From IMG/VR virus record IMGVR_UViG_3300025508_000038, positions 1 to 44,055 of that record: a stretch of DNA of 44,055 nucleotides; one strand, written 5' to 3'. The notes beneath the pieces are model-generated. The model ran no database searches and was not told the DNA's origin. It saw nothing but the letters and a program-made list of their open reading frames with translations. A program made the translations under genes and the position numbers. Shown here in pieces: positions 1-44,055 of this stretch (position 1 is its first letter; the number at the start of each line of letters is the position of its first letter). The stretch comes from a virus.

Positions 1-4
1 GATA

Positions 5-13
5 CCTCCTTTC
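5..13 (-). promoter_or_regulatory. Shine-Dalgarno site of a gene starting left of the window
   Basis: The minus strand reads AAAGGAGGTATC running out of the left edge. It is nearly the same as the site before the small gene at 3644 (AGGAGGTATCTAAACAATG), so the minus-strand operon very probably continues beyond base 1. Confidence 0.6.
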
Positions 14-30
14 TAAAGGTTGCTGTTTGA

Positions 31-162
31 CTAAGGGGCTTTATGCCCCTTTTTTATTGATTCTGCAATTAACAAAAATAATTCATTTTGCAGTTGTTGT
101 GTTTTTTCTTTAGATTCTTGCAATCTTGCTTTTGTTTTTTCTATTTCTTTTTTTAAACTCAT
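31..162 (-). CDS. Small coiled-coil protein (43 aa)
   Basis: Unrecognised 43-residue protein beginning MSLKKEIEKTKARLQESKEK and ending GHKAP. It is highly charged with heptad-like spacing over residues 3-33, so a short coiled coil is likely. The ATG overlaps the TGA of the membrane peptide gene upstream (ATGA), the usual sign of translational coupling. Its last codons coincide with a hairpin that reads as a terminator on the opposite strand. It shows no enzymatic motif. Confidence rests on coupling and position only. Confidence 0.5.
   Translation of the reverse strand: MSLKKEIEKTKARLQESKEKTQQLQNELFLLIAESIKKGHKAP
33..56 (+). terminator. Rho-independent terminator, plus-strand orientation
   Basis: Stem AAGGGGC (33-39), loop TTTAT, stem GCCCCTT (45-51), followed directly by a T run. 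The T run follows only in the plus direction, although the overlapping genes are on the minus strand. It may stop antisense or convergent transcription arriving from the left. Confidence 0.65.
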
Positions 163-245
163 TTACGATCCTGCAATAATGCAAATATAAACAATAAACA
201 TAAAGCAATGACAGCCCAAAAACTCATATCTATAAAGCCCATCAT
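159..245 (-). CDS. Tiny membrane protein (28 aa)
   Basis: 28 residues, MMGFIDMSFW followed by a hydrophobic stretch (about residues 8-24) and a basic tail QDRK: a single-pass membrane peptide. The first ATG overlaps the stop of the DUF3310 gene (ATGA). A GGAGA site lies just upstream and would favour the second ATG at 242. No homology is recognised. Similar one-helix peptides occur at 3561-3644 and 6106-6171. Confidence 0.5.
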   Translation of the reverse strand: MMGFIDMSFWAVIALCLLFIFALLQDRK

Positions 246-466
246 CTGTTCTCCAGTTTATTACGTAGCCTTGTTAAGTACCATATGGCCTTATCAATAT
301 CTTGCACGTTAGAATCTTTATGATCTTCTCTCCAAATGTATTTAAGAGCTGCCGCTTTACAATAGCCCTTGAACTCTTCAAAGGTTAAAGCTGATTCTAT
401 TGCGTCTATACATTCAATAGGGCCTTTCTTGTAATGTGGTGGGTTTATGTTATCTGTTTCTATCAT
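242..466 (-). CDS. DUF3310-type phage protein
   Basis: About 74 residues starting MIETDNINPPHYKKG. The order NPPHYK, IECIDAIE, FKGYCKAAALKYIWR, then a D-KA-WYL-RL segment is the pattern of the DUF3310 family, small proteins of unknown activity common in phage replication regions. The start at 466 is chosen because GGAGAA (472-477) sits 5 bases upstream. A longer frame starting at 496 lacks such a site. It belongs to the minus-strand early operon with the exonuclease. Confidence 0.8.
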   Translation of the reverse strand: MIETDNINPPHYKKGPIECIDAIESALTFEEFKGYCKAAALKYIWREDHKDSNVQDIDKAIWYLTRLRNKLENR

Positions 467-665
467 TTTGTTTCTCCATTCCGAATACATCTGCATGATG
501 TAGATTAATAAGTTGTTTCACAATTTCACCAGTAGTCACTCTTCTTTTAGCTTCGTCTGAATATAAAGTTCTTAAAGACGTTAAGTTTTTACTTGTTGAA
601 GGATCAACTTTAAAAGTTACTAATTTAGTATTTTGTTTTGCTTTTTTAAAATTTAGTTTATTCAT
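450..665 (-). CDS. Small basic protein, possibly DNA-binding
   Basis: 71 residues from ATG 665, which follows GAGGAA on the minus strand. It starts MNKLNFKKAKQNTKL and is rich in Lys/Arg. A short beta-like segment (TKLVTFKVD) followed by two predicted helices recalls ribbon-helix-helix regulators, but the match is weak. It begins one base after the exonuclease stop and overlaps the DUF3310 start by 17 bases. Role unknown; possibly a regulator of this operon. Confidence 0.6.
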   Translation of the reverse strand: MNKLNFKKAKQNTKLVTFKVDPSTSKNLTSLRTLYSDEAKRRVTTGEIVKQLINLHHADVFGMEKQNDRNR

Positions 666-666
666 T

Positions 667-1551
667 CTATTCCTCTCTATAAAAGTTACCAGTATCAAGC
701 TCAACAACATTAGGACTGTTGTATATGGTTGCTTGTTTGCCACCACTCCACACTACTTTGTTGTATTCTTCTAAGTAATCGCTCAAAAAGTTCCAACCTA
801 CTTCCATATCGGTATGGTTCATTTTAAATACTTTACTTGCATAAGGTGGTTTCTTCTCTTGTGCTACAAACACAAAGTCATGTACCTGGAAACCAGCACG
901 CTCAAAGCCACGCTTATACCATGCGGCTTGTAGATCATAGGAGTACCGTCTTACTGAATTGGTAAATCCCCTAACAGAACAATCAGCAGTGGTTTTGTAA
1001 TCTACAAGCACTATGGCATTTTCCCCGTGTGGTTTATCAAACGGATTTAAAACTACGTCAGCTCTAGTCTTACATAGCAAATCTTGTTCATACCAGAATA
1101 TTGACACCTCGTAGGGTGCATCAAAAGAGCTAGGATACTCTTTATCTGGATTTAGATAAGCTCTCGCTTCGGTTACTAAGCTGTTTTGCATGCTATATAT
1201 GGTATCTTTGTCTTTTTCGTTGATAACAATCAAACCCTTATCAAGACTTTCTTTCTTAAGAGCTTTGTTAGTATTGGTATATGGAGATCCAGTAATAGTA
1301 ACTACATCACTAAAGAATGCTCCCTCTCCCTCTACAATTAATGAATGTGCCGCAGATCCAAAGTTCATAGCTGTTGTTTGCTCTATAACTTCTTCCAAAG
1401 CATGTAATTGACTTTGACTAAATCTTCTTATGTGTGAAGAAGATATGCCTGGCCCATTGTGATAAAAGCTATTACTCATGTTCGGAAAGTAATAAGCATC
1501 GCCTACCTTTTTATGTGGTAGATCTTCTAGCATATCAGGTAATTTATTCAT
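667..1551 (-). CDS. RecE/exonuclease VIII-like PD-(D/E)XK nuclease
   Basis: 294 residues resembling the C-terminal nuclease domain of E. coli RecE. These enzymes chew 5' ends of double-stranded DNA for phage recombination. Visible motifs are SSSHIRRF near residue 38, FGSAAHSLI with His69, ADVV with Asp165, VDYKTT with Asp184 and Lys186 (the D-x-K core), and YDLQAAWY around 205-212. These are the expected catalytic His, two Asp and Lys. No RecT-like annealing protein is visible in the window. It may lie to the left in the same operon. Start ATG overlaps the previous stop (ATGA). Confidence 0.82.
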   Translation of the reverse strand: MNKLPDMLEDLPHKKVGDAYYFPNMSNSFYHNGPGISSSHIRRFSQSQLHALEEVIEQTTAMNFGSAAHSLIVEGEGAFFSDVVTITGSPYTNTNKALKKESLDKGLIVINEKDKDTIYSMQNSLVTEARAYLNPDKEYPSSFDAPYEVSIFWYEQDLLCKTRADVVLNPFDKPHGENAIVLVDYKTTADCSVRGFTNSVRRYSYDLQAAWYKRGFERAGFQVHDFVFVAQEKKPPYASKVFKMNHTDMEVGWNFLSDYLEEYNKVVWSGGKQATIYNSPNVVELDTGNFYREE

Positions 1552-1739
1552 GATGCCTCCTTAGATTTAGTAATATCATCTACTGCTGATTGCAGTTCTT
1601 TAATAGCAACACCACATTGCCAAACAAGGTAATTAATCTTATCTTGTTCTATTTGTTTCTCTAAGTCTTCCTTAGATGGATTTGTGTAACTGATTACTTC
1701 GTCCATAATAGCAGTTACGTCTAATTTAGGTTTTTCCAT
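1548..1739 (-). CDS. Small acidic protein, first gene of the left operon
   Basis: 63 residues from ATG 1739, preceded by GGAGAA at good spacing (MEKPKLDVTAIMDEV). It is helical and acidic in the first half and ends KSKEAS. No family is recognised. As the first gene after the promoter at 1767-1796, and coupled by a 4-base overlap to the exonuclease, it could be an accessory factor for it or an anti-host early protein. Confidence 0.65.
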   Translation of the reverse strand: MEKPKLDVTAIMDEVISYTNPSKEDLEKQIEQDKINYLVWQCGVAIKELQSAVDDITKSKEAS

Positions 1740-1766
1740 TTTACTTCTCCAAATAAATGAGTTTGT

Positions 1767-1796
1767 ATTATTGCATTTATTTCTGTATGATGTCAA
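1767..1796 (-). promoter_or_regulatory. Strong sigma70-type promoter of the left operon
   Basis: Minus strand: TTGACA (1791-1796), 18-base spacer, AATAAT (1767-1772). The -35 is perfect and the -10 matches 5 of 6. It lies 28 bases upstream of the first start codon at 1739. Confidence 0.75.
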
Positions 1797-1832
1797 CCAT
1801 AAGTAACCATTTATTATTTATGAGGAGTAAAT

Positions 1833-2036
1833 ATGGGAAGAACAAATGATTTGTATACAATGATGCGTTTATCGTATGAACAAGCTACAGATGACTACAA
1901 TACTAAAAAAGCAGATTCACTCGTTAATGCTTACAAAAAATACTACAAAATAAACGTAGGTATGAAATGTTATGATCCACAAGGTGATTTAATTACCTTT
2001 TATGATGAAGATTATAACGATCAAAGAGCATTATGA
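1833..2036 (+). CDS. Unknown 67-aa protein
   Basis: Starts MGRTNDLYTMMRLSYEQAT after GAGGAG. It is Tyr/Asp rich and ends DEDYNDQRAL. No family is recognised. It is the first gene of a short plus-strand group diverging from the left operon. Its stop overlaps the next gene's start by 4 bases. A weak TATTAT at about 1812 could be its -10 box, but no good -35 is seen. Confidence 0.6.
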   Translation: MGRTNDLYTMMRLSYEQATDDYNTKKADSLVNAYKKYYKINVGMKCYDPQGDLITFYDEDYNDQRAL

Positions 2037-2224
2037 ATGTAGTAAACATAAACAAAGTTAGATGTAGTATATGTAATGGCTACATAAAACCATTAAAAAA
2101 TGATGACGGAGAGGTTGTATGGGAGCATGGAAACAATGCTGAACCTGTAAACTCTGGACGTTGTTGTGATGATTGTAATTGGACAAAGGTAATACCAGCT
2201 AGGCTATCACAGATGAGGGAGTAG
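2033..2224 (+). CDS. Small zinc-ribbon-like protein
   Basis: 63 residues with CSIC near residues 16-19 and CCDDC near 44-48, a two-knuckle arrangement typical of small zinc-binding phage proteins. The segment between the knuckles contains VVWEHGNNAEPVNSGRC, a spacing I have seen in phage proteins of unknown role. It overlaps the preceding gene by 4 bases. Likely nucleic-acid or protein binding; no catalytic motif. Confidence 0.7.
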   Translation: MNVVNINKVRCSICNGYIKPLKNDDGEVVWEHGNNAEPVNSGRCCDDCNWTKVIPARLSQMRE

Positions 2225-2256
2225 CGGTATTATGAAATATCGTGTTATGATGCGGA

Positions 2257-2496
2257 ATGCCAAAGATTGTAGAAATCAAAGACAAGATGGGCAAACCCAC
2301 ATTACAAGAAGTTATTTCCAGACTTGATGGTATGGTTGAAAACATGGTTTATCGGGGCGAAAGTCGTTTGAATATTGTCCTGGCAAGCTTAAGTTTTTTT
2401 ATCGCACAGGTTAGTAAAGAGTTTGAAGATAAAGAGGTTGCTAAGTTAGTTGATGAACTTTTAGCTCAATATATTGACAAATCTGCCAACAAATAG
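2257..2496 (+). CDS. Unknown 79-aa helical protein
   Basis: Starts MPKIVEIKDKMGKPTLQEV. It is mostly helical, with a hydrophobic stretch around residues 41-53 (IVLASLSFFIAQV) probably too short and interrupted for a firm membrane call. No strong Shine-Dalgarno precedes it. It ends just before the 184-base gap containing the palindrome at 2520. No homology is recognised. Confidence 0.55.
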   Translation: MPKIVEIKDKMGKPTLQEVISRLDGMVENMVYRGESRLNIVLASLSFFIAQVSKEFEDKEVAKLVDELLAQYIDKSANK

Positions 2497-2519
2497 ATTA
2501 TTGTCTATTATTGTCATTT

Positions 2520-2529
2520 TGTCATGACA
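2520..2529. promoter_or_regulatory. Perfect palindrome TGTCATGACA, candidate operator
   Basis: The 10-base palindrome lies in the 2497-2680 gap. TTGTCAT also occurs at 2511-2517 and TGTCAT at 2584-2589, giving three related half-sites before the small-terminase gene. A poor promoter (TTGACT at 2630, TATCCT at 2654) follows. A regulator-binding role is inference. Confidence 0.35.
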
Positions 2530-2680
2530 GCTAAAAACATGATAAGAATGGGGGTTTCAGGATTATTGTATTTTTTTCATTTTTGTCATAAGAGAATAAG
2601 TAAACTTAGTTAAATAATTGAGATAATACTTGACTAGATCTACTCTCTTCAAGTATCCTCACAATACACTTTAGGGTAAA

Positions 2681-3301
2681 GTGGGGGTAGGTATTATTAA
2701 AACTTACGCCTACTCTAATATGCAAAACATGGGATATAGAAAAAATAACTTAGAATATGAACCTATAATCTCTTCTGAAGAAGAAGCTCCCATAGAATAT
2801 TGTAATCTTGATAACTCCCTCAACAGACGACAACGCAACTTTATTTGGATTGCAGTCAATAATCCTCGTTTATCTTTAGTAGAGTGTGCCCACAAAGCTG
2901 GGTATACAAGTCCTCGTCAAATGGCCAATAAACTCATGAACAAGCCTATTATTCGTAAGGAATATAATTATCTTATGAACCAGGCTAAGAAGAAGTATGA
3001 GCTCAACTATGATCGGGCCGTGCAAGATCTCTATGATATTCGGGACAAGGCTATTGAGTCGGGGTCATTTAATGCTGCAATATCTGCTCAGAACTCACTG
3101 CTCAAAGTCGGGGGCTTAATTGTTGATCGTAAAGAAGTTATGTTCGGGAAGGTGGATCAAATGAGTCGGGAAGAAGTAGAAACAAGATTAGCACAGCTCA
3201 TGGGTAATGTTGTTGAGGCTAGTATAGAAAATAAGGTTGACGACCTGGATCTACCTGATCAAGATAATGAAGAAAAAAGGGAAGAAGATAAAAAGGCATA
3301 A
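2681..3301 (+). CDS. terS: Terminase small subunit (TerS)
   Basis: 206 residues. The central part (LNRRQRNFIWIAVNNP, then LSLVECAHKAGYTSPRQMA, then NKPIIRKEYNYL) is the N-terminal helix-turn-helix layout of Terminase_2-like small subunits. It is followed by a helical hairpin, by NAAISAQNSLLKVGGLIVDRKE at the usual oligomerisation place, and by an acidic tail. TerS recognises the packaging site and recruits TerL. The start at GTG 2681 is uncertain; ATG 2720 and 2729 are alternatives. It lies about 8.6 kb from terL rather than next to it. The gene itself contains six TCGGG pentamers. Confidence 0.75.
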   Translation: MGVGIIKTYAYSNMQNMGYRKNNLEYEPIISSEEEAPIEYCNLDNSLNRRQRNFIWIAVNNPRLSLVECAHKAGYTSPRQMANKLMNKPIIRKEYNYLMNQAKKKYELNYDRAVQDLYDIRDKAIESGSFNAAISAQNSLLKVGGLIVDRKEVMFGKVDQMSREEVETRLAQLMGNVVEASIENKVDDLDLPDQDNEEKREEDKKA

Positions 3302-3376
3302 CTAATCTATTGGAGGAGATGAGAAGTAAAAATAGTAAATCAGACTATGCCTTAGTCCGAATATAACAAATTACTT

Positions 3377-3580
3377 CTAATTGTTCAAGAAAACATCTAA
3401 AGCCTTGAATAGGCTCTTACGGGATTTAAACCAAGCTGATTTAATATGTTGGTTGTCTTGATAAACCAAATATCCAACAGTAAAGCCGACTTTATCAATA
3501 TTTGGGTATCGTTGTAAGTCATGCTCTACTGCATCAAATGGTACTATCTTAATGTAATATTTATTTATTGTTTGGCTCAT
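3377..3580 (-). CDS. Unknown 67-aa protein
   Basis: Starts MSQTINKYYIKIVPFDAVEH. It is a mixed alpha/beta small basic protein with a C-terminal SRKSLFKALDVFL helix. No own ribosome site is visible. Its ATG lies inside the end of the tiny membrane gene 3561-3644, so translation is probably coupled. It is the last gene of the second minus-strand operon. Confidence 0.6.
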   Translation of the reverse strand: MSQTINKYYIKIVPFDAVEHDLQRYPNIDKVGFTVGYLVYQDNQHIKSAWFKSRKSLFKALDVFLNN

Positions 3581-3644
3581 TAGGGTTAGAAAATATAAAC
3601 ATTAACATAAGAACGACACAAGAAAATATAAACAGGTTGCTCAT
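3561..3644 (-). CDS. Tiny membrane protein (27 aa)
   Basis: Begins MSNLFIFSCVVLMLMFIFSN and ends NEPNNK: one strongly hydrophobic helix and a short polar tail. A perfect AGGAGG lies 8 bases upstream of the ATG, which argues for real translation despite the length. It overlaps the start of the downstream gene by 20 bases. Function unknown. Confidence 0.55.
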   Translation of the reverse strand: MSNLFIFSCVVLMLMFIFSNPNEPNNK

Positions 3645-3647
3645 TGT

Positions 3648-3878
3648 TTAGATACCTCCTCTAAATAAATAAAATAATGCCTTTAATCTCCATTCAGATA
3701 AATGGCGTAAGTGATCTGGTATTTCATCTGAAACCTCCTCTCTTTCATCTGCCCATAAACCCTCATCTGAACCACAGTCTAAACATAAATTCTTTTCTGC
3801 AATTACATTCCTACTGCCACAACACATGCAACATAAGGGCATGTCAGCTATTTCTTGCCAACTGTATGATCTTTCCAT
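3648..3878 (-). CDS. Zinc-ribbon-like small protein
   Basis: 76 residues with CCMCCGSRN at about 16-24 and CLDCGSD at about 32-38, i.e. two Cys knuckles of a zinc ribbon, followed by an acidic helix and a hydrophobic C-terminus (ALFYLFRGGI). GGGAG lies upstream of ATG 3878, which overlaps the stop of the preceding small gene as TAATG. Possibly a DNA/RNA-binding or transcription-modifying early protein; no named family is recognised. Confidence 0.65.
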   Translation of the reverse strand: MERSYSWQEIADMPLCCMCCGSRNVIAEKNLCLDCGSDEGLWADEREEVSDEIPDHLRHLSEWRLKALFYLFRGGI

Positions 3879-3985
3879 TAGTCTTGCTCCCTTATTTTTT
3901 TTTGTTCTTGCATGTGTTTAATAATTTCAATTAATAAATTATCAAAATCGTCTACATGATATTTATCTAGTAATTCTTCAATCAT
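3878..3985 (-). CDS. Tiny acidic helical protein (35 aa)
   Basis: Starts MIEELLDKYHVDDFDNLL and ends KIREQD. Upstream AAGGAGT and TAATG overlaps at both ends (with genes 3985-4410 and 3648-3878) support translation. Probably a single amphipathic helix pair. No family is recognised. Confidence 0.55.
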   Translation of the reverse strand: MIEELLDKYHVDDFDNLLIEIIKHMQEQKKIREQD

Positions 3986-4410
3986 TATGCTGACTCCTTT
4001 TCTAGTTTAGCCAATACAGTCCATAAAGGTTGTAAGTCATTTTCTTTGATACCAACATCAACACAATTATAATCTGCGTCATAAGATACTTTATGTTCTG
4101 CTACATACCATTGATTGTTTTTAAATAGATAGATCCATTCAATGTCGAACTGCACATCATTATAAAATGTGTGTGCTGAATGATATGTTAAAGGTGGGTC
4201 TATGTTTGCCCTATCATCTAAACATTCTTTAATGGTAGGTCTTAGACAAGACAGATAACCTTGATTGGCTAGTTCTTCTGCTTTTTTTTGGTTGTTGTAA
4301 TGCTCATTAATTAATAAGCCGTTATATTCTGGGTAGCCGTCATAATGACAGTATGTCACTACGACTTGCCCATTAGCTCGCTGATATGCGATATTACTTC
4401 TCGTTCCCAT
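3985..4410 (-). CDS. MGTRS-type phage protein of unknown function
   Basis: 141 residues beginning MGTRSNIAYQRANGQ, then TYCHYDGYPEYNG. The sequence MGTRS-x-I followed by YCH-DGYP--G is a recognisable small family found in many phage and some bacterial genomes, with no established activity known to me. It is the first gene of the second minus operon, preceded by AGGAGGTATAACAA and by the promoter at 4460-4487. Confidence 0.7.
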   Translation of the reverse strand: MGTRSNIAYQRANGQVVVTYCHYDGYPEYNGLLINEHYNNQKKAEELANQGYLSCLRPTIKECLDDRANIDPPLTYHSAHTFYNDVQFDIEWIYLFKNNQWYVAEHKVSYDADYNCVDVGIKENDLQPLWTVLAKLEKESA

Positions 4411-4459
4411 TTGTTATACCTCCTATAGTATTTATTATGGTTTCCAATTCACATTTATA

Positions 4460-4487
4460 ATCATACGCTTCTTAATCTATTTGTCAA
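4460..4487 (-). promoter_or_regulatory. Promoter of the second minus-strand operon
   Basis: Minus strand TTGACA (4482-4487), 16-base spacer, TATGAT (4460-4465). Just upstream lies TGTATACA (about 4493-4500), the same palindrome seen inside plus-strand promoter spacers in this region. Confidence 0.65.
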
Positions 4488-4618
4488 CAATTTGTATACA
4501 GTTAATATTATAAAGATTATTTATATGGCTAGATGTTCGGGATTAATCGCATCTGCCCCCTCTCTTGGTCAAGCTCGTAAATAAAATCATACATACACAA
4601 AGATACATGAAGATCCAA

Positions 4619-4665
4619 TCGGGTCGGGTCGGGATTGTCGGGATTATGTGTCGGGTCGGGTCGGG
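4619..4665 (+). repeat. TCGGG pentamer array, (TCGGG)3 - 1 - (TCGGG)3
   Basis: Three tandem TCGGG copies (4619-4633), a single copy (4638-4642), then three more tandem copies (4651-4665), seven in 47 bases. The same pentamer is scattered on the plus strand from about 2350 to 6416. This is the densest cluster. Confidence 0.85.
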
Positions 4666-4783
4666 AAATGCCTTTAACACAATATAACACACCAGACACA
4701 TGAGCAGGAAAGAACATTTTGTATACTGCTGGCGTCTGGGTTGCCAAGCTCTATCTATATCTATTAAAAATAAACTAAAGTAA

Positions 4784-4814
4784 TTGTTGCTATTTGTATC
4801 CACTATGCTATATT
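4784..4814 (+). promoter_or_regulatory. Promoter with TGTATCCA spacer motif
   Basis: TTGCTA (4787-4792), 16 bases containing TTTGTATCCACTATG, then TATATT (4809-4814). It lies 34 bases upstream of the gene at 4848. The spacer matches those of the promoters at 5603, 5894 and 6542. Confidence 0.55.
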
Positions 4815-4847
4815 AGATGTTCATATAAATTAAATAGGAGAAGTAAT

Positions 4848-5261
4848 ATGATAAGAAAATTTGAACAAGAAGCCATAGTCAATCAGATTATGGAGGGTGT
4901 CCACGAAAGAGTGGATAAGCAAATAACCAAAGCCGAGAAGTCTGCTGACTTCAAAGCTATTAAGAAGTTAGCTGACAAAGTAAAGGAGTGTTATAAAGAA
5001 AAAGAGCAGATTTCAAATAAACTACACACTATGGAGTCTGCTTGTAATGAAGCTATCAGAAACTATAACAGCATGAGCCAAGAAGCCTTGTATGGTATTA
5101 GTTCTTTTACTTATAGCAACAAAGAACTTAATTGGTTTAAACATGATTGGCAGACTAGAGATAGAATATCTGACAAGTTAGCAATAGCATTGCTAGAGCC
5201 AATGGCACAGGAAAGAATAAAAGATATCATCATGTCTATCGCTGATGAGGTATCTAAGTAA
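4848..5261 (+). CDS. Unknown helical protein, 137 aa
   Basis: Starts MIRKFEQEAIVNQIMEGVHE. ATG 4848 is chosen because AGGAGAAG lies 6-12 bases upstream; an in-frame ATG at 4794 has no such site. Lys/Glu-rich and predicted almost wholly helical, with coiled-coil character around residues 15-70. No family is recognised. Its TAA overlaps the next ATG by one base (TAATG). Possibly a DNA-bound or host-modifying early protein. Confidence 0.65.
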   Translation: MIRKFEQEAIVNQIMEGVHERVDKQITKAEKSADFKAIKKLADKVKECYKEKEQISNKLHTMESACNEAIRNYNSMSQEALYGISSFTYSNKELNWFKHDWQTRDRISDKLAIALLEPMAQERIKDIIMSIADEVSK

Positions 5262-5431
5262 TGTGCCTACAGAAATGTCCTAAGTGCAACGAAGACCATA
5301 TTCATTATCTTGGTGATAACTGCACAGGTGAGATGGAAGATTGGCATTGTCAAACTTGTGATGCACACTACGAAGTAGATGTGAATATACATAGACACTT
5401 TGAAACCATGAGGGAGGTGGTGTTTGAATAA
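5261..5431 (+). CDS. Small zinc-ribbon protein (56 aa)
   Basis: Begins MCLQKCPKCNEDHIHYLG. The CPKC pair (residues 6-9) and the CQTC pair (30-33) are about 21 residues apart, a classic zinc ribbon. It ends HFETMREVVFE. The start is coupled to the previous stop and a terminator follows at 5451. Likely binds nucleic acid; role unknown. Confidence 0.6.
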   Translation: MCLQKCPKCNEDHIHYLGDNCTGEMEDWHCQTCDAHYEVDVNIHRHFETMREVVFE

Positions 5432-5450
5432 CAAATAAGAGAAGTAAGAA

Positions 5451-5475
5451 GCCCGACCTAGTGTCGGGTTTTTTT
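5451..5475 (+). terminator. Rho-independent terminator
   Basis: CCCGAC (5452-5457), loop CTAGT, GTCGGG (5463-5468), then seven T. It ends the transcript of 4848-5431. Confidence 0.85.
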
Positions 5476-5543
5476 ATGTCGGGAGTCGGGGTTCGGGATT
5501 ACTTGCCAAGCACAGATAAACACACAATAAGGTAAACACAGTT

Positions 5544-5570
5544 AGATCCAGGAGATCTAGCAGATCCACC
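5544..5570. repeat. Three tandem 9-mers carrying GATC
   Basis: AGATCCAGG, AGATCTAGC, AGATCCACC in direct succession, placing GATC at 5545, 5554 and 5563 with exact 9-base spacing. Further GATC clusters are at 5835-5874 and 6234-6251. Confidence 0.7.
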
Positions 5571-5602
5571 AGGGAGCTGGCAGAAGAAAGATGAATGGAG
5601 TG

Positions 5603-5630
5603 TTGACATTTTGTATACAGTGCGTATAAT
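5603..5630 (+). promoter_or_regulatory. Near-consensus sigma70 promoter
   Basis: TTGACA (5603-5608), 16-base spacer, TATAAT (5625-5630). Both hexamers are perfect. The spacer contains TTTTGTATACAGTGCG with the palindrome TGTATACA. It drives the RNA at about 5637; no protein start follows. Confidence 0.85.
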
Positions 5631-5636
5631 TAATAG

Positions 5637-5773
5637 TATGTAAAGTGCATTACTTATCTGACAGGTAGGGAAGAATCAACTAACAGGAGCAAAAGCTCAA
5701 AGCCCAAAGAGGCACAGATAGATTCCGCGAGTATAAGTGACCACGAACCAAGCCCGTTTAGTCGGGCTTTTTT
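5637..5773 (+). ncRNA. Probable structured small RNA, about 137 nt
   Basis: A perfect promoter (5603-5630) and a strong terminator (5750-5774) bracket about 137 bases with no usable reading frame (the ATG at 5638 is followed at once by TAA). Pairing visible by eye: ACTTAT (5652-5657) with ATAAGT (5733-5738), alternatively TATCTG (5655-5660) with CAGATA (5715-5720); GAATC (5673-5677) with GATTC (5721-5725); and a tight hairpin GAGC-AAAA-GCTC (5687-5698). It matches no RNA family I recognise: not a tRNA, and no 6S or tmRNA signature is seen. Exact ends are inferred from promoter spacing. Confidence 0.65.
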
Positions 5774-5774
5774 A
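5750..5774 (+). terminator. Terminator of the small RNA
   Basis: AGCCCG (5751-5756), loop TTTAGT, CGGGCT (5763-5768), followed by a run of T. Confidence 0.85.
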
Positions 5775-5893
5775 TGAGTCGGGTGTCGGGGTTTCGTTCT
5801 TTCGGTGCAGGGCATTAAACACACAAGCTAATTAGATCCACAATACTAGGTGATCTGGATCTGACCAGGGGATCAGACGCAGAAAGATAGTTG

Positions 5894-5922
5894 TTGACAA
5901 AATGTATCCAATGTGATTCAAT
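5894..5922 (+). promoter_or_regulatory. Early promoter with AATGTATCCA spacer
   Basis: TTGACA (5894-5899), 17-base spacer AAATGTATCCAATGTGA, then TTCAAT (5917-5922). The -10 is weak but preceded by TGA (extended -10-like). Very similar to the promoter at 6542-6572. Confidence 0.6.
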
Positions 5923-5949
5923 AAGCTTTTACAAATTAGGAGAAGTAAT

Positions 5950-6105
5950 ATGTATAAGATAGTAAGGTTTTGTTTTGATGATAATCATCCAGACAACCAC
6001 AAAATAATCAAAACTGGACTAACTGAGGCAGAAGCTCAAGAGCACTGCCAGAGTGAAGAGACACATGAACCAGGCGTTTGGTTTGACGGTTATACGGAGC
6101 AATGA
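5950..6105 (+). CDS. Small conserved phage protein (EAQ-HC / WFDGY type)
   Basis: 51 residues starting MYKIVRFCFDDNHPDNHK and ending VWFDGYTEQ. The pattern MYKIVRF, K-TGLTEAEAQEHC, then S-ET and WFDGY is shared by very small proteins in many unrelated phages, function unknown. AGGAGAAG precedes the ATG, and promoter 5894-5922 lies directly upstream. Confidence 0.75.
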   Translation: MYKIVRFCFDDNHPDNHKIIKTGLTEAEAQEHCQSEETHEPGVWFDGYTEQ

Positions 6106-6171
6106 ATGGATTTGTTTACAATATCAGTTGTTGTACTGGTGGTGGTGTTCCTAATGTCGGGTCGGGTGTAA
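6106..6171 (+). CDS. Possible tiny membrane peptide (21 aa)
   Basis: MDLFTISVVVLVVVFLMSGR plus V: one hydrophobic helix. It starts right after the stop of the preceding gene. A competing 24-residue frame starts at 6102. Two TCGGG pentamers fall inside. Weak support. Confidence 0.35.
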   Translation: MDLFTISVVVLVVVFLMSGRV

Positions 6172-6181
6172 AGTAGCTTTC

Positions 6182-6358
6182 ATGTCTAACCTAGCAACCA
6201 CCACCACTACTACACACACAAGGAAGCCAGGAAGATCTACCAGGTTAGATCAGGGAGGAACTCCTTTTAAAAGATTGGCCAGACAAAATGAGTTTAATGG
6301 CTTTAGACCAGGCGATAAAAACTATAAAGGTAGCGATAACCCAAGATGGAAAGATTAA
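6182..6358 (+). CDS. Small basic protein (58 aa)
   Basis: Begins MSNLATTTTTTHTRKPGRS and ends NYKGSDNPRWKD. It is Thr-rich then basic. The tail resembles the N-NPRWK motif seen in NUMOD/HNH-associated segments, but no nuclease core is present. No clear Shine-Dalgarno. It overlaps the next gene by 13 bases. Moderate to low confidence. Confidence 0.4.
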   Translation: MSNLATTTTTTHTRKPGRSTRLDQGGTPFKRLARQNEFNGFRPGDKNYKGSDNPRWKD

Positions 6359-6555
6359 CTAAATCATTCGGGTACATCGGGTACTGCCACTTAGGAAAGG
6401 CTCGGGTTTGGTCAAGTTCATTAACACAATGTATTGATGAATCCCAGGACTTTATCCAGGCCAACCCAAGATACTTGACCAGGAAAGGTTTATTTATTTA
6501 TGAACTAATAAAAGGTGAGGAAAGAAAGTTTATTAAAAAAGTTTACAAAATGTAG
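6346..6555 (+). CDS. Unknown 69-aa protein
   Basis: Starts MERLTKSFGYIGYCHLGKARV and ends KKVYKM. It is basic and aromatic-rich, with no recognised family. Three TCGGG pentamers lie in its first 70 bases. The promoter of the next gene overlaps its 3' end. Confidence 0.55.
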   Translation: MERLTKSFGYIGYCHLGKARVWSSSLTQCIDESQDFIQANPRYLTRKGLFIYELIKGEERKFIKKVYKM

Positions 6556-6572
6556 ACAATACGTGATACAAT
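6542..6572 (+). promoter_or_regulatory. Early promoter, extended -10
   Basis: TTTACA (6542-6547), a spacer with AAATGTAGACAATACG, then TGA plus TACAAT (6567-6572). The spacing is long (18-19), but the TGn extension compensates. It shares AAAATGTA--CAAT--GTGAT-CAATAA with the 5894 promoter. Confidence 0.55.
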
Positions 6573-6609
6573 AAATTATCTTTTAAACAAAACCTATTAG
6601 GAGGGTAAT

Positions 6610-6798
6610 ATGAAGATAGAAATAAACTTATACGATGAAACAGGTGAGAGGGTCGTTGGCAAAGCCATAGAGACTGATTGTCAAAGTCTTATCATTAATG
6701 GCGTTCATGTCATTCAAGCAGGTGGAGTTCATGCAGAAATGCGACAGCTTCAACAAGAGCAACAAGCTGACAATGTTGTTCCTTTGGAATTGAACTAA
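6610..6798 (+). CDS. Unknown 62-aa protein
   Basis: Starts MKIEINLYDETGERVVGKAI after TTAGGAGGG. An N-terminal beta-rich half is followed by a Gln-rich C-terminus (MRQLQQEQQADN). No family is recognised. Coupled to the next gene by a one-base overlap. Confidence 0.6.
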   Translation: MKIEINLYDETGERVVGKAIETDCQSLIINGVHVIQAGGVHAEMRQLQQEQQADNVVPLELN

Positions 6799-6974
6799 TG
6801 AGTGCAAAAGAAATGCAAGACAATGACTTCATAAACTTTCAAGATGATTTCTATAATCTTTTGGAAAAGTACGGAGTAAGTAAGATTGACATTGAACACC
6901 CACAATATATGACTATTCTACTTCTTAGAAATAAGGTAGTTGAGTTTATAGAACAAGAAACATATCTAAAATAA
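6798..6974 (+). CDS. Unknown 58-aa helical protein
   Basis: Starts MSAKEMQDNDFINFQDDFYN and ends EFIEQETYLK. Helical and acidic. Its ATG overlaps the previous TAA, and the terminator at 6992 follows. No homology is recognised. Confidence 0.55.
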   Translation: MSAKEMQDNDFINFQDDFYNLLEKYGVSKIDIEHPQYMTILLLRNKVVEFIEQETYLK

Positions 6975-6991
6975 CAAATAGTCGGAGGATT

Positions 6992-7017
6992 AAGGGAGCA
7001 ATACGCTCCCTTTTTTT
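6992..7017 (+). terminator. Rho-independent terminator ending the early region
   Basis: GGGAGC (6994-6999), loop AATAC, GCTCCC (7005-7010), then seven T. The same stem is used by the terminator after the capsid gene (19772-19797). Confidence 0.9.
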
Positions 7018-7179
7018 ATGTTCGGAGTCCCAGCAGGACACAATAATCGGTCGGTGAAGGCGTCTGAAGAAGGGGGGGGACACAAAAAGTGCAAGGCATA
7101 TATATAGACACACAAGGTTAATAACAAACACACTCAAAACATATATTTAAGACAATGCTAGCAAATTTTATAAAAATTC

Positions 7180-7188
7180 TGATACAAT
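7180..7188 (+). promoter_or_regulatory. Candidate late-operon promoter (extended -10)
   Basis: TGATACAAT (7180-7188) is an extended -10 identical to that at 6564-6572, 25 bases before the first structural gene. No good -35 is seen (AGCAAA), so an activator may be needed. An 8-G run lies at 7072-7079 upstream. Confidence 0.4.
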
Positions 7189-7212
7189 CAGATTTTAACT
7201 ACGAGGTACCAC

Positions 7213-7503
7213 ATGGACGAAGATATGATGGGTATGCAGGTTGACCCAGTTATGATGCCTGAACAACCAATGATGCAAGGGACTCCTGCCCCCCAAGAAA
7301 TGCCAGGCCAAATGCAGTCTCAATTAGACGACATATCAGGATCTGACCAAGAAGAGGCTAAACAAGCCCTCACACAAATTATTAAAATTTTACAACAAAT
7401 GGTATCTCAAGGTGCTTCTGATGAAGAAATCCAAGCTTTTCTACAGCAAGTAGGAATTACTATGGAAGAATTACAGATGGCTAGGGAGATGTTTGGTATA
7501 TGA
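7213..7503 (+). CDS. Met/Gln-rich acidic protein, first structural-operon gene
   Basis: 96 residues. A Met/Pro/Gln-rich N-terminus (MDEDMMGMQVDPVMMPEQP) is followed by a helical C-terminal half from about residue 45 (EEAKQALTQIIKILQQM, then VGITMEELQMAREMFG). No family is recognised. Similar Met/Gln-rich small proteins occur near terminases in marine phages. Perhaps a virion or assembly accessory. Confidence 0.6.
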   Translation: MDEDMMGMQVDPVMMPEQPMMQGTPAPQEMPGQMQSQLDDISGSDQEEAKQALTQIIKILQQMVSQGASDEEIQAFLQQVGITMEELQMAREMFGI

Positions 7504-7568
7504 AACAGGCTCAAAACGTTCCACAACAAAACGACATATCTAGAATACTAGACTCTATATCAATCTAG
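7500..7568 (+). CDS. Possible 22-aa peptide
   Basis: MKQAQNVPQQNDISRILDSI plus SI, overlapping the preceding stop as ATGA and ending 6 bases before the next gene. Support is only the coupling pattern. It could be a spacer translated by chance. Confidence 0.3.
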   Translation: MKQAQNVPQQNDISRILDSISI

Positions 7569-7574
7569 CCAGTC

Positions 7575-8453
7575 ATGGCTATTTCTAACATATCCTCTCT
7601 TTTAGATGAACTAGAAGCTGACTCTAATCCAAAAAACATTACAGAACTACCTGAAGAAGTAATAACGTTTTTACCTCCAATGACACAAAATTTCTTAGAA
7701 AAATTTGAAAAAATAAACGGAAAATTATTTTTACCAATACAAGATGTAGATAGATTAACATTAGAAGCAGAAAAAGAAAAAATGGGACAATTAGCTTTGC
7801 GTAATGACCCACATGGAGGAGGTTTTCACGGGGGAAACCCAGAACTAAGTGGAGCTGTAACTGATGACCCAATGGAAATAAGAGGAAGAGAATTTAGAGG
7901 ACCTTATGACAAATATGGCTCAAAACCTGATGTTTTTAGAACATTTGACCCAGATTCCATATTACTAGAACAAAAATATAGATTTCCAACAAGAGCTAAT
8001 CAATACATACCTTCAGATACGCCTTTTGCCGTTGGTACATATGACAGAATGGGTGATACTATGCTATTAAGTGGGACTGGCGAAAATCCTTTTACAACGA
8101 GAAAAATTACAGAACCTCACGAGTATATGCATAGAGGTATTAGTTATAAACCTTTTGAAGGTGGACTTGCACAATTTTTTGCTGCAGTTGCAGATCTTGG
8201 TGCAGAAAAAGCTGGATTACCTAGTATTTTTAATACCATGCAAACAGGTGAGGCACAACATGAGTACATAGATAAAGCTATAGACCAGTATTTAGAACAA
8301 AGTATGTCAAGCGAGTTAAAAGAAAGCGATGATAAATATAATAAAGCATTAGACGACCTAAAAATGCAATTTATACAAGAATATGATTCTGTTGAAATAG
8401 GAAAACAAAAGTTTAACGAATATATGACTGAAAATAATTTGAGTTACAAATAA
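7575..8453 (+). CDS. HExxH-motif protein, putative metallopeptidase
   Basis: 292 residues. EPHEYMHRG places His182-Glu183-x-x-His186, the zinc-binding signature of many metallopeptidases, with candidate third ligands in GEAQHEYID (226-232). Upstream it is Gly/Asp-rich with beta character (FAVGTYDRMGDTMLLSGTG). It has no signal peptide or membrane helix. It abuts the giant 1148-aa gene, so it may be a virion-borne or host-acting protease or process that protein. The HExxH alone can arise by chance, but its embedding in a helical region (PHEYMHRGI) is right. Exact family not recognised. Confidence 0.6.
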   Translation: MAISNISSLLDELEADSNPKNITELPEEVITFLPPMTQNFLEKFEKINGKLFLPIQDVDRLTLEAEKEKMGQLALRNDPHGGGFHGGNPELSGAVTDDPMEIRGREFRGPYDKYGSKPDVFRTFDPDSILLEQKYRFPTRANQYIPSDTPFAVGTYDRMGDTMLLSGTGENPFTTRKITEPHEYMHRGISYKPFEGGLAQFFAAVADLGAEKAGLPSIFNTMQTGEAQHEYIDKAIDQYLEQSMSSELKESDDKYNKALDDLKMQFIQEYDSVEIGKQKFNEYMTENNLSYK

Positions 8454-8455
8454 AA

Positions 8456-11400
8456 ATGGCTGCAAGAAAAGAAATACTTTCAGACCTTAGTACCAAAATA
8501 TCTGATGGTAACATTAGTGATGCCTATCGTACTTTTGAACAATTACCTGTTGTAGACCAAATAGCTGTAAGTATCTCCCCTGGTGTTGGTGATGTTCTTG
8601 CGGCCTATGAGGTTGGTGAGTTTGGTCGTAGAGCCAAAACTAACATACAAGATAAAGATAGACTAGGTGCAGCAGGCAATATAGCCTTATCTGCACTATC
8701 AGGTATTAGTTTAATACCATTATTTAGATTTCTTAGAGGTGCAAGAGGTGTAACAAAATCTGCTACAAAAGCAGTGGACGCTCCAAAAACTCTTAAACCC
8801 CCTGTTGAAGAGCCGTTACCACTTGCACCGCCTAAGGAGCCAAAGGTAAAACTACCTAAAGTAGAGCCTTTTGAACCTAAGGGTATTAAACAAATTAATT
8901 ATCAAGCAGGCGATTTTGAATTTGGATCAAAAGCTAGGAAGTGGGTCAATGGCATTGAGCAGCCAAATATAACAACCTTAGGTAAAAAAGTACAAAAACT
9001 ACCTGTAGAGCAATGGGTACAAAGATTAGAAAACGCTGGGGTGCCAAAAGGTGAGCTTAGAGTATTAAATATTTTAGATGAGTCCAACTCAATACATCCT
9101 AAACTAATTATGTCTGCTGATGCTAAAAAATCTTTATCAAGACAAAACCTTGATGATTACATAGCTAGATCCCAACGTGATGCTATACAAGTTCGTAATA
9201 CACCAAAAGATTTGTTACAAAACCCAGAAACAAGACCAGATTTTATAAATTTAGACACACAAGGACAGCTTAATTACTTTGTAAGAGGTTCTGGTGAGTA
9301 TAGAAATACTCCACATCATAACCAATCTTTAAAATACCCTGATGGCAAAACTGGTGATAATGCTTATGTTTTTGATGGTACGGGTAAATATAATGCTATT
9401 CAAAGACTAGGTGATTTACGTCCTAGATTAGCACCTGAGGATTTTAAAACTATTCAAGATGATTTACTCGAACTTAAAATTGATCCTTTTAGTCAAGGTA
9501 AAAACGTATTTAGAATGCAATCTGACTTTCAAGAAGAAGTTTCTAAAAGACTTAGACCTACACAAATAAGAACATTTGAATCTGCTAAAACTAATTTTGA
9601 CTCTGTTGTAAAAATACCTCGTGTTTATCAAGAAGCTAATAAATCTATAAAAGATTTTATTTCTGTAGGGCCAGATGCATTAATTACTGGTACTCAAAGA
9701 ACTGACTTAATGAATAATTTAAAACCAGAATTTGTAGATGCCTTACGTGCTAATGACGAACAAGCCATGCGTAAAATACTAGGAGATGATTTATACAAGA
9801 CATTTACTGATACTGAGTTTGGCACAAGAGTGCCTGGTAAATATTTTGAATCTAGTGATGAATTAGATGGGCTAGCAAGTGTTGTTGAGTTTATAGAATC
9901 AAGAATATTAGGAAATTTTGCAGTAACACCAAAAAATATTATAAGAAAGTTTCCTGAATTAGAAGACTTTTCAAAGATTGATTCTAATTTTGACAGTGTT
10001 GTAAAAGAAGTATTCAAACGTACTAAAAACGTTGAAAAAATAAAAGAAAAAATATTTAAAGGTAAACCTACTGGATTTGTAAAACCAGAACAACAAAAAG
10101 AACTAATTAAACGTTTAAAAAATTACAACAAAGAAGTTGACGCAGTAAACGATCTTACAGCTAGCGGTGGTCGTGTTGACATAGATGCAATAATTGAATC
10201 TTTAAATAGAGATGTTAGAGACTTAGGTATTGATAGTCTATCTATTTCTCCTAGAGAATTAGAGCGTATAACAGGTAAACCTTTTACAGACTCTTTAGAT
10301 TTAACGCCAAGCGATATATTTAATTTAACAGACAGAGCAGGTAACAGGGTTTACAAAGGCATAGATTTTGATGATTCTAATGCTCTTTCTAAAGCTTACT
10401 TCGATGACATAGCTGATCAAGGTAAAACATTTTTTGATGCAGCCGATGGTGTTAAGGTACTTAAAAAGGCTACAGGTATCAATCAATCACAATATGGCAT
10501 GAAAATAGATCCATATTTTGATGGTGGTAATTCTAAATATTTTAAATTGCCTGTTAGAGCAAACATTTTAGACTCTGCAAATAAAGGCGATGACTTTTTA
10601 TTTATAGGCAATCGACAAGCTGCTGCAGAAAATTTTGATACAGACATTGTAAAAACATACGAAAGTGCACAAAATGAAATAAAAAAAGTGCTGAAAGAGC
10701 TAGGTGTTAGCGAACAAGGCGTTGTAAAGACAATTAAGGGCACTGGAACAGAATTTGATGGAACTTATCTTAAATTTACAGACAAACTTAAAGAAGCCAT
10801 AGAAAAACAAGGCGTTAATGCTTTTAAACGTGGTGGTGCTGTTGAAAAATCTTCAAGATTTAATAATTTTGTTGAAGATGTAACAACTAAATTAAATAAA
10901 GCTGCAAATAAAGCATTAGATGAAAATGAAACAGCTCAACAAATAAAACAATTTTTAACTTCACCAGAGGCTAGATTATATATAGAAACTGTTTTGAAAA
11001 AAAACGAAGAACCAATTACGCAAGATTTTTTTACTCAACTAGAAAACGACATATATAAAAAACAAATTGTTAAAACATTAATAAATGATTCAAGTGCTGA
11101 TGTTGATTACAGAGCTGTAGATAAAAATGCTTTTCAAAATTATGATGACTATGCCTCAATACCAATAAGTTTTTATGGCTCTCCTATTAGAAGTGCTTTT
11201 GGTAATGCTAGATTACGTATACCAAAAAATACTACATACGAAGATGCTGAAATAGAAATATTTGATAAATATGATTTTGGTAATGAGTATGGTGGAGACA
11301 GTTATATAAAAAATTTAAAAAAAATATATGACGGTATACAAAATAGAAATCCTACAGATATATTTACTGGTATGGAATATTTTGCTGAAAGGTATGGAAG

Positions 11401-11902
11401 AACAATATACCCAGAAAAAGATACAGCAAAAATGTTAGGTAAAGAACCAAACTTTGTACCAGTTTCAGTTAAGTATCCTGTTTCAGACTTAATGACTAAA
11501 GAACAATGGGATCAATATACTAATAAATTTTTTAGTCAATTTGATGGTGAAAAAGTAGGTGATTCACGAAAGTGGAATATATTTGAAAACCCATATGAAG
11601 AGTACAATAATCCATATGAAGCTATAAACCCTGAAGTAATGGAAGGTATTGGAAGTATTAGTAAACTTGCAGCTTATCTTTCAGGTGCTGATGATCCGTA
11701 TATTAGCAGCAATGTTCAAATGATGAAACCAGATGTTCTTGTAGAAAAAAAAGCAACAGGCGGCGAAGTTCCCTCTGAAAGACAACAAGCCAAATTATCA
11801 AAAAACAAATTAGATGAAATAGAGGCAGAGTTGCAAGATATACTAGGCTTGTCTAGCATGGGTGGACCAGAGTTAAATATAGGATTTGGTAGAAAGCTTT
11901 GA
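8456..11902 (+). CDS. Giant polyvalent-type virion protein (1148 aa)
   Basis: Hydrophobic Gly/Ala segments at about residues 38-100 precede a Pro-rich linker (about 105-140). Around residue 355 it has FRMQSDFQEEV, resembling the IQSD-W/H motif of large phage polyvalent proteins. Around 770-790 it has KFTDKLKEAIEKQGVNAFKRGG, resembling the ITD-MR----KG--LFKRGG segment that often ends the same module. The C-terminus (SSMGGPELNIGFGRKL) is typical of tailed-phage virion proteins. Polyvalent proteins are thought to be injected with the DNA and to carry several effector domains. Domain identity here is from motif resemblance only. It may be an ejection protein delivered into the host. Confidence 0.55.
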   Translation: MAARKEILSDLSTKISDGNISDAYRTFEQLPVVDQIAVSISPGVGDVLAAYEVGEFGRRAKTNIQDKDRLGAAGNIALSALSGISLIPLFRFLRGARGVTKSATKAVDAPKTLKPPVEEPLPLAPPKEPKVKLPKVEPFEPKGIKQINYQAGDFEFGSKARKWVNGIEQPNITTLGKKVQKLPVEQWVQRLENAGVPKGELRVLNILDESNSIHPKLIMSADAKKSLSRQNLDDYIARSQRDAIQVRNTPKDLLQNPETRPDFINLDTQGQLNYFVRGSGEYRNTPHHNQSLKYPDGKTGDNAYVFDGTGKYNAIQRLGDLRPRLAPEDFKTIQDDLLELKIDPFSQGKNVFRMQSDFQEEVSKRLRPTQIRTFESAKTNFDSVVKIPRVYQEANKSIKDFISVGPDALITGTQRTDLMNNLKPEFVDALRANDEQAMRKILGDDLYKTFTDTEFGTRVPGKYFESSDELDGLASVVEFIESRILGNFAVTPKNIIRKFPELEDFSKIDSNFDSVVKEVFKRTKNVEKIKEKIFKGKPTGFVKPEQQKELIKRLKNYNKEVDAVNDLTASGGRVDIDAIIESLNRDVRDLGIDSLSISPRELERITGKPFTDSLDLTPSDIFNLTDRAGNRVYKGIDFDDSNALSKAYFDDIADQGKTFFDAADGVKVLKKATGINQSQYGMKIDPYFDGGNSKYFKLPVRANILDSANKGDDFLFIGNRQAAAENFDTDIVKTYESAQNEIKKVLKELGVSEQGVVKTIKGTGTEFDGTYLKFTDKLKEAIEKQGVNAFKRGGAVEKSSRFNNFVEDVTTKLNKAANKALDENETAQQIKQFLTSPEARLYIETVLKKNEEPITQDFFTQLENDIYKKQIVKTLINDSSADVDYRAVDKNAFQNYDDYASIPISFYGSPIRSAFGNARLRIPKNTTYEDAEIEIFDKYDFGNEYGGDSYIKNLKKIYDGIQNRNPTDIFTGMEYFAERYGRTIYPEKDTAKMLGKEPNFVPVSVKYPVSDLMTKEQWDQYTNKFFSQFDGEKVGDSRKWNIFENPYEEYNNPYEAINPEVMEGIGSISKLAAYLSGADDPYISSNVQMMKPDVLVEKKATGGEVPSERQQAKLSKNKLDEIEAELQDILGLSSMGGPELNIGFGRKL

Positions 11903-13359
11903 AACTAGCACATCTATCTGATCAAGAAATAAAAGAAACTTTAGTTTTAAAAGAACGATTAGAGTTGCTCAAAAATCAAAAGAAATGCCAAGACAGTTTT
12001 CTTAACTACGTAGAATATATGTGGCCAGAGTTTATATGTGGCCGTCATCACAAAATTTTTGCACAAAAACTAGAAGACGTTGCTAACGGCAAAATTAACC
12101 GATTAATTGTTAATATGCCACCTAGACACACTAAATCAGAGTTTTGTTCTACCTATTTCCCTGCTTGGATCATGGGTAAGCAACCGAATCGTAAAATCAT
12201 GCAGACCACTCACACAGGTGAGCTTGCAGTACGATTTGGTCGTAAAGTTAGAAACATGATGGATACTGACGAATATAAACGTATTTTTACAGAAGTGGAA
12301 CTACAAGCTGATTCTAAGTCAGCAGGTCGTTGGGAAACTAACAAAGGTGGCGAATACTTTGCAGCAGGTGTTGGAGGAGCTATTACGGGTAGGGGTGCGG
12401 ATCTTCTTATCATTGATGACCCACATTCAGAACAAGATGCACTAAGCCCTAGTGCCTTAGAATCTTGTTGGGAATGGTATACCTCTGGACCTAGACAGCG
12501 TTTACAACCAGGAGGAGCCATTATCTTGGTTATGACAAGATGGAGTTCTATAGACTTAACTGCAAAGCTTTTAGACGCACAACAAGAAGAAGCTGCGGAT
12601 CAATGGGAAATAGTAGAGTTTCCCGCTATATTTCCCGAAACCAACAATGCTTTGTGGCCAGAGTTCTGGGCTATAGATGAATTAAATAAAGTAAAAGCTT
12701 CATTACCAGTACAAAAATGGAATGCACAGTGGATGCAGACTCCAACTTCTGAAGAAGGTTCTATTGTTAAACGTGAGTGGTGGAATATATGGGAGGGTAA
12801 TACATTGCCACCTGTTAGTTATATTATACAAAGCTACGATACTGCTTTTAGTAAAAAAGAAAACGCTGACTACTCAGCTATATCTACATGGGGCATATTT
12901 CGTCCTACACCTGATTCACCTGATTGTATTATTTTGCTTGATGCACAAAAAGGCAGATGGGACTTTCCAGAGCTAAAACGTATTGCATATAACGAATATA
13001 AATACTGGGAACCTGATATGACTTTAATTGAAGCTAAAGCTTCTGGGACACCACTTACACACGAACTTAGAAGACTTGGTATCCCTGTTGTTAATTACTC
13101 GCCTACTAGAGGACACGACAAATCTACACGTATGCACTCAGTTGCACCTATTTTTGAATCTGAATTAGTCTATGCACCAGAAAAGAAATTTGCAGAAGAA
13201 ATGATAGAGGAGTGTGCTGCTTTTCCTTTTGGAAAAAATGACGATTTATGTGATACTATGACTCAAGCTCTCATGCGATTTAGAGAGGGCGGTTTAGTTT
13301 CTCTTGACGATGACTATTCAGATCAAGACAAAGCACCAGTTAGAAGGGTATATTACTAA
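11899..13359 (+). CDS. terL: Terminase large subunit (TerL)
   Basis: 486 residues, ATPase plus nuclease motor that packages DNA into the prohead. Walker A-like MPPRHTKSE lies at 73-81, Walker B LLIIDDPHSE with Asp173/Asp174 at 169-178, and a MTRWSS coupling motif at 212-217. The RNase H-like nuclease domain has Asp314 (QSYDTAF), Glu378 (TLIEAKASGT) and Asp448/Asp452 (NDDLCDTM). The start is TTG 11899, overlapping the previous TGA; no good upstream ATG exists. It overlaps the portal start by one base. Confidence 0.95.
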   Translation: MKLAHLSDQEIKETLVLKERLELLKNQKKCQDSFLNYVEYMWPEFICGRHHKIFAQKLEDVANGKINRLIVNMPPRHTKSEFCSTYFPAWIMGKQPNRKIMQTTHTGELAVRFGRKVRNMMDTDEYKRIFTEVELQADSKSAGRWETNKGGEYFAAGVGGAITGRGADLLIIDDPHSEQDALSPSALESCWEWYTSGPRQRLQPGGAIILVMTRWSSIDLTAKLLDAQQEEAADQWEIVEFPAIFPETNNALWPEFWAIDELNKVKASLPVQKWNAQWMQTPTSEEGSIVKREWWNIWEGNTLPPVSYIIQSYDTAFSKKENADYSAISTWGIFRPTPDSPDCIILLDAQKGRWDFPELKRIAYNEYKYWEPDMTLIEAKASGTPLTHELRRLGIPVVNYSPTRGHDKSTRMHSVAPIFESELVYAPEKKFAEEMIEECAAFPFGKNDDLCDTMTQALMRFREGGLVSLDDDYSDQDKAPVRRVYY

Positions 13360-15830
13360 TGGCAATAGAAAAAGATATTAATCCAACAATCCTAAATGAA
13401 GAAAATCAAATGCCTCTAGGTGATGAGGGTATGTCAGTAGCACTTGCTGCTATTGAAGAAGCTGGTATGGAAGACTTTGTTATGCAAGAGGATGGTAGTG
13501 CTGTTTTAGAATCCAGTATGCAAGAACAAATAGATACAGGATTTAATGAAAACTTAGCTGAATCTATGGACGATAATGATTTAGCAAGAATATCCAATCA
13601 ACTTATGGATGGTATTGAAAAAGACAAATCATCACGAGAAGACTGGGAAAAAACTTATACCGATGGCCTTAAATATTTAGGTATGAAGTTTGACGATGAA
13701 AGATCTGAACCTTTTGAAGGTGCATCTGGTGTTATACACCCGTTATTAGGTGAAGCAGTTACAACTTTCCAAGCACAAGCATACAAAGAATTATTACCCT
13801 CTGGTGGACCTGTTAAAACACAAGTTATTGGTGCATACGATAGTGGCGTAGAAGAACAAGCTCAAAGAGTAAAAGAGTTTATGAACTATCAGATTACTCA
13901 TGTTATGGAAGAGTTTGATGAAGAGTTAGACCAAATGTTGTTTTACTTACCTCTTGCAGGTTCTGCTTTTAAAAAGGTTTATTACGATGAAGCTCTAGGT
14001 CGTGCTGTTTCTAAGTTTGTAGCTCCAGAGGATTTAATCGTACCTTATTACACTACAGATCTAGAATCATGTCCTAGAATTACCAATGTTATTAAAATGC
14101 CAGAAAACGAAGTTAGAAAACTACAAGCTCTTGGTTTTTATCGTAAAATAGATATAGATTACGGTGATGATATTAATGCATCTGATGTAAAAGAAGAAAT
14201 AGATAAGTTATCTGGCATGGAGCCATCTTATGATGACGGTGAAGTATCTATGCTGTATGAAGTGCATTGTAATTTAGAATTAGATGGCTTTGAGGATATG
14301 GACGAGTCTGGAGAAACAACAGGTGTAAAGCTACCTTACATAGTTACCATTGATGTTAATTCTAGTGAAATTCTATCTATTCGTAGAAACTTTCAAGAAC
14401 AAGATCCATTAAAAAATAAAGTTGAATACTTTGTTCACTTTAAGTTCTTACCTGGTTTAGGTTTTTATGGGTTTGGTCTTACACATATGATAGGTGGTTT
14501 ATCAAAAGCTTCTACATCAATACTTAGACAGCTTATAGATGCTGGTACTCTTGCCAACTTACCTGCTGGATTTAAGACTCGTGGTATTAGAATAAGAGAT
14601 GAGGACACACCGATTCAACCTGGAGAGTTCAGAGATGTTGATGCTCCTGGTGGATCACTTAGAGAATCAATCCAACCACTCCCATTTAAAGAACCTAGTG
14701 GTACATTATTAAATTTACTAGGTATATTAGTAGATGGTGGTAAAAAGTTTGCATCTATTGCTGAAATTAATACGGGTAAAGGTAATCCAAATGCACCTGT
14801 AGGAACTACACTTGCTTTACTAGAAAGGTCTACTAAAGTTTTATCAGCCATACACAAAAGACTGCACAATTCACAGAAAAAAGAATTTAGACTACTAGCA
14901 CAAGTATTTAAAGAATACTTACCTCCTGAATATCCATATGCTATAGCTGGTGGCAATTCACAAATTAAATTAACAGACTTTGATGATAGGGTTGATATAT
15001 TTCCAATCTCTAACCCAGATATATTTAGTCAATCCCAACGTATTGCTATGGCACAAGAAATGATGGCATTGGTGCAATCTAATCCAGAAGTTCATGGACC
15101 TACTGGTACGTATGAAGCCTATAAAAGAATGTACTCAGCTATAGGTGTGGATAATATAGAAAAAATACTTACACCACCCCCGCCGACAGAACCTAGTCCT
15201 TTGGAAGCAGGTTTTGAAAATAATAAACTTTTACTAGGACAACAAGCTCAAGCATTTGGCCAACAAAATCATGAAGCACATATAGCAACACACATGGCTC
15301 TGTTACAGACACCGCCTGTGCAAATGAACGCACAAGTACAAGCTTTGATACATTCACATATAATGCAACATTTACAAATGCAAGCAGATGCTTTAGCTGA
15401 ACAGCAAATGCCACCAGAGGTGATGCAACAATTTCAACAGTTGCAACAACAATCACAACAAGCTAATCCAACAGAAGCACAACAAATGGCACAACAGGCA
15501 GGCGATATATTGGCACAATTTTCAGCACCAATCATGGCACAGCTTATAACAGAATATAGCCAAAAGGTTGCAGATCCAAGTGATGAAGATCCATTAGTAG
15601 CAATCAGAAAACAAGAGCTTGCTCTTAAAGGTCAAGAATTATCTATGGAACAACAACAATTCTTACAAGAGGAAAAACGTAAAGCTTTAGATGCACAAAG
15701 AAGAATAAATGTAGACAAAGAAAGAATAGGATCTATGGAAGATATAGCAGAATTACGCGATGAAACTGCTAGAGCAAGACTAGAACAACAAGCTCGTTTT
15801 AAAATGATGGACATACAAAATAAAAATTAA
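13359..15830 (+). CDS. Portal protein, P22-like
   Basis: 823 residues, forming the dodecameric DNA channel at the capsid vertex. The N-terminal third has DWEKTYTDGLKYLGMKFDD, then FEGASGVIHPLLGEAVTTFQA and AYKELLPSGGPVKTQV, the pattern of P22-type podoviral portals. The wing and stem follow. From about 620 on it becomes Gln/Met-rich and helical (HMQQ-type runs, QLQQQSQQ), suggesting a long coiled barrel as in P22. Placed directly after TerL, as usual. Its length favours a short-tailed phage. Confidence 0.9.
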   Translation: MAIEKDINPTILNEENQMPLGDEGMSVALAAIEEAGMEDFVMQEDGSAVLESSMQEQIDTGFNENLAESMDDNDLARISNQLMDGIEKDKSSREDWEKTYTDGLKYLGMKFDDERSEPFEGASGVIHPLLGEAVTTFQAQAYKELLPSGGPVKTQVIGAYDSGVEEQAQRVKEFMNYQITHVMEEFDEELDQMLFYLPLAGSAFKKVYYDEALGRAVSKFVAPEDLIVPYYTTDLESCPRITNVIKMPENEVRKLQALGFYRKIDIDYGDDINASDVKEEIDKLSGMEPSYDDGEVSMLYEVHCNLELDGFEDMDESGETTGVKLPYIVTIDVNSSEILSIRRNFQEQDPLKNKVEYFVHFKFLPGLGFYGFGLTHMIGGLSKASTSILRQLIDAGTLANLPAGFKTRGIRIRDEDTPIQPGEFRDVDAPGGSLRESIQPLPFKEPSGTLLNLLGILVDGGKKFASIAEINTGKGNPNAPVGTTLALLERSTKVLSAIHKRLHNSQKKEFRLLAQVFKEYLPPEYPYAIAGGNSQIKLTDFDDRVDIFPISNPDIFSQSQRIAMAQEMMALVQSNPEVHGPTGTYEAYKRMYSAIGVDNIEKILTPPPPTEPSPLEAGFENNKLLLGQQAQAFGQQNHEAHIATHMALLQTPPVQMNAQVQALIHSHIMQHLQMQADALAEQQMPPEVMQQFQQLQQQSQQANPTEAQQMAQQAGDILAQFSAPIMAQLITEYSQKVADPSDEDPLVAIRKQELALKGQELSMEQQQFLQEEKRKALDAQRRINVDKERIGSMEDIAELRDETARARLEQQARFKMMDIQNKN

Positions 15831-15869
15831 TACTTGCAAAATTAAAATTCAAACAACATAATAAAACAC

Positions 15870-16076
15870 ATGATTAAAAGAACAGAAATAAGTCAACAGA
15901 AAACACCCAAGGTATTGAAGAATAAAAACAGCTATAGCAATAAAGGCAATGCGTCTTTAAAAACTAAAGCTGGTACTTTTTCTAAGAGTACCAAACCTAC
16001 TCCAGGTATGGGTAAAGGAAAAGCAAGAGGCATGGGTGCCGCCGAGTTTGGTGGTAAGTTTTCAGGCATTTATTAA
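15870..16076 (+). CDS. Small basic Gly/Lys-rich protein
   Basis: 68 residues starting MIKRTEISQQKTPKVLKNKN and ending GMGAAEFGGKFSGIY. Strongly basic and probably disordered, with a Gly-rich C-terminus. Located between portal and scaffold genes; perhaps DNA-associated or head-minor. Its TAA overlaps the next ATG by one base. Family not recognised. Confidence 0.6.
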   Translation: MIKRTEISQQKTPKVLKNKNSYSNKGNASLKTKAGTFSKSTKPTPGMGKGKARGMGAAEFGGKFSGIY

Positions 16077-16282
16077 TGTCATCAGTTTGGCTTGCTGAAA
16101 AGTTTTTAAAAGAACTTGAAGCTAGAAGAGAGGATACAAAAGACGCTATGCTGTCTGGTTGTAAAGACTTTTCTCAATATGAATATCTGCGGGGCCGTTA
16201 CAGTTCTCTAGCCGATGCAGAAAATATTTTTAGAGAACTGCTAGGAAAAACACAAGAAGATGACCCAGATACAAGTCCCTGA
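16076..16282 (+). CDS. Small helical protein of the head region
   Basis: 68 residues, MSSVWLAEKFLKELEARRED followed by EYLRGRYSSLADAENIFREL. It is helical throughout with two charged amphipathic segments. It resembles small helical proteins found between portal and scaffold in marine podoviruses. It overlaps the next gene by 23 bases. Function unknown. Confidence 0.6.
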   Translation: MSSVWLAEKFLKELEARREDTKDAMLSGCKDFSQYEYLRGRYSSLADAENIFRELLGKTQEDDPDTSP

Positions 16283-16760
16283 TCATGTCGCAAAGTCCAT
16301 AGAGGCAGATCTCAAAGCTAAAGAACAAGACAAAACAGAAACTCCTGAACAAGAAGTAGAAGAAAATACTGCTTATGTTGCTGGAGCAGCAAGGGTTTTA
16401 GACCCTACTTTATTAGAAAAATCCTTTTTAGATCGTATGCCACAACCAACAGGTTGGCGTATGTTAATACTACCTTATGCAGGTAAGGCAGTTACAGAAG
16501 GCGGAATCCACTTAGTACAATCTACAGTAGATAGAGAATCTCTAGCTACTGTTGTTGGCTATGTGGTAAAAATGGGCCCTGATTGCTATGCAGATGCAAA
16601 TAAATTTGCTGAACCATGGTGTCAGGAAAAACAATGGGTATTAATTGGCAGATATGCTGGTGCTCGCTTTAAGTTAGGTGATGAGTCTGAATGTAGAATC
16701 ATTAACGATGACGAAGTGATAGCTACCATACTTGATCCTGATGATATTCTTGCAGTATAA
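16260..16760 (+). CDS. Cpn10/GroES-like co-chaperonin homologue
   Basis: 166 residues. After an acidic 55-residue leader, PQPTGWRMLILPYAGKA, EGGIHLVQST, TVVGYVVKMGPDCYAD, VLIGRYAGARFKL and RIINDDEVIATI follow the beta-strand order of GroES (P-GdRvLv, GGI-LP, G-VvavG, VlfgkYaGtevkl, ii-e-DIlAvi). GroES-like proteins cap the chaperonin. Phages such as T4 (gp31) use their own version to fold the capsid protein. Its location before scaffold and capsid fits that job. The leader and the reduced mobile-loop region are atypical. Confidence 0.72.
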   Translation: MTQIQVPDHVAKSIEADLKAKEQDKTETPEQEVEENTAYVAGAARVLDPTLLEKSFLDRMPQPTGWRMLILPYAGKAVTEGGIHLVQSTVDRESLATVVGYVVKMGPDCYADANKFAEPWCQEKQWVLIGRYAGARFKLGDESECRIINDDEVIATILDPDDILAV

Positions 16761-16769
16761 GGAGAAAAT

Positions 16770-17732
16770 ATGTCTGAAGAAAATGCAAAGGTAGTAGAAG
16801 AAAATGAAGTAGAGGAAGGGGAAATTGTTGAACTAGAGGCTGTTGAAGAAAAACCTAAAACACAAATCCCTATGGATTCTGTTGATATAGAAGCAGAAGG
16901 AAAAATAGAAAATGTTTCTGAAGAACCAGAAGCAAAAAAAGAAGAAGAGTTAGAAGATTACTCTAAAAGTGTTCAAAAAAGAATAAATAATCTAACAAGA
17001 AAGCTTAGAGAAGCAGAAAGAGGACAAGAATCTGCTTATGAGTATGCAAAAAGAACTGCTGTTGAAAATGAGCAACTTAAAACTAAAAGCTCAAACCTAG
17101 ATAGATCTTATCTAATGGAAGCAGAAAATAGGTTAAAGTCACAAAAACAACAAGCTATGTCTGCTTTAAAATCTGCACATGAAGTGCAAGATTATGAAAA
17201 AGTAGCCAAAGCACAAGATGTTCTTGCAAAAATAGCTGTAGAAGAAAATAAAGTAAATACTTCTAAAATGGCTATACAACAACAAGTAGCATCACAGCCA
17301 GTTGATATTAATGGCCAACTACAACAAAATGTTCAACAACAAACTCCACAATATCAAGCTCCACAATATCAAGCCCCACCAAAACTTGATGAAAAACAAG
17401 AAAAGTGGGTAGAAAACAATAGTTGGTTTGGAGAAGATGAAATTATGACTCTTGCAGCTTTTTCAATAGATCAAAAGTTAGTCCAGGAAGGTTATGATCC
17501 TAAAACGGATGAATACTATAGTGAAGTTGATAAACAGTTAAAAAAAGAGTTTCCGCACAAATTTGAAGAGTCTTCTGCTAAATCGAAGCCTCAACAAAAG
17601 GTGGCTTCAGCAGGCAGAGTAGCTGGTAATACTAGCTCAAAAAGACAAGTTAAGTTGTCGCCAGCAGAAGTTCAAATGGCAAAAAGATTAAACGTACCCT
17701 TAACAGAGTACGCAAAATATGTTAAAAGGTAA
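16770..17732 (+). CDS. Capsid scaffolding protein
   Basis: 320 residues. A very acidic N-terminus (about 1-65), a Lys/Glu coiled coil (about 65-165), a Gln/Pro linker with repeated QYQAP (about 185-205), and a basic C-terminal helix ending AEVQMAKRLNVPLTEYAKYV. That last motif is characteristic of scaffold proteins in phages with P22-like heads and is likely the capsid-binding end. GGAGAA precedes the ATG. Its place between portal and capsid is canonical. Confidence 0.8.
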   Translation: MSEENAKVVEENEVEEGEIVELEAVEEKPKTQIPMDSVDIEAEGKIENVSEEPEAKKEEELEDYSKSVQKRINNLTRKLREAERGQESAYEYAKRTAVENEQLKTKSSNLDRSYLMEAENRLKSQKQQAMSALKSAHEVQDYEKVAKAQDVLAKIAVEENKVNTSKMAIQQQVASQPVDINGQLQQNVQQQTPQYQAPQYQAPPKLDEKQEKWVENNSWFGEDEIMTLAAFSIDQKLVQEGYDPKTDEYYSEVDKQLKKEFPHKFEESSAKSKPQQKVASAGRVAGNTSSKRQVKLSPAEVQMAKRLNVPLTEYAKYVKR

Positions 17733-17737
17733 TAGTT

Positions 17738-18223
17738 ATGACAGAAAAAGATAACAAAAATTTAAACAGAACACCACGTTCTGCCGACACTCGAGCTGAT
17801 AAAGTAGCTCGCAAACCATGGAGCCCACCATCTACGTTGGATACTCCTCCTGCACCTGAAGGTTATACTTACAGGTGGATCAGAGCCGAAATTGTAGGCC
17901 AAGAAGATCGTAAGAATATAACTTCAAGATTAAGCGAAGGTTTTGACCTAGTTAGATCTGATGAGTTACATGATTCTGACCAAGATCGTTTTGACACATT
18001 ACAACAAGGTAAACACGCAGGAGTTGTTGCACGAGGTGGTTTGCTATTGGCTAAGATTCCAAATGAAACACGTGAGGAAAGGAACTCCTACTATGCCCAA
18101 CGTGCACAAACTCAGCAAGATGCTGTAGATAACGATATGATGAAGGAATCAGATCCAAGTTCTCCGATGTTAAATCCTCAGAGATCAAGCAAAGTAACTT
18201 TTGGCGGTGGTCAACGTAGTTGA
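17738..18223 (+). CDS. Conserved head-region protein of unknown function
   Basis: 161 residues. Pro-rich N-terminus (KPWSPPSTLDTPPAPEGYTY), then RWIRAEIVGQEDRKNI, then a mixed segment ending FGGGQRS. The combination PPS-LD-P--P-GY-YRWIR is familiar from marine phage genomes directly upstream of the capsid genes, without a known role. Possibly a minor head or scaffold-associated protein. Confidence 0.7.
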   Translation: MTEKDNKNLNRTPRSADTRADKVARKPWSPPSTLDTPPAPEGYTYRWIRAEIVGQEDRKNITSRLSEGFDLVRSDELHDSDQDRFDTLQQGKHAGVVARGGLLLAKIPNETREERNSYYAQRAQTQQDAVDNDMMKESDPSSPMLNPQRSSKVTFGGGQRS

Positions 18224-18262
18224 TCGCTATAACTTTAAATAACAAATATAAGGTGACTTATT

Positions 18263-18823
18263 ATGGCTAACAAAAATGCCCCTTTCGGAGCACGTGTTGT
18301 AGGTAAATTAGGTTCTGGAGTCCAAAATGGTGGAACTACAGAATACGCGATTGCCTCAGGTGCTTCTGGGAATATTTTTTCTGGCGATTTAGTAAAAATG
18401 CTCAACACAGGTACTATTTTAGTAGCTGCTGCTGGGGATGAGTCTATCGGAATTTTTAGAGGGTGTACTTTTACAAACTCTTCTGGTGAAACTATTTTTA
18501 GTTCATACTTTCCTGATGGCACTGTATCGTCCGATATTAAAGCATTCGTAATAGATGACCCTGATGCTGTATTTGAAATTCAAAGTGCAGGTTCTCCAGC
18601 TCAAACTGATGTCGGTTTGAACGCAGATATTTCCTATACTGCTGGCTCTGTGAAAACAGGGATGTCAGCTTTAGAACTATCTGGAACAACAGCAGCTACA
18701 ACTGCTACGTTCAGAATTATGGGCTTTTCGAGTGACCCAGATAACAGTACAACAGGTTCAGCTAACGTGAATGTGATTGTTAAATTTAATGAGCATTTCT
18801 ATGTCGATCCAACAGGAGTATAA
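18263..18823 (+). CDS. Putative capsid decoration/head protein
   Basis: 186 residues, MANKNAPFGARVVGKLGSGV, with an all-beta look: repeated Gly-rich turns, GDLVKMLNTGTILVAAAGDES and GIFRGCTF. It ends four bases before the major capsid gene. Decoration (cement) proteins commonly sit here and are this size with a beta fold. The assignment rests on context and composition, not on a named family. Confidence 0.6.
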   Translation: MANKNAPFGARVVGKLGSGVQNGGTTEYAIASGASGNIFSGDLVKMLNTGTILVAAAGDESIGIFRGCTFTNSSGETIFSSYFPDGTVSSDIKAFVIDDPDAVFEIQSAGSPAQTDVGLNADISYTAGSVKTGMSALELSGTTAATTATFRIMGFSSDPDNSTTGSANVNVIVKFNEHFYVDPTGV

Positions 18824-18826
18824 ATA

Positions 18827-19729
18827 ATGGCAATTAACAGATCGCAACTAGCGAAAGAATTAGAGCCAGGTTTGAATGCCTTGTTCGGTATGGAATACTC
18901 AAGATACGAATCTCAACATACAGAAATTTTCGATACTGAAACTTCTGATAGAGCGTTTGAAGAAGAAACCCTAATAGTAGGGTTTGGTAATGCGGAAGTA
19001 AAATCCGAAGGTAGCGGTGTCAGATTTGATACAGCTAACGAAGGTTATACATCTCGTTACACCCACGAAACAGTGGCTTTAGCATTCGCACTAACCGAAG
19101 AAGCAGTTGAAGATAATCTTTATGATAGACTCGGAGCAAGATACACCAAAGCACTAGCAAGGTCTATGGCTAATACAAAGCAAATCAAAGCTGCATCTGT
19201 ATTGAACAATGCGTTCTCTACAACAGGTGGTGATGGTAAAGTGCTTGTAGCTACAGATCATCCACTAGGCGGCGGCGGTTCACTAGCAAACAGAGCTACC
19301 ACTATGGCGGATCTTAATGAAACTTCACTTGAAGACGCATTAATTAATATCTCTACATTTACGGATGATAAAGGTCTTAACATTGCGTTAAAAGGTATGA
19401 AGCTAATTATTCCACCACAATTAGTATTTGTTGCTGACAGATTATTACAAACTCCTGGAAGAGTTGGTACGTCTGACAACGACATTAATGCTATTAAGAA
19501 TACTGGTATGCTACCTGATGGTTATGTTGTAAATAACTATCTGACAGATACAGATGCTTTCTTCTTGAAAACAGACTGTCCTGACGGATTTAAGTATTTT
19601 GAAAGATCTCCAATGACAACTTCATTGGAAGGTGACTTCGATACTGGCAACATGAGATATAAGGCTAGAGAGCGTTATAGCTTCGGATATTCAAACTTTA
19701 GAGCCGTTTACGGCTCTCAAGGAGCTTAA
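18827..19729 (+). CDS. Major capsid protein
   Basis: 300 residues, MAINRSQLAKELEPGLNALF. It contains ALTEEAVEDNLYDRLGARYT and an AAAS/LNNAFSTTGGDGK region, then IPPQLVFVADRLLQTPGR and the C-terminal MRYKARERYSFGYSNFRAVY, which follow the order seen in HK97-fold major head proteins related to Mu gpT-type subunits. There is no sign of an N-terminal delta domain to be cleaved, consistent with a separate scaffold. A strong terminator follows, typical for the most highly expressed late gene. Confidence 0.88.
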   Translation: MAINRSQLAKELEPGLNALFGMEYSRYESQHTEIFDTETSDRAFEEETLIVGFGNAEVKSEGSGVRFDTANEGYTSRYTHETVALAFALTEEAVEDNLYDRLGARYTKALARSMANTKQIKAASVLNNAFSTTGGDGKVLVATDHPLGGGGSLANRATTMADLNETSLEDALINISTFTDDKGLNIALKGMKLIIPPQLVFVADRLLQTPGRVGTSDNDINAIKNTGMLPDGYVVNNYLTDTDAFFLKTDCPDGFKYFERSPMTTSLEGDFDTGNMRYKARERYSFGYSNFRAVYGSQGA

Positions 19730-19771
19730 AGGAACGAATTATTGTAGCGTTTCTCACTCAACTACAATTAC

Positions 19772-19797
19772 TAAGGGAGCTTCGGCTCCCTTTTTTT
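19772..19797 (+). terminator. Terminator after the capsid gene
   Basis: GGGAGC (19775-19780), TTCG tetraloop, GCTCCC (19785-19790), seven T. A second stem ATTGTAG (19741-19747) with CTACAAT (19762-19768) lies just upstream. Confidence 0.93.
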
Positions 19798-19902
19798 GTT
19801 GATTACTTTTATTTCTAGGTGTAAACTCAAGATAGTTAAAAAATTAATTAGCTTAATGAGGATCGATTTCGATTTCCATTAATACAAGTAAAGGAGTTCA
19901 TA

Positions 19903-20619
19903 ATGGCTAATCCACATTTTCAAAACTTAATATTATGGGCAGGTAATACTGTTGCAACTAAGCATAAAAAAGATATGCCTATGTTTGCACCATATCCATC
20001 TGACCAAACATTCTATATGTATCATAATGATTTCATGACGTATAACTCAGGCGACTGGACTATTACGACTACTGAAGCAGGTACAGGTAGTGCAACTGAA
20101 GCTGTAACTTCGTCAGCAGGTGGGGCTTTATTGCTTACTAATGCTGCTGGAGATAATGACTTAGACTTTTTACAATTAAAAGGCGAAGCATTTAAGTTAA
20201 GCACAAGTAAAAGAGCATACTTCTCAGCTAGATTCAAAGTAAATGATGTAGATCAATCAGACTTTGTTATAGGCCTTGGAATTACAGATACAACACCACT
20301 TGATACTACAGACGGTGTATTCTTTATTTCAGCAGACGGTGATGCAGGTTTAGATTTCTTAGTAGAGAAAAATAACAGTGCAACAACTACAGAAGATGTA
20401 GCAACTATGGCGGATGATACTTTTATTACAGTAACTTGGTTTATTGACCCAGACACTTCAAAAGTTTATTACTCAGTAAATAATGCAGAACCTGTAGCTG
20501 TAGCAAACACTAATTTACCAGATGATGAGGAATTAACAGTTTCATTCGGTATTCAAAATGGTGAAGCTTCTGCACAAACTATGACTATTGACTACGTAGT
20601 AGCAGCAGTTGAAAGATAA
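19903..20619 (+). CDS. Beta-sandwich structural protein
   Basis: 238 residues, MANPHFQNLILWAGNTVATK. After about 35 residues, a beta-rich region with FKLSTSKRAYFSARFKVND, FVIGLGITDTTPL, GVFFISADGDAGLDFLVEKN and a terminal MTIDYVVAAVER looks like a concanavalin A-like lectin sandwich. Proteins of this kind follow the capsid gene in many marine phages and are probably head fibres or decoration. AGGAG precedes the ATG. Carbohydrate binding is possible but not shown. Confidence 0.65.
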   Translation: MANPHFQNLILWAGNTVATKHKKDMPMFAPYPSDQTFYMYHNDFMTYNSGDWTITTTEAGTGSATEAVTSSAGGALLLTNAAGDNDLDFLQLKGEAFKLSTSKRAYFSARFKVNDVDQSDFVIGLGITDTTPLDTTDGVFFISADGDAGLDFLVEKNNSATTTEDVATMADDTFITVTWFIDPDTSKVYYSVNNAEPVAVANTNLPDDEELTVSFGIQNGEASAQTMTIDYVVAAVER

Positions 20620-20629
20620 GGAGTAAATT

Positions 20630-21031
20630 ATGGCTGATGCAGTAACATCACAAACCATTCAAGATGGCGAAAAGACTGCTATTATGAAGTTTACTAATGT
20701 GTCAGATGGCACAGGTGAATCGGCTGTAAAGAAAGTAGACGTTTCTGCACTTACTACAAATAGTGCAGGAGAGTCTTGTACTTCAGTATCAGTCGCTAGA
20801 ATATATTGGGCTACTAGAGGTATGGGTGTAAATTTAGAGTTTGATGCTACTTCTAATGTGTTATTAACTGGTTTACCATCAGATAGCACTGGAGATGAGT
20901 ATTATGACCTATTTACAGGCATACCAAATAATGCAGGAAGTGGAGTTACTGGAGATATTGACCTTACTACTGTTGGACACTCTAGTGGTGACACATATTC
21001 AATTATTTTAGTTCTTAATAAAAACTATTAA
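20630..21031 (+). CDS. Small beta-rich structural protein
   Basis: 133 residues, MADAVTSQTIQDGEKTAIMK, Thr/Ser/Gly-rich, ending DTYSIILVLNKNY. The segment SVARIYWATRGMGVNLEFDA and the final beta strand are features I associate with small virion proteins in marine phages. It follows the beta-sandwich gene by 10 bases with GGAG upstream and is likely a partner in the same virion structure. Confidence 0.6.
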   Translation: MADAVTSQTIQDGEKTAIMKFTNVSDGTGESAVKKVDVSALTTNSAGESCTSVSVARIYWATRGMGVNLEFDATSNVLLTGLPSDSTGDEYYDLFTGIPNNAGSGVTGDIDLTTVGHSSGDTYSIILVLNKNY

Positions 21032-21034
21032 TGA

Positions 21035-21313
21035 ATGGCGGAATATAAAGGCAAAACTGTAACTTTAAACAGACCTAGGGCTATTTCAAAAGGTAGCCCT
21101 GGATATGGTAAGAAACGAAAAGAAGTCTTTGTCAAAGGTTGTAGTAGCGAAAGTTCTAGAGTTAAACGTATAACCTTTGGTGATGCCAAACTCGGTATGC
21201 ACAAAAACACTAAATCCAGAAAAAAATCTTATTGTGCCCGTAGTGGTGGCATGAGCGGTACTACAGATAGATGTAGTGCTAATTATTGGGCTAGAAGAGA
21301 CTGGGATTGTTAA
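21035..21313 (+). CDS. Small basic Cys-containing protein
   Basis: 92 residues, MAEYKGKTVTLNRPRAISKG, then GSPGYGKKRKEVFVKGC and ARSGGMSGTTDRCSANYWARRDWDC. Very basic with four Cys. The RPRAISKGSPGYGKKRKEVFVK pattern occurs in marine myovirus and podovirus proteins of unknown role. First of five successive basic small genes. Perhaps an internal head protein that binds packaged DNA. Confidence 0.65.
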   Translation: MAEYKGKTVTLNRPRAISKGSPGYGKKRKEVFVKGCSSESSRVKRITFGDAKLGMHKNTKSRKKSYCARSGGMSGTTDRCSANYWARRDWDC

Positions 21314-21529
21314 ATGGCTAAAGCAAAAAGTGGTGGTAAAATTTGTCCTTCTGGTAAAGCTTGGGCAAAAAGAACTTTTGATACATATCCTTCAGCTTAT
21401 GCAAATATGGCTGCATCTAAGTATTGCAAAGATCCAAACTATGCTAAAAAATCTAAAAGAACAAAAAAAGCTAAAGGTGGTCCAGTTATAAGGGGCCAAG
21501 GTATTGTTATGAAAGCTAGATTAAGATAA
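21314..21529 (+). CDS. Small basic protein (KAWAKRTFDTYPSAYANMAA type)
   Basis: 71 residues. CPSGKAWAKRTFDTYPSAYA followed by NMAASKYCKDP is a recognisable short domain present in cyanophage and other marine phage proteins, role unknown. The rest is Lys-rich (AKKSKRTKKAKGG). It starts directly after the previous stop and overlaps the next gene by one base. Confidence 0.68.
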   Translation: MAKAKSGGKICPSGKAWAKRTFDTYPSAYANMAASKYCKDPNYAKKSKRTKKAKGGPVIRGQGIVMKARLR

Positions 21530-21966
21530 TGGGACAACTTGCTGATTGGGAAGGTCAAAATTGGAAACGTATAGGTACAGATGGATCTATTAAAGGAGCT
21601 TGTGGCACAAGCAAAGATAAAAAAAATCCAGATAGATGTTTGCCTGCATCTAAAGCAAATAGTCTGTCAAAATCTGAAAGAAGAGCAACGGCACTAAAGA
21701 AAAAAAGAGCAGGCAGTAAAGGCAAGACAGTAGTTGCTAATACTAAAAAAGCAAAAGTTTCAATGAGTCAAGGAGGCCCTATGAATAAAAACAAAGCAGA
21801 TCTTAATAAAGACGGTAAATTATCTTCCTACGAGAAAAAAAGAGGTGCTGCTATAGAAAGATCAATGGCCGCACAAAACAGAGTTAAAAAGAAAAATGGT
21901 GGTTTTATAGCTAAAGGTTGTGGTAAAGTTATGAATAACCGCAGAAAAGTAACCACTATAAGCTAG
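21529..21966 (+). CDS. Basic protein with EF-hand-like loop
   Basis: 145 residues. The N-terminal part has CGTSKDKKNPDRCLPASKAN followed by SLSKSERRATALKKKRA, a Cys/Lys-rich domain familiar from marine T4-like phages (of the DUF6321 kind, from memory). Around residues 90-102, DLNKDGKLSSYE fits an EF-hand/dockerin-like calcium loop (D-x-N-x-D-G-x-L-x3-E). A Gly/Lys tail follows. Probably virion-internal; calcium binding is conjectural. Confidence 0.65.
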   Translation: MGQLADWEGQNWKRIGTDGSIKGACGTSKDKKNPDRCLPASKANSLSKSERRATALKKKRAGSKGKTVVANTKKAKVSMSQGGPMNKNKADLNKDGKLSSYEKKRGAAIERSMAAQNRVKKKNGGFIAKGCGKVMNNRRKVTTIS

Positions 21967-21974
21967 GAGAAATT

Positions 21975-22148
21975 ATGCCAAAGAAAAAATCTGAGGATCC
22001 AAAATTACAAGCAAGGTTAAACGCTAAAGTAAGACCAGATGAGCCAGTAAAGGATGAACGTATTTACATAAATATGCCTAAAAAGAAAGCTCCTGCCAAG
22101 AAAAAAACACCTGTAAAAAAAAGCAGTACAAAAAAAGGTAAAAAATAA
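21975..22148 (+). CDS. Small Lys-rich protein (57 aa)
   Basis: Starts MPKKKSEDPKLQARLNAKVR and ends in a Lys/Pro tail (AKKKTPVKKSS). Preceded by TAGGAGAAATT. Histone-tail-like composition suggests nucleic acid binding. Its stop overlaps the next ATG (TAATG). Confidence 0.6.
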   Translation: MPKKKSEDPKLQARLNAKVRPDEPVKDERIYINMPKKKAPAKKKTPVKKSSTKKGKK

Positions 22149-22300
22149 TGTATAAAAGAACTAAAGGATACGCTATGGGCGGTTCTGTTAAAGGAACTAA
22201 ATACATGGCAAAAGGCGGTGCTATGAAGGGCACTAAGTATATGGCTAAAGGTGGAGCTATGAAAGGAACTAAATATATGTCAAAAGGCGGCAAAGTTTAA
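22148..22300 (+). CDS. 12-residue tandem-repeat protein (50 aa)
   Basis: After MYKRTKGYAMGGSV the protein is almost only KGTKYMAKGGAM repeated, with the third copy ending MSKGGKV. Strongly basic, Gly/Met rich. Gly-Met-Lys repeats (MAKGG) occur at tails of marine phage virion proteins, but a free-standing repeat gene is unusual. The start is coupled to the preceding stop as TAATG. Confidence 0.6.
   Translation: MYKRTKGYAMGGSVKGTKYMAKGGAMKGTKYMAKGGAMKGTKYMSKGGKV
22190..22291 (+). repeat. 36-base in-frame tandem repeat
   Basis: Three near-identical 36-base units (the last slightly short) encode KGTKYMAKGGAM. Copies differ mostly at third codon positions, so the repeat is kept at protein level. 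Confidence 0.85.
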
Positions 22301-22312
22301 TTTGCACCTTAA

Positions 22313-22996
22313 ATGTCATACTTAATTTCTAACATACCTCAGTTTAAGTGTTGGGTAAGAAAAGAATTTACAGCCAACCACAGTAATTATCACGGAGAGT
22401 ATCTACACGCTCTCGTTATAGGTGTTAATACCATTCCAGATAGATCTTTATCATTTCAAGTAGTTTTTACTGGATGTGAGATAGATAATGAAGAAGATGC
22501 ACCAAATGTTCATGGTGGTGCTATGTGGGCAAGAATGCCAATTCAGGGTTTAGTAGCTGATATACCATTAGAAGAATGGCCTACTCCTATGGAAGATCAC
22601 TTAGCTCAACCTTGGGATTGTTTAAGTCATGATCACTCTGTTGTAGTTTTAGATAGAGTAAGTTCATCACCCTGGCTCTGTAAAATAGGTGGTGAGTTTC
22701 ATATGGGTAAGTATTTGTTTACGGTAGATTACACAGAAAACTCTATTGCAGATGATCCTGCTCAACATAAGCAATCACATGTGTTATATTTAACAGATGC
22801 TGGTGAATATACTGGCAACTTTGTAGCTTTACCAAATAATAGAGTAAGAGCTACAAATCCTGCTTTATGGCGTGTGGGTGAAGGAGCTCCCGACTTTATG
22901 CCTTCACAATGGACGCATTCAGCAGAACAACATGAAAGTTATATAGATCCAAACATAACATTTGATAATTTGTATAACCAAGAGGATAATAAATAA
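22313..22996 (+). CDS. Conserved virion-region protein of unknown function
   Basis: 227 residues, MSYLISNIPQFKCWVRKEFT. It is rich in Trp/His with HGGAMWARMPIQ, QPWDCLSHDHSVVVLDRV and GGEFHMGKYLFTVDYTENS. I recognise this as a protein recurring beside head-completion genes in marine phages, but know no function. It overlaps the next gene by one base, so it is probably a structural or assembly partner. Confidence 0.65.
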   Translation: MSYLISNIPQFKCWVRKEFTANHSNYHGEYLHALVIGVNTIPDRSLSFQVVFTGCEIDNEEDAPNVHGGAMWARMPIQGLVADIPLEEWPTPMEDHLAQPWDCLSHDHSVVVLDRVSSSPWLCKIGGEFHMGKYLFTVDYTENSIADDPAQHKQSHVLYLTDAGEYTGNFVALPNNRVRATNPALWRVGEGAPDFMPSQWTHSAEQHESYIDPNITFDNLYNQEDNK

Positions 22997-23667
22997 TGGC
23001 ATTATCAGGAAGCACAAATTTTGAACCAAACGTAACTGAGTTTATTGAAGAAGCATACGAAAGATGTGGAGCTGAACTTAGAACAGGTTATGATCTAAAA
23101 ACAGCAATACGTAGTGTAAACTTAATGCTTGCAGAATGGGCTAATAGAGGTCTAAATCAATGGACTATAGAACAAGCTACACAGACTGTTACAGAGGGAA
23201 CAACTGATTATCCTTTAAATTCTAATGTTATAGATGTTTTAGATGTGGTTGTACGTAGAACAGTAAATCAAACACAAACAGACATAAGTATGAATCGTAT
23301 AAGTAGAAGTGAATATTTAAATATTCCTAATAAAACTACAAAAGCAAGACCTTCACAATTCTTTTTTGATAAATTAAGCACACCATCACTAAAAGTGTGG
23401 CCTGCACCTGAAAATAGCACTGATATTCTAGTTTTTAACAAACTTGTTCGTATGGATGATGCTGATGCAGCTACTAATACTATGGATATGCCATTTAGGT
23501 TTTACCCTTGTTTTGTTGCAGGATTGGCTTACTACATATCATTAAAAAAGAATCCACAACTTACTCCTCAACTAAAAGCTTTGTACGAAGAAGAGTTCCG
23601 TAGAGCTGCTGACCAGGACGAGGATAGAGCATCATTTAGAATCAGACCAAATATAAGGATGAATTAA
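22996..23667 (+). CDS. Head-completion/adaptor protein, P22 gp4-like
   Basis: 223 residues, mostly helical at both ends. TEFIEEAYERCGAELRTGYD, then AIRSVNLMLAEWANRGLN and a central beta part, and LAYYISLKKNPQL then LKALYEEEFRRAADQDEDR, match the layout of gp4-type tail accessory factors that join portal and tail in P22-like podoviruses. Placed before two more connector-like genes. Confidence 0.75.
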   Translation: MALSGSTNFEPNVTEFIEEAYERCGAELRTGYDLKTAIRSVNLMLAEWANRGLNQWTIEQATQTVTEGTTDYPLNSNVIDVLDVVVRRTVNQTQTDISMNRISRSEYLNIPNKTTKARPSQFFFDKLSTPSLKVWPAPENSTDILVFNKLVRMDDADAATNTMDMPFRFYPCFVAGLAYYISLKKNPQLTPQLKALYEEEFRRAADQDEDRASFRIRPNIRMN

Positions 23668-23668
23668 A

Positions 23669-24007
23669 ATGGCATACGCACTTGGTAAATTTGCAAAGGC
23701 TTTATGTGATAGATGTGGTTTTGAATATAAATTAAATGAACTAAAACAAGAATGGAATGGGTTAAAAACCTGTCCAGATTGTTACGAGCCAAAACATCCA
23801 CAACTAGAGCCGCTTACAGCTACTGCTGATCCAGAAGCTTTGTATAAACCAAGACCAAATAATGATGTCGAAGAAGGAGAAGGTTTTGTTGTTGTTGTGC
23901 AATCAAATAACTTTAAACCAGATTTTTTAAATCCATCGACCTTACCGACTAACTTTACAGTTAGCGAGATGACAGGTGGAGTAGGCGAGGTTACAATAGT
24001 TACATGA
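23669..24007 (+). CDS. Zinc-finger-like virion-region protein
   Basis: 112 residues with CDRCGFEYKLNELKQEWNG and CPDCYEPKHPQLEP: two CxxC pairs about 17 residues apart, a compact zinc knuckle. It then has a Pro-rich tail and a beta C-terminus. This family sits consistently between connector genes in marine phages; function unknown. It overlaps the next start by 4 bases. Confidence 0.7.
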   Translation: MAYALGKFAKALCDRCGFEYKLNELKQEWNGLKTCPDCYEPKHPQLEPLTATADPEALYKPRPNNDVEEGEGFVVVVQSNNFKPDFLNPSTLPTNFTVSEMTGGVGEVTIVT

Positions 24008-24678
24008 CACTAGCAGAACTAAAAACATTAATACAAAATTATGTAGAAAATACAGAAACTACATTTGTAGCTACATTAGATGATTTTATTAAAAATGCTG
24101 AAGAAAGAATATTTGAGTTGATACAGTTTGATTATTTTCGTAAAAATGTAACGGGTACTTTATCAACTGGTAATACTTATTTAACAACTCCAAACGATTT
24201 TCAAATGAGTTTTTCTCTTGCAGTAATAGATAGCAATGGTGATTACAAATATTTAGATAAAAAACACACTACTTTTATGCGAGAGTTTAGTGTTGATCCA
24301 ACAGATACTACAGCTAGAAGTCAGCCTTTGTATTATGCAGATTTTGATAAAGAATTATCTACAGCCTCTAATAATGGCTCTACGTTGATTGTAAGCCCCG
24401 TACCAGATGCAGATTATAGTGTTGAACTACACTATCTATTTAAACCAAATTCATTAGTAACAGACACAACTGGCACTTGGGTTTCCCAAAATGCTAGAAA
24501 CGCGTTGCTATATGGAGCCTTAGTGGAAGCTAATATATTTTTAAAGGGTGAAAGCGATTTACAACAACAATACGAGCAACGCTTTTTACTTGAAATTACA
24601 AGGCTTAAAAACCTTGCAGAAGCTCGCGGAAGGAGAGATGAGTACCGTTATGATTCTTTGAGGACAACGGTATCTTAA
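24004..24678 (+). CDS. Tail adaptor/connector protein
   Basis: 224 residues. LKTLIQNYVENTETTFVATL, then IKNAEERIFELIQFDYFRKN and a beta centre with YADFDKELSTASNNGSTLIV and PDADYSVELHYLF, then the helical ARNALLYGALVEANIFLK, is the pattern of a widespread phage adaptor that docks beneath the portal (tail-tubular-A/gp4-like fold). Second connector in this cluster. Confidence 0.72.
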   Translation: MTLAELKTLIQNYVENTETTFVATLDDFIKNAEERIFELIQFDYFRKNVTGTLSTGNTYLTTPNDFQMSFSLAVIDSNGDYKYLDKKHTTFMREFSVDPTDTTARSQPLYYADFDKELSTASNNGSTLIVSPVPDADYSVELHYLFKPNSLVTDTTGTWVSQNARNALLYGALVEANIFLKGESDLQQQYEQRFLLEITRLKNLAEARGRRDEYRYDSLRTTVS

Positions 24679-24685
24679 AAAATAC

Positions 24686-25417
24686 ATGGAAAAAATTGAA
24701 AGTCTAAAGGGCAAATCAGTAGCTATAGTTGGTCTTGGTAAAAGCTGGTTTGATTACAATCTAGCAAAATCACACGGAGTACACTTTGATGAGGTGTGGG
24801 CAATAAATGGTGTAGGTACGGTAATCTATCACGATAGAGTATTTATGATGGATCCTGCGTCTAGGTTCTTAAATACAGAAGATGCAGGTGGTCAAACTGA
24901 AAGTATGGCAAAAATGTTACAAGAGCATAAAGGTCCTATCTATACGTGTGAATTGGATGATAGATGTCCTGGATTAGTTGAATATCCTGTAGAAGAGGTG
25001 ATTCAAGACCTAAACTGTTATTACCTAAATAATACGGTTGCTTACGCAATAGCTTTTGCGTTATGGAATGAAGTATCAGTTTTAAAAATGTTTGGGGTAG
25101 ATTTTTCATACAAAGGTAATTTACATTTTGCAGAAGCAGGAAGAGGTTGTACTGAGTTTTGGTTAAGTAAATGTATATCAGCAGGTATGCAAGTAGAAGT
25201 AGCACACACATCTGGGTTACTTGATACAGACGTTCCAGCAGAACAAAAACTATACGGTTATCATAGATTAGCTAATCCTTTGGTAGTCATGGCGGATGAA
25301 AATGGTCTAAAAGTTGAAAAAATTAATAATCTTCAAATTACTAGAAAAACACAAGAACCTGTATTAATTGATCGTAATGATTCACACCTAAAACCACCAG
25401 AGCCAAACAAATGGTAG
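24686..25417 (+). CDS. Rossmann-like DUF115/MptE-type protein
   Basis: 243 residues. GKSVAIVGLGKSWFDYNLAK at the start is a Gly-rich Rossmann loop. WAINGVGTVIYHDRVFMMDP follows, and later LKMFGVDFSYKGNLHFAEAG and TEFWLSKCISAGMQVEV. This resembles DUF115-like proteins, related to sugar transferases and the MptE kinase. Such genes recur in marine phage structural regions. It may modify a glycan or a virion protein; the substrate is unknown. No other glycan genes are nearby. Confidence 0.6.
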   Translation: MEKIESLKGKSVAIVGLGKSWFDYNLAKSHGVHFDEVWAINGVGTVIYHDRVFMMDPASRFLNTEDAGGQTESMAKMLQEHKGPIYTCELDDRCPGLVEYPVEEVIQDLNCYYLNNTVAYAIAFALWNEVSVLKMFGVDFSYKGNLHFAEAGRGCTEFWLSKCISAGMQVEVAHTSGLLDTDVPAEQKLYGYHRLANPLVVMADENGLKVEKINNLQITRKTQEPVLIDRNDSHLKPPEPNKW

Positions 25418-25710
25418 ATTCTATTACGCCAGCAGGTATGCCTGGATTAGGTATAATAGAGGCAAAAACATCTAATTATGGCGGCCATCCTCCAGAGTTT
25501 TGGGCAGAAAGACTTACTGAAAAAATAGTAAGCAGTAGTGACAGTGAAGATCCATATATAAAAGAACAAGCAAGAGCGTACAGAGATATGATTTATCAGG
25601 TTTGTTTGATTTATATAAAAAATGCTTTAAAATCTTATAAAGCTACTTTGATACAAGATTTATCTGGTCAAGGTAGCGAAGATATAGCAAAAATAATTAA
25701 AGGTATTTAA
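25411..25710 (+). CDS. Small conserved protein with HPPEFWAERLTEKIV motif
   Basis: 99 residues. An N-terminal Gly/Pro stretch (MVDSITPAGMPGLGI), then HPPEFWAERLTEKIV and a helical region. This short family is common in marine phages beside tail genes; function unknown. It overlaps the previous gene by 7 bases. Confidence 0.65.
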   Translation: MVDSITPAGMPGLGIIEAKTSNYGGHPPEFWAERLTEKIVSSSDSEDPYIKEQARAYRDMIYQVCLIYIKNALKSYKATLIQDLSGQGSEDIAKIIKGI

Positions 25711-25711
25711 T

Positions 25712-26137
25712 ATGGCCATTACATCAACATTAACTACAAGTTTTAAAAAAGAACTATTAACTGCAACACATAACTTTGCAACTAATGGTAATGCTTTTAA
25801 ACTTGCTCTATTCACAAGTTCTGCCACTATGGGAGCAACTACAACTGCCTATTCAACTTCACAAGAAGTAAGTGGTACTAACTATACAGCAGGCGGAGCC
25901 GCTTTAACTAAAGTCGCACCAACAAGCGGTGGTACTACAGGATTTACTGATTTTGCTGATTTAACATTTGGAACAGCAACAGTAACAGCAAGAGGTTGTT
26001 TAATCTATAATGATACTAATAGTGATAAATCTGTTGCTACTATAGACTTTGGTGGAGATAAAACATCCACAGCAGGTGATTTCACTATTGTTTTTCCAGC
26101 AGCAGCAGCCAGTACAGCTATTATCAGAATAGCTTAG
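25712..26137 (+). CDS. Tail-associated beta protein
   Basis: 141 residues, MAITSTLTTSFKKELLTATH, then FKLALFTSSATMG, TNYTAGGAALTKV and FADLTFGTATVTARGCLIYN, ending FPAAAASTAIIRIA. This is a well-recognised phage structural family with unknown place in the particle, usually just upstream of tail-fibre genes. All beta, no membrane or signal segments. Confidence 0.7.
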   Translation: MAITSTLTTSFKKELLTATHNFATNGNAFKLALFTSSATMGATTTAYSTSQEVSGTNYTAGGAALTKVAPTSGGTTGFTDFADLTFGTATVTARGCLIYNDTNSDKSVATIDFGGDKTSTAGDFTIVFPAAAASTAIIRIA

Positions 26138-26148
26138 TCTAGCCTAAT

Positions 26149-26910
26149 ATGGCTAATATAACTGGTTGGGGCAGAGGAACCTGGGGTTCTAATACTTGGG
26201 GCGAACCAAATCCAGTTACTCTCACAGGTTTAGCAGCTACAAGTGCTGTTGGTTCTGTAACTATCGTAGCGAAAGCTAATGTAATTCCAACAGGACAATC
26301 AGCAACTGGATCAGTAGGTACGCCTACTTTTGATTGTGAAGCTAATCTAACTCTTACAGGTCAATCAGCAACATCTGCTGTAGGCACACCAACCGTTGTA
26401 GCAAAAGCAAATATTACGCCATCTACGCAAGTAGGAACTAGTGCTTTAGGCACTATATCTATAGTTGCAAAAGCAAATATAGTACCAACAGGACAATCTG
26501 CAACGTCTGCTATCGGAGGTGTTGGTGTTAATGGTGATGCTGTTGCTAACGCACCAGGAGCCGTAGGATCTGTCGGTAGTGTTGGCGTAGATGTAGATGG
26601 AGAAGCTAACGTTATTATATCAGGAGTTGCAGCTACTTCAGCAGTAGGATCTGTAACCATTCATCACAACGCACAGTTTAGTATTGATGGTGTTAATGCC
26701 ACAGGTGATGTAGGTTCTGTTACCATAACAGCTAAAGGAAACATAAGTGTTACTGGAGTTGAGGCTACTGGATCTGTAGGTAGTGTATTAGTTTGGTCGC
26801 TAATAGATGATACACAAACAAAAAATTATGCTAATATAAATACTGACCAAAGTTCATCCTTTGCTGAAATAAATGAAACACAAAGTCCAAATTGGGAAGA
26901 GGTAGCATAG
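26149..26910 (+). CDS. 22-residue repeat tail protein
   Basis: 253 residues. After GWGRGTWGSNTWGEP there are about nine copies of a 22-residue unit of type TGQSATSAVGSVTIVAKANV (residues about 23-217), then a short C-terminus with DDTQTKNYANINTDQSSSF. Gly/Val/Ala-rich repeats of this kind form beta shafts. The W-G-G-W-G-x-WG opening and the TQ-PNW end are typical of marine phage tail proteins. Likely a fibre shaft or tail-surface protein. Confidence 0.65.
   Translation: MANITGWGRGTWGSNTWGEPNPVTLTGLAATSAVGSVTIVAKANVIPTGQSATGSVGTPTFDCEANLTLTGQSATSAVGTPTVVAKANITPSTQVGTSALGTISIVAKANIVPTGQSATSAIGGVGVNGDAVANAPGAVGSVGSVGVDVDGEANVIISGVAATSAVGSVTIHHNAQFSIDGVNATGDVGSVTITAKGNISVTGVEATGSVGSVLVWSLIDDTQTKNYANINTDQSSSFAEINETQSPNWEEVA
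26215..26800 (+). repeat. About nine 66-base in-frame repeats
   Basis: Units encode a 22-residue pattern ending in AKAN or similar. Copies 5 and 6 vary in length (24 and 20 residues). Divergence at DNA level shows the array is old rather than a recent slippage. Confidence 0.75.
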
Positions 26911-26913
26911 AAT

Positions 26914-28890
26914 ATGGCAACTTATGTAAATGATTTAAGATTAAAAGAGATAGCGACAGGTGATGAGTCAGGAACCTGGGGAACCTCTACGAATACAAAT
27001 TTAGAACTTATTGGTGAAGCATTTAGCTTTGGAACAGAAGGAATAACAACAAACGCTGACACTCATACAACAACAATAGCAGACGGATCAACAGATCCTG
27101 GTAGAAGTTTATATCTAAAATATACAGGTACTCTCGATAGTGCTTGTACTATTACTATTGGACCAAACACAGTATCTAAACTTTGGTTTATAGAAAACGG
27201 AACATCTGGTTCACAAAACATAATTATTTCACAAGGCAGTGGAGCTAACATAACTATACCTGCTGGAGATACTAAAGCAATTTACTCTGATGGAGCAGGT
27301 TCAGGAGCAGCTATGATAGATGCTTTTGCTAGTCTTAGCGTTGTAGATCTTAAAGTACAAGATGATTTAACAGTTACAGATGATATGACTGTTGGTGGCA
27401 CGTTAGGTGTTACAGGAGTTTTAACAGCTACCTCACTAGACATCTCTGGCGACATAGACGTAGACGGAACTACTAATTTAGATGTAGTAGATATTGACGG
27501 TGCTGTTGATATGGCCTCTACTCTTACAGTTGGTTCTACAATAAATGGACTTACTTTAGCAGTTGGTGGTCTTTCAGGTCCAACAAGTCAAAACATGGCT
27601 ATTAACACTCCTAACTCTTTTAGAGTAAATATTGATTCAAATAATGATGGTTCGAGTGAAGTTTTTGTAGTTGGTCATGGTCAAACTGGTGTAGATAATA
27701 GTAATAATGTTTTATTAGGAATAACTGAGTCTGGTGTTGGTACTTTTAATGGAACATTAACAATTACCACTACAGACAACTCTAATACATTAACACTTAT
27801 ATCAACTGACGCAGATGCATCCGTTGGTCCTGTATTAGATTTATACAGAAACTCTGGAAGTCCTGCTGATGATGATTTTTTAGGCAAAATTAATTTTAGA
27901 GGCAGAAACGATAACTCTCAAGATGTTGACTATGGTTTTTTATCATACTTTATATCTGATGCTTCAGATGGAACCGAAGATGCATTTATGCAAATGGGTT
28001 TAATGAAAGGTGGTTCTAGTCATCTTTTAATGGAAGCCACATCAACTGAAACTGTATTTAACCAAGGAAGTGTTGACCAAGACTTTAGAGTCGAATCAGA
28101 TGGACAAACTCATGCTTTGTTTGTAGATGCTGGTAATAATAAAGTTGGAATAAATCAAGCAACTCCATTAGCTCCATTACACGTAACTATTGAAGGTACT
28201 GCACCTACAATATCATCAAATACAGTAGCAGTATTTAATAGAAATGGTGGGGTAAGCCATGAAGCATATATATCTATTATAAGTGGAGCAACAGGTGCCT
28301 CTGCTATTCATTTTGGCGATAACGATGAAGATATTGGGAGAATAGAATATAGACACGCTTCGGCAAATGCAGACCACATGGCGTTTCAAGTGGCTGGTGC
28401 AGAAAAAGCACGTATTTTAAGTACAGGTGGTATAACCTTTAATGGCGATACATCAACAGCTAACTCACTTGATGATTACGAAGAAGGTGATTATGACGCA
28501 ACTGTAACTTGTGCTAGTGGAAGTATAACTTTAGATGGTACTTTTAACAGATTGTCATACACAAAAGTAGGTAGGTTGGTTCAAGTTAATGGGCAACTAA
28601 AAATATCTGCTGTAAGCAGTCCAACTGGTGCTACTACAATAAACTTACCATTTGTTGTTGGTAATTTTACAGATACAGCAGGTGCAGCAACTTGTCCAGG
28701 ACTAGGATATTTTAATGGTTCAGCAATAACAAACGGAAGTTATGTAGTTTACCAAGAAGTAGTAGAAAACACAGGCTATGTGAGGTTATATGTTAAAGGT
28801 ACAATTAATGGTGCTAGTAATATAGGTGATGACATTACAGCAGCAAATTCAGAATTATATATAAATGTAACATACCAAACAGAAACATAA
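26914..28890 (+). CDS. Tail fibre / receptor-binding protein
   Basis: 658 residues. The N-terminus (MATYVNDLRLKEIATGDESG, then WGTSTNTNLELIGEAFSFGT) is the familiar virion-anchor of marine phage fibres. A repetitive beta shaft follows, with DDLTVTDDMTVGGTLGVTG-type repeats around 145-215. A C-terminal domain from about 535 (EEGDYDATVTCASGSITLDG, then RLSYTKVGRLVQVNGQLK) matches receptor-binding tips. There is no chaperone gene right after. Confidence 0.82.
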   Translation: MATYVNDLRLKEIATGDESGTWGTSTNTNLELIGEAFSFGTEGITTNADTHTTTIADGSTDPGRSLYLKYTGTLDSACTITIGPNTVSKLWFIENGTSGSQNIIISQGSGANITIPAGDTKAIYSDGAGSGAAMIDAFASLSVVDLKVQDDLTVTDDMTVGGTLGVTGVLTATSLDISGDIDVDGTTNLDVVDIDGAVDMASTLTVGSTINGLTLAVGGLSGPTSQNMAINTPNSFRVNIDSNNDGSSEVFVVGHGQTGVDNSNNVLLGITESGVGTFNGTLTITTTDNSNTLTLISTDADASVGPVLDLYRNSGSPADDDFLGKINFRGRNDNSQDVDYGFLSYFISDASDGTEDAFMQMGLMKGGSSHLLMEATSTETVFNQGSVDQDFRVESDGQTHALFVDAGNNKVGINQATPLAPLHVTIEGTAPTISSNTVAVFNRNGGVSHEAYISIISGATGASAIHFGDNDEDIGRIEYRHASANADHMAFQVAGAEKARILSTGGITFNGDTSTANSLDDYEEGDYDATVTCASGSITLDGTFNRLSYTKVGRLVQVNGQLKISAVSSPTGATTINLPFVVGNFTDTAGAATCPGLGYFNGSAITNGSYVVYQEVVENTGYVRLYVKGTINGASNIGDDITAANSELYINVTYQTET

Positions 28891-28944
28891 AAATTTTAAC
28901 AATATGCTTAGTGGATTCTAGGCACAGACAAAAGGAAAAATAAA

Positions 28945-29235
28945 ATGGCAATAACAAAAACAATAGTAGATGACAAAATAGAAATTGTAGGAGACTACAA
29001 AGCTATACAAGTCAGAACAGCTTCTGTAATTAAAGAAGATGGAGTAGAACTAACAAGGTCTTTTAGTAGGCGTGTAATAGAGTGCGTATCATCAAGTCAC
29101 GATGGTAGTTCTTGGACTCATACCGATACAGATATGAGCAGCGAATCATCTGAACTGCAAGGCATAGCAACAGCAGTATGGACTACTACAATTAAAAACG
29201 CTAAGAAAGCAGCTAACGAAGCAATAGGCATTTAA
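28945..29235 (+). CDS. Small conserved protein after the fibre
   Basis: 96 residues, MAITKTIVDDKIEIVGDYKA. A beta N-terminal half (IQVRTASVIKEDGVELTRSF, then RRVIECVSSSHDG) and a helical end (IKNAKKAANEAIGI). This type is frequent downstream of tail fibres in marine phages; perhaps a fibre accessory. No enzyme motif. Confidence 0.68.
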   Translation: MAITKTIVDDKIEIVGDYKAIQVRTASVIKEDGVELTRSFSRRVIECVSSSHDGSSWTHTDTDMSSESSELQGIATAVWTTTIKNAKKAANEAIGI

Positions 29236-29246
29236 TAAGGTAAAAA

Positions 29247-29501
29247 ATGATAAAAGAAAATAAAGAACCAGTAGTAATATTAGATGATAAAGAAATGAAA
29301 GTTGCTGATCTGTCAACAGAGCAACAATACTTACATACACAAATATTAGATTTAACCAATAAACAAAAACGCATACAGTTTGAACTTGACCAAGTTAATG
29401 CCAGTTTAAGTGTGTTTAAAAACGCATTTATAGATTCTGCAAAACAAAAAGCAGATGAAGTTTTAAATAATCCAAAGGAGGATGATAATGACAATTCTTA
29501 A
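29247..29501 (+). CDS. Coiled-coil protein (84 aa)
   Basis: MIKENKEPVVILDDKEMKVA followed by a continuous helix from about residue 20 with heptads (LTNKQKRIQFELDQVNASLS), ending in an acidic tail. The pattern is familiar from marine phages upstream of membrane proteins. Overlaps the next gene by 14 bases. Possibly a lysis accessory; function not established. Confidence 0.62.
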   Translation: MIKENKEPVVILDDKEMKVADLSTEQQYLHTQILDLTNKQKRIQFELDQVNASLSVFKNAFIDSAKQKADEVLNNPKEDDNDNS

Positions 29502-29658
29502 TATATTTTCATGGATAACAACCATAATAGCGATTGCATCATTTGTTGCAGCTATCACACCAACACCTCAGGGTAATTGGTGGTTAGGCAAACTTTACCG
29601 CATCATTGATTGGTGTGCCCTTAATGTTTTAAAGGCCAAGGAGAAACATAATGAGTAG
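29488..29658 (+). CDS. Small membrane protein (56 aa)
   Basis: Starts MTILNIFSWITTIIAIASFV. One membrane helix (about residues 5-24), then TPTPQGNWWLGKLYRIIDWC and LNVLKAKEKHNE. The TPTP-(x)-GKLYRIID-ALN--KAK end is shared by small membrane proteins of marine cyanophages and other phages. AAAGGAGGATGATA precedes the ATG. A lysis or holin-accessory role is possible. Confidence 0.65.
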   Translation: MTILNIFSWITTIIAIASFVAAITPTPQGNWWLGKLYRIIDWCALNVLKAKEKHNE

Positions 29659-29809
29659 CTGGTGGAGTAATTTAGTAGATAAAATAACTGGCACTAAAAG
29701 AGTTGAAGTTAGAGCTAGAAACAAAAAAGGTCATTACGTAGCTGACGATAAATCAACACCAGATGTTAATGAAGCTTACACAACTAAAAGGGTTAAGAAC
29801 GATAAATAA
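29651..29809 (+). CDS. Small basic protein (52 aa)
   Basis: MSSWWSNLVDKITGTKRVEV, then RARNKKGHYVADDKSTPDVN. Basic, with GHYVADDKSTPDVNEAY, a pattern known to me from marine phages without function. Overlaps the preceding gene by 8 bases and the nuclease gene by one, so probably co-translated. Confidence 0.62.
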   Translation: MSSWWSNLVDKITGTKRVEVRARNKKGHYVADDKSTPDVNEAYTTKRVKNDK

Positions 29810-30189
29810 TGGCAAAATCTCCTGATGCGTTTGTTTACAATGCTACATTAGACCGTATTGTTGATGGAGATACATTTGATTGTATTTTAGATTTAGGATT
29901 TAATGTCAAGCTGCACAAACAAAGAGTACGTTTGAGTGGTATTGATACACCAGAATCTAGAACACGTGATCTTGCTGAAAAAAAACTAGGGTTAGCTGCA
30001 AAGACTAGGCTTGGTGAGTTATGTTGCGGTACTTTTAAAGTTAAATCTTTAGGTAAAGGAAAATATGGACGCATAATTGGTATACCATATACAGAAGATG
30101 GTAAAGACATTTGCCAAATGCTTATCAAAGAAGGTCATGCTGTGATCTATAATGGCGGAAAAAAAACAAAAGTATGGGGTAATTACTAA
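29809..30189 (+). CDS. Micrococcal-nuclease-like (SNase) nuclease
   Basis: 126 residues, near full SNase domain. RIVDGDTFDC gives Asp19/Asp21, RVRLSGIDTPES gives Arg41, Asp46, Thr47 and Glu49, and GKGKYGRIIG gives Arg88, the full active-site set of staphylococcal nuclease. It is a Ca2+-dependent sugar non-specific nuclease. No signal peptide is visible, so it probably acts in the cytoplasm, for example in host DNA breakdown, or after lysis. It sits at the head of the lysis/membrane region. Confidence 0.85.
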   Translation: MAKSPDAFVYNATLDRIVDGDTFDCILDLGFNVKLHKQRVRLSGIDTPESRTRDLAEKKLGLAAKTRLGELCCGTFKVKSLGKGKYGRIIGIPYTEDGKDICQMLIKEGHAVIYNGGKKTKVWGNY

Positions 30190-30566
30190 TGAATGATGGA
30201 CAAGAAAGATTTAGCGGCGACATGAGTCGTAATGAAGTTGAAATAGATCTTAATAAATTTATGGCAATGGTTTCAGAGATTGGAGAACTAAAACAAAAAA
30301 TTATGGAAATGGAGAATGAGAGAGAACCAGATAATCCTTGGCAAAAGGTTATATGGTTTTCTCAAATGATTGACGCATGGCGTTTATTTCCTAGAGCATT
30401 TTTAAGTATTTACATGATATTGTTATACAAATGTACTATATGGTTTATGAACTTACCTGAACCATCATTTGAACAATCAGGTTTAATTTCTATAGTAGTA
30501 GGAGCAGGTGCTGCTTGGTTTGGTTTATACGCAGGAACAGCCAAAGATAAAATAAATAGTAAATAA
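30189..30566 (+). CDS. Holin-like membrane protein
   Basis: 125 residues. A cytoplasmic charged N-terminus with a coiled segment (about 18-45, SEIGELKQKIMEMENERE), WRLFPRAFLSIYMILLYKC with a first membrane helix (about 68-90), and a second helix SIVVGAGAAWFGLYAGTAKD (about 100-118). The LFPR and VGAGAAWFGLY signature is that of phage holins/holin-associated proteins. In the lysis region with spanin and lysozyme genes 6-7 kb downstream. Confidence 0.7.
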   Translation: MNDGQERFSGDMSRNEVEIDLNKFMAMVSEIGELKQKIMEMENEREPDNPWQKVIWFSQMIDAWRLFPRAFLSIYMILLYKCTIWFMNLPEPSFEQSGLISIVVGAGAAWFGLYAGTAKDKINSK

Positions 30567-30859
30567 TGGAAACCTTTGACCTTATAGAAAAGGTCGGACT
30601 ACCCATAGCTGGTGGTCTTATTATGGGTTACTTTATATTTCTTATTATGAAACAGCTTATGGGAAATCTTGTAAGTGATATAAAAGGAATACAAGGTATT
30701 ACTAAGATGCTTATTACTAGAGCATCAATAATGAACAACGATATTATCAGAATAGATACATCCGTATCTAGTGCTTTAAATTTAAAACCAGACTTAGATA
30801 GAATAGCTAGAGCAGAAAACTTTGTAGAAGATGGAAAGATAGACGCTAGAAGAGATTAA
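30566..30859 (+). CDS. Single-pass membrane protein A (tandem pair)
   Basis: 97 residues: METFDLIEKVGLPIAGGLIM then GYFIFLIMKQLM (helix about 10-30), then a helical extracytoplasmic or cytoplasmic tail (IKGIQGITKMLITRASIMNN). Same layout as the following gene, so a duplication. I recognise it as the EKxGxPIAGGLxxGYFIF type found in marine phages; function unknown, perhaps holin-associated. Confidence 0.62.
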   Translation: METFDLIEKVGLPIAGGLIMGYFIFLIMKQLMGNLVSDIKGIQGITKMLITRASIMNNDIIRIDTSVSSALNLKPDLDRIARAENFVEDGKIDARRD

Positions 30860-31134
30860 TGGACATAGTAACTTTAGTAGAAAAGTTTGGCTTTACAACT
30901 ATTATGGTCGTAGGTCTTGGTTACTTTGTTTATTATGTATGGCAAACAATTACCAATACTATTGATCCAGCCGTATCAGAAATGAAAACAACTATTATTC
31001 GCCTTACTGACCAACTTAGACTGCTTGACCAAGATATGATACGCTTACAAGAGAAAGTTAATACTGTATTAGAATTAAATGAAAAGAAAAATAACACAAA
31101 GACAACAAGTACAAGAAGAAATAGAAAAAACTAG
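30859..31134 (+). CDS. Single-pass membrane protein B (tandem pair)
   Basis: 91 residues: MDIVTLVEKFGFTTIMVVGL, helix to about residue 30, then a helical tail (TTIIRLTDQLRLLDQDMIRL) and a basic end (KTTSTRRNRKN). Shares M-x4-(L/V)EK-G start, GYF-F/VY and D-IRL elements with its neighbour. It ends 16 bases before the csgF-like start. Confidence 0.62.
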   Translation: MDIVTLVEKFGFTTIMVVGLGYFVYYVWQTITNTIDPAVSEMKTTIIRLTDQLRLLDQDMIRLQEKVNTVLELNEKKNNTKTTSTRRNRKN

Positions 31135-31150
31135 AATCATAAGAGGAATT

Positions 31151-31591
31151 ATGTTTATTGGTTTAATTATGTTTGTTGGTATATTTGTTACAAATGTCAA
31201 TGCAGACCAAATAGTACACAAGTTTAAATCACCAAGTTTTAATGGTGTTGGTACTAGCTCACATTATTTGACGATTGAAAACCAAGAGTTCTCAAGAAAA
31301 TTAACCATTAAAGAAGAAATAAAAGCTTTACAAGAAGAAATAGAAAGAGAAAAAGAAAACTCTACTCTTGCAAGGTTTATGCGTAACCTTGAATCAAGAG
31401 TTTATGCTGAATTATCCAGGCAGCTAGTTAATAACTTGTTTGGTGAAACGCCAAGCACAGAAGGTACGATAACCCTAGAGGGTAACACTATAGAGTATAC
31501 TAGCGATGGCGTAACACTAACCCTAAAAATAACGGAAGCAGATGGCACAATTACCTCGATTACAATTCCTATTGGTACTTTTTTGTTCTAG
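31151..31591 (+). CDS. csgF: CsgF-like curli assembly factor
   Basis: 146 residues from ATG 31151, preceded by AAGAGGAATT; the in-frame ATG at 31079 would spoil the signal peptide. Signal peptide MFIGLIMFVGIFVTNVNA (residues 1-18). The mature N-terminus DQIVHKFKSPSFNGVGTSSH matches the CsgF segment F-(R/K)-(N/S)-P-(N/S)-F-GG that inserts into the CsgG barrel to form the second constriction of the pore. A charged helix (about 52-97, KEEIKALQEEIEREKENS) and a beta C-terminus end SITIPIGTFLF. The order csgF then csgG overlaps by 50 bases. Homology is by eye, but clear. Confidence 0.85.
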   Translation: MFIGLIMFVGIFVTNVNADQIVHKFKSPSFNGVGTSSHYLTIENQEFSRKLTIKEEIKALQEEIEREKENSTLARFMRNLESRVYAELSRQLVNNLFGETPSTEGTITLEGNTIEYTSDGVTLTLKITEADGTITSITIPIGTFLF

Positions 31592-32441
31592 TTGTTCTAT
31601 ATTTGATCAGTACGAAGATACTTATGAACAGAGATTTTCTGCTCGTGATGTAGTAAATATACAAGACTTACAATCCATAGAACTTAAAAACGTACCCATA
31701 CCAAAATTAAGCCCAGTAGTCGCCGTATATCCCACAGCCTTTACAGATCAAACTGGTCAAAGAAAAAGCAACAGCGAGTTTGCTTTATTTAGCACAGCCA
31801 TAACACAACAACCAAACGCTCTGCTTATACGAGCTTTAAAACATGCAGGAGATGGCAAATTTTTTAGAGTAGTAGAAAGAGTTGGATTAGATAATCTTAC
31901 CAAAGAAAGACAATTAATAAGATCAGCCAGGGAACAAACAGCCTCAGAAGAAGAAAAGAAAAAAGCATTAAGGCCATTACTATTTGCAGGTATATTAATT
32001 GAAGGAGCTGTTATATCTTACGAAGCTAACTTAGAGTCTGGTGGTATAGGAGCTAGGTATCTAGGTATAGGCAATAGCGTACAGTATCGAGAAGATAATA
32101 TAACTGTAAGTCTACGCATGGTTTCTGTAGCTACAGGAGAGGTTTTGCTAGAAGTATTAAGTCAAAAAACCATATTTAGTTATGGTAAATCTGAAGATGT
32201 ATTTAGGTTTATTGAGGCAAATACCGAGCTAGTAGAGATAGAATTAGGTAACGCTAGAAACGAGTCATCAACTATAGCACTAATGAAAGCGATAGAAGGT
32301 GGTGTTTTAGAAATAATAAACCAAGGATATAAAAGAAATTTTTGGATTTTACAAAACGAAGACGAAGGAGTAGAATTGGATAATGAAGATATTGATGAGC
32401 CTAGTTGTGATGCTGAGTGCATCGACAATATACGGGGCTGA
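31542..32441 (+). CDS. csgG: CsgG-like outer-membrane secretion channel
   Basis: 299 residues, close to E. coli CsgG in length plus a C-terminal tail. The lipoprotein leader has candidate modified Cys18 (SSC). Core matches: VAVYPTAFTDQTGQ, ITQQPNALLIRALKHAG, RVVERVGLDNLTKERQLIR, GILIEGAVISYEANLESGG, GARYLGIGNSVQYREDNITV, RMVSVATGEVL and IEGGVLEIINQGYKRNFW. CsgG forms a 36-strand nonameric barrel that exports curlin. The constriction loop (69-84) differs: it is longer and keeps Phe (LFS) but not the Tyr and Asn I recall for E. coli. An acidic tail with two Cys (289, 293) is extra. Confidence 0.92.
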   Translation: MAQLPRLQFLLVLFCSSCSIFDQYEDTYEQRFSARDVVNIQDLQSIELKNVPIPKLSPVVAVYPTAFTDQTGQRKSNSEFALFSTAITQQPNALLIRALKHAGDGKFFRVVERVGLDNLTKERQLIRSAREQTASEEEKKKALRPLLFAGILIEGAVISYEANLESGGIGARYLGIGNSVQYREDNITVSLRMVSVATGEVLLEVLSQKTIFSYGKSEDVFRFIEANTELVEIELGNARNESSTIALMKAIEGGVLEIINQGYKRNFWILQNEDEGVELDNEDIDEPSCDAECIDNIRG

Positions 32442-33108
32442 TAACGAAATTTACGTAGACCAGTCAGGTACTGGTGCAAATATAGACCTAGAACAACTAG
32501 GTATATCTAATATCATAGGTGGTTTAAACAGCACTGCAGGCAGTTTGACCGCTTTTGATTTAGACGGCACTACTATGACTCTGGACATCAATATGATTGG
32601 TGCTACTAATAAATTCTTAGGTGACATAAACGCTGACAACTTTACAGGACTGTATAATTTTACTGGCGGTACAAATTCTTTTACTATTCAAGTAGATCCA
32701 ACTAATACTTACAGTTCAGATGGCTCTGACCAAAATGTAGCTGTTACAGGTAGTAGTAATACGTTCACCCTTAACCAAGGTACGACTGCAATAGCAGCAA
32801 ACTTAAATTTAGATTGGATTATTCAAGGATCAAATAACACTGTAACATCAAATATAAATATTGATGGTGCTACAAACTATATGGACATAGATGGGTCGGA
32901 CAATACAGTTACTTATACAGGTACAGGTGTTAATGCTTCAGCAGGTGGATATTTTTGGTTAGATCATACAGGCGGACAAAGAACATTTAATATTCAACAA
33001 CTGAGTACCCAAGATAATGACTGGCTTAAAATTATATCAATCGGTGGCAACGCTTCTTCTACTGTTTGTGTCATTCAAAACGACCAAGGTACAAGCACAA
33101 GCTGCTGA
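32383..33108 (+). CDS. Secreted curlin-like repeat protein
   Basis: 241 residues with a signal peptide (MKILMSLVVMLSASTIYG). The mature N-terminus NEIYVDQSGTGANIDLEQLG then ISN is the curlin motif (N-x-I-x-x-Q-x-G-x-x-N). Further on there are about five loose repeats built on G-(S/G)-x-N-(T/S)-(V/F)-T at 95, 123, 149 and 171, as in beta-solenoid amyloid subunits. It lies immediately after csgG, overlapping it by 59 bases. It is probably the cargo of the CsgG/CsgF channel. Longer and more degenerate than E. coli CsgA, with no separate CsgB-like nucleator seen. Confidence 0.75.
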   Translation: MKILMSLVVMLSASTIYGADNEIYVDQSGTGANIDLEQLGISNIIGGLNSTAGSLTAFDLDGTTMTLDINMIGATNKFLGDINADNFTGLYNFTGGTNSFTIQVDPTNTYSSDGSDQNVAVTGSSNTFTLNQGTTAIAANLNLDWIIQGSNNTVTSNINIDGATNYMDIDGSDNTVTYTGTGVNASAGGYFWLDHTGGQRTFNIQQLSTQDNDWLKIISIGGNASSTVCVIQNDQGTSTSC

Positions 33109-34132
33109 TATAGGGGATATTTCTGAGCTTAATGGTTCAGCACAAATAGTAAGAGACAAGCCTTACGAAGCAGATTTAAAGTTTGCTATTCAAAGTAATG
33201 ATGAAGCAATAACTAAAGATGGCCGTATGGCTATTACATTTCTTGATCAATCTACAGTTAAACTAACCGAACACTCACAGCTTCTTATAGATGAATACAT
33301 CTACGATCCTGATCCGTCAAAAGCAAAGATGGCCCTTACCTTTGGTCTTGGCACAGCTAGGTTTATTACAGGTAATCTTAACCGTATAGATAAACAAAAC
33401 ATAAAACTTAAAACACCCACGGCTAATATAGCCATACGTGGCACTGATTTTACTGCCACAGTTGATGAACTAGGACGTAGCCTTATTATATTGCTACCTG
33501 ACGCTCTAGGGCTTTCTAGTGGCGAAATAGAAGTAGTTACTGCCATGGGAACTGTTTTGCTTAATAAACCTTATGAGGCTACTACAGTAAGCGTATTTGA
33601 GTCTGCTCCTACTAAGCCTGTTATTTTAGATTTAACGCTTGATTTAATTGACAATATGTTAATTGTTACACCACCTAAAGAAGAAGCTGTAATTGAAGAA
33701 GAAACTACAAGCACACAAACAGCTAGTGTTTTAGATTTTAATGATTTAGATATAGATTATCTTGCAGAAGACTTTTTAGAAGATAATTTGGAGTTTACAG
33801 AATTAGATATAAATTACCTAGATGTAAATTATCTTGAGGACTTGTTAAATGTTTTAGATGCATTAGCTGTAAGTGAGGATGAAGACCAGTTAGCACAAGC
33901 GACTAGCACACAAATTAGTGGCACTTCTTTAGGTAAAGATGTTGAAACACAAATTACAGCTCTGATTACAGGTAACGTAGTAAGTCTTAGAAGACAAGTA
34001 AATGAAAGCGTTAGGGTAGATTTAAATGGCAGCAATGCTTATACAGTAATTTTGATACAAGACGGTATTTCTAATATAATTAAAGTTAATGGAGGGAGCG
34101 ACAGTGTTATTACTATTACTCAAAGTGATTAA
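33017..34132 (+). CDS. Secreted FecR-domain protein with curlin-like tail
   Basis: 371 residues. Signal peptide (about 5-28, LKLYQSVATLLLLFVSF then VQAQA). FecR domain (about 33-200): ISELNGSAQIVRDKPYEADL, MAITFLDQSTVKLTEHSQLL, KLKTPTANIAIRGTDF. Then an acidic stretch (about 235-275) with DLDIDYL, ELDINYLDVNYL repeats. The C-terminus (YTVILIQDGISNIIKVNGGS, then VITITQSD) again carries curlin-like Q-DG-SN-I. FecR-domain proteins are periplasmic. This one is adjacent to the CHASE2 cyclase, an arrangement I also associate with bacterial FecR/CHASE2 loci. It overlaps the curlin-like gene by 92 bases. Confidence 0.78.
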   Translation: MTGLKLYQSVATLLLLFVSFKTTKVQAQAADIGDISELNGSAQIVRDKPYEADLKFAIQSNDEAITKDGRMAITFLDQSTVKLTEHSQLLIDEYIYDPDPSKAKMALTFGLGTARFITGNLNRIDKQNIKLKTPTANIAIRGTDFTATVDELGRSLIILLPDALGLSSGEIEVVTAMGTVLLNKPYEATTVSVFESAPTKPVILDLTLDLIDNMLIVTPPKEEAVIEEETTSTQTASVLDFNDLDIDYLAEDFLEDNLEFTELDINYLDVNYLEDLLNVLDALAVSEDEDQLAQATSTQISGTSLGKDVETQITALITGNVVSLRRQVNESVRVDLNGSNAYTVILIQDGISNIIKVNGGSDSVITITQSD

Positions 34133-35887
34133 TTGAAGAGACTATTATTACCTGTAGTTATAATACTATCTTTACCATTATTATTTCAAAGCACGCCTAC
34201 AGAAATACTTAAGTTAAAAGTATTTGATACTTTTATACAAATACCCCAAGAGTCTGGCAATTTTGTCATACTCAATATAACTGAAGAAGATGTAGAACAA
34301 GAAGGTGGTTATCCATTACCAAGACAAAGACTTGCAGAAATTCAAGTAGATTTACTTGGTAAAGGTGCACTCGGTGTTGGTTGGGTAATATCTTTTCCAC
34401 AAGCAGATAGAATGGGTGGAGATGAAGATTTTGCTAGATCTTTAGGATACGCACCATCTGTTATAGCTATGTTTGAGGACGGAAAAGGTAATTTTCCTGA
34501 AACACCTGGCACTGTAGTGCTTGGTGACAATAATGGTGGTATAATAAGCACGGGAGTAAAGCAAAACCTACTTCTCTTATCCAATCACACCTTACAGGGT
34601 TTGGCTATTGCTCCCACTGATGTAGATCAACTTGTAAGAAGAATACCTCTTTTAGTAAAAACACCTAATGACGAATGGATACCTAGTTTTGGTACACAAA
34701 TATATAAAGCTTTATTTAATGTAAAAACTTACATTATAAAAACTAATGATAATGGTATATCAGAAATATCAATAAAAGGAATACCACCAGTTAAAACAGA
34801 TAGCTTTGGCCGTAAGTGGATAAGCTGGGTCGATACACCACAGACAGATTTACAAGAAATGGAAGTAAATGGTAAATTTGTTTTTGTTGGCGTAACTGCT
34901 AACGGGGTAATGCCGCAAATTTCCACGCCTGTCGGTTTGTTAGAACCACATAAGATACAAGCAGCACTTGCAGAGTCTATACTAATAGAAGACAGTCCTT
35001 ACATACCTGATTGGTCTTTAGCTGCTGAACTTATGATGCTTATTGCATTTGTTAGTTTAGTTTGGTTTGCACTTCATTATTTAGGAATAACTTGGGGCAT
35101 TACTGTTGCAACTATGTTAATGGTTACTACTGGTAGTTTAGGGTATTACCTTATAAGCAAAGGTTTATTAGTAGATGTATCTTGGACACTTATATCAGAG
35201 TTTATTTCAGGATCTGTAGCTTTCTATTTAAGGTTTAGACAACAATATAAATTACGTCAACAAATTAAAAAACAATTTGAACATTATCTTGACCCACGCC
35301 AAGTTAAAAAATTACAGGATGATCCTAGTTCTTTAGTGTTAGGTGGTGAGCGTAGGTATTGCACGTTCCTCTTTACTGACGTACGTGGCTTTACTTCTAT
35401 GTCTGAAAAACTAGAGCCAGAAGAAGTAACAAAAATTATGAATAAGGCTCTCACAATACAAGCTGATACCGTTAAAAGATATGATGGTATGGTAGATAAA
35501 TACATAGGTGACGCTATGATGGCCATATTTAATGCTCCTATTGATTTACCAGGACATGAAACTTCAGCAGTATTATGTGCCAAAGAAATACAAGACAAAA
35601 TTAAAATGGCTAATTTAGATGTAGAAATAGGCATAGGAGTCAATAGCGGTTATGCAGTAATTGGTAATATGGGTAGTGAAACTAGGTTTGATTACACAGC
35701 TATAGGAGATGCAGTAAATCTTGCAGCTAGACTTGAAAGCTCAACCAAGCAAGTTGGTGAAGATATTGTTATAGGTTATGATACTATTAAATCTAAAGGT
35801 TTTAGTAAACAAATTACTTTAAAAGAATTAGATAGCATTAAGGTTAAAGGAAAAGACAAATCTATAAATATTTATACAATTATATGA
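34133..35887 (+). CDS. Membrane adenylate cyclase with CHASE2 sensor domain
   Basis: 584 residues, TTG start directly after the previous stop. N-terminal membrane anchor (about 4-19), extracytoplasmic CHASE2 domain (about 22-290), three membrane helices (about 298-316, 319-341, 346-364), then a class III nucleotide cyclase domain (about 400-584). Catalytic residues are all present: FTDVRGF with Asp416, KYIGDAMMA with Lys456 and Asp460, YTAIGDAVNLAAR with Thr522, Asn529 and Arg533. The Lys/Thr pair indicates ATP rather than GTP, so it should make cAMP. A complete host-like signalling enzyme inside a phage is highly unusual. Confidence 0.9.
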   Translation: MKRLLLPVVIILSLPLLFQSTPTEILKLKVFDTFIQIPQESGNFVILNITEEDVEQEGGYPLPRQRLAEIQVDLLGKGALGVGWVISFPQADRMGGDEDFARSLGYAPSVIAMFEDGKGNFPETPGTVVLGDNNGGIISTGVKQNLLLLSNHTLQGLAIAPTDVDQLVRRIPLLVKTPNDEWIPSFGTQIYKALFNVKTYIIKTNDNGISEISIKGIPPVKTDSFGRKWISWVDTPQTDLQEMEVNGKFVFVGVTANGVMPQISTPVGLLEPHKIQAALAESILIEDSPYIPDWSLAAELMMLIAFVSLVWFALHYLGITWGITVATMLMVTTGSLGYYLISKGLLVDVSWTLISEFISGSVAFYLRFRQQYKLRQQIKKQFEHYLDPRQVKKLQDDPSSLVLGGERRYCTFLFTDVRGFTSMSEKLEPEEVTKIMNKALTIQADTVKRYDGMVDKYIGDAMMAIFNAPIDLPGHETSAVLCAKEIQDKIKMANLDVEIGIGVNSGYAVIGNMGSETRFDYTAIGDAVNLAARLESSTKQVGEDIVIGYDTIKSKGFSKQITLKELDSIKVKGKDKSINIYTII

Positions 35888-36066
35888 CAACATCAAAAGA
35901 AGCTATATCTAAAATAGAAACACATGAAAAAGAATGTTCTATAAGATATTCGAATATAGAAAAAAGATTAGAAGATGGTGCAAAACGATTTGATAAACTA
36001 GAAAATATGATATGGGCAGTCTATCCATTTATTTTAGTTTCATTGGTTTTGTCCAGATTTGTTTAG
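35884..36066 (+). CDS. Coiled coil plus membrane helix protein (60 aa)
   Basis: MTTSKEAISKIETHEKECSI, a helical N-terminus of heptads, then MIWAVYPFILVSLVLSRFV, a C-terminal membrane helix. The arrangement matches small phage hemolysin XhlA-like or holin-associated proteins. Overlaps the cyclase stop by 4 bases and the next GTG by one. A lysis role is likely but unproven. Confidence 0.6.
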   Translation: MTTSKEAISKIETHEKECSIRYSNIEKRLEDGAKRFDKLENMIWAVYPFILVSLVLSRFV

Positions 36067-36299
36067 TGAAACAAAAACTAAAACTTTTTTATAATTGGTT
36101 TGTAAGTCTATTTCAAACACGTTATAAAATAACAGTTTCTTTTAATAGAGAGTATGGAGATACTGATGATAAAACTTACATTTCAAAAAAAATACTTATT
36201 CAAAAAGAAAAACATCTTAAATTTAGAACTCTTGATAAGAAATTAATTGAATACAGAAGTTCTACAGGACTAAACTATATTATTGAGGAAGACGAATAA
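36066..36299 (+). CDS. Conserved marine-phage protein (NREYGDTDDKTYISKKIL type)
   Basis: 77 residues from GTG 36066, which overlaps the preceding TAG. MKQKLKLFYNWFVSLFQTRY opens with an amphipathic or membrane-skimming helix, then ITVSFNREYGDTDDKTYISK and LKFRTLDKKLIEYRSSTGLN, ending IEEDE. I recall this protein from marine T4-like phages and pelagiphages; function unknown. It sits in the lysis cluster just before the spanin-like genes. Confidence 0.68.
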   Translation: MKQKLKLFYNWFVSLFQTRYKITVSFNREYGDTDDKTYISKKILIQKEKHLKFRTLDKKLIEYRSSTGLNYIIEEDE

Positions 36300-36694
36300 T
36301 GCAACAAGTTTTAATAGGTATTATTATAGTATTAGGACTTGGTAGCTATTGGTTATATAACGAAAACGTAACCTTAAAAGCTAACAACGTTGCCTTAGAG
36401 GGTGCTATAGCTACACAAGAGGAAGCGATAGAAAGTTTACAGAATGATTTTGAATTACAAACTACACAAATGAATGAGCTTACTATTAAAAGTCAAGCAG
36501 CACAAAGAGAACTAAACAGATATACACAGTTTATACAAAACTATGAATTATCTGCAAAAATACTAGCAGATCCAATAGAAATGCAAAGGAAAATAAATAA
36601 TGGAACAAAACATATTATGGAGAACATCGAAGAAATCAGCGTTGTCGTTGATGATCTTGATGATGGCTTGCAGTTGCAGCCTGATTCCGACTAA
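36299..36694 (+). CDS. i-spanin-like membrane coiled-coil protein
   Basis: 131 residues. N-terminal membrane helix (about 3-20, VLIGIIIVLGLGSYWLY) followed by a long periplasmic coiled coil (about 24-110, EGAIATQEEAIESLQNDF and following), the topology of Rz-type inner spanins. Its gene overlaps the next lipoprotein gene by 95 bases in another frame, exactly like Rz/Rz1 pairs. Together they fuse inner and outer membranes at lysis. Confidence 0.72.
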   Translation: MQQVLIGIIIVLGLGSYWLYNENVTLKANNVALEGAIATQEEAIESLQNDFELQTTQMNELTIKSQAAQRELNRYTQFIQNYELSAKILADPIEMQRKINNGTKHIMENIEEISVVVDDLDDGLQLQPDSD

Positions 36695-36983
36695 ACAAAT
36701 AGAAGTAACAGCAAAACCACTAGACAGGAAGATTGTTCAACCTGTAATGCCTAGAGAAATTGATTTGCAAGAACCTATGTGGATTGTTGTAACACCTGAA
36801 AACTTAGACGAACAACTAGCAATTATAGAAGAACAAGAAGGAGAGCTAGTATTTTTAGCTATGACAATACCTGATTACGAGGTTATGGCTTACAATATGC
36901 AAGAACTAAAAAGGTATATAAGTGAACTTAAAGACGTTGTTGTGTATTATAGGACAGTTACTACAACTAAAAAGGAAGATTAA
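36600..36983 (+). CDS. o-spanin-like lipoprotein
   Basis: 127 residues. The leader SLMILMMACSCSLIPTK gives a lipobox near Cys24-Cys26, then PVMPREIDLQEPMWIVVTPE and ELKRYISELKDVVVYYRTV. The start is embedded in the i-spanin frame (ATG 36600; ATG 36651 is an alternative). The P-EI-L-EP-W-VVTPENLDE pattern recurs in phage proteins beside i-spanins. It is longer than Rz1, so a bifunctional role is possible. Confidence 0.65.
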   Translation: MEQNILWRTSKKSALSLMILMMACSCSLIPTKQIEVTAKPLDRKIVQPVMPREIDLQEPMWIVVTPENLDEQLAIIEEQEGELVFLAMTIPDYEVMAYNMQELKRYISELKDVVVYYRTVTTTKKED

Positions 36984-36984
36984 T

Positions 36985-37428
36985 ATGAAAATATCACAAG
37001 AAGGCATAAATTTAATTAAAAAATTTGAAGGTTGTAAACTTGAAGCATACAAATGTGCAGCAAATGTATGGACTATAGGCTATGGCTCTACTAAAGGTGT
37101 AAAAGAAGGAGATAGCATTACACAAGAAGAAGCAGAAAATCTTTTGATGAAAGACTTAGAAGTTTTTGAAGATGCTGTAAATAAAGCGGTGCAAAGATCA
37201 ATAGTTCAATGTCAATTTGATGCTTTGGTATCTTGGACTTTTAATTTAGGTGCTGGTAATCTTAATTCATCTACCATGTTAAAAAAATTAAATAACCAAG
37301 AATATGACGAAGTAGCTTCACAAATGAAGCGTTGGAATAAAGCTAATGGCAAAGTTCTTGAAGGTTTAGTAAGGCGTAGAGAAGCAGAAGCTTTGCTTTA
37401 TGAAGGTAAAGAGTGGCACGAGGTTTAA
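36985..37428 (+). CDS. Endolysin, GH24 lysozyme family
   Basis: 147 residues from ATG 36985; the longer in-frame version from 36922 lacks a ribosome site. Glu15 (KFEGC), Cys24 (YKCAAN) and Thr30 (WTIGYGS) give the E-x8-C-x5-T triad seen in phage P22/P1-type lysozymes with Cys replacing Asp. It then has TQEEAENLLMKDL, FDALVSWTFNLGAGNLNSST and RREAEALLYEG. It cleaves the MurNAc-GlcNAc bond of peptidoglycan. No signal peptide is seen, so it needs the holin. Confidence 0.92.
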   Translation: MKISQEGINLIKKFEGCKLEAYKCAANVWTIGYGSTKGVKEGDSITQEEAENLLMKDLEVFEDAVNKAVQRSIVQCQFDALVSWTFNLGAGNLNSSTMLKKLNNQEYDEVASQMKRWNKANGKVLEGLVRRREAEALLYEGKEWHEV

Positions 37429-37429
37429 T

Positions 37430-39298
37430 ATGCCGTTGCAGAAGCTTACATTTAGACCAGGTATAAATAGAGAAGGAACTGCTTACGATAACGAAGGGGG
37501 TTGGTTTGATTGTAATCTTGTAAGGTTTAGAAAAGGTAGGCCAGAAAAATTTGGTGGCTGGGCGAAAACAACCTCTAATACTTACCTTGGTACTGCTAGA
37601 GCATTACATCCGTGGATTTCTTTAGCTGGTACTAAATTTTTAGGTTTAGGCACACATCTAAAATACTATATAGAAGTTGGTGGTTCTTTTAACGACATTA
37701 CACCTATTAGATCTACCACATCAGCAGGAGATGTCACATTTTCTGCATCAAATGGTGACGCTACAATAACTGTTGCAGATACCGCACACGGTGCAGTTCA
37801 GAATGATTTTGTTACATTTTCTGGAGCAGCAAGTCTTGGCGGTAATGTTACGGCTGCTGTTTTAAATCAAGAATATCAAATAGCAACTATAGTAAACGCT
37901 AATAGTTACACAATAGAAGCCAAAGATACATCTGGCACTACGGTTACTGCAAATGCATCTGACAGTGGAAATGGTGGATCATCTGTTGTTGGTGTTTATC
38001 AAGTAAATGTGGGTTTGGATGTTTATGTTCCTGGCACAGGTTGGGGTTTAAATGGATGGGGTGAAGGAACTTTTGGTAGCACATCCACATTAAGTGATAC
38101 TAATCAGCTTAGAATATGGACGCATGATAATTTTGGTGAAGATTTGATGATAAATCAAAGAAATGCAGGTATTTTTAAATGGACAGAAAATAACGGCTTA
38201 AGCACTAGAGCTGTAGAATTATCTGGTATATCAGGTGCAAATTTAGTTCCTACCAAAGCTTTACAAGTTATAACATCTGAAAAAGATAGGCATTTAATAG
38301 TTTTAGGTGCAGATCCTATATCTGGTTCTACGAGAACTGGAACTGTAGATCCTATGCTTATAGCATTTAGTGACCAAGAAAATGCTTTGGATTTTGAGCC
38401 CTTGTCAACGAACACTGCAGGTTCATTAAGGTTGTCAAGCGGCTCATCTATTATTGGTGGTGTAAAAGCACGACAAGAAATATTAGTTTGGACTGATACA
38501 GCTTTATATAGTATGCAGTTTATTGGACCACCATTTACATTTGGAATAAATTTAATAAACGAAGGAACAGGATTAATTGGTCCTAAAGCTGTGGTCACAA
38601 CTCCAAGTGGTGTTTACTGGATGAGTTATAACAATTTTTATTTATACAATGGTAGTGTTCAAACACTGCCATGCTCAGTACATAATTATGTGTTTACAGA
38701 CATAAACCTCACTCAATCATTTAAAATAAATGCCTTTACTATAAAAGATAAAAGTGAAGTAGGTTGGTTCTATTGTTCTAGTAGTGCAACCGAAGTAGAT
38801 AGATACGTTATATACAATTATGTTGAGGGTATTTGGTTCTACGGACAGTTATCTAGAACTGCTTGGCTTGACTCTGGTATTGAAAACTATCCAAGAGCTG
38901 TAAGCGGTGGATACTTATATCAACAAGAATTGGGGTTTAACGATGATGGTTCTCCTATGACAAATGTTTTTATTGAAAGTTCTGATCTAGATATAGGAGA
39001 TGGTGAACAGTTTTCATTTATAAAAAGAATCATACCTGATTATAAATTTATACAAGATGATAATAGTGGTAATGTAAATGTAGTTCTTAAAACTAGAAAC
39101 TTTCCAGGTGATAGTCTTACTACTAATTCAACAAGTGCAATAAGCTCTTCTACACAACAAGCATTTGTAAGAAGCCGATCAAGACAGATAGCACTTAGGT
39201 TTGAGTCTGATGATGATGCTTCTAATAATGGCAATTTATCTATAGGATGGAGGCTAGGATCTACTCGTATAGATATAAAACCAGACGGTAGAAGATGA
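37430..39298 (+). CDS. gp10-like DNA-stabilisation / tail-hub protein
   Basis: 622 residues from ATG 37430 (an in-frame start at 37400 lies inside the lysozyme gene). MPLQKLTFRPGINREGTAYD, then GGWFDCNLVRFRKGRPEKFG, followed by a beta-propeller-like series of blades (IWTHDNFGEDLMINQRNAGI, VWTDTALYSMQFIGPPF, VTTPSGVYWMSYNNFYLYNG). This is the family seen in marine podoviruses and equated with P22 gp10 (packaged-DNA stabilisation, tail hub). A strong structural call; the precise role is inferred. Confidence 0.75.
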   Translation: MPLQKLTFRPGINREGTAYDNEGGWFDCNLVRFRKGRPEKFGGWAKTTSNTYLGTARALHPWISLAGTKFLGLGTHLKYYIEVGGSFNDITPIRSTTSAGDVTFSASNGDATITVADTAHGAVQNDFVTFSGAASLGGNVTAAVLNQEYQIATIVNANSYTIEAKDTSGTTVTANASDSGNGGSSVVGVYQVNVGLDVYVPGTGWGLNGWGEGTFGSTSTLSDTNQLRIWTHDNFGEDLMINQRNAGIFKWTENNGLSTRAVELSGISGANLVPTKALQVITSEKDRHLIVLGADPISGSTRTGTVDPMLIAFSDQENALDFEPLSTNTAGSLRLSSGSSIIGGVKARQEILVWTDTALYSMQFIGPPFTFGINLINEGTGLIGPKAVVTTPSGVYWMSYNNFYLYNGSVQTLPCSVHNYVFTDINLTQSFKINAFTIKDKSEVGWFYCSSSATEVDRYVIYNYVEGIWFYGQLSRTAWLDSGIENYPRAVSGGYLYQQELGFNDDGSPMTNVFIESSDLDIGDGEQFSFIKRIIPDYKFIQDDNSGNVNVVLKTRNFPGDSLTTNSTSAISSSTQQAFVRSRSRQIALRFESDDDASNNGNLSIGWRLGSTRIDIKPDGRR

Positions 39299-39621
39299 GC
39301 AAACTATTACAAACACAGCTACCGATAGCTAGTGATACAGTTACATCTGATGTTTTTAACAGATTAGTTAGAATACTAGAAATAAATTTAGGTGCTGTAG
39401 ATCTTGATAATGTCCGACAAATAAATGACGCAGAAAAAAATACACTTAAATTCAATGATGGCAGCATTATATGGAATACTACTGTAGGTGTTCTACAAGT
39501 ATATACAGGTAACAAATGGGTTGATATTGGTGATAGAACATTGCCTCAAGGATTTGAGATGACATCAGCCTTAGGTGAAGTTTCTGTAAAAACTAATGGT
39601 AATATAACCATAACTTTATGA
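39295..39621 (+). CDS. Small virion protein (108 aa)
   Basis: MSKLLQTQLPIASDTVTSDV, then FNRLVRILEINLGAVDLDNV. The part SIIWNTTVGVLQVYTGNKWV is the short GTIIWNT--GVLQ-YTG-KW motif common in tail-fibre-linked proteins. Overlaps both neighbours by 4 bases. Likely a tail-attached or fibre-anchor protein. Confidence 0.65.
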   Translation: MSKLLQTQLPIASDTVTSDVFNRLVRILEINLGAVDLDNVRQINDAEKNTLKFNDGSIIWNTTVGVLQVYTGNKWVDIGDRTLPQGFEMTSALGEVSVKTNGNITITL

Positions 39622-40325
39622 GTGATACAGCAGAAGATTTAAATTACCAAGTTAAAAACCTTTTACTTGCTTATCCTTCTGATTGGTACATACAAAAAGA
39701 CACTTTTGATGCTGTAAAAGACTCTATACAGCCAATAGTAAACTTTTATGAAGACAGTGGTGTTGAGCCTAGACAAGACACAAAACTCGATAATATAATC
39801 AAAGAACCATTAAAAGATGTCTATACAGTGCCATTTTTTTCAGAGAAGTTTTGCGACATACTTCTAGATGAAATGAAGAACTTAGAGGCACATTTTGGCT
39901 TTAACCCTAACCCAGAAGAAGATAATTTACGGCAAATACCAGAAATAACTTTTCAAGATAATTGTCCTCAAATCTTTCAATCTCTAATGCAAACGATATA
40001 TACTATAGGAAATCCTATATTTTTGAATATTTGGAACCGACACGTAGATAGTGGTGGAATACAAATAGCCAACTATAATTTAAGGGATAAAAAACAAGGT
40101 GCTTGGCATCACGATGCAAGTGCTGATATTAGTATGGTAGTTCCTTTGAACACTGGAAAGTACAAAGGTGGCGGAACTGAGTTTTTAAAACGTGGTACAG
40201 TCGAGCCCTTACCTACAGGCCACGCTCTTATTTTTCCGAGTTTTACTCATATGCACAGGGGACTTGCAGTAGAATCAGGAGATAGATACTTATTAGTATT
40301 TTGGTTAAAATGTTTACAGGAATAA
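39618..40325 (+). CDS. 2-oxoglutarate/Fe(II) oxygenase (prolyl-hydroxylase-like)
   Basis: 235 residues. The double-stranded beta-helix core is C-terminal. AWHHDASADISMVVPLN gives His164/Asp166, GGGTEFLKRGTV follows, then ALIFPSFTHMHRGLAVESGD with His213 and RYLLVFW with Arg223 for 2OG. The metal triad is intact. It would hydroxylate a protein or nucleic acid residue, substrate unknown. Such enzymes recur in marine phages, usually near structural genes. Confidence 0.85.
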   Translation: MSDTAEDLNYQVKNLLLAYPSDWYIQKDTFDAVKDSIQPIVNFYEDSGVEPRQDTKLDNIIKEPLKDVYTVPFFSEKFCDILLDEMKNLEAHFGFNPNPEEDNLRQIPEITFQDNCPQIFQSLMQTIYTIGNPIFLNIWNRHVDSGGIQIANYNLRDKKQGAWHHDASADISMVVPLNTGKYKGGGTEFLKRGTVEPLPTGHALIFPSFTHMHRGLAVESGDRYLLVFWLKCLQE

Positions 40326-40331
40326 TAGAGC

Positions 40332-41564
40332 ATGAATAGAATAGATAACTCAGGAACAGGCATAGCAGGTTTAGGAAGAGGAGAAGACAGTATGCTTGCC
40401 CACGTAGCACCAGGAGAAATGGTAGTCCCACCAGTTATTTCTCCACAAACACAACAAATAATACAACAAGAAATGATGTCTGCTGGACTAGATCCCAATG
40501 AATATACTGTGGGTCAAGGCATGTCTATTAACCCTATTACAGGTATGGCAGAGTTTGGCTTCCTTAAGAAGCTTGGTAAAAGTTTAAAGAAAGTAGTTAA
40601 AAAGGTAGCTCCTATTGCAGGTGCCCTGTTAATACCTGGAGTTGGAGGTGCACTAAGCGGTGCTTTAGGTGGTGTAGGCAGTGCTATTGGTGCTGGCATG
40701 AGTAAAGTTGGTTTAGGTGGTCTTGCAAGTACTTTAGGCAATGTTGGATCTAGTATTTTGAGCACCGCAGGAAATATAAGAGGCGGCATAGGCGGCATGT
40801 TAGGTATGGGTGGTGAACAACCTGCTCAACAAACCATACAAGAAGGCGATACTCTGTATAGCATTTCACAAGCAACAGGTGTTCCAGTAAATGATCTTAT
40901 GAAAGCAAACGGCATTACCGATCCTACAGCTTTAGTTATTGGCAATACCATAGCAATACCAGGTGTCAATGCACCAAGCACAAGCGGTGGTTTTAATATT
41001 GGCAGAACAATCTTAGGTAAAGGCAACACACCTGGATTTATAAAAGGTATTGAAGATTCTATAAAAGGTCCAGATGGGCAATTTGGTGGAGGAGATGGTA
41101 GCTTTATGGGAGTTGGGTCAGGTGGTATTAATCCAGGATTAGCTGCTATGGCCGCACTTTATGGAAAAGCTGTCAAAGAAGATTATAAGAAGAAAGAAGG
41201 TGGACTTAAAGATATAAGACAATCTGTAAGACCAGACTTGATGCCTCAACAAACATTCCAAGGTTTTGATCTAGGTATTAGAGGTGCTGCTGAAGGCGGA
41301 CTACAAGAACTAGATATGCGTATGGGTGGTCCTTCAATAGGTCCAGGAACAGGTACAAGTGATGATATACCAGCTATGTTAAGTGATGGTGAGTTTGTTC
41401 AAACAGCAAAAGCTAACAATGGTTTAGGTGGGTTTAAAATAACTAAAACTGAAACAGGTATAGAGCTTATACCAAACGGTAAACCAAATAGACAAAAGGG
41501 TGCAAAAAATATGGATACGCTTATGAAAGTATTTGAAAACTATAACGATATAGGTAGAGTCTAA
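40332..41564 (+). CDS. LysM-containing virion protein
   Basis: 410 residues. N-terminal EDSMLAHVAPGEMVVPPVIS and C-terminal SDDIPAMLSDGEFVQTAKAN motifs are typical of marine phage virion proteins. A Gly/Ala/Leu-rich segment (about 91-160, IAGALLIPGVGGALSGALGG) may cross a membrane, like an ejection protein. A LysM domain (about 168-210, QEGDTLYSISQATGVPVNDL) binds peptidoglycan. Perhaps an injected or internal protein that helps DNA cross the envelope. It overlaps the next start by one base. Confidence 0.72.
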   Translation: MNRIDNSGTGIAGLGRGEDSMLAHVAPGEMVVPPVISPQTQQIIQQEMMSAGLDPNEYTVGQGMSINPITGMAEFGFLKKLGKSLKKVVKKVAPIAGALLIPGVGGALSGALGGVGSAIGAGMSKVGLGGLASTLGNVGSSILSTAGNIRGGIGGMLGMGGEQPAQQTIQEGDTLYSISQATGVPVNDLMKANGITDPTALVIGNTIAIPGVNAPSTSGGFNIGRTILGKGNTPGFIKGIEDSIKGPDGQFGGGDGSFMGVGSGGINPGLAAMAALYGKAVKEDYKKKEGGLKDIRQSVRPDLMPQQTFQGFDLGIRGAAEGGLQELDMRMGGPSIGPGTGTSDDIPAMLSDGEFVQTAKANNGLGGFKITKTETGIELIPNGKPNRQKGAKNMDTLMKVFENYNDIGRV

Positions 41565-44055
41565 TGGGTTTTTTATCAAAAGCATTTAAAAATCAAATTA
41601 TGTCACCTATTGGTAGACCAATTCCTGCTATGGGTGTTAGGCCTATGTTAAGAGAGCCTGGAATAGATATAGCAGGTGAAAGAAGCATATTTGGGCAGCA
41701 AAGCCCATTTGGTCCACCTTTAACTCCACCTGTAAATATTAGTGGTCCAGTTTTACCACGTAGAGACCCACGTATAATCCCACCAAGACCACGATCAATA
41801 GGCGGCATAGGTGGTATTAATCAACCACAACCAATTATGCCTATAAATGTTCCTGGCGGTGGCGGTATTGATTATGGTGGTGGCGAAGGACCTCCGTTAT
41901 TACCTCTACAACCACCAAGTATAGGAGGTCCTATAAATATTGGCACTCCGATTACTGGTCAACCTTTAGTTCCTGGTAGTGGAAATGTACCACCAATACA
42001 AGATGATGGTTTAGTAACTGATCCATACGGCAATAGAATAGATCCTAACAATTTACCAGATAATATGGTTTTAGAAGATGGCGGCCTTAAAGGAGGCATG
42101 AGAGCTGTATTTGCACCAGACTACGCATTACAACCAAATGATCCAGGCTATATGAGTAACGATCAAGGATTCAATCGTGGTATTGAGCAAATAATTAGAC
42201 CACCATCAATCGGTGGTCCAGGTGGAGGTATAACTTCTATAGGACAAATAGGTCAAGATCCTAGAATACCTAGAATGATTAATGAAAATCCAATACCTTT
42301 TGATCCTAATACACCAGTAGATATAAGTAATATTGGTTCAGGCGTACTTGATCCTGGAAAACCTATACCTAGTATGGGTCCACCTAAACAACTTAAACCA
42401 ATAGAACTAAACGACTTTGGCTTTGGTCCAGGTATTAGACCTTCAGAGATTATTACTCCAGATGGACAGTTTATTGGCTCTGGAGGCGTAACACCACCAA
42501 CTACAACACCAGGAAGTGGTATAAAACAACCTATGCCTGTAAATGATGGTCCTGGAAGCATGGGCAGACCTGTAGCTCCAATATTAGGTGGTAGTGATTT
42601 TTTACCAAAACCTCCAGGTGATTTAACAGGTATAGGACAACCACTTAGAAATGAAATAGGTCCTATAGGCGGAAGTAATGCGGATCTTTTTGATCCTAAT
42701 GTTTCTGCTGGTTCTGGATTTTTTGATGATCCTCTAGTACCTAAAATGATTAATGAGAATCCAGTATCTTTTGATCCTATGGGTCCACCTAAACAACCTA
42801 AACCAGTTGAACTACCAGACTATGGCTTTGGCCCAGGCATTAGGCCAACAGAAATTCGTGGGCCAGATGGAAGAATTATTGGCCCAGCAGGTGTAACACC
42901 TCCACCACCTATTTCAGATCCAGTAGTTGATCCTGTTACACCAACAGTTGACCCAGTAGTTACACCAACAGCTCAAACAGACCCTACACAAACACAAATG
43001 GCTATGGGTGCAATGGATCCAGTATTGTTACAACAATCTGCATCTGAAGTACAAACAGACCCATTATTAAGATCTTTATATTTTGGAACAGCAGATCAAC
43101 CAGGTTTTTACAATCAATTACAGCAAGCAGGTGCTAATCTAATTGGCAGTGATGTACCATTACAACAAACTGCAGGATTGTCCCCACTAGAATTATTAGC
43201 TAGACAACAGGCTATTTCTGGTATTGGTGGTTTTGAACCATTTTTACAACAAAATCAAAATTTAGTTAATCAGGCTATAGATCAATCTAGGAGAGCAGAA
43301 ACACTTAGAGATCCTTACTATGGTAGAGCTGAAAGACAGATGCAAATTGGTGCAGGAGAAGAATTACAAGGTATTGGTCAAGCACGTGGAATTACTACAG
43401 GAGCTACAGATAGATTTGGTGGTTCTCTAGGAAGACTTGGAAGACAAGCTATAGGTAGTACACAAAATTATGGTGGAAGTCTTGGTGAATCAGAGGATTT
43501 ACTAAGAGGAACATTAGGTGCTTATGATCCAGGCATGACTCAACAGTTCTACAATCCTTATGAGGATAGAGTAGTACAACAAACCATTGATGATGTATTA
43601 AAAGCTGGAGACAAGCAGGATATAGCATCAAGAGCTCGTGAGATTAGCTCTGGTGCCTTTGGTGGTAGTAGAGCCAGGCTTGGAGCAGAAGAACGTAGAG
43701 AGTCTTTAGGTAAAGGTTTAGCACAAGCTTTAGGTAACATAAGATCACAAGGATTCCAAAGTGCTCAAGCAACTGGACTAGGTGAGTTTGCAAGACAAAG
43801 AGCTGCTGAAAGAGCTGCAAGTAGTGGCTTGGCTGGATTATCTGGTTCAAGACTTGGAGCACAACAACAACTTGGAAGTACCCTTAGAGGTCTAACAGGT
43901 GATCAGTTTGGTGCACAACAGCAACTTGCTAGTAGTCTGATGGGATACGGTGCGGCTGGTTCAGGTGCAAGACAAAATCTTGCTACTGGGTTGCTTGGTA
44001 TAGGACAACAAAGAGGTGCTGGTGCTTCAGCATTAGGATCACAATTAGCTGGATA
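41564..44055 (+). CDS. Long Pro/Gly/Gln-rich virion protein, 3' end beyond window
   Basis: Open from ATG 41564 to the window end (830 codons, no stop). Residues about 1-480 are Pro/Gly/Ile-rich and low-complexity (SIGGIGGINQPQPI type), including a duplicated segment. From about 490 it becomes helical, with DPLLRSLYFGTADQPGF, LSPLELLARQQAISGIG, then GSSRARLGAEERR-like Gly/Ala/Arg/Gln helices (SRLGAQQQLGSTLRGLTGDQ). This C-terminal type is seen in large marine phage virion proteins, possibly tail-needle, ejection or tape-measure-like. Partial. Confidence 0.68.
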   Translation, partial: MGFLSKAFKNQIMSPIGRPIPAMGVRPMLREPGIDIAGERSIFGQQSPFGPPLTPPVNISGPVLPRRDPRIIPPRPRSIGGIGGINQPQPIMPINVPGGGGIDYGGGEGPPLLPLQPPSIGGPINIGTPITGQPLVPGSGNVPPIQDDGLVTDPYGNRIDPNNLPDNMVLEDGGLKGGMRAVFAPDYALQPNDPGYMSNDQGFNRGIEQIIRPPSIGGPGGGITSIGQIGQDPRIPRMINENPIPFDPNTPVDISNIGSGVLDPGKPIPSMGPPKQLKPIELNDFGFGPGIRPSEIITPDGQFIGSGGVTPPTTTPGSGIKQPMPVNDGPGSMGRPVAPILGGSDFLPKPPGDLTGIGQPLRNEIGPIGGSNADLFDPNVSAGSGFFDDPLVPKMINENPVSFDPMGPPKQPKPVELPDYGFGPGIRPTEIRGPDGRIIGPAGVTPPPPISDPVVDPVTPTVDPVVTPTAQTDPTQTQMAMGAMDPVLLQQSASEVQTDPLLRSLYFGTADQPGFYNQLQQAGANLIGSDVPLQQTAGLSPLELLARQQAISGIGGFEPFLQQNQNLVNQAIDQSRRAETLRDPYYGRAERQMQIGAGEELQGIGQARGITTGATDRFGGSLGRLGRQAIGSTQNYGGSLGESEDLLRGTLGAYDPGMTQQFYNPYEDRVVQQTIDDVLKAGDKQDIASRAREISSGAFGGSRARLGAEERRESLGKGLAQALGNIRSQGFQSAQATGLGEFARQRAAERAASSGLAGLSGSRLGAQQQLGSTLRGLTGDQFGAQQQLASSLMGYGAAGSGARQNLATGLLGIGQQRGAGASALGSQLAG
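42265..42905 (+). repeat. Internal protein duplication in the 41564 gene
   Basis: The segment MINENPIPFDP...FGFGPGIRPSEI...GGVTPP (about 42265-42500) is repeated as MINENPVSFDP...YGFGPGIRPTEI...AGVTPP (about 42735-42905), the second copy shorter in its first part. Both contain GPPKQ-KP-EL. Divergence shows it is not recent. Confidence 0.75.

Follow-up and report, generated by a model that had tools for sequence, protein, structure and literature searches.

The pentamer TCGGG is an oriented feature of this marine phage genome and its relatives, restricted in the window to the interval from terS to terL and the edge of that interval, independent of gene direction and conserved across large protein divergence, and its copies inside terS, the gene for the terminase small subunit, are kept by synonymous codon choice. 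With moderate confidence, we regard the TCGGG copies as a candidate pac recognition region for starting DNA packaging; the reader is probably the terminase, acting through a multivalent TerS.

Distribution of TCGGG in the window

The plus strand of the window (the entire 44-kb stretch of DNA analysed) contains exactly 27 TCGGG by direct count, the first at 2352 and the last at 6402. This agrees with the approximately 27 given for 2352-6416 in a first-pass annotation, whose counts of six copies in terS and seven in 4619-4665 were also exact (Table 1). The segment 2352-6416 makes up 9% of the window and holds all 27 copies; none are found in the structural operon or in the rest of the window, and CCCGA is as rare as had been stated, with three copies in the whole window (5452, 12634, and 22889), only one of them within the segment. 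The number of TCGGG expected for the whole window is 7.4 under a first-order and 4.7 under a second-order Markov model. The binomial probability that 27 of 27 copies fall in this 9% is ~1e-28, and the strand split within the segment (27 TCGGG vs. one CCCGA) yields p = 2e-7; both values apply to a pentamer and a segment that were picked post hoc, and the pattern is replicated in relatives. Among all pentamers of the segment, TCGGG ranks first in frequency; GATC-type words are only mildly frequent there. In general, the spacing of TCGGG copies shows a period of 5.3 bp. The arrays are located near a switch from minus- to plus-strand genes.

Table 1. Coordinates of the TCGGG copies and the terminase genes in the window
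Feature	Coordinates	Strand	Remarks
Single TCGGG	2352..2356	+	Upstream of terS, inside ORF 2257-2496
terS, terminase small subunit (HTH, Terminase_2-like)	2681..3301	+	phrog_51, E 8.6e-8
Six TCGGG within terS, in all three reading frames	3013..3170	+	Starts 3013, 3040, 3059, 3108, 3144, 3166
Single TCGGG, non-coding gap	4537..4541	+	
Seven TCGGG in an array, with two tandem triplets	4619..4665	+	Kept in relatives
CCCGA...TCGGG hairpin and T run, terminator-like; the word is one arm	5452..5475	+	Direct sequence reading
Four TCGGG	5464..5497	+	
Three TCGGG; the first sits in a second terminator-like hairpin	5762..5790	+	
Two tandem TCGGG	6157..6166	+	
Three TCGGG	6368..6406	+	
terL, terminase large subunit, on the word's strand; marks the distal edge of the interval	11899..13359	+	phrog_38, E 1.4e-107

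Conservation of the word and its counterparts in related phages

Among the loci fetched with the window TerS, TCGGG outnumbers CCCGA on the terS strand in 80 of 80 (1035 vs. 98 copies in total). The loci fetched solely with the TerS of a second clade (L191), which is 28% identical to that of the window, contain 2419 TCGGG vs. 528 CCCGA, with an excess of TCGGG on the terS strand in 75 of 79, one tie and three loci where it is the less frequent. The pentamers are not lost in relatives, and the rest of the record has no similar TCGGG density; neither of the two refuting outcomes named in the first-pass annotation was therefore observed. Across 43 distinct loci, the density peaks at 26.9 copies per kb, 500-1000 bases from the terS start; many relatives also have a copy ~330 bp ahead of terS. 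Some copies in the L191 clade lie upstream of terS, and the word is thus not strictly limited to the terS-terL interval in that clade, which counts against the pac reading given below. A blind 15-mer scan detected an asymmetric array in 67 of 119 pattern loci; a TerS relative is encoded in 32 of these and is on the word's strand in all 32. The same holds for the loci with GC content below 0.47 and at least six copies (n = 28): TerS is present in 22 and on the same strand in 22 of 22.

Inside terS, CGG is used for 114 of 146 motif-forming Arg codons, compared with 18 of 477 at other Arg columns. In minus-strand cytosine-methylase genes, antisense TCGGG number 10, 10, and 6 vs. CCCGA at 1, 1, and 1; these antisense copies point to a DNA signal, and an RNA or transcription-sense motif was accordingly rejected. 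Conservation, synonymous-codon bias and orientation together lend good support to the functional signal that had been proposed from the sequence of the window alone. Two of the related records (G003 and G011) are self-closing, with end repeats of 148 and 91 bp, which is compatible with circular permutation but is no proof of it.

Other oriented words, namely GCTYG, TTCCCGT, and CTTGCG, occupy the same terS-terL interval in related phages. The strand of the word is that of terL in the TCGGG, GCTYG, and TTCCCGT phages, including cases with inverted terS; the single deviation is L635, whose terL strand bears CAAGC, the complement of GCTTG. The GCTTG word is present in HTVC027P and missing from HTVC023P, both recorded with the host strain HTCC1062. 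No strong word was found in the phages of the HTVC023P clade, a point against the pac reading. Because the maximum of a first-order Markov null was exceeded by 56 of 289 downstream controls, this model is too lax for coding DNA, and the downstream maximum was taken as the threshold; of 204 upstream stretches, 55 score higher than all 289 controls, but several of the 204 are one record fetched twice (e.g., G001, L050, and L159), so these are not 55 independent phages. The scan took only 6 kb upstream of terL, and the window therefore gave no signal for TCGGG, its arrays being located further upstream. The minus-strand gp32 of HTVC027P was dropped as a case of antisense GCTTG, given that the array probably is the 3' end of an unannotated plus-strand nuclease gene. 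A G-quadruplex function was rejected as well: isolated copies are conserved in terS, and the GCTYG clade has no G-runs.

Candidate packaging function and competing explanations

The location of the word in or beside terS, and its polarity relative to the packaging genes, resemble those of pac sites in headful-packaging phages, and among the three functions initially put forward, a pac signal near terS has the strongest support. A TerS ring, each HTH reading ~5 bases, would bind many copies at once, and individually weak contacts would in this way add up to a strong recognition specific to the phage. The direction of packaging by TerL, towards terL and the structural genes, would be set by the word's fixed orientation. 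With its own word in each lineage (TCGGG, GCTYG, TTCCCGT or CTTGCG), a terminase could discriminate between concatemers of its own phage and those of related phages in the same cell. More tentatively, one short oriented word repeated over kilobases, instead of a single pac site, might serve as a packaging address of a new kind for many terminase HTHs at once in half-helical-turn phasing (5.3 bp), word switching between lineages then representing a possible self/non-self code. If true, this would explain how the right genome is packaged among co-infecting related phages. This natural family, with its obvious, oriented and lineage-specific word beside terS, includes cultivated SAR11 phages; it supplies DNA targets of known sequence together with their cognate proteins, and the words of other lineages can act as negative controls. 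No earlier description of these words was present among the matches listed in literature searches, and own-DNA recognition by small terminases of pac phages is described as an open question in PMC9611059, PMC7672466, and PMC4737164.

The TerS of the window scores 25.4 bits against PF03592 (Terminase_2; cut-off 26.1) and that of L191 28.5 bits. The predicted structure of the window TerS contains HTH helices at 49-60, 66-72, and 78-87 (pLDDT ~90); a fold search with this model gave no PDB match with E < 0.001, one weak match being the phage protein 2ao9. Word labels were assigned by hand in both the TerS and the TerL tree, and L691 is absent from the latter. Against the pac reading, the window and L191 clades are not joined in the TerS tree despite their common word (fork 87/90, long branches). 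The TerS of L637 shares 60% identity with a TerS of the TCGGG type, yet its phage uses CTTGCG, and no clear relation was found between recognition-helix residues and word, the helices not being sorted by word.

The strongest competitor, although rather unlikely, is another phage DNA-binding protein that would employ the words to control transcription, in segregation, or in a switch that depends on methylation by the phage C5 methyltransferase. The words do cluster in intergenic gaps and terminator-like arms, C5 methylases are found in both TCGGG clades, and TCGGG holds a CpG. However, the orientation ignores transcription, and among the window genes in the interval up to terL, terS alone was also found in L191-clade records (genes outside the interval were compared non-exhaustively). 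The neighbouring PD-ExK nuclease was rejected as the reader, being absent at 80 of 80 window-clade TerS loci.

A replication signal, with the words as iterons or primase sites of a phage origin read by an initiator or primase, appears improbable. Oriented arrays resemble iterons and lie near the gene-strand switch, and the first-pass annotation pointed out that tandem copies create GGGTC, the T7 primase site. GGGTC, a form of the T7-type primase site (G/T)GGTC, occurs 15 times on each strand of the window, which disfavours this last proposal; furthermore, there is no GC-skew switch at the array, and the copies are scattered across 4 kb or more. The two TCGGG clades have homologous terminase and structural proteins but non-homologous main replication proteins: PolA, primase, and helicase of other clades have no detected match in G001-G003, and the circular G003 has Prim-Pol/DUF3987 instead, which also speaks against a T7-type primase site. 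Since the word is common to the window and L191 clades and the replication genes are not, the word is independent of the latter.

Slightly less probable again is a Chi-like signal of host RecBCD or AddAB, also among the initial suggestions, that would guard the free DNA end after packaging cleavage. The word is short, oriented and, in the TCGGG clade, G-rich, with an orientation that, given the polarity of Chi, would suit protection of an end near the arrays. Nevertheless, HTVC023P and HTVC027P differ in the word despite the same recorded host, zero copies occur in ~90% of the window, and TCGGG is common to phages of 33-59% GC, so that their hosts are probably unlike. A single-cell SAR11 assembly contains 168 GGCTTG per ~1.2 Mb, close to a rough mononucleotide expectation of ~150 (assuming 30% GC), in a count limited to one hexamer in three SAR11 assemblies that may not represent hosts of TCGGG phages. 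Bacterial motifs of the Chi/KOPS type are short, strand-oriented, over-represented and spread through the whole chromosome, unlike the TCGGG-type words, which are confined to one interval and differ by phage lineage. Neutral short-repeat expansion without function is very improbable: units of 5-8 bp in tandem seem liable to slippage, but isolated terS copies are kept by synonymous choice, each clade has one orientation, different words occupy the same interval, and the downstream controls are exceeded.

Comparison with known pac sites

The small terminases of SPP1 and SF6 belong to Terminase_2, the Pfam family that the window TerS matches at a borderline score. In P1, pac consists of repeated GATC hexamers within and next to pacA, a gene of the terS type, spans ~160 bp and is methylation-controlled; it is likewise a short repeated word at a terS-type gene, compact in P1 and dispersed here. 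At kilobases in length, the candidate region far exceeds the pac sites described in the cited papers, which counts against the pac reading. The P22 pac, as described in PMC9611059, is asymmetric, 22 bp long and located inside the terS gene; the TCGGG copies are similarly asymmetric and within terS, but the P22 pac is a single site with no repeated word.

As in the SPP1 and SF6 pac described in PMC4737164, the candidate recognition region is located at the terS gene and contains direct repeats, and the many weak contacts by an HTH ring described there are also proposed here. The direct repeats of SPP1 pac form three sets around the start of terS, compared with one 5-bp word in the present case. 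In favour of the pac reading, the DNA-binding domain of SF6 TerS occludes 3-5 bp (PMC4737164), and the copies here are spaced with the 5.3-bp period. Against it, PMC4737164 reports pac binding by SF6 TerS that lacks sequence specificity, so that sequence reading within this family remains a proposal. The SF6 domain shows little sequence preference, whereas the phages studied here have 27 or more copies of the word over kilobases, in one orientation and clade-wide.

TCGGG in the window and its relatives

The window, a complete virus record of 44,055 bases, carries 27 copies of TCGGG, all on the plus strand and all between 2352 and 6406, against whole-window expectations of 7.4 or 4.7 under first- and second-order Markov models, respectively; by exact count, the remaining 90% of the record contains none. 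The complement CCCGA occurs three times, once inside the 2352-6416 stretch. Six TCGGG copies, covering all three reading frames, lie within terS, and seven are packed into positions 4619-4665, so that the enrichment, strand bias and clustering described in the first-pass annotation are borne out in every detail. The nearest annotated relatives by TerL (58-61% identity) are 023Pt_psg01, the Pelagibacter phages HTVC023P and HTVC027P, and DSL-LC04. A gammaproteobacterial host is weakly suggested by a contig (L620; TerL 82%) binned as a Gammaproteobacteria MAG. Compared with G003, a circular window-clade record that is 54,742 bases long and has an end repeat of 148 bases, the window appears to lack about 10 kb, replication genes among them.

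Loss of the pentamers in relatives, named by the first-pass annotation as a refuting outcome, is not seen. TCGGG exceeds CCCGA in all 80 loci fetched with the window TerS protein (1035 versus 98 on the terS strand). Because selection of loci by the word itself was to be avoided, the TerS of locus L191, 28% identical to the window TerS, was used to fetch 79 further loci; L191 came from a word scan, so the L191 clade was found via the word but its 79 loci were not. Among these (2419 TCGGG versus 528 CCCGA), TCGGG is in excess in 75, tied in one and less frequent in three, several of the low-copy loci being contigs that end just past terS. Between 500 and 1000 bases past the terS start, the density is 26.9 per kb versus 0.4 for CCCGA (43 distinct loci). 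When viral contigs were scanned blind with a 15-mer of the word, 119 loci were analysed, of which 67 have an asymmetric array; 32 of the 67 encode a TerS relative, invariably on the strand of the word. The other 35 are mostly GC-rich contigs, and four of them encode a window-family TerL at 60% or more. The TCGGG pattern is real and conserved, and oriented terS-terL words are apparently undescribed within the open-licence literature searched.

Codon choice at the terS motif sites speaks against the disfavoured reading of the copies as neutral repeats. In 58 distinct window-clade terS sequences, CGG accounts for 114 of the 146 arginine codons able to complete the word, compared with 18 of 477 at other arginine positions (Fisher p 1.6e-74, relatedness ignored). 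The site at 3108 uses GTC in 49/49 and GGG in 45/49 sequences, and that at 3166 AGT in 48/48 and CGG in 47/48; TCGGG is poorly kept across the clade at 3059 and 3144. Among conserved columns of at least four-fold degeneracy, those of the motif are more uniform (9 versus 47 columns, p = 0.009). Only two CGG codons are present in 15 other window genes.

Different words in related lineages

A de novo search for enriched k-mers in the DNA upstream of TerL identified other words. The scores of 55 of 204 upstream stretches (up to 6 kb) are above the best of 289 downstream control stretches, and words of such kinds are present in all but one of the 55. GCTTG or GCTCG is the word among HTVC027P and 023Pt_psg01 relatives, TTCCCGT in L656 (15 copies versus 0.15 expected), and CTTGCG in L637 and L623; no strong word is evident in HTVC023P-clade phages. 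A SAR11 single-cell assembly (L635) has CAAGC, the complement of GCTTG, on the terL strand. In L656, an HTVC023P-type contig, TCCCGT occurs 18 times at 7404-9353, on one strand in the terS-terL interval, mostly arranged as TTCCCGTTCCCGT pairs. Upstream of terL in L648, TACGAA/GTACGAA is enriched on both strands and is palindrome-like, unlike the oriented words.

Candidate readers of the word

Near the arrays, the two TCGGG clades have the terminase in common, as well as portal and capsid-region genes, and this points to packaging. The pointer to TerS itself as the reader is weaker because the TerS tree separates the window clade from the L191 clade despite their common word. On the TerL tree, a weakly supported fork (88/50) keeps 22 of 23 TCGGG rows on the same side, the exception being L168. 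The distribution of words requires 9 changes on the TerS tree, where shuffles require 23.5, and 7 on the TerL tree, where they require 19.9; L637 and L238 share 60% of TerS and have different words.

The word arrays are proposed as a candidate distributed, oriented pac region, on the basis of their spacing, the multi-contact SF6 TerS ring and the pac precedents of P22 and SPP1. In L191-clade loci, TCGGG copies 12-80 bp apart show a period of 5.3 bp, half a helical turn (score 424; the highest of 500 permutations reached 312). Tandem units of mixed length, 5 and 6 bp, could by themselves account for part of this. PMC4737164 describes an SF6 TerS DNA-binding domain that occludes 3-5 bp and a ring that acts through many weak contacts; PMC9611059 places the P22 pac inside terS and gives the SPP1 pac several contact points. 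A terminase ring reading many 5-bp words would gain specificity from their number, and the TCGGG field would be the pac region, with TCGGG binding, cleavage and the direction of packaging inferred.

Possibly, a different DNA-binding protein reads the word. Outside the window clade, terS is followed by a small PD...ExK nuclease gene with the first array in its 3' end, but this nuclease is ruled out as the reader by its absence from the TCGGG-bearing window clade (all 80 TerS loci and G001-G003). Its relatives occur in L279, L281, L282, L656 and the L191 clade; in HTVC027P, the gene is overlapped by the annotated minus-strand gp32.

A primase site or replication origin, also raised by the first-pass annotation, is disfavoured. 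DNA polymerase, primase and helicase of the HTVC027P/HTVC023P type match L191-clade records G009-G011 and have no match in G001, G002 or the circular G003, which encodes a Prim-Pol/DUF3987 protein instead. This is a swap of the replication module (PolA/primase/helicase in related phages), and the word stays while the module is exchanged between TCGGG clades. The suggested Chi-like signal fares poorly as well, since two phages of host strain HTCC1062, HTVC023P and HTVC027P, differ in word and TCGGG is confined to one interval of the window.

Genes of the window and of related phages discussed in the text
Feature	Record	Coordinates	Strand	Context
TerS (phrog_51)	window	2681-3301	+	
TerL (phrog_38)	window	11899-13359	+	
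Portal	window			
Exonuclease VIII-like protein	window			
2OG-Fe(II) oxygenase	window			
Small PD...ExK nuclease, unannotated	L280 (HTVC027P)	16216-16587	+	between terS and terL
Prim-Pol/DUF3987 protein	L290	2523-4646	+	encoded in G003
C5 cytosine methyltransferase	L289	17386-19173	-	
C5 cytosine methyltransferase	L495	5244-6296	-	
C5 cytosine methyltransferase	L531	3151-4335	-	

Orientation and additional repeats

In GCTYG-clade phages with an inverted terS, the word stays on the terL strand, and minus-strand cytosine-5 methylase genes (PF00145, E 1e-39 to 1e-44) contain antisense TCGGG, with 10 copies in L495, 10 in L531 and 6 in L517 and one CCCGA in each. The orientation is independent of gene direction and transcript-level explanations are therefore unlikely. 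Such methyltransferase genes are found in both TCGGG clades; because TCGGG contains a CpG, the sites could conceivably be controlled by methylation.

The nonamer GAGAAGTAA occurs four times in the window (3321, 4838, 5439 and 5940), always within the TCGGG stretch and in some cases directly preceding gene starts; three of the four window copies of TTTGTATAC fall within the same stretch. Upstream of terL, G003, L064 and L146 show enrichment of a further word, TAGATC, on the terL strand; G003 has 18 copies there, where 2.7 are expected, and 6 on the opposite strand. In the window, it is scattered genome-wide, with 28 and 14 copies on the two strands.

Follow-up and report, generated by a model that had tools for sequence, protein, structure and literature searches.

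Curli-type genes in phages are not new. CsgF and CsgG, together with neighbouring genes, were described in pelagimyophages in 2020 (PMC7029224). In 2022, HTVC023P-type podoviruses were described with CsgF, CsgG, CsgA/B, FecR and an adenylate cyclase, in many cases with a second CsgA/B; nine genomes of that study's set carry the module, viral curli proteins were found at all 65 GOV2.0 stations, and the proposed roles were superinfection defence, sibling capture and import (PMC9599517). Also in 2022, it was proposed for phage Melnitz that the pore acts in lysis (PMC9004378).

An earlier note on the DNA analysed here had read three consecutive genes as csgF, csgG and a curlin-like cargo, joined to signalling genes, and had suggested that this set would amount to a new type of system. 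The gene assignments hold up, as described below. The novelty does not, because the same set is present in HTVC023P-type podoviruses (PMC9599517), and the cultured phages HTVC008M and Melnitz carry it. The module is thus already known, in the same phage type (2022) and partly in pelagimyophages (2020).

Source virus

The window, by which we mean the whole stretch of 44,055 bases that was analysed, is the entire virus record, and the gene at one of its ends is open. Because the related HTVC023P-type genomes are longer (57-61 kb) and a gene runs off the end, the window genome is probably incomplete. TerL is 57.6-59.5% identical, and the portal protein about 47% identical, to the proteins of HTVC023P, HTVC027P and 023Pt_psg01, while the capsid protein is 65-66% identical to those of HTVC023P and HTVC027P. 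Judged by these three proteins, the virus is a relative of the HTVC023P-type pelagiphages, which are podoviruses. Its host is probably a SAR11 bacterium, by analogy with HTVC023P and HTVC027P, which were isolated on HTCC1062. A megablast search with 20 kb of the window against phage records gave no match.

Several other features of the window were observed along the way. Directly upstream of TerL, positions 8456-11902 encode a 1148-aa protein without significant matches in Pfam or PHROG. Repeats occur at 22172-22290 (three at 36-base spacing, encoding Lys/Gly-rich units), at 26232-26768 (five imperfect 75-base copies, mostly spaced by 66 bases, in the tail-region gene 26149-26910) and at 42373-42904 (two 127-base copies, 405 apart and 79% alike, within gene 41564, which is open at the window end). 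The region 22313-22996 matches a PHROG 'ferredoxin' family (4e-29), and 39618-40325 is a 2OG-Fe(II) oxygenase-like gene (phrog_61, 3.7e-32).

Genes of the module and its surroundings

The genes relevant to this analysis are as follows.

30566..30859, + strand: small protein of 97 aa, N-terminal TM helix followed by a coiled coil (phrog_18771, 5.4e-24)
30859..31134, + strand: second small TM/coiled-coil protein of the same family, 91 aa (phrog_18771, 3.6e-26)
31151..31591, + strand: csgF, with a signal peptide and the segment FKSPSFNG (Pfam CsgF 5.9e-16; phrog_35372 6.3e-43)
31542..32441, + strand: csgG, outer-membrane pore (Pfam CsgG 1.9e-45; E. coli CsgG structures 2.5e-48)
32383..33108, + strand: curlin-type secreted cargo, with a signal peptide and degenerate curlin repeats
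33017..34132, + strand: exported FecR-domain protein (Pfam FecR 9.3e-10) that ends in a conserved curlin-like segment (VILIQDGISN ... ITITQSD)
34133..35887, + strand: CHASE2 sensor and class III adenylate cyclase (Pfam CHASE2 5.9e-27, Guanylate_cyc 4.6e-19)
35884..36066, + strand: 60-aa protein with a C-terminal TM helix, a holin-like layout by inspection only; no significant family match
36299..36694, + strand: Rz-like inner-membrane spanin (phrog_739, 7.2e-12)
36600..36983, + strand: Rz1-like spanin (phrog_812, 9.5e-12)
36985..37428, + strand: phage lysozyme (endolysin), start chosen from the sequence (Pfam Phage_lysozyme 5.4e-51)

The five genes from csgF to the cyclase are co-directional, and neighbours either overlap by tens of bases or abut. 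The earlier note was right on the phage setting and on the connection with the signalling-type genes that follow. The csgF, csgG and cargo genes all lie where it had placed them. The csgF open reading frame opens at 31079; because a Shine-Dalgarno-like AAGAGGA precedes the ATG at 31151, the longer form is probably unused and 31151 is the probable start. A comparison of CsgF with solved structures by sequence gave no meaningful match. For CsgG, the alignment to the E. coli structures covers residues 47-275.

In E. coli, the curli operons are csgBAC and csgDEFG, and CsgE is the periplasmic gate of the CsgG pore. CsgE (PF10627) had no match in the window, HTVC008M, Melnitz or two relatives, while the E. 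coli control was positive. Since CsgE has been reported to increase secretion, yet not to be essential (PMC7029224), we treat it as accessory, and its absence does not exclude membership in the type VIII (curli) secretion systems.

The cargo begins with a signal peptide, followed by ADNEIYVDQSGTGANIDLEQLGISNIIGG. On its own, its resemblance to curlins is weak: against Pfam Curlin_rpt it scores 13.6 bits (E 0.068) with hmmscan and 17.2 bits when a single genome is searched, in both cases below the cut-off of 20.7 bits. The curlin assignment therefore relies on its relatives. The Melnitz orthologue reaches 26.0 bits, and the curlin ladder positions N21, Q27, G29, Q38, G40, N43, G73 and N76 are among the invariant columns when 27 relatives, with identities as low as 24%, are aligned. 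The window cargo and the myophage cargo proteins have the opening of the curlin part, N-[DEQ]-[IV]-Y-[VI]-x-Q-x-G, in common. An AlphaFold2 model based on 17 sequences predicts a beta-ladder whose many strands follow each other at intervals of about 11 residues (mean pLDDT 74.5); a search of the PDB with this model gave nothing significant (best E 0.46), with matches to the CsgA fibril and FapC at noise level. Taken through its orthologues, the cargo is best read as an exported curlin-type protein, in line with the earlier note.

Distribution, selection and origin

In IMG/VR, we found 385 relatives of the window's CsgG, and the cargo was present in all of the 80 best contigs selected by CsgG. 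Among 74 contigs carrying csgF, csgG, the cargo gene and fecR, the complete order of five genes is present in 69; the other 5 lack the cyclase. We also selected contigs by the structural gene at 37400-39298, which lies downstream and is unrelated to the module, taking the 20 closest relatives (at least 81% identity, each with at least 7 kb of upstream sequence). The module was at the same site in 20/20, with all five genes in 19 and without the cyclase in one. This figure describes the window's lineage rather than the whole phage type, and within that lineage the module appears to be fixed.

Median dN/dS values relative to the window, which are approximate given that synonymous sites are near saturation, were 0.098 for csgF, 0.090 for csgG, 0.093 for the cargo, 0.077 for fecR, 0.167 for the cyclase, 0.078 for the structural gene and 0.226 for the lysozyme. 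By this measure, purifying selection acts on the cargo as strongly as on the pore (about 0.09), which argues against a role of the pore alone.

CsgG is a bacterial family, and a misassembled or contaminating bacterial fragment was therefore considered. We rejected this explanation, to which we give practically no credence, because many independent contigs span both junctions (at about 31.1 and 35.9 kb). In a CsgG tree, moreover, 29 viral or phage-contig rows are split from 9 bacterial rows with support of 100/99; the tree is midpoint-rooted with long branches and carries no direction of transfer. Finally, using profiles derived from the phages, FecR, cyclase and TM neighbours were not detected at the readable bacterial csgG loci, several of which are short. 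At most of these loci, csgF adjoins csgG.

A scan of bacterial genomes gave 13 matches, 7 of which are phage-like contigs in MAG bins, judged by their phage-type gene order. The phage-type module sits on contigs of genomes whose titles name Maricaulis, Neomarinimicrobiota, Flavobacteriaceae, Rhodobacteraceae and Pelagibacter; these contigs appear to be phage DNA that entered the bins. Conversely, the unannotated record OR851715.1 (1499 bp, labelled as a Salmonella phage), which gave a CsgG match of 43.7%, may be a piece of a bacterial csgG under a phage label.

Small genes upstream of csgF

In the published description of the HTVC023P-type module, one or two 'histidine kinases' come first, with sequences called short and diverged (PMC9599517). 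At this position, the window has the genes for the 97- and 91-aa proteins, many relatives have a single gene of 116 aa, and HTVC008M and Melnitz have two small genes each, so that a small gene is a constant neighbour of csgF in podophages and myophages. According to hydropathy and inspection, each of the encoded proteins combines a single TM helix with a coiled coil, and phrog_18771 is a family of unknown function. The protein at 30566..30859 had no Pfam match at E<=5, and the window pair has weak sub-threshold Pfam matches at most; in one relative, the small TM/coiled-coil protein has a weak, sub-threshold match to YvrJ. The domain HATPase_c was absent at E<=1 from the window, HTVC008M, Melnitz and five IMG/VR relatives, which may be fragments, while 14/14 control genomes were positive.

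Judged by position and number, the published 'histidine kinases' are probably these small proteins, one or two per phage, with a single TM helix and a coiled coil. Because the original description itself calls the sequences short and diverged, we regard the missing kinase domain as an annotation problem in the definition of the module, and not as a sign of non-membership. The label 'histidine kinase' should be dropped or rechecked.

The FecR-domain protein and the cyclase

The ferric-citrate regulator FecR has a cytoplasmic N-terminal part and a TM helix before its FecR domain, and its partner is the sigma factor FecI. The phage protein has a signal-peptide-like N-terminus and a FecR domain match at residues 66-151 (by inspection), and lacks a cytoplasmic part and TM helix ahead of the domain. 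For this reason it looks exported, unlike the iron regulator. A general Pfam/PHROG scan of the neighbouring genes found no FecI sigma factor.

The last 45 residues of the FecR-domain protein are strongly conserved, contain one strict curlin motif (VILIQDGISN) and end in ITITQSD; the corresponding ends are ITINQTN in HTVC008M and VTIIQIN in Melnitz. The strict motif arises in 0.4% of shuffles, a figure that must be read with the fact that the motif was picked after inspection of the tail, and the C-terminal signature also occurs in 5/437 background ORFs. The tail has no match to Pfam Curlin_rpt, and its hhalign comparison with curlin N-termini is weak (E 0.0017, probability 16%). A curlin repeat in the FecR tail is thus a weak lead. 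Structure prediction for the protein gave a pLDDT of 33.7, too low for a fold search.

In the cyclase, FTDVRGF, DKYIGDAMM and TAIGDAVNLAARLE align with the solved CyaB (other solved cyclases were also aligned), and on this alignment the catalytic metal, substrate and transition-state residues are intact. To consider the receiving side, we surveyed 197 genomes, which may be incomplete, from the family to which a MAG titled Pelagibacter belongs. CsgG was present in 2/197, both times on contigs with phage-type gene order. A class III cyclase occurs in 3/197: two are on those CsgG contigs, and the third is below the family cut-off. The cNMP_binding domain occurs in 11/197, of which only 3 have it in ORFs no larger than about the size of CRP, and in none of the phages examined. 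As far as these genomes go, the presumed host family has no class III cyclase of its own and mostly lacks cNMP-binding domains. Because the phages lack these domains too, CRP-type cAMP signalling in the presumed hosts is unlikely.

Possible roles

SAR11 bacteria rank with the most abundant cells of the ocean, and they are not known to produce curli. An outer-membrane pore and a surface fibre given by a virus could therefore alter SAR11 aggregation, superinfection and carbon flow. The importance of viral curli for SAR11 was already stated in papers from 2020-2022.

Our best explanation, to which we assign a probability of roughly 0.6, is a pelagiphage curli secretion module whose cargo would leave through the CsgG-CsgF pore and coat the infected cell with amyloid. 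The cargo would cross the inner membrane by Sec, exit through a CsgG pore that is capped by CsgF and has no CsgE gate, and assemble on the cell surface. The FecR-domain protein would lie on the periplasmic or outer side, probably as an anchor, nucleator or sensor partner and not as an iron regulator, and the cyclase may report the state of secretion or of the envelope via its periplasmic CHASE2 domain. The most likely use would be a change of the infected cell's surface before lysis, causing superinfection exclusion or clumping of neighbouring cells. The retention of the cargo in 80/80 and 20/20 contigs, and its constraint, point to this coat, as both concern the cargo and not the pore alone, and the second cargo of HTVC008M, with curlin repeats and PA14, fits adhesion. 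Against it, the cargo repeats are degenerate, the predicted structure found no significant PDB match, CsgE is absent, and no clumping was seen in laboratory infections with Melnitz (PMC9004378).

Among the roles that the earlier note had suggested, a pore acting alone in lysis or leakage fits less well, since the cargo is as conserved and constrained as the pore. A fuller version, argued by the Melnitz authors (PMC9004378), is that the CsgG-CsgF pore is a device for lysis or depolarisation, producing an outer-membrane leak timed with spanin and endolysin, with the fibre cargo secondary. The absence of the CsgE gate suits this idea, as do the small TM/coiled-coil proteins that flank csgF, one of which, in a relative, has the weak YvrJ match, and the podophage module's location just before the endolysin: the lysozyme lies at most 3 kb downstream of the cyclase in 37/41 contigs with enough sequence, and Rz/Rz1 directly follow in the window. 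However, the module of the myophages HTVC008M and Melnitz is not next to annotated lysis genes, so adjacency to these genes may be a local layout. The phage, furthermore, already has spanins and a lysozyme, and the cargo is never missing. We consider this explanation unlikely. It is still less probable that, during infection, nutrients or cofactors (siderophores, cobalamin) are taken up through the pore, as proposed in PMC7029224 and PMC9599517; a CsgG pore is wide when ungated, but uptake leaves the conserved cargo and the FecR-domain protein unexplained, and the latter has its export signal directly before the FecR domain, unlike an iron regulator. A part of the virion, or an aid to its release, might be suspected from the module's place in the late operon among structural genes. 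Yet the signal-peptide-like N-termini of CsgF, CsgG, the cargo and the FecR-domain protein point to the envelope, the myophage module lies outside the main structural block, and we regard a virion role as very improbable.

An extension of the amyloid-coat reading is that the FecR-domain protein, with a curlin-like segment at its C-terminus, serves as a nucleator or outer-surface anchor of the fibre and is coupled by way of CHASE2 to a phage-encoded cyclic-nucleotide signal. In a host with no class III cyclase of its own, and mostly without known receptors, this would amount to a self-contained, virus-only circuit that senses secretion. We offer this idea as speculation, and it is rather doubtful.

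Comparison with known systems

The E. coli curli system shares homologous CsgG and CsgF and a secreted curlin-type subunit with the window. The window differs from it in lacking CsgE, in the extra FecR-domain, CHASE2-cyclase and TM proteins, and in the degenerate repeats of its cargo.

The deposited record of Melnitz, a methylophage (PMC9004378; MZ577097), has the same genes in the same order, but the phage has a gammaproteobacterial host and an extra curlin gene. According to the publication, there is no csgA or csgB; in the record, two proteins with curlin repeats are annotated, at 8833-9552 and 10611-11627, and both score above the Pfam cut-off. HTVC008M (PMC7029224; KC465899) has the order CsgF-CsgG-curlin-FecR-cyclase, with CsgG 43-47% identical. 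Unlike the window virus, it is a myophage with the module away from lysis genes, and it has an extra cargo gene with a PA14 domain and curlin repeats. This gene, at 10462-11787, is annotated as 'hypothetical protein' and joins PA14 (2.7e-6) to curlin repeats (5.2e-8), possibly making an adhesive fibre subunit.

The closest system is the HTVC023P-type module (PMC9599517), which has the same order of small gene(s), CsgF, CsgG, curlin, FecR and cyclase, and no CsgE. The window differs in lacking the optional second curlin gene and in having small genes before csgF without a kinase domain. Given CsgG, CsgF and an exported curlin-type subunit, the last assigned through its orthologues, we classify the window's locus as a pelagiphage type VIII (curli) secretion module. 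To the published descriptions, the present analysis adds the lineage-wide presence of the module, the constraint on its cargo, the re-reading of the 'histidine kinase' genes and the unlikelihood of CRP-type signalling, and these points make the question of its role more testable.
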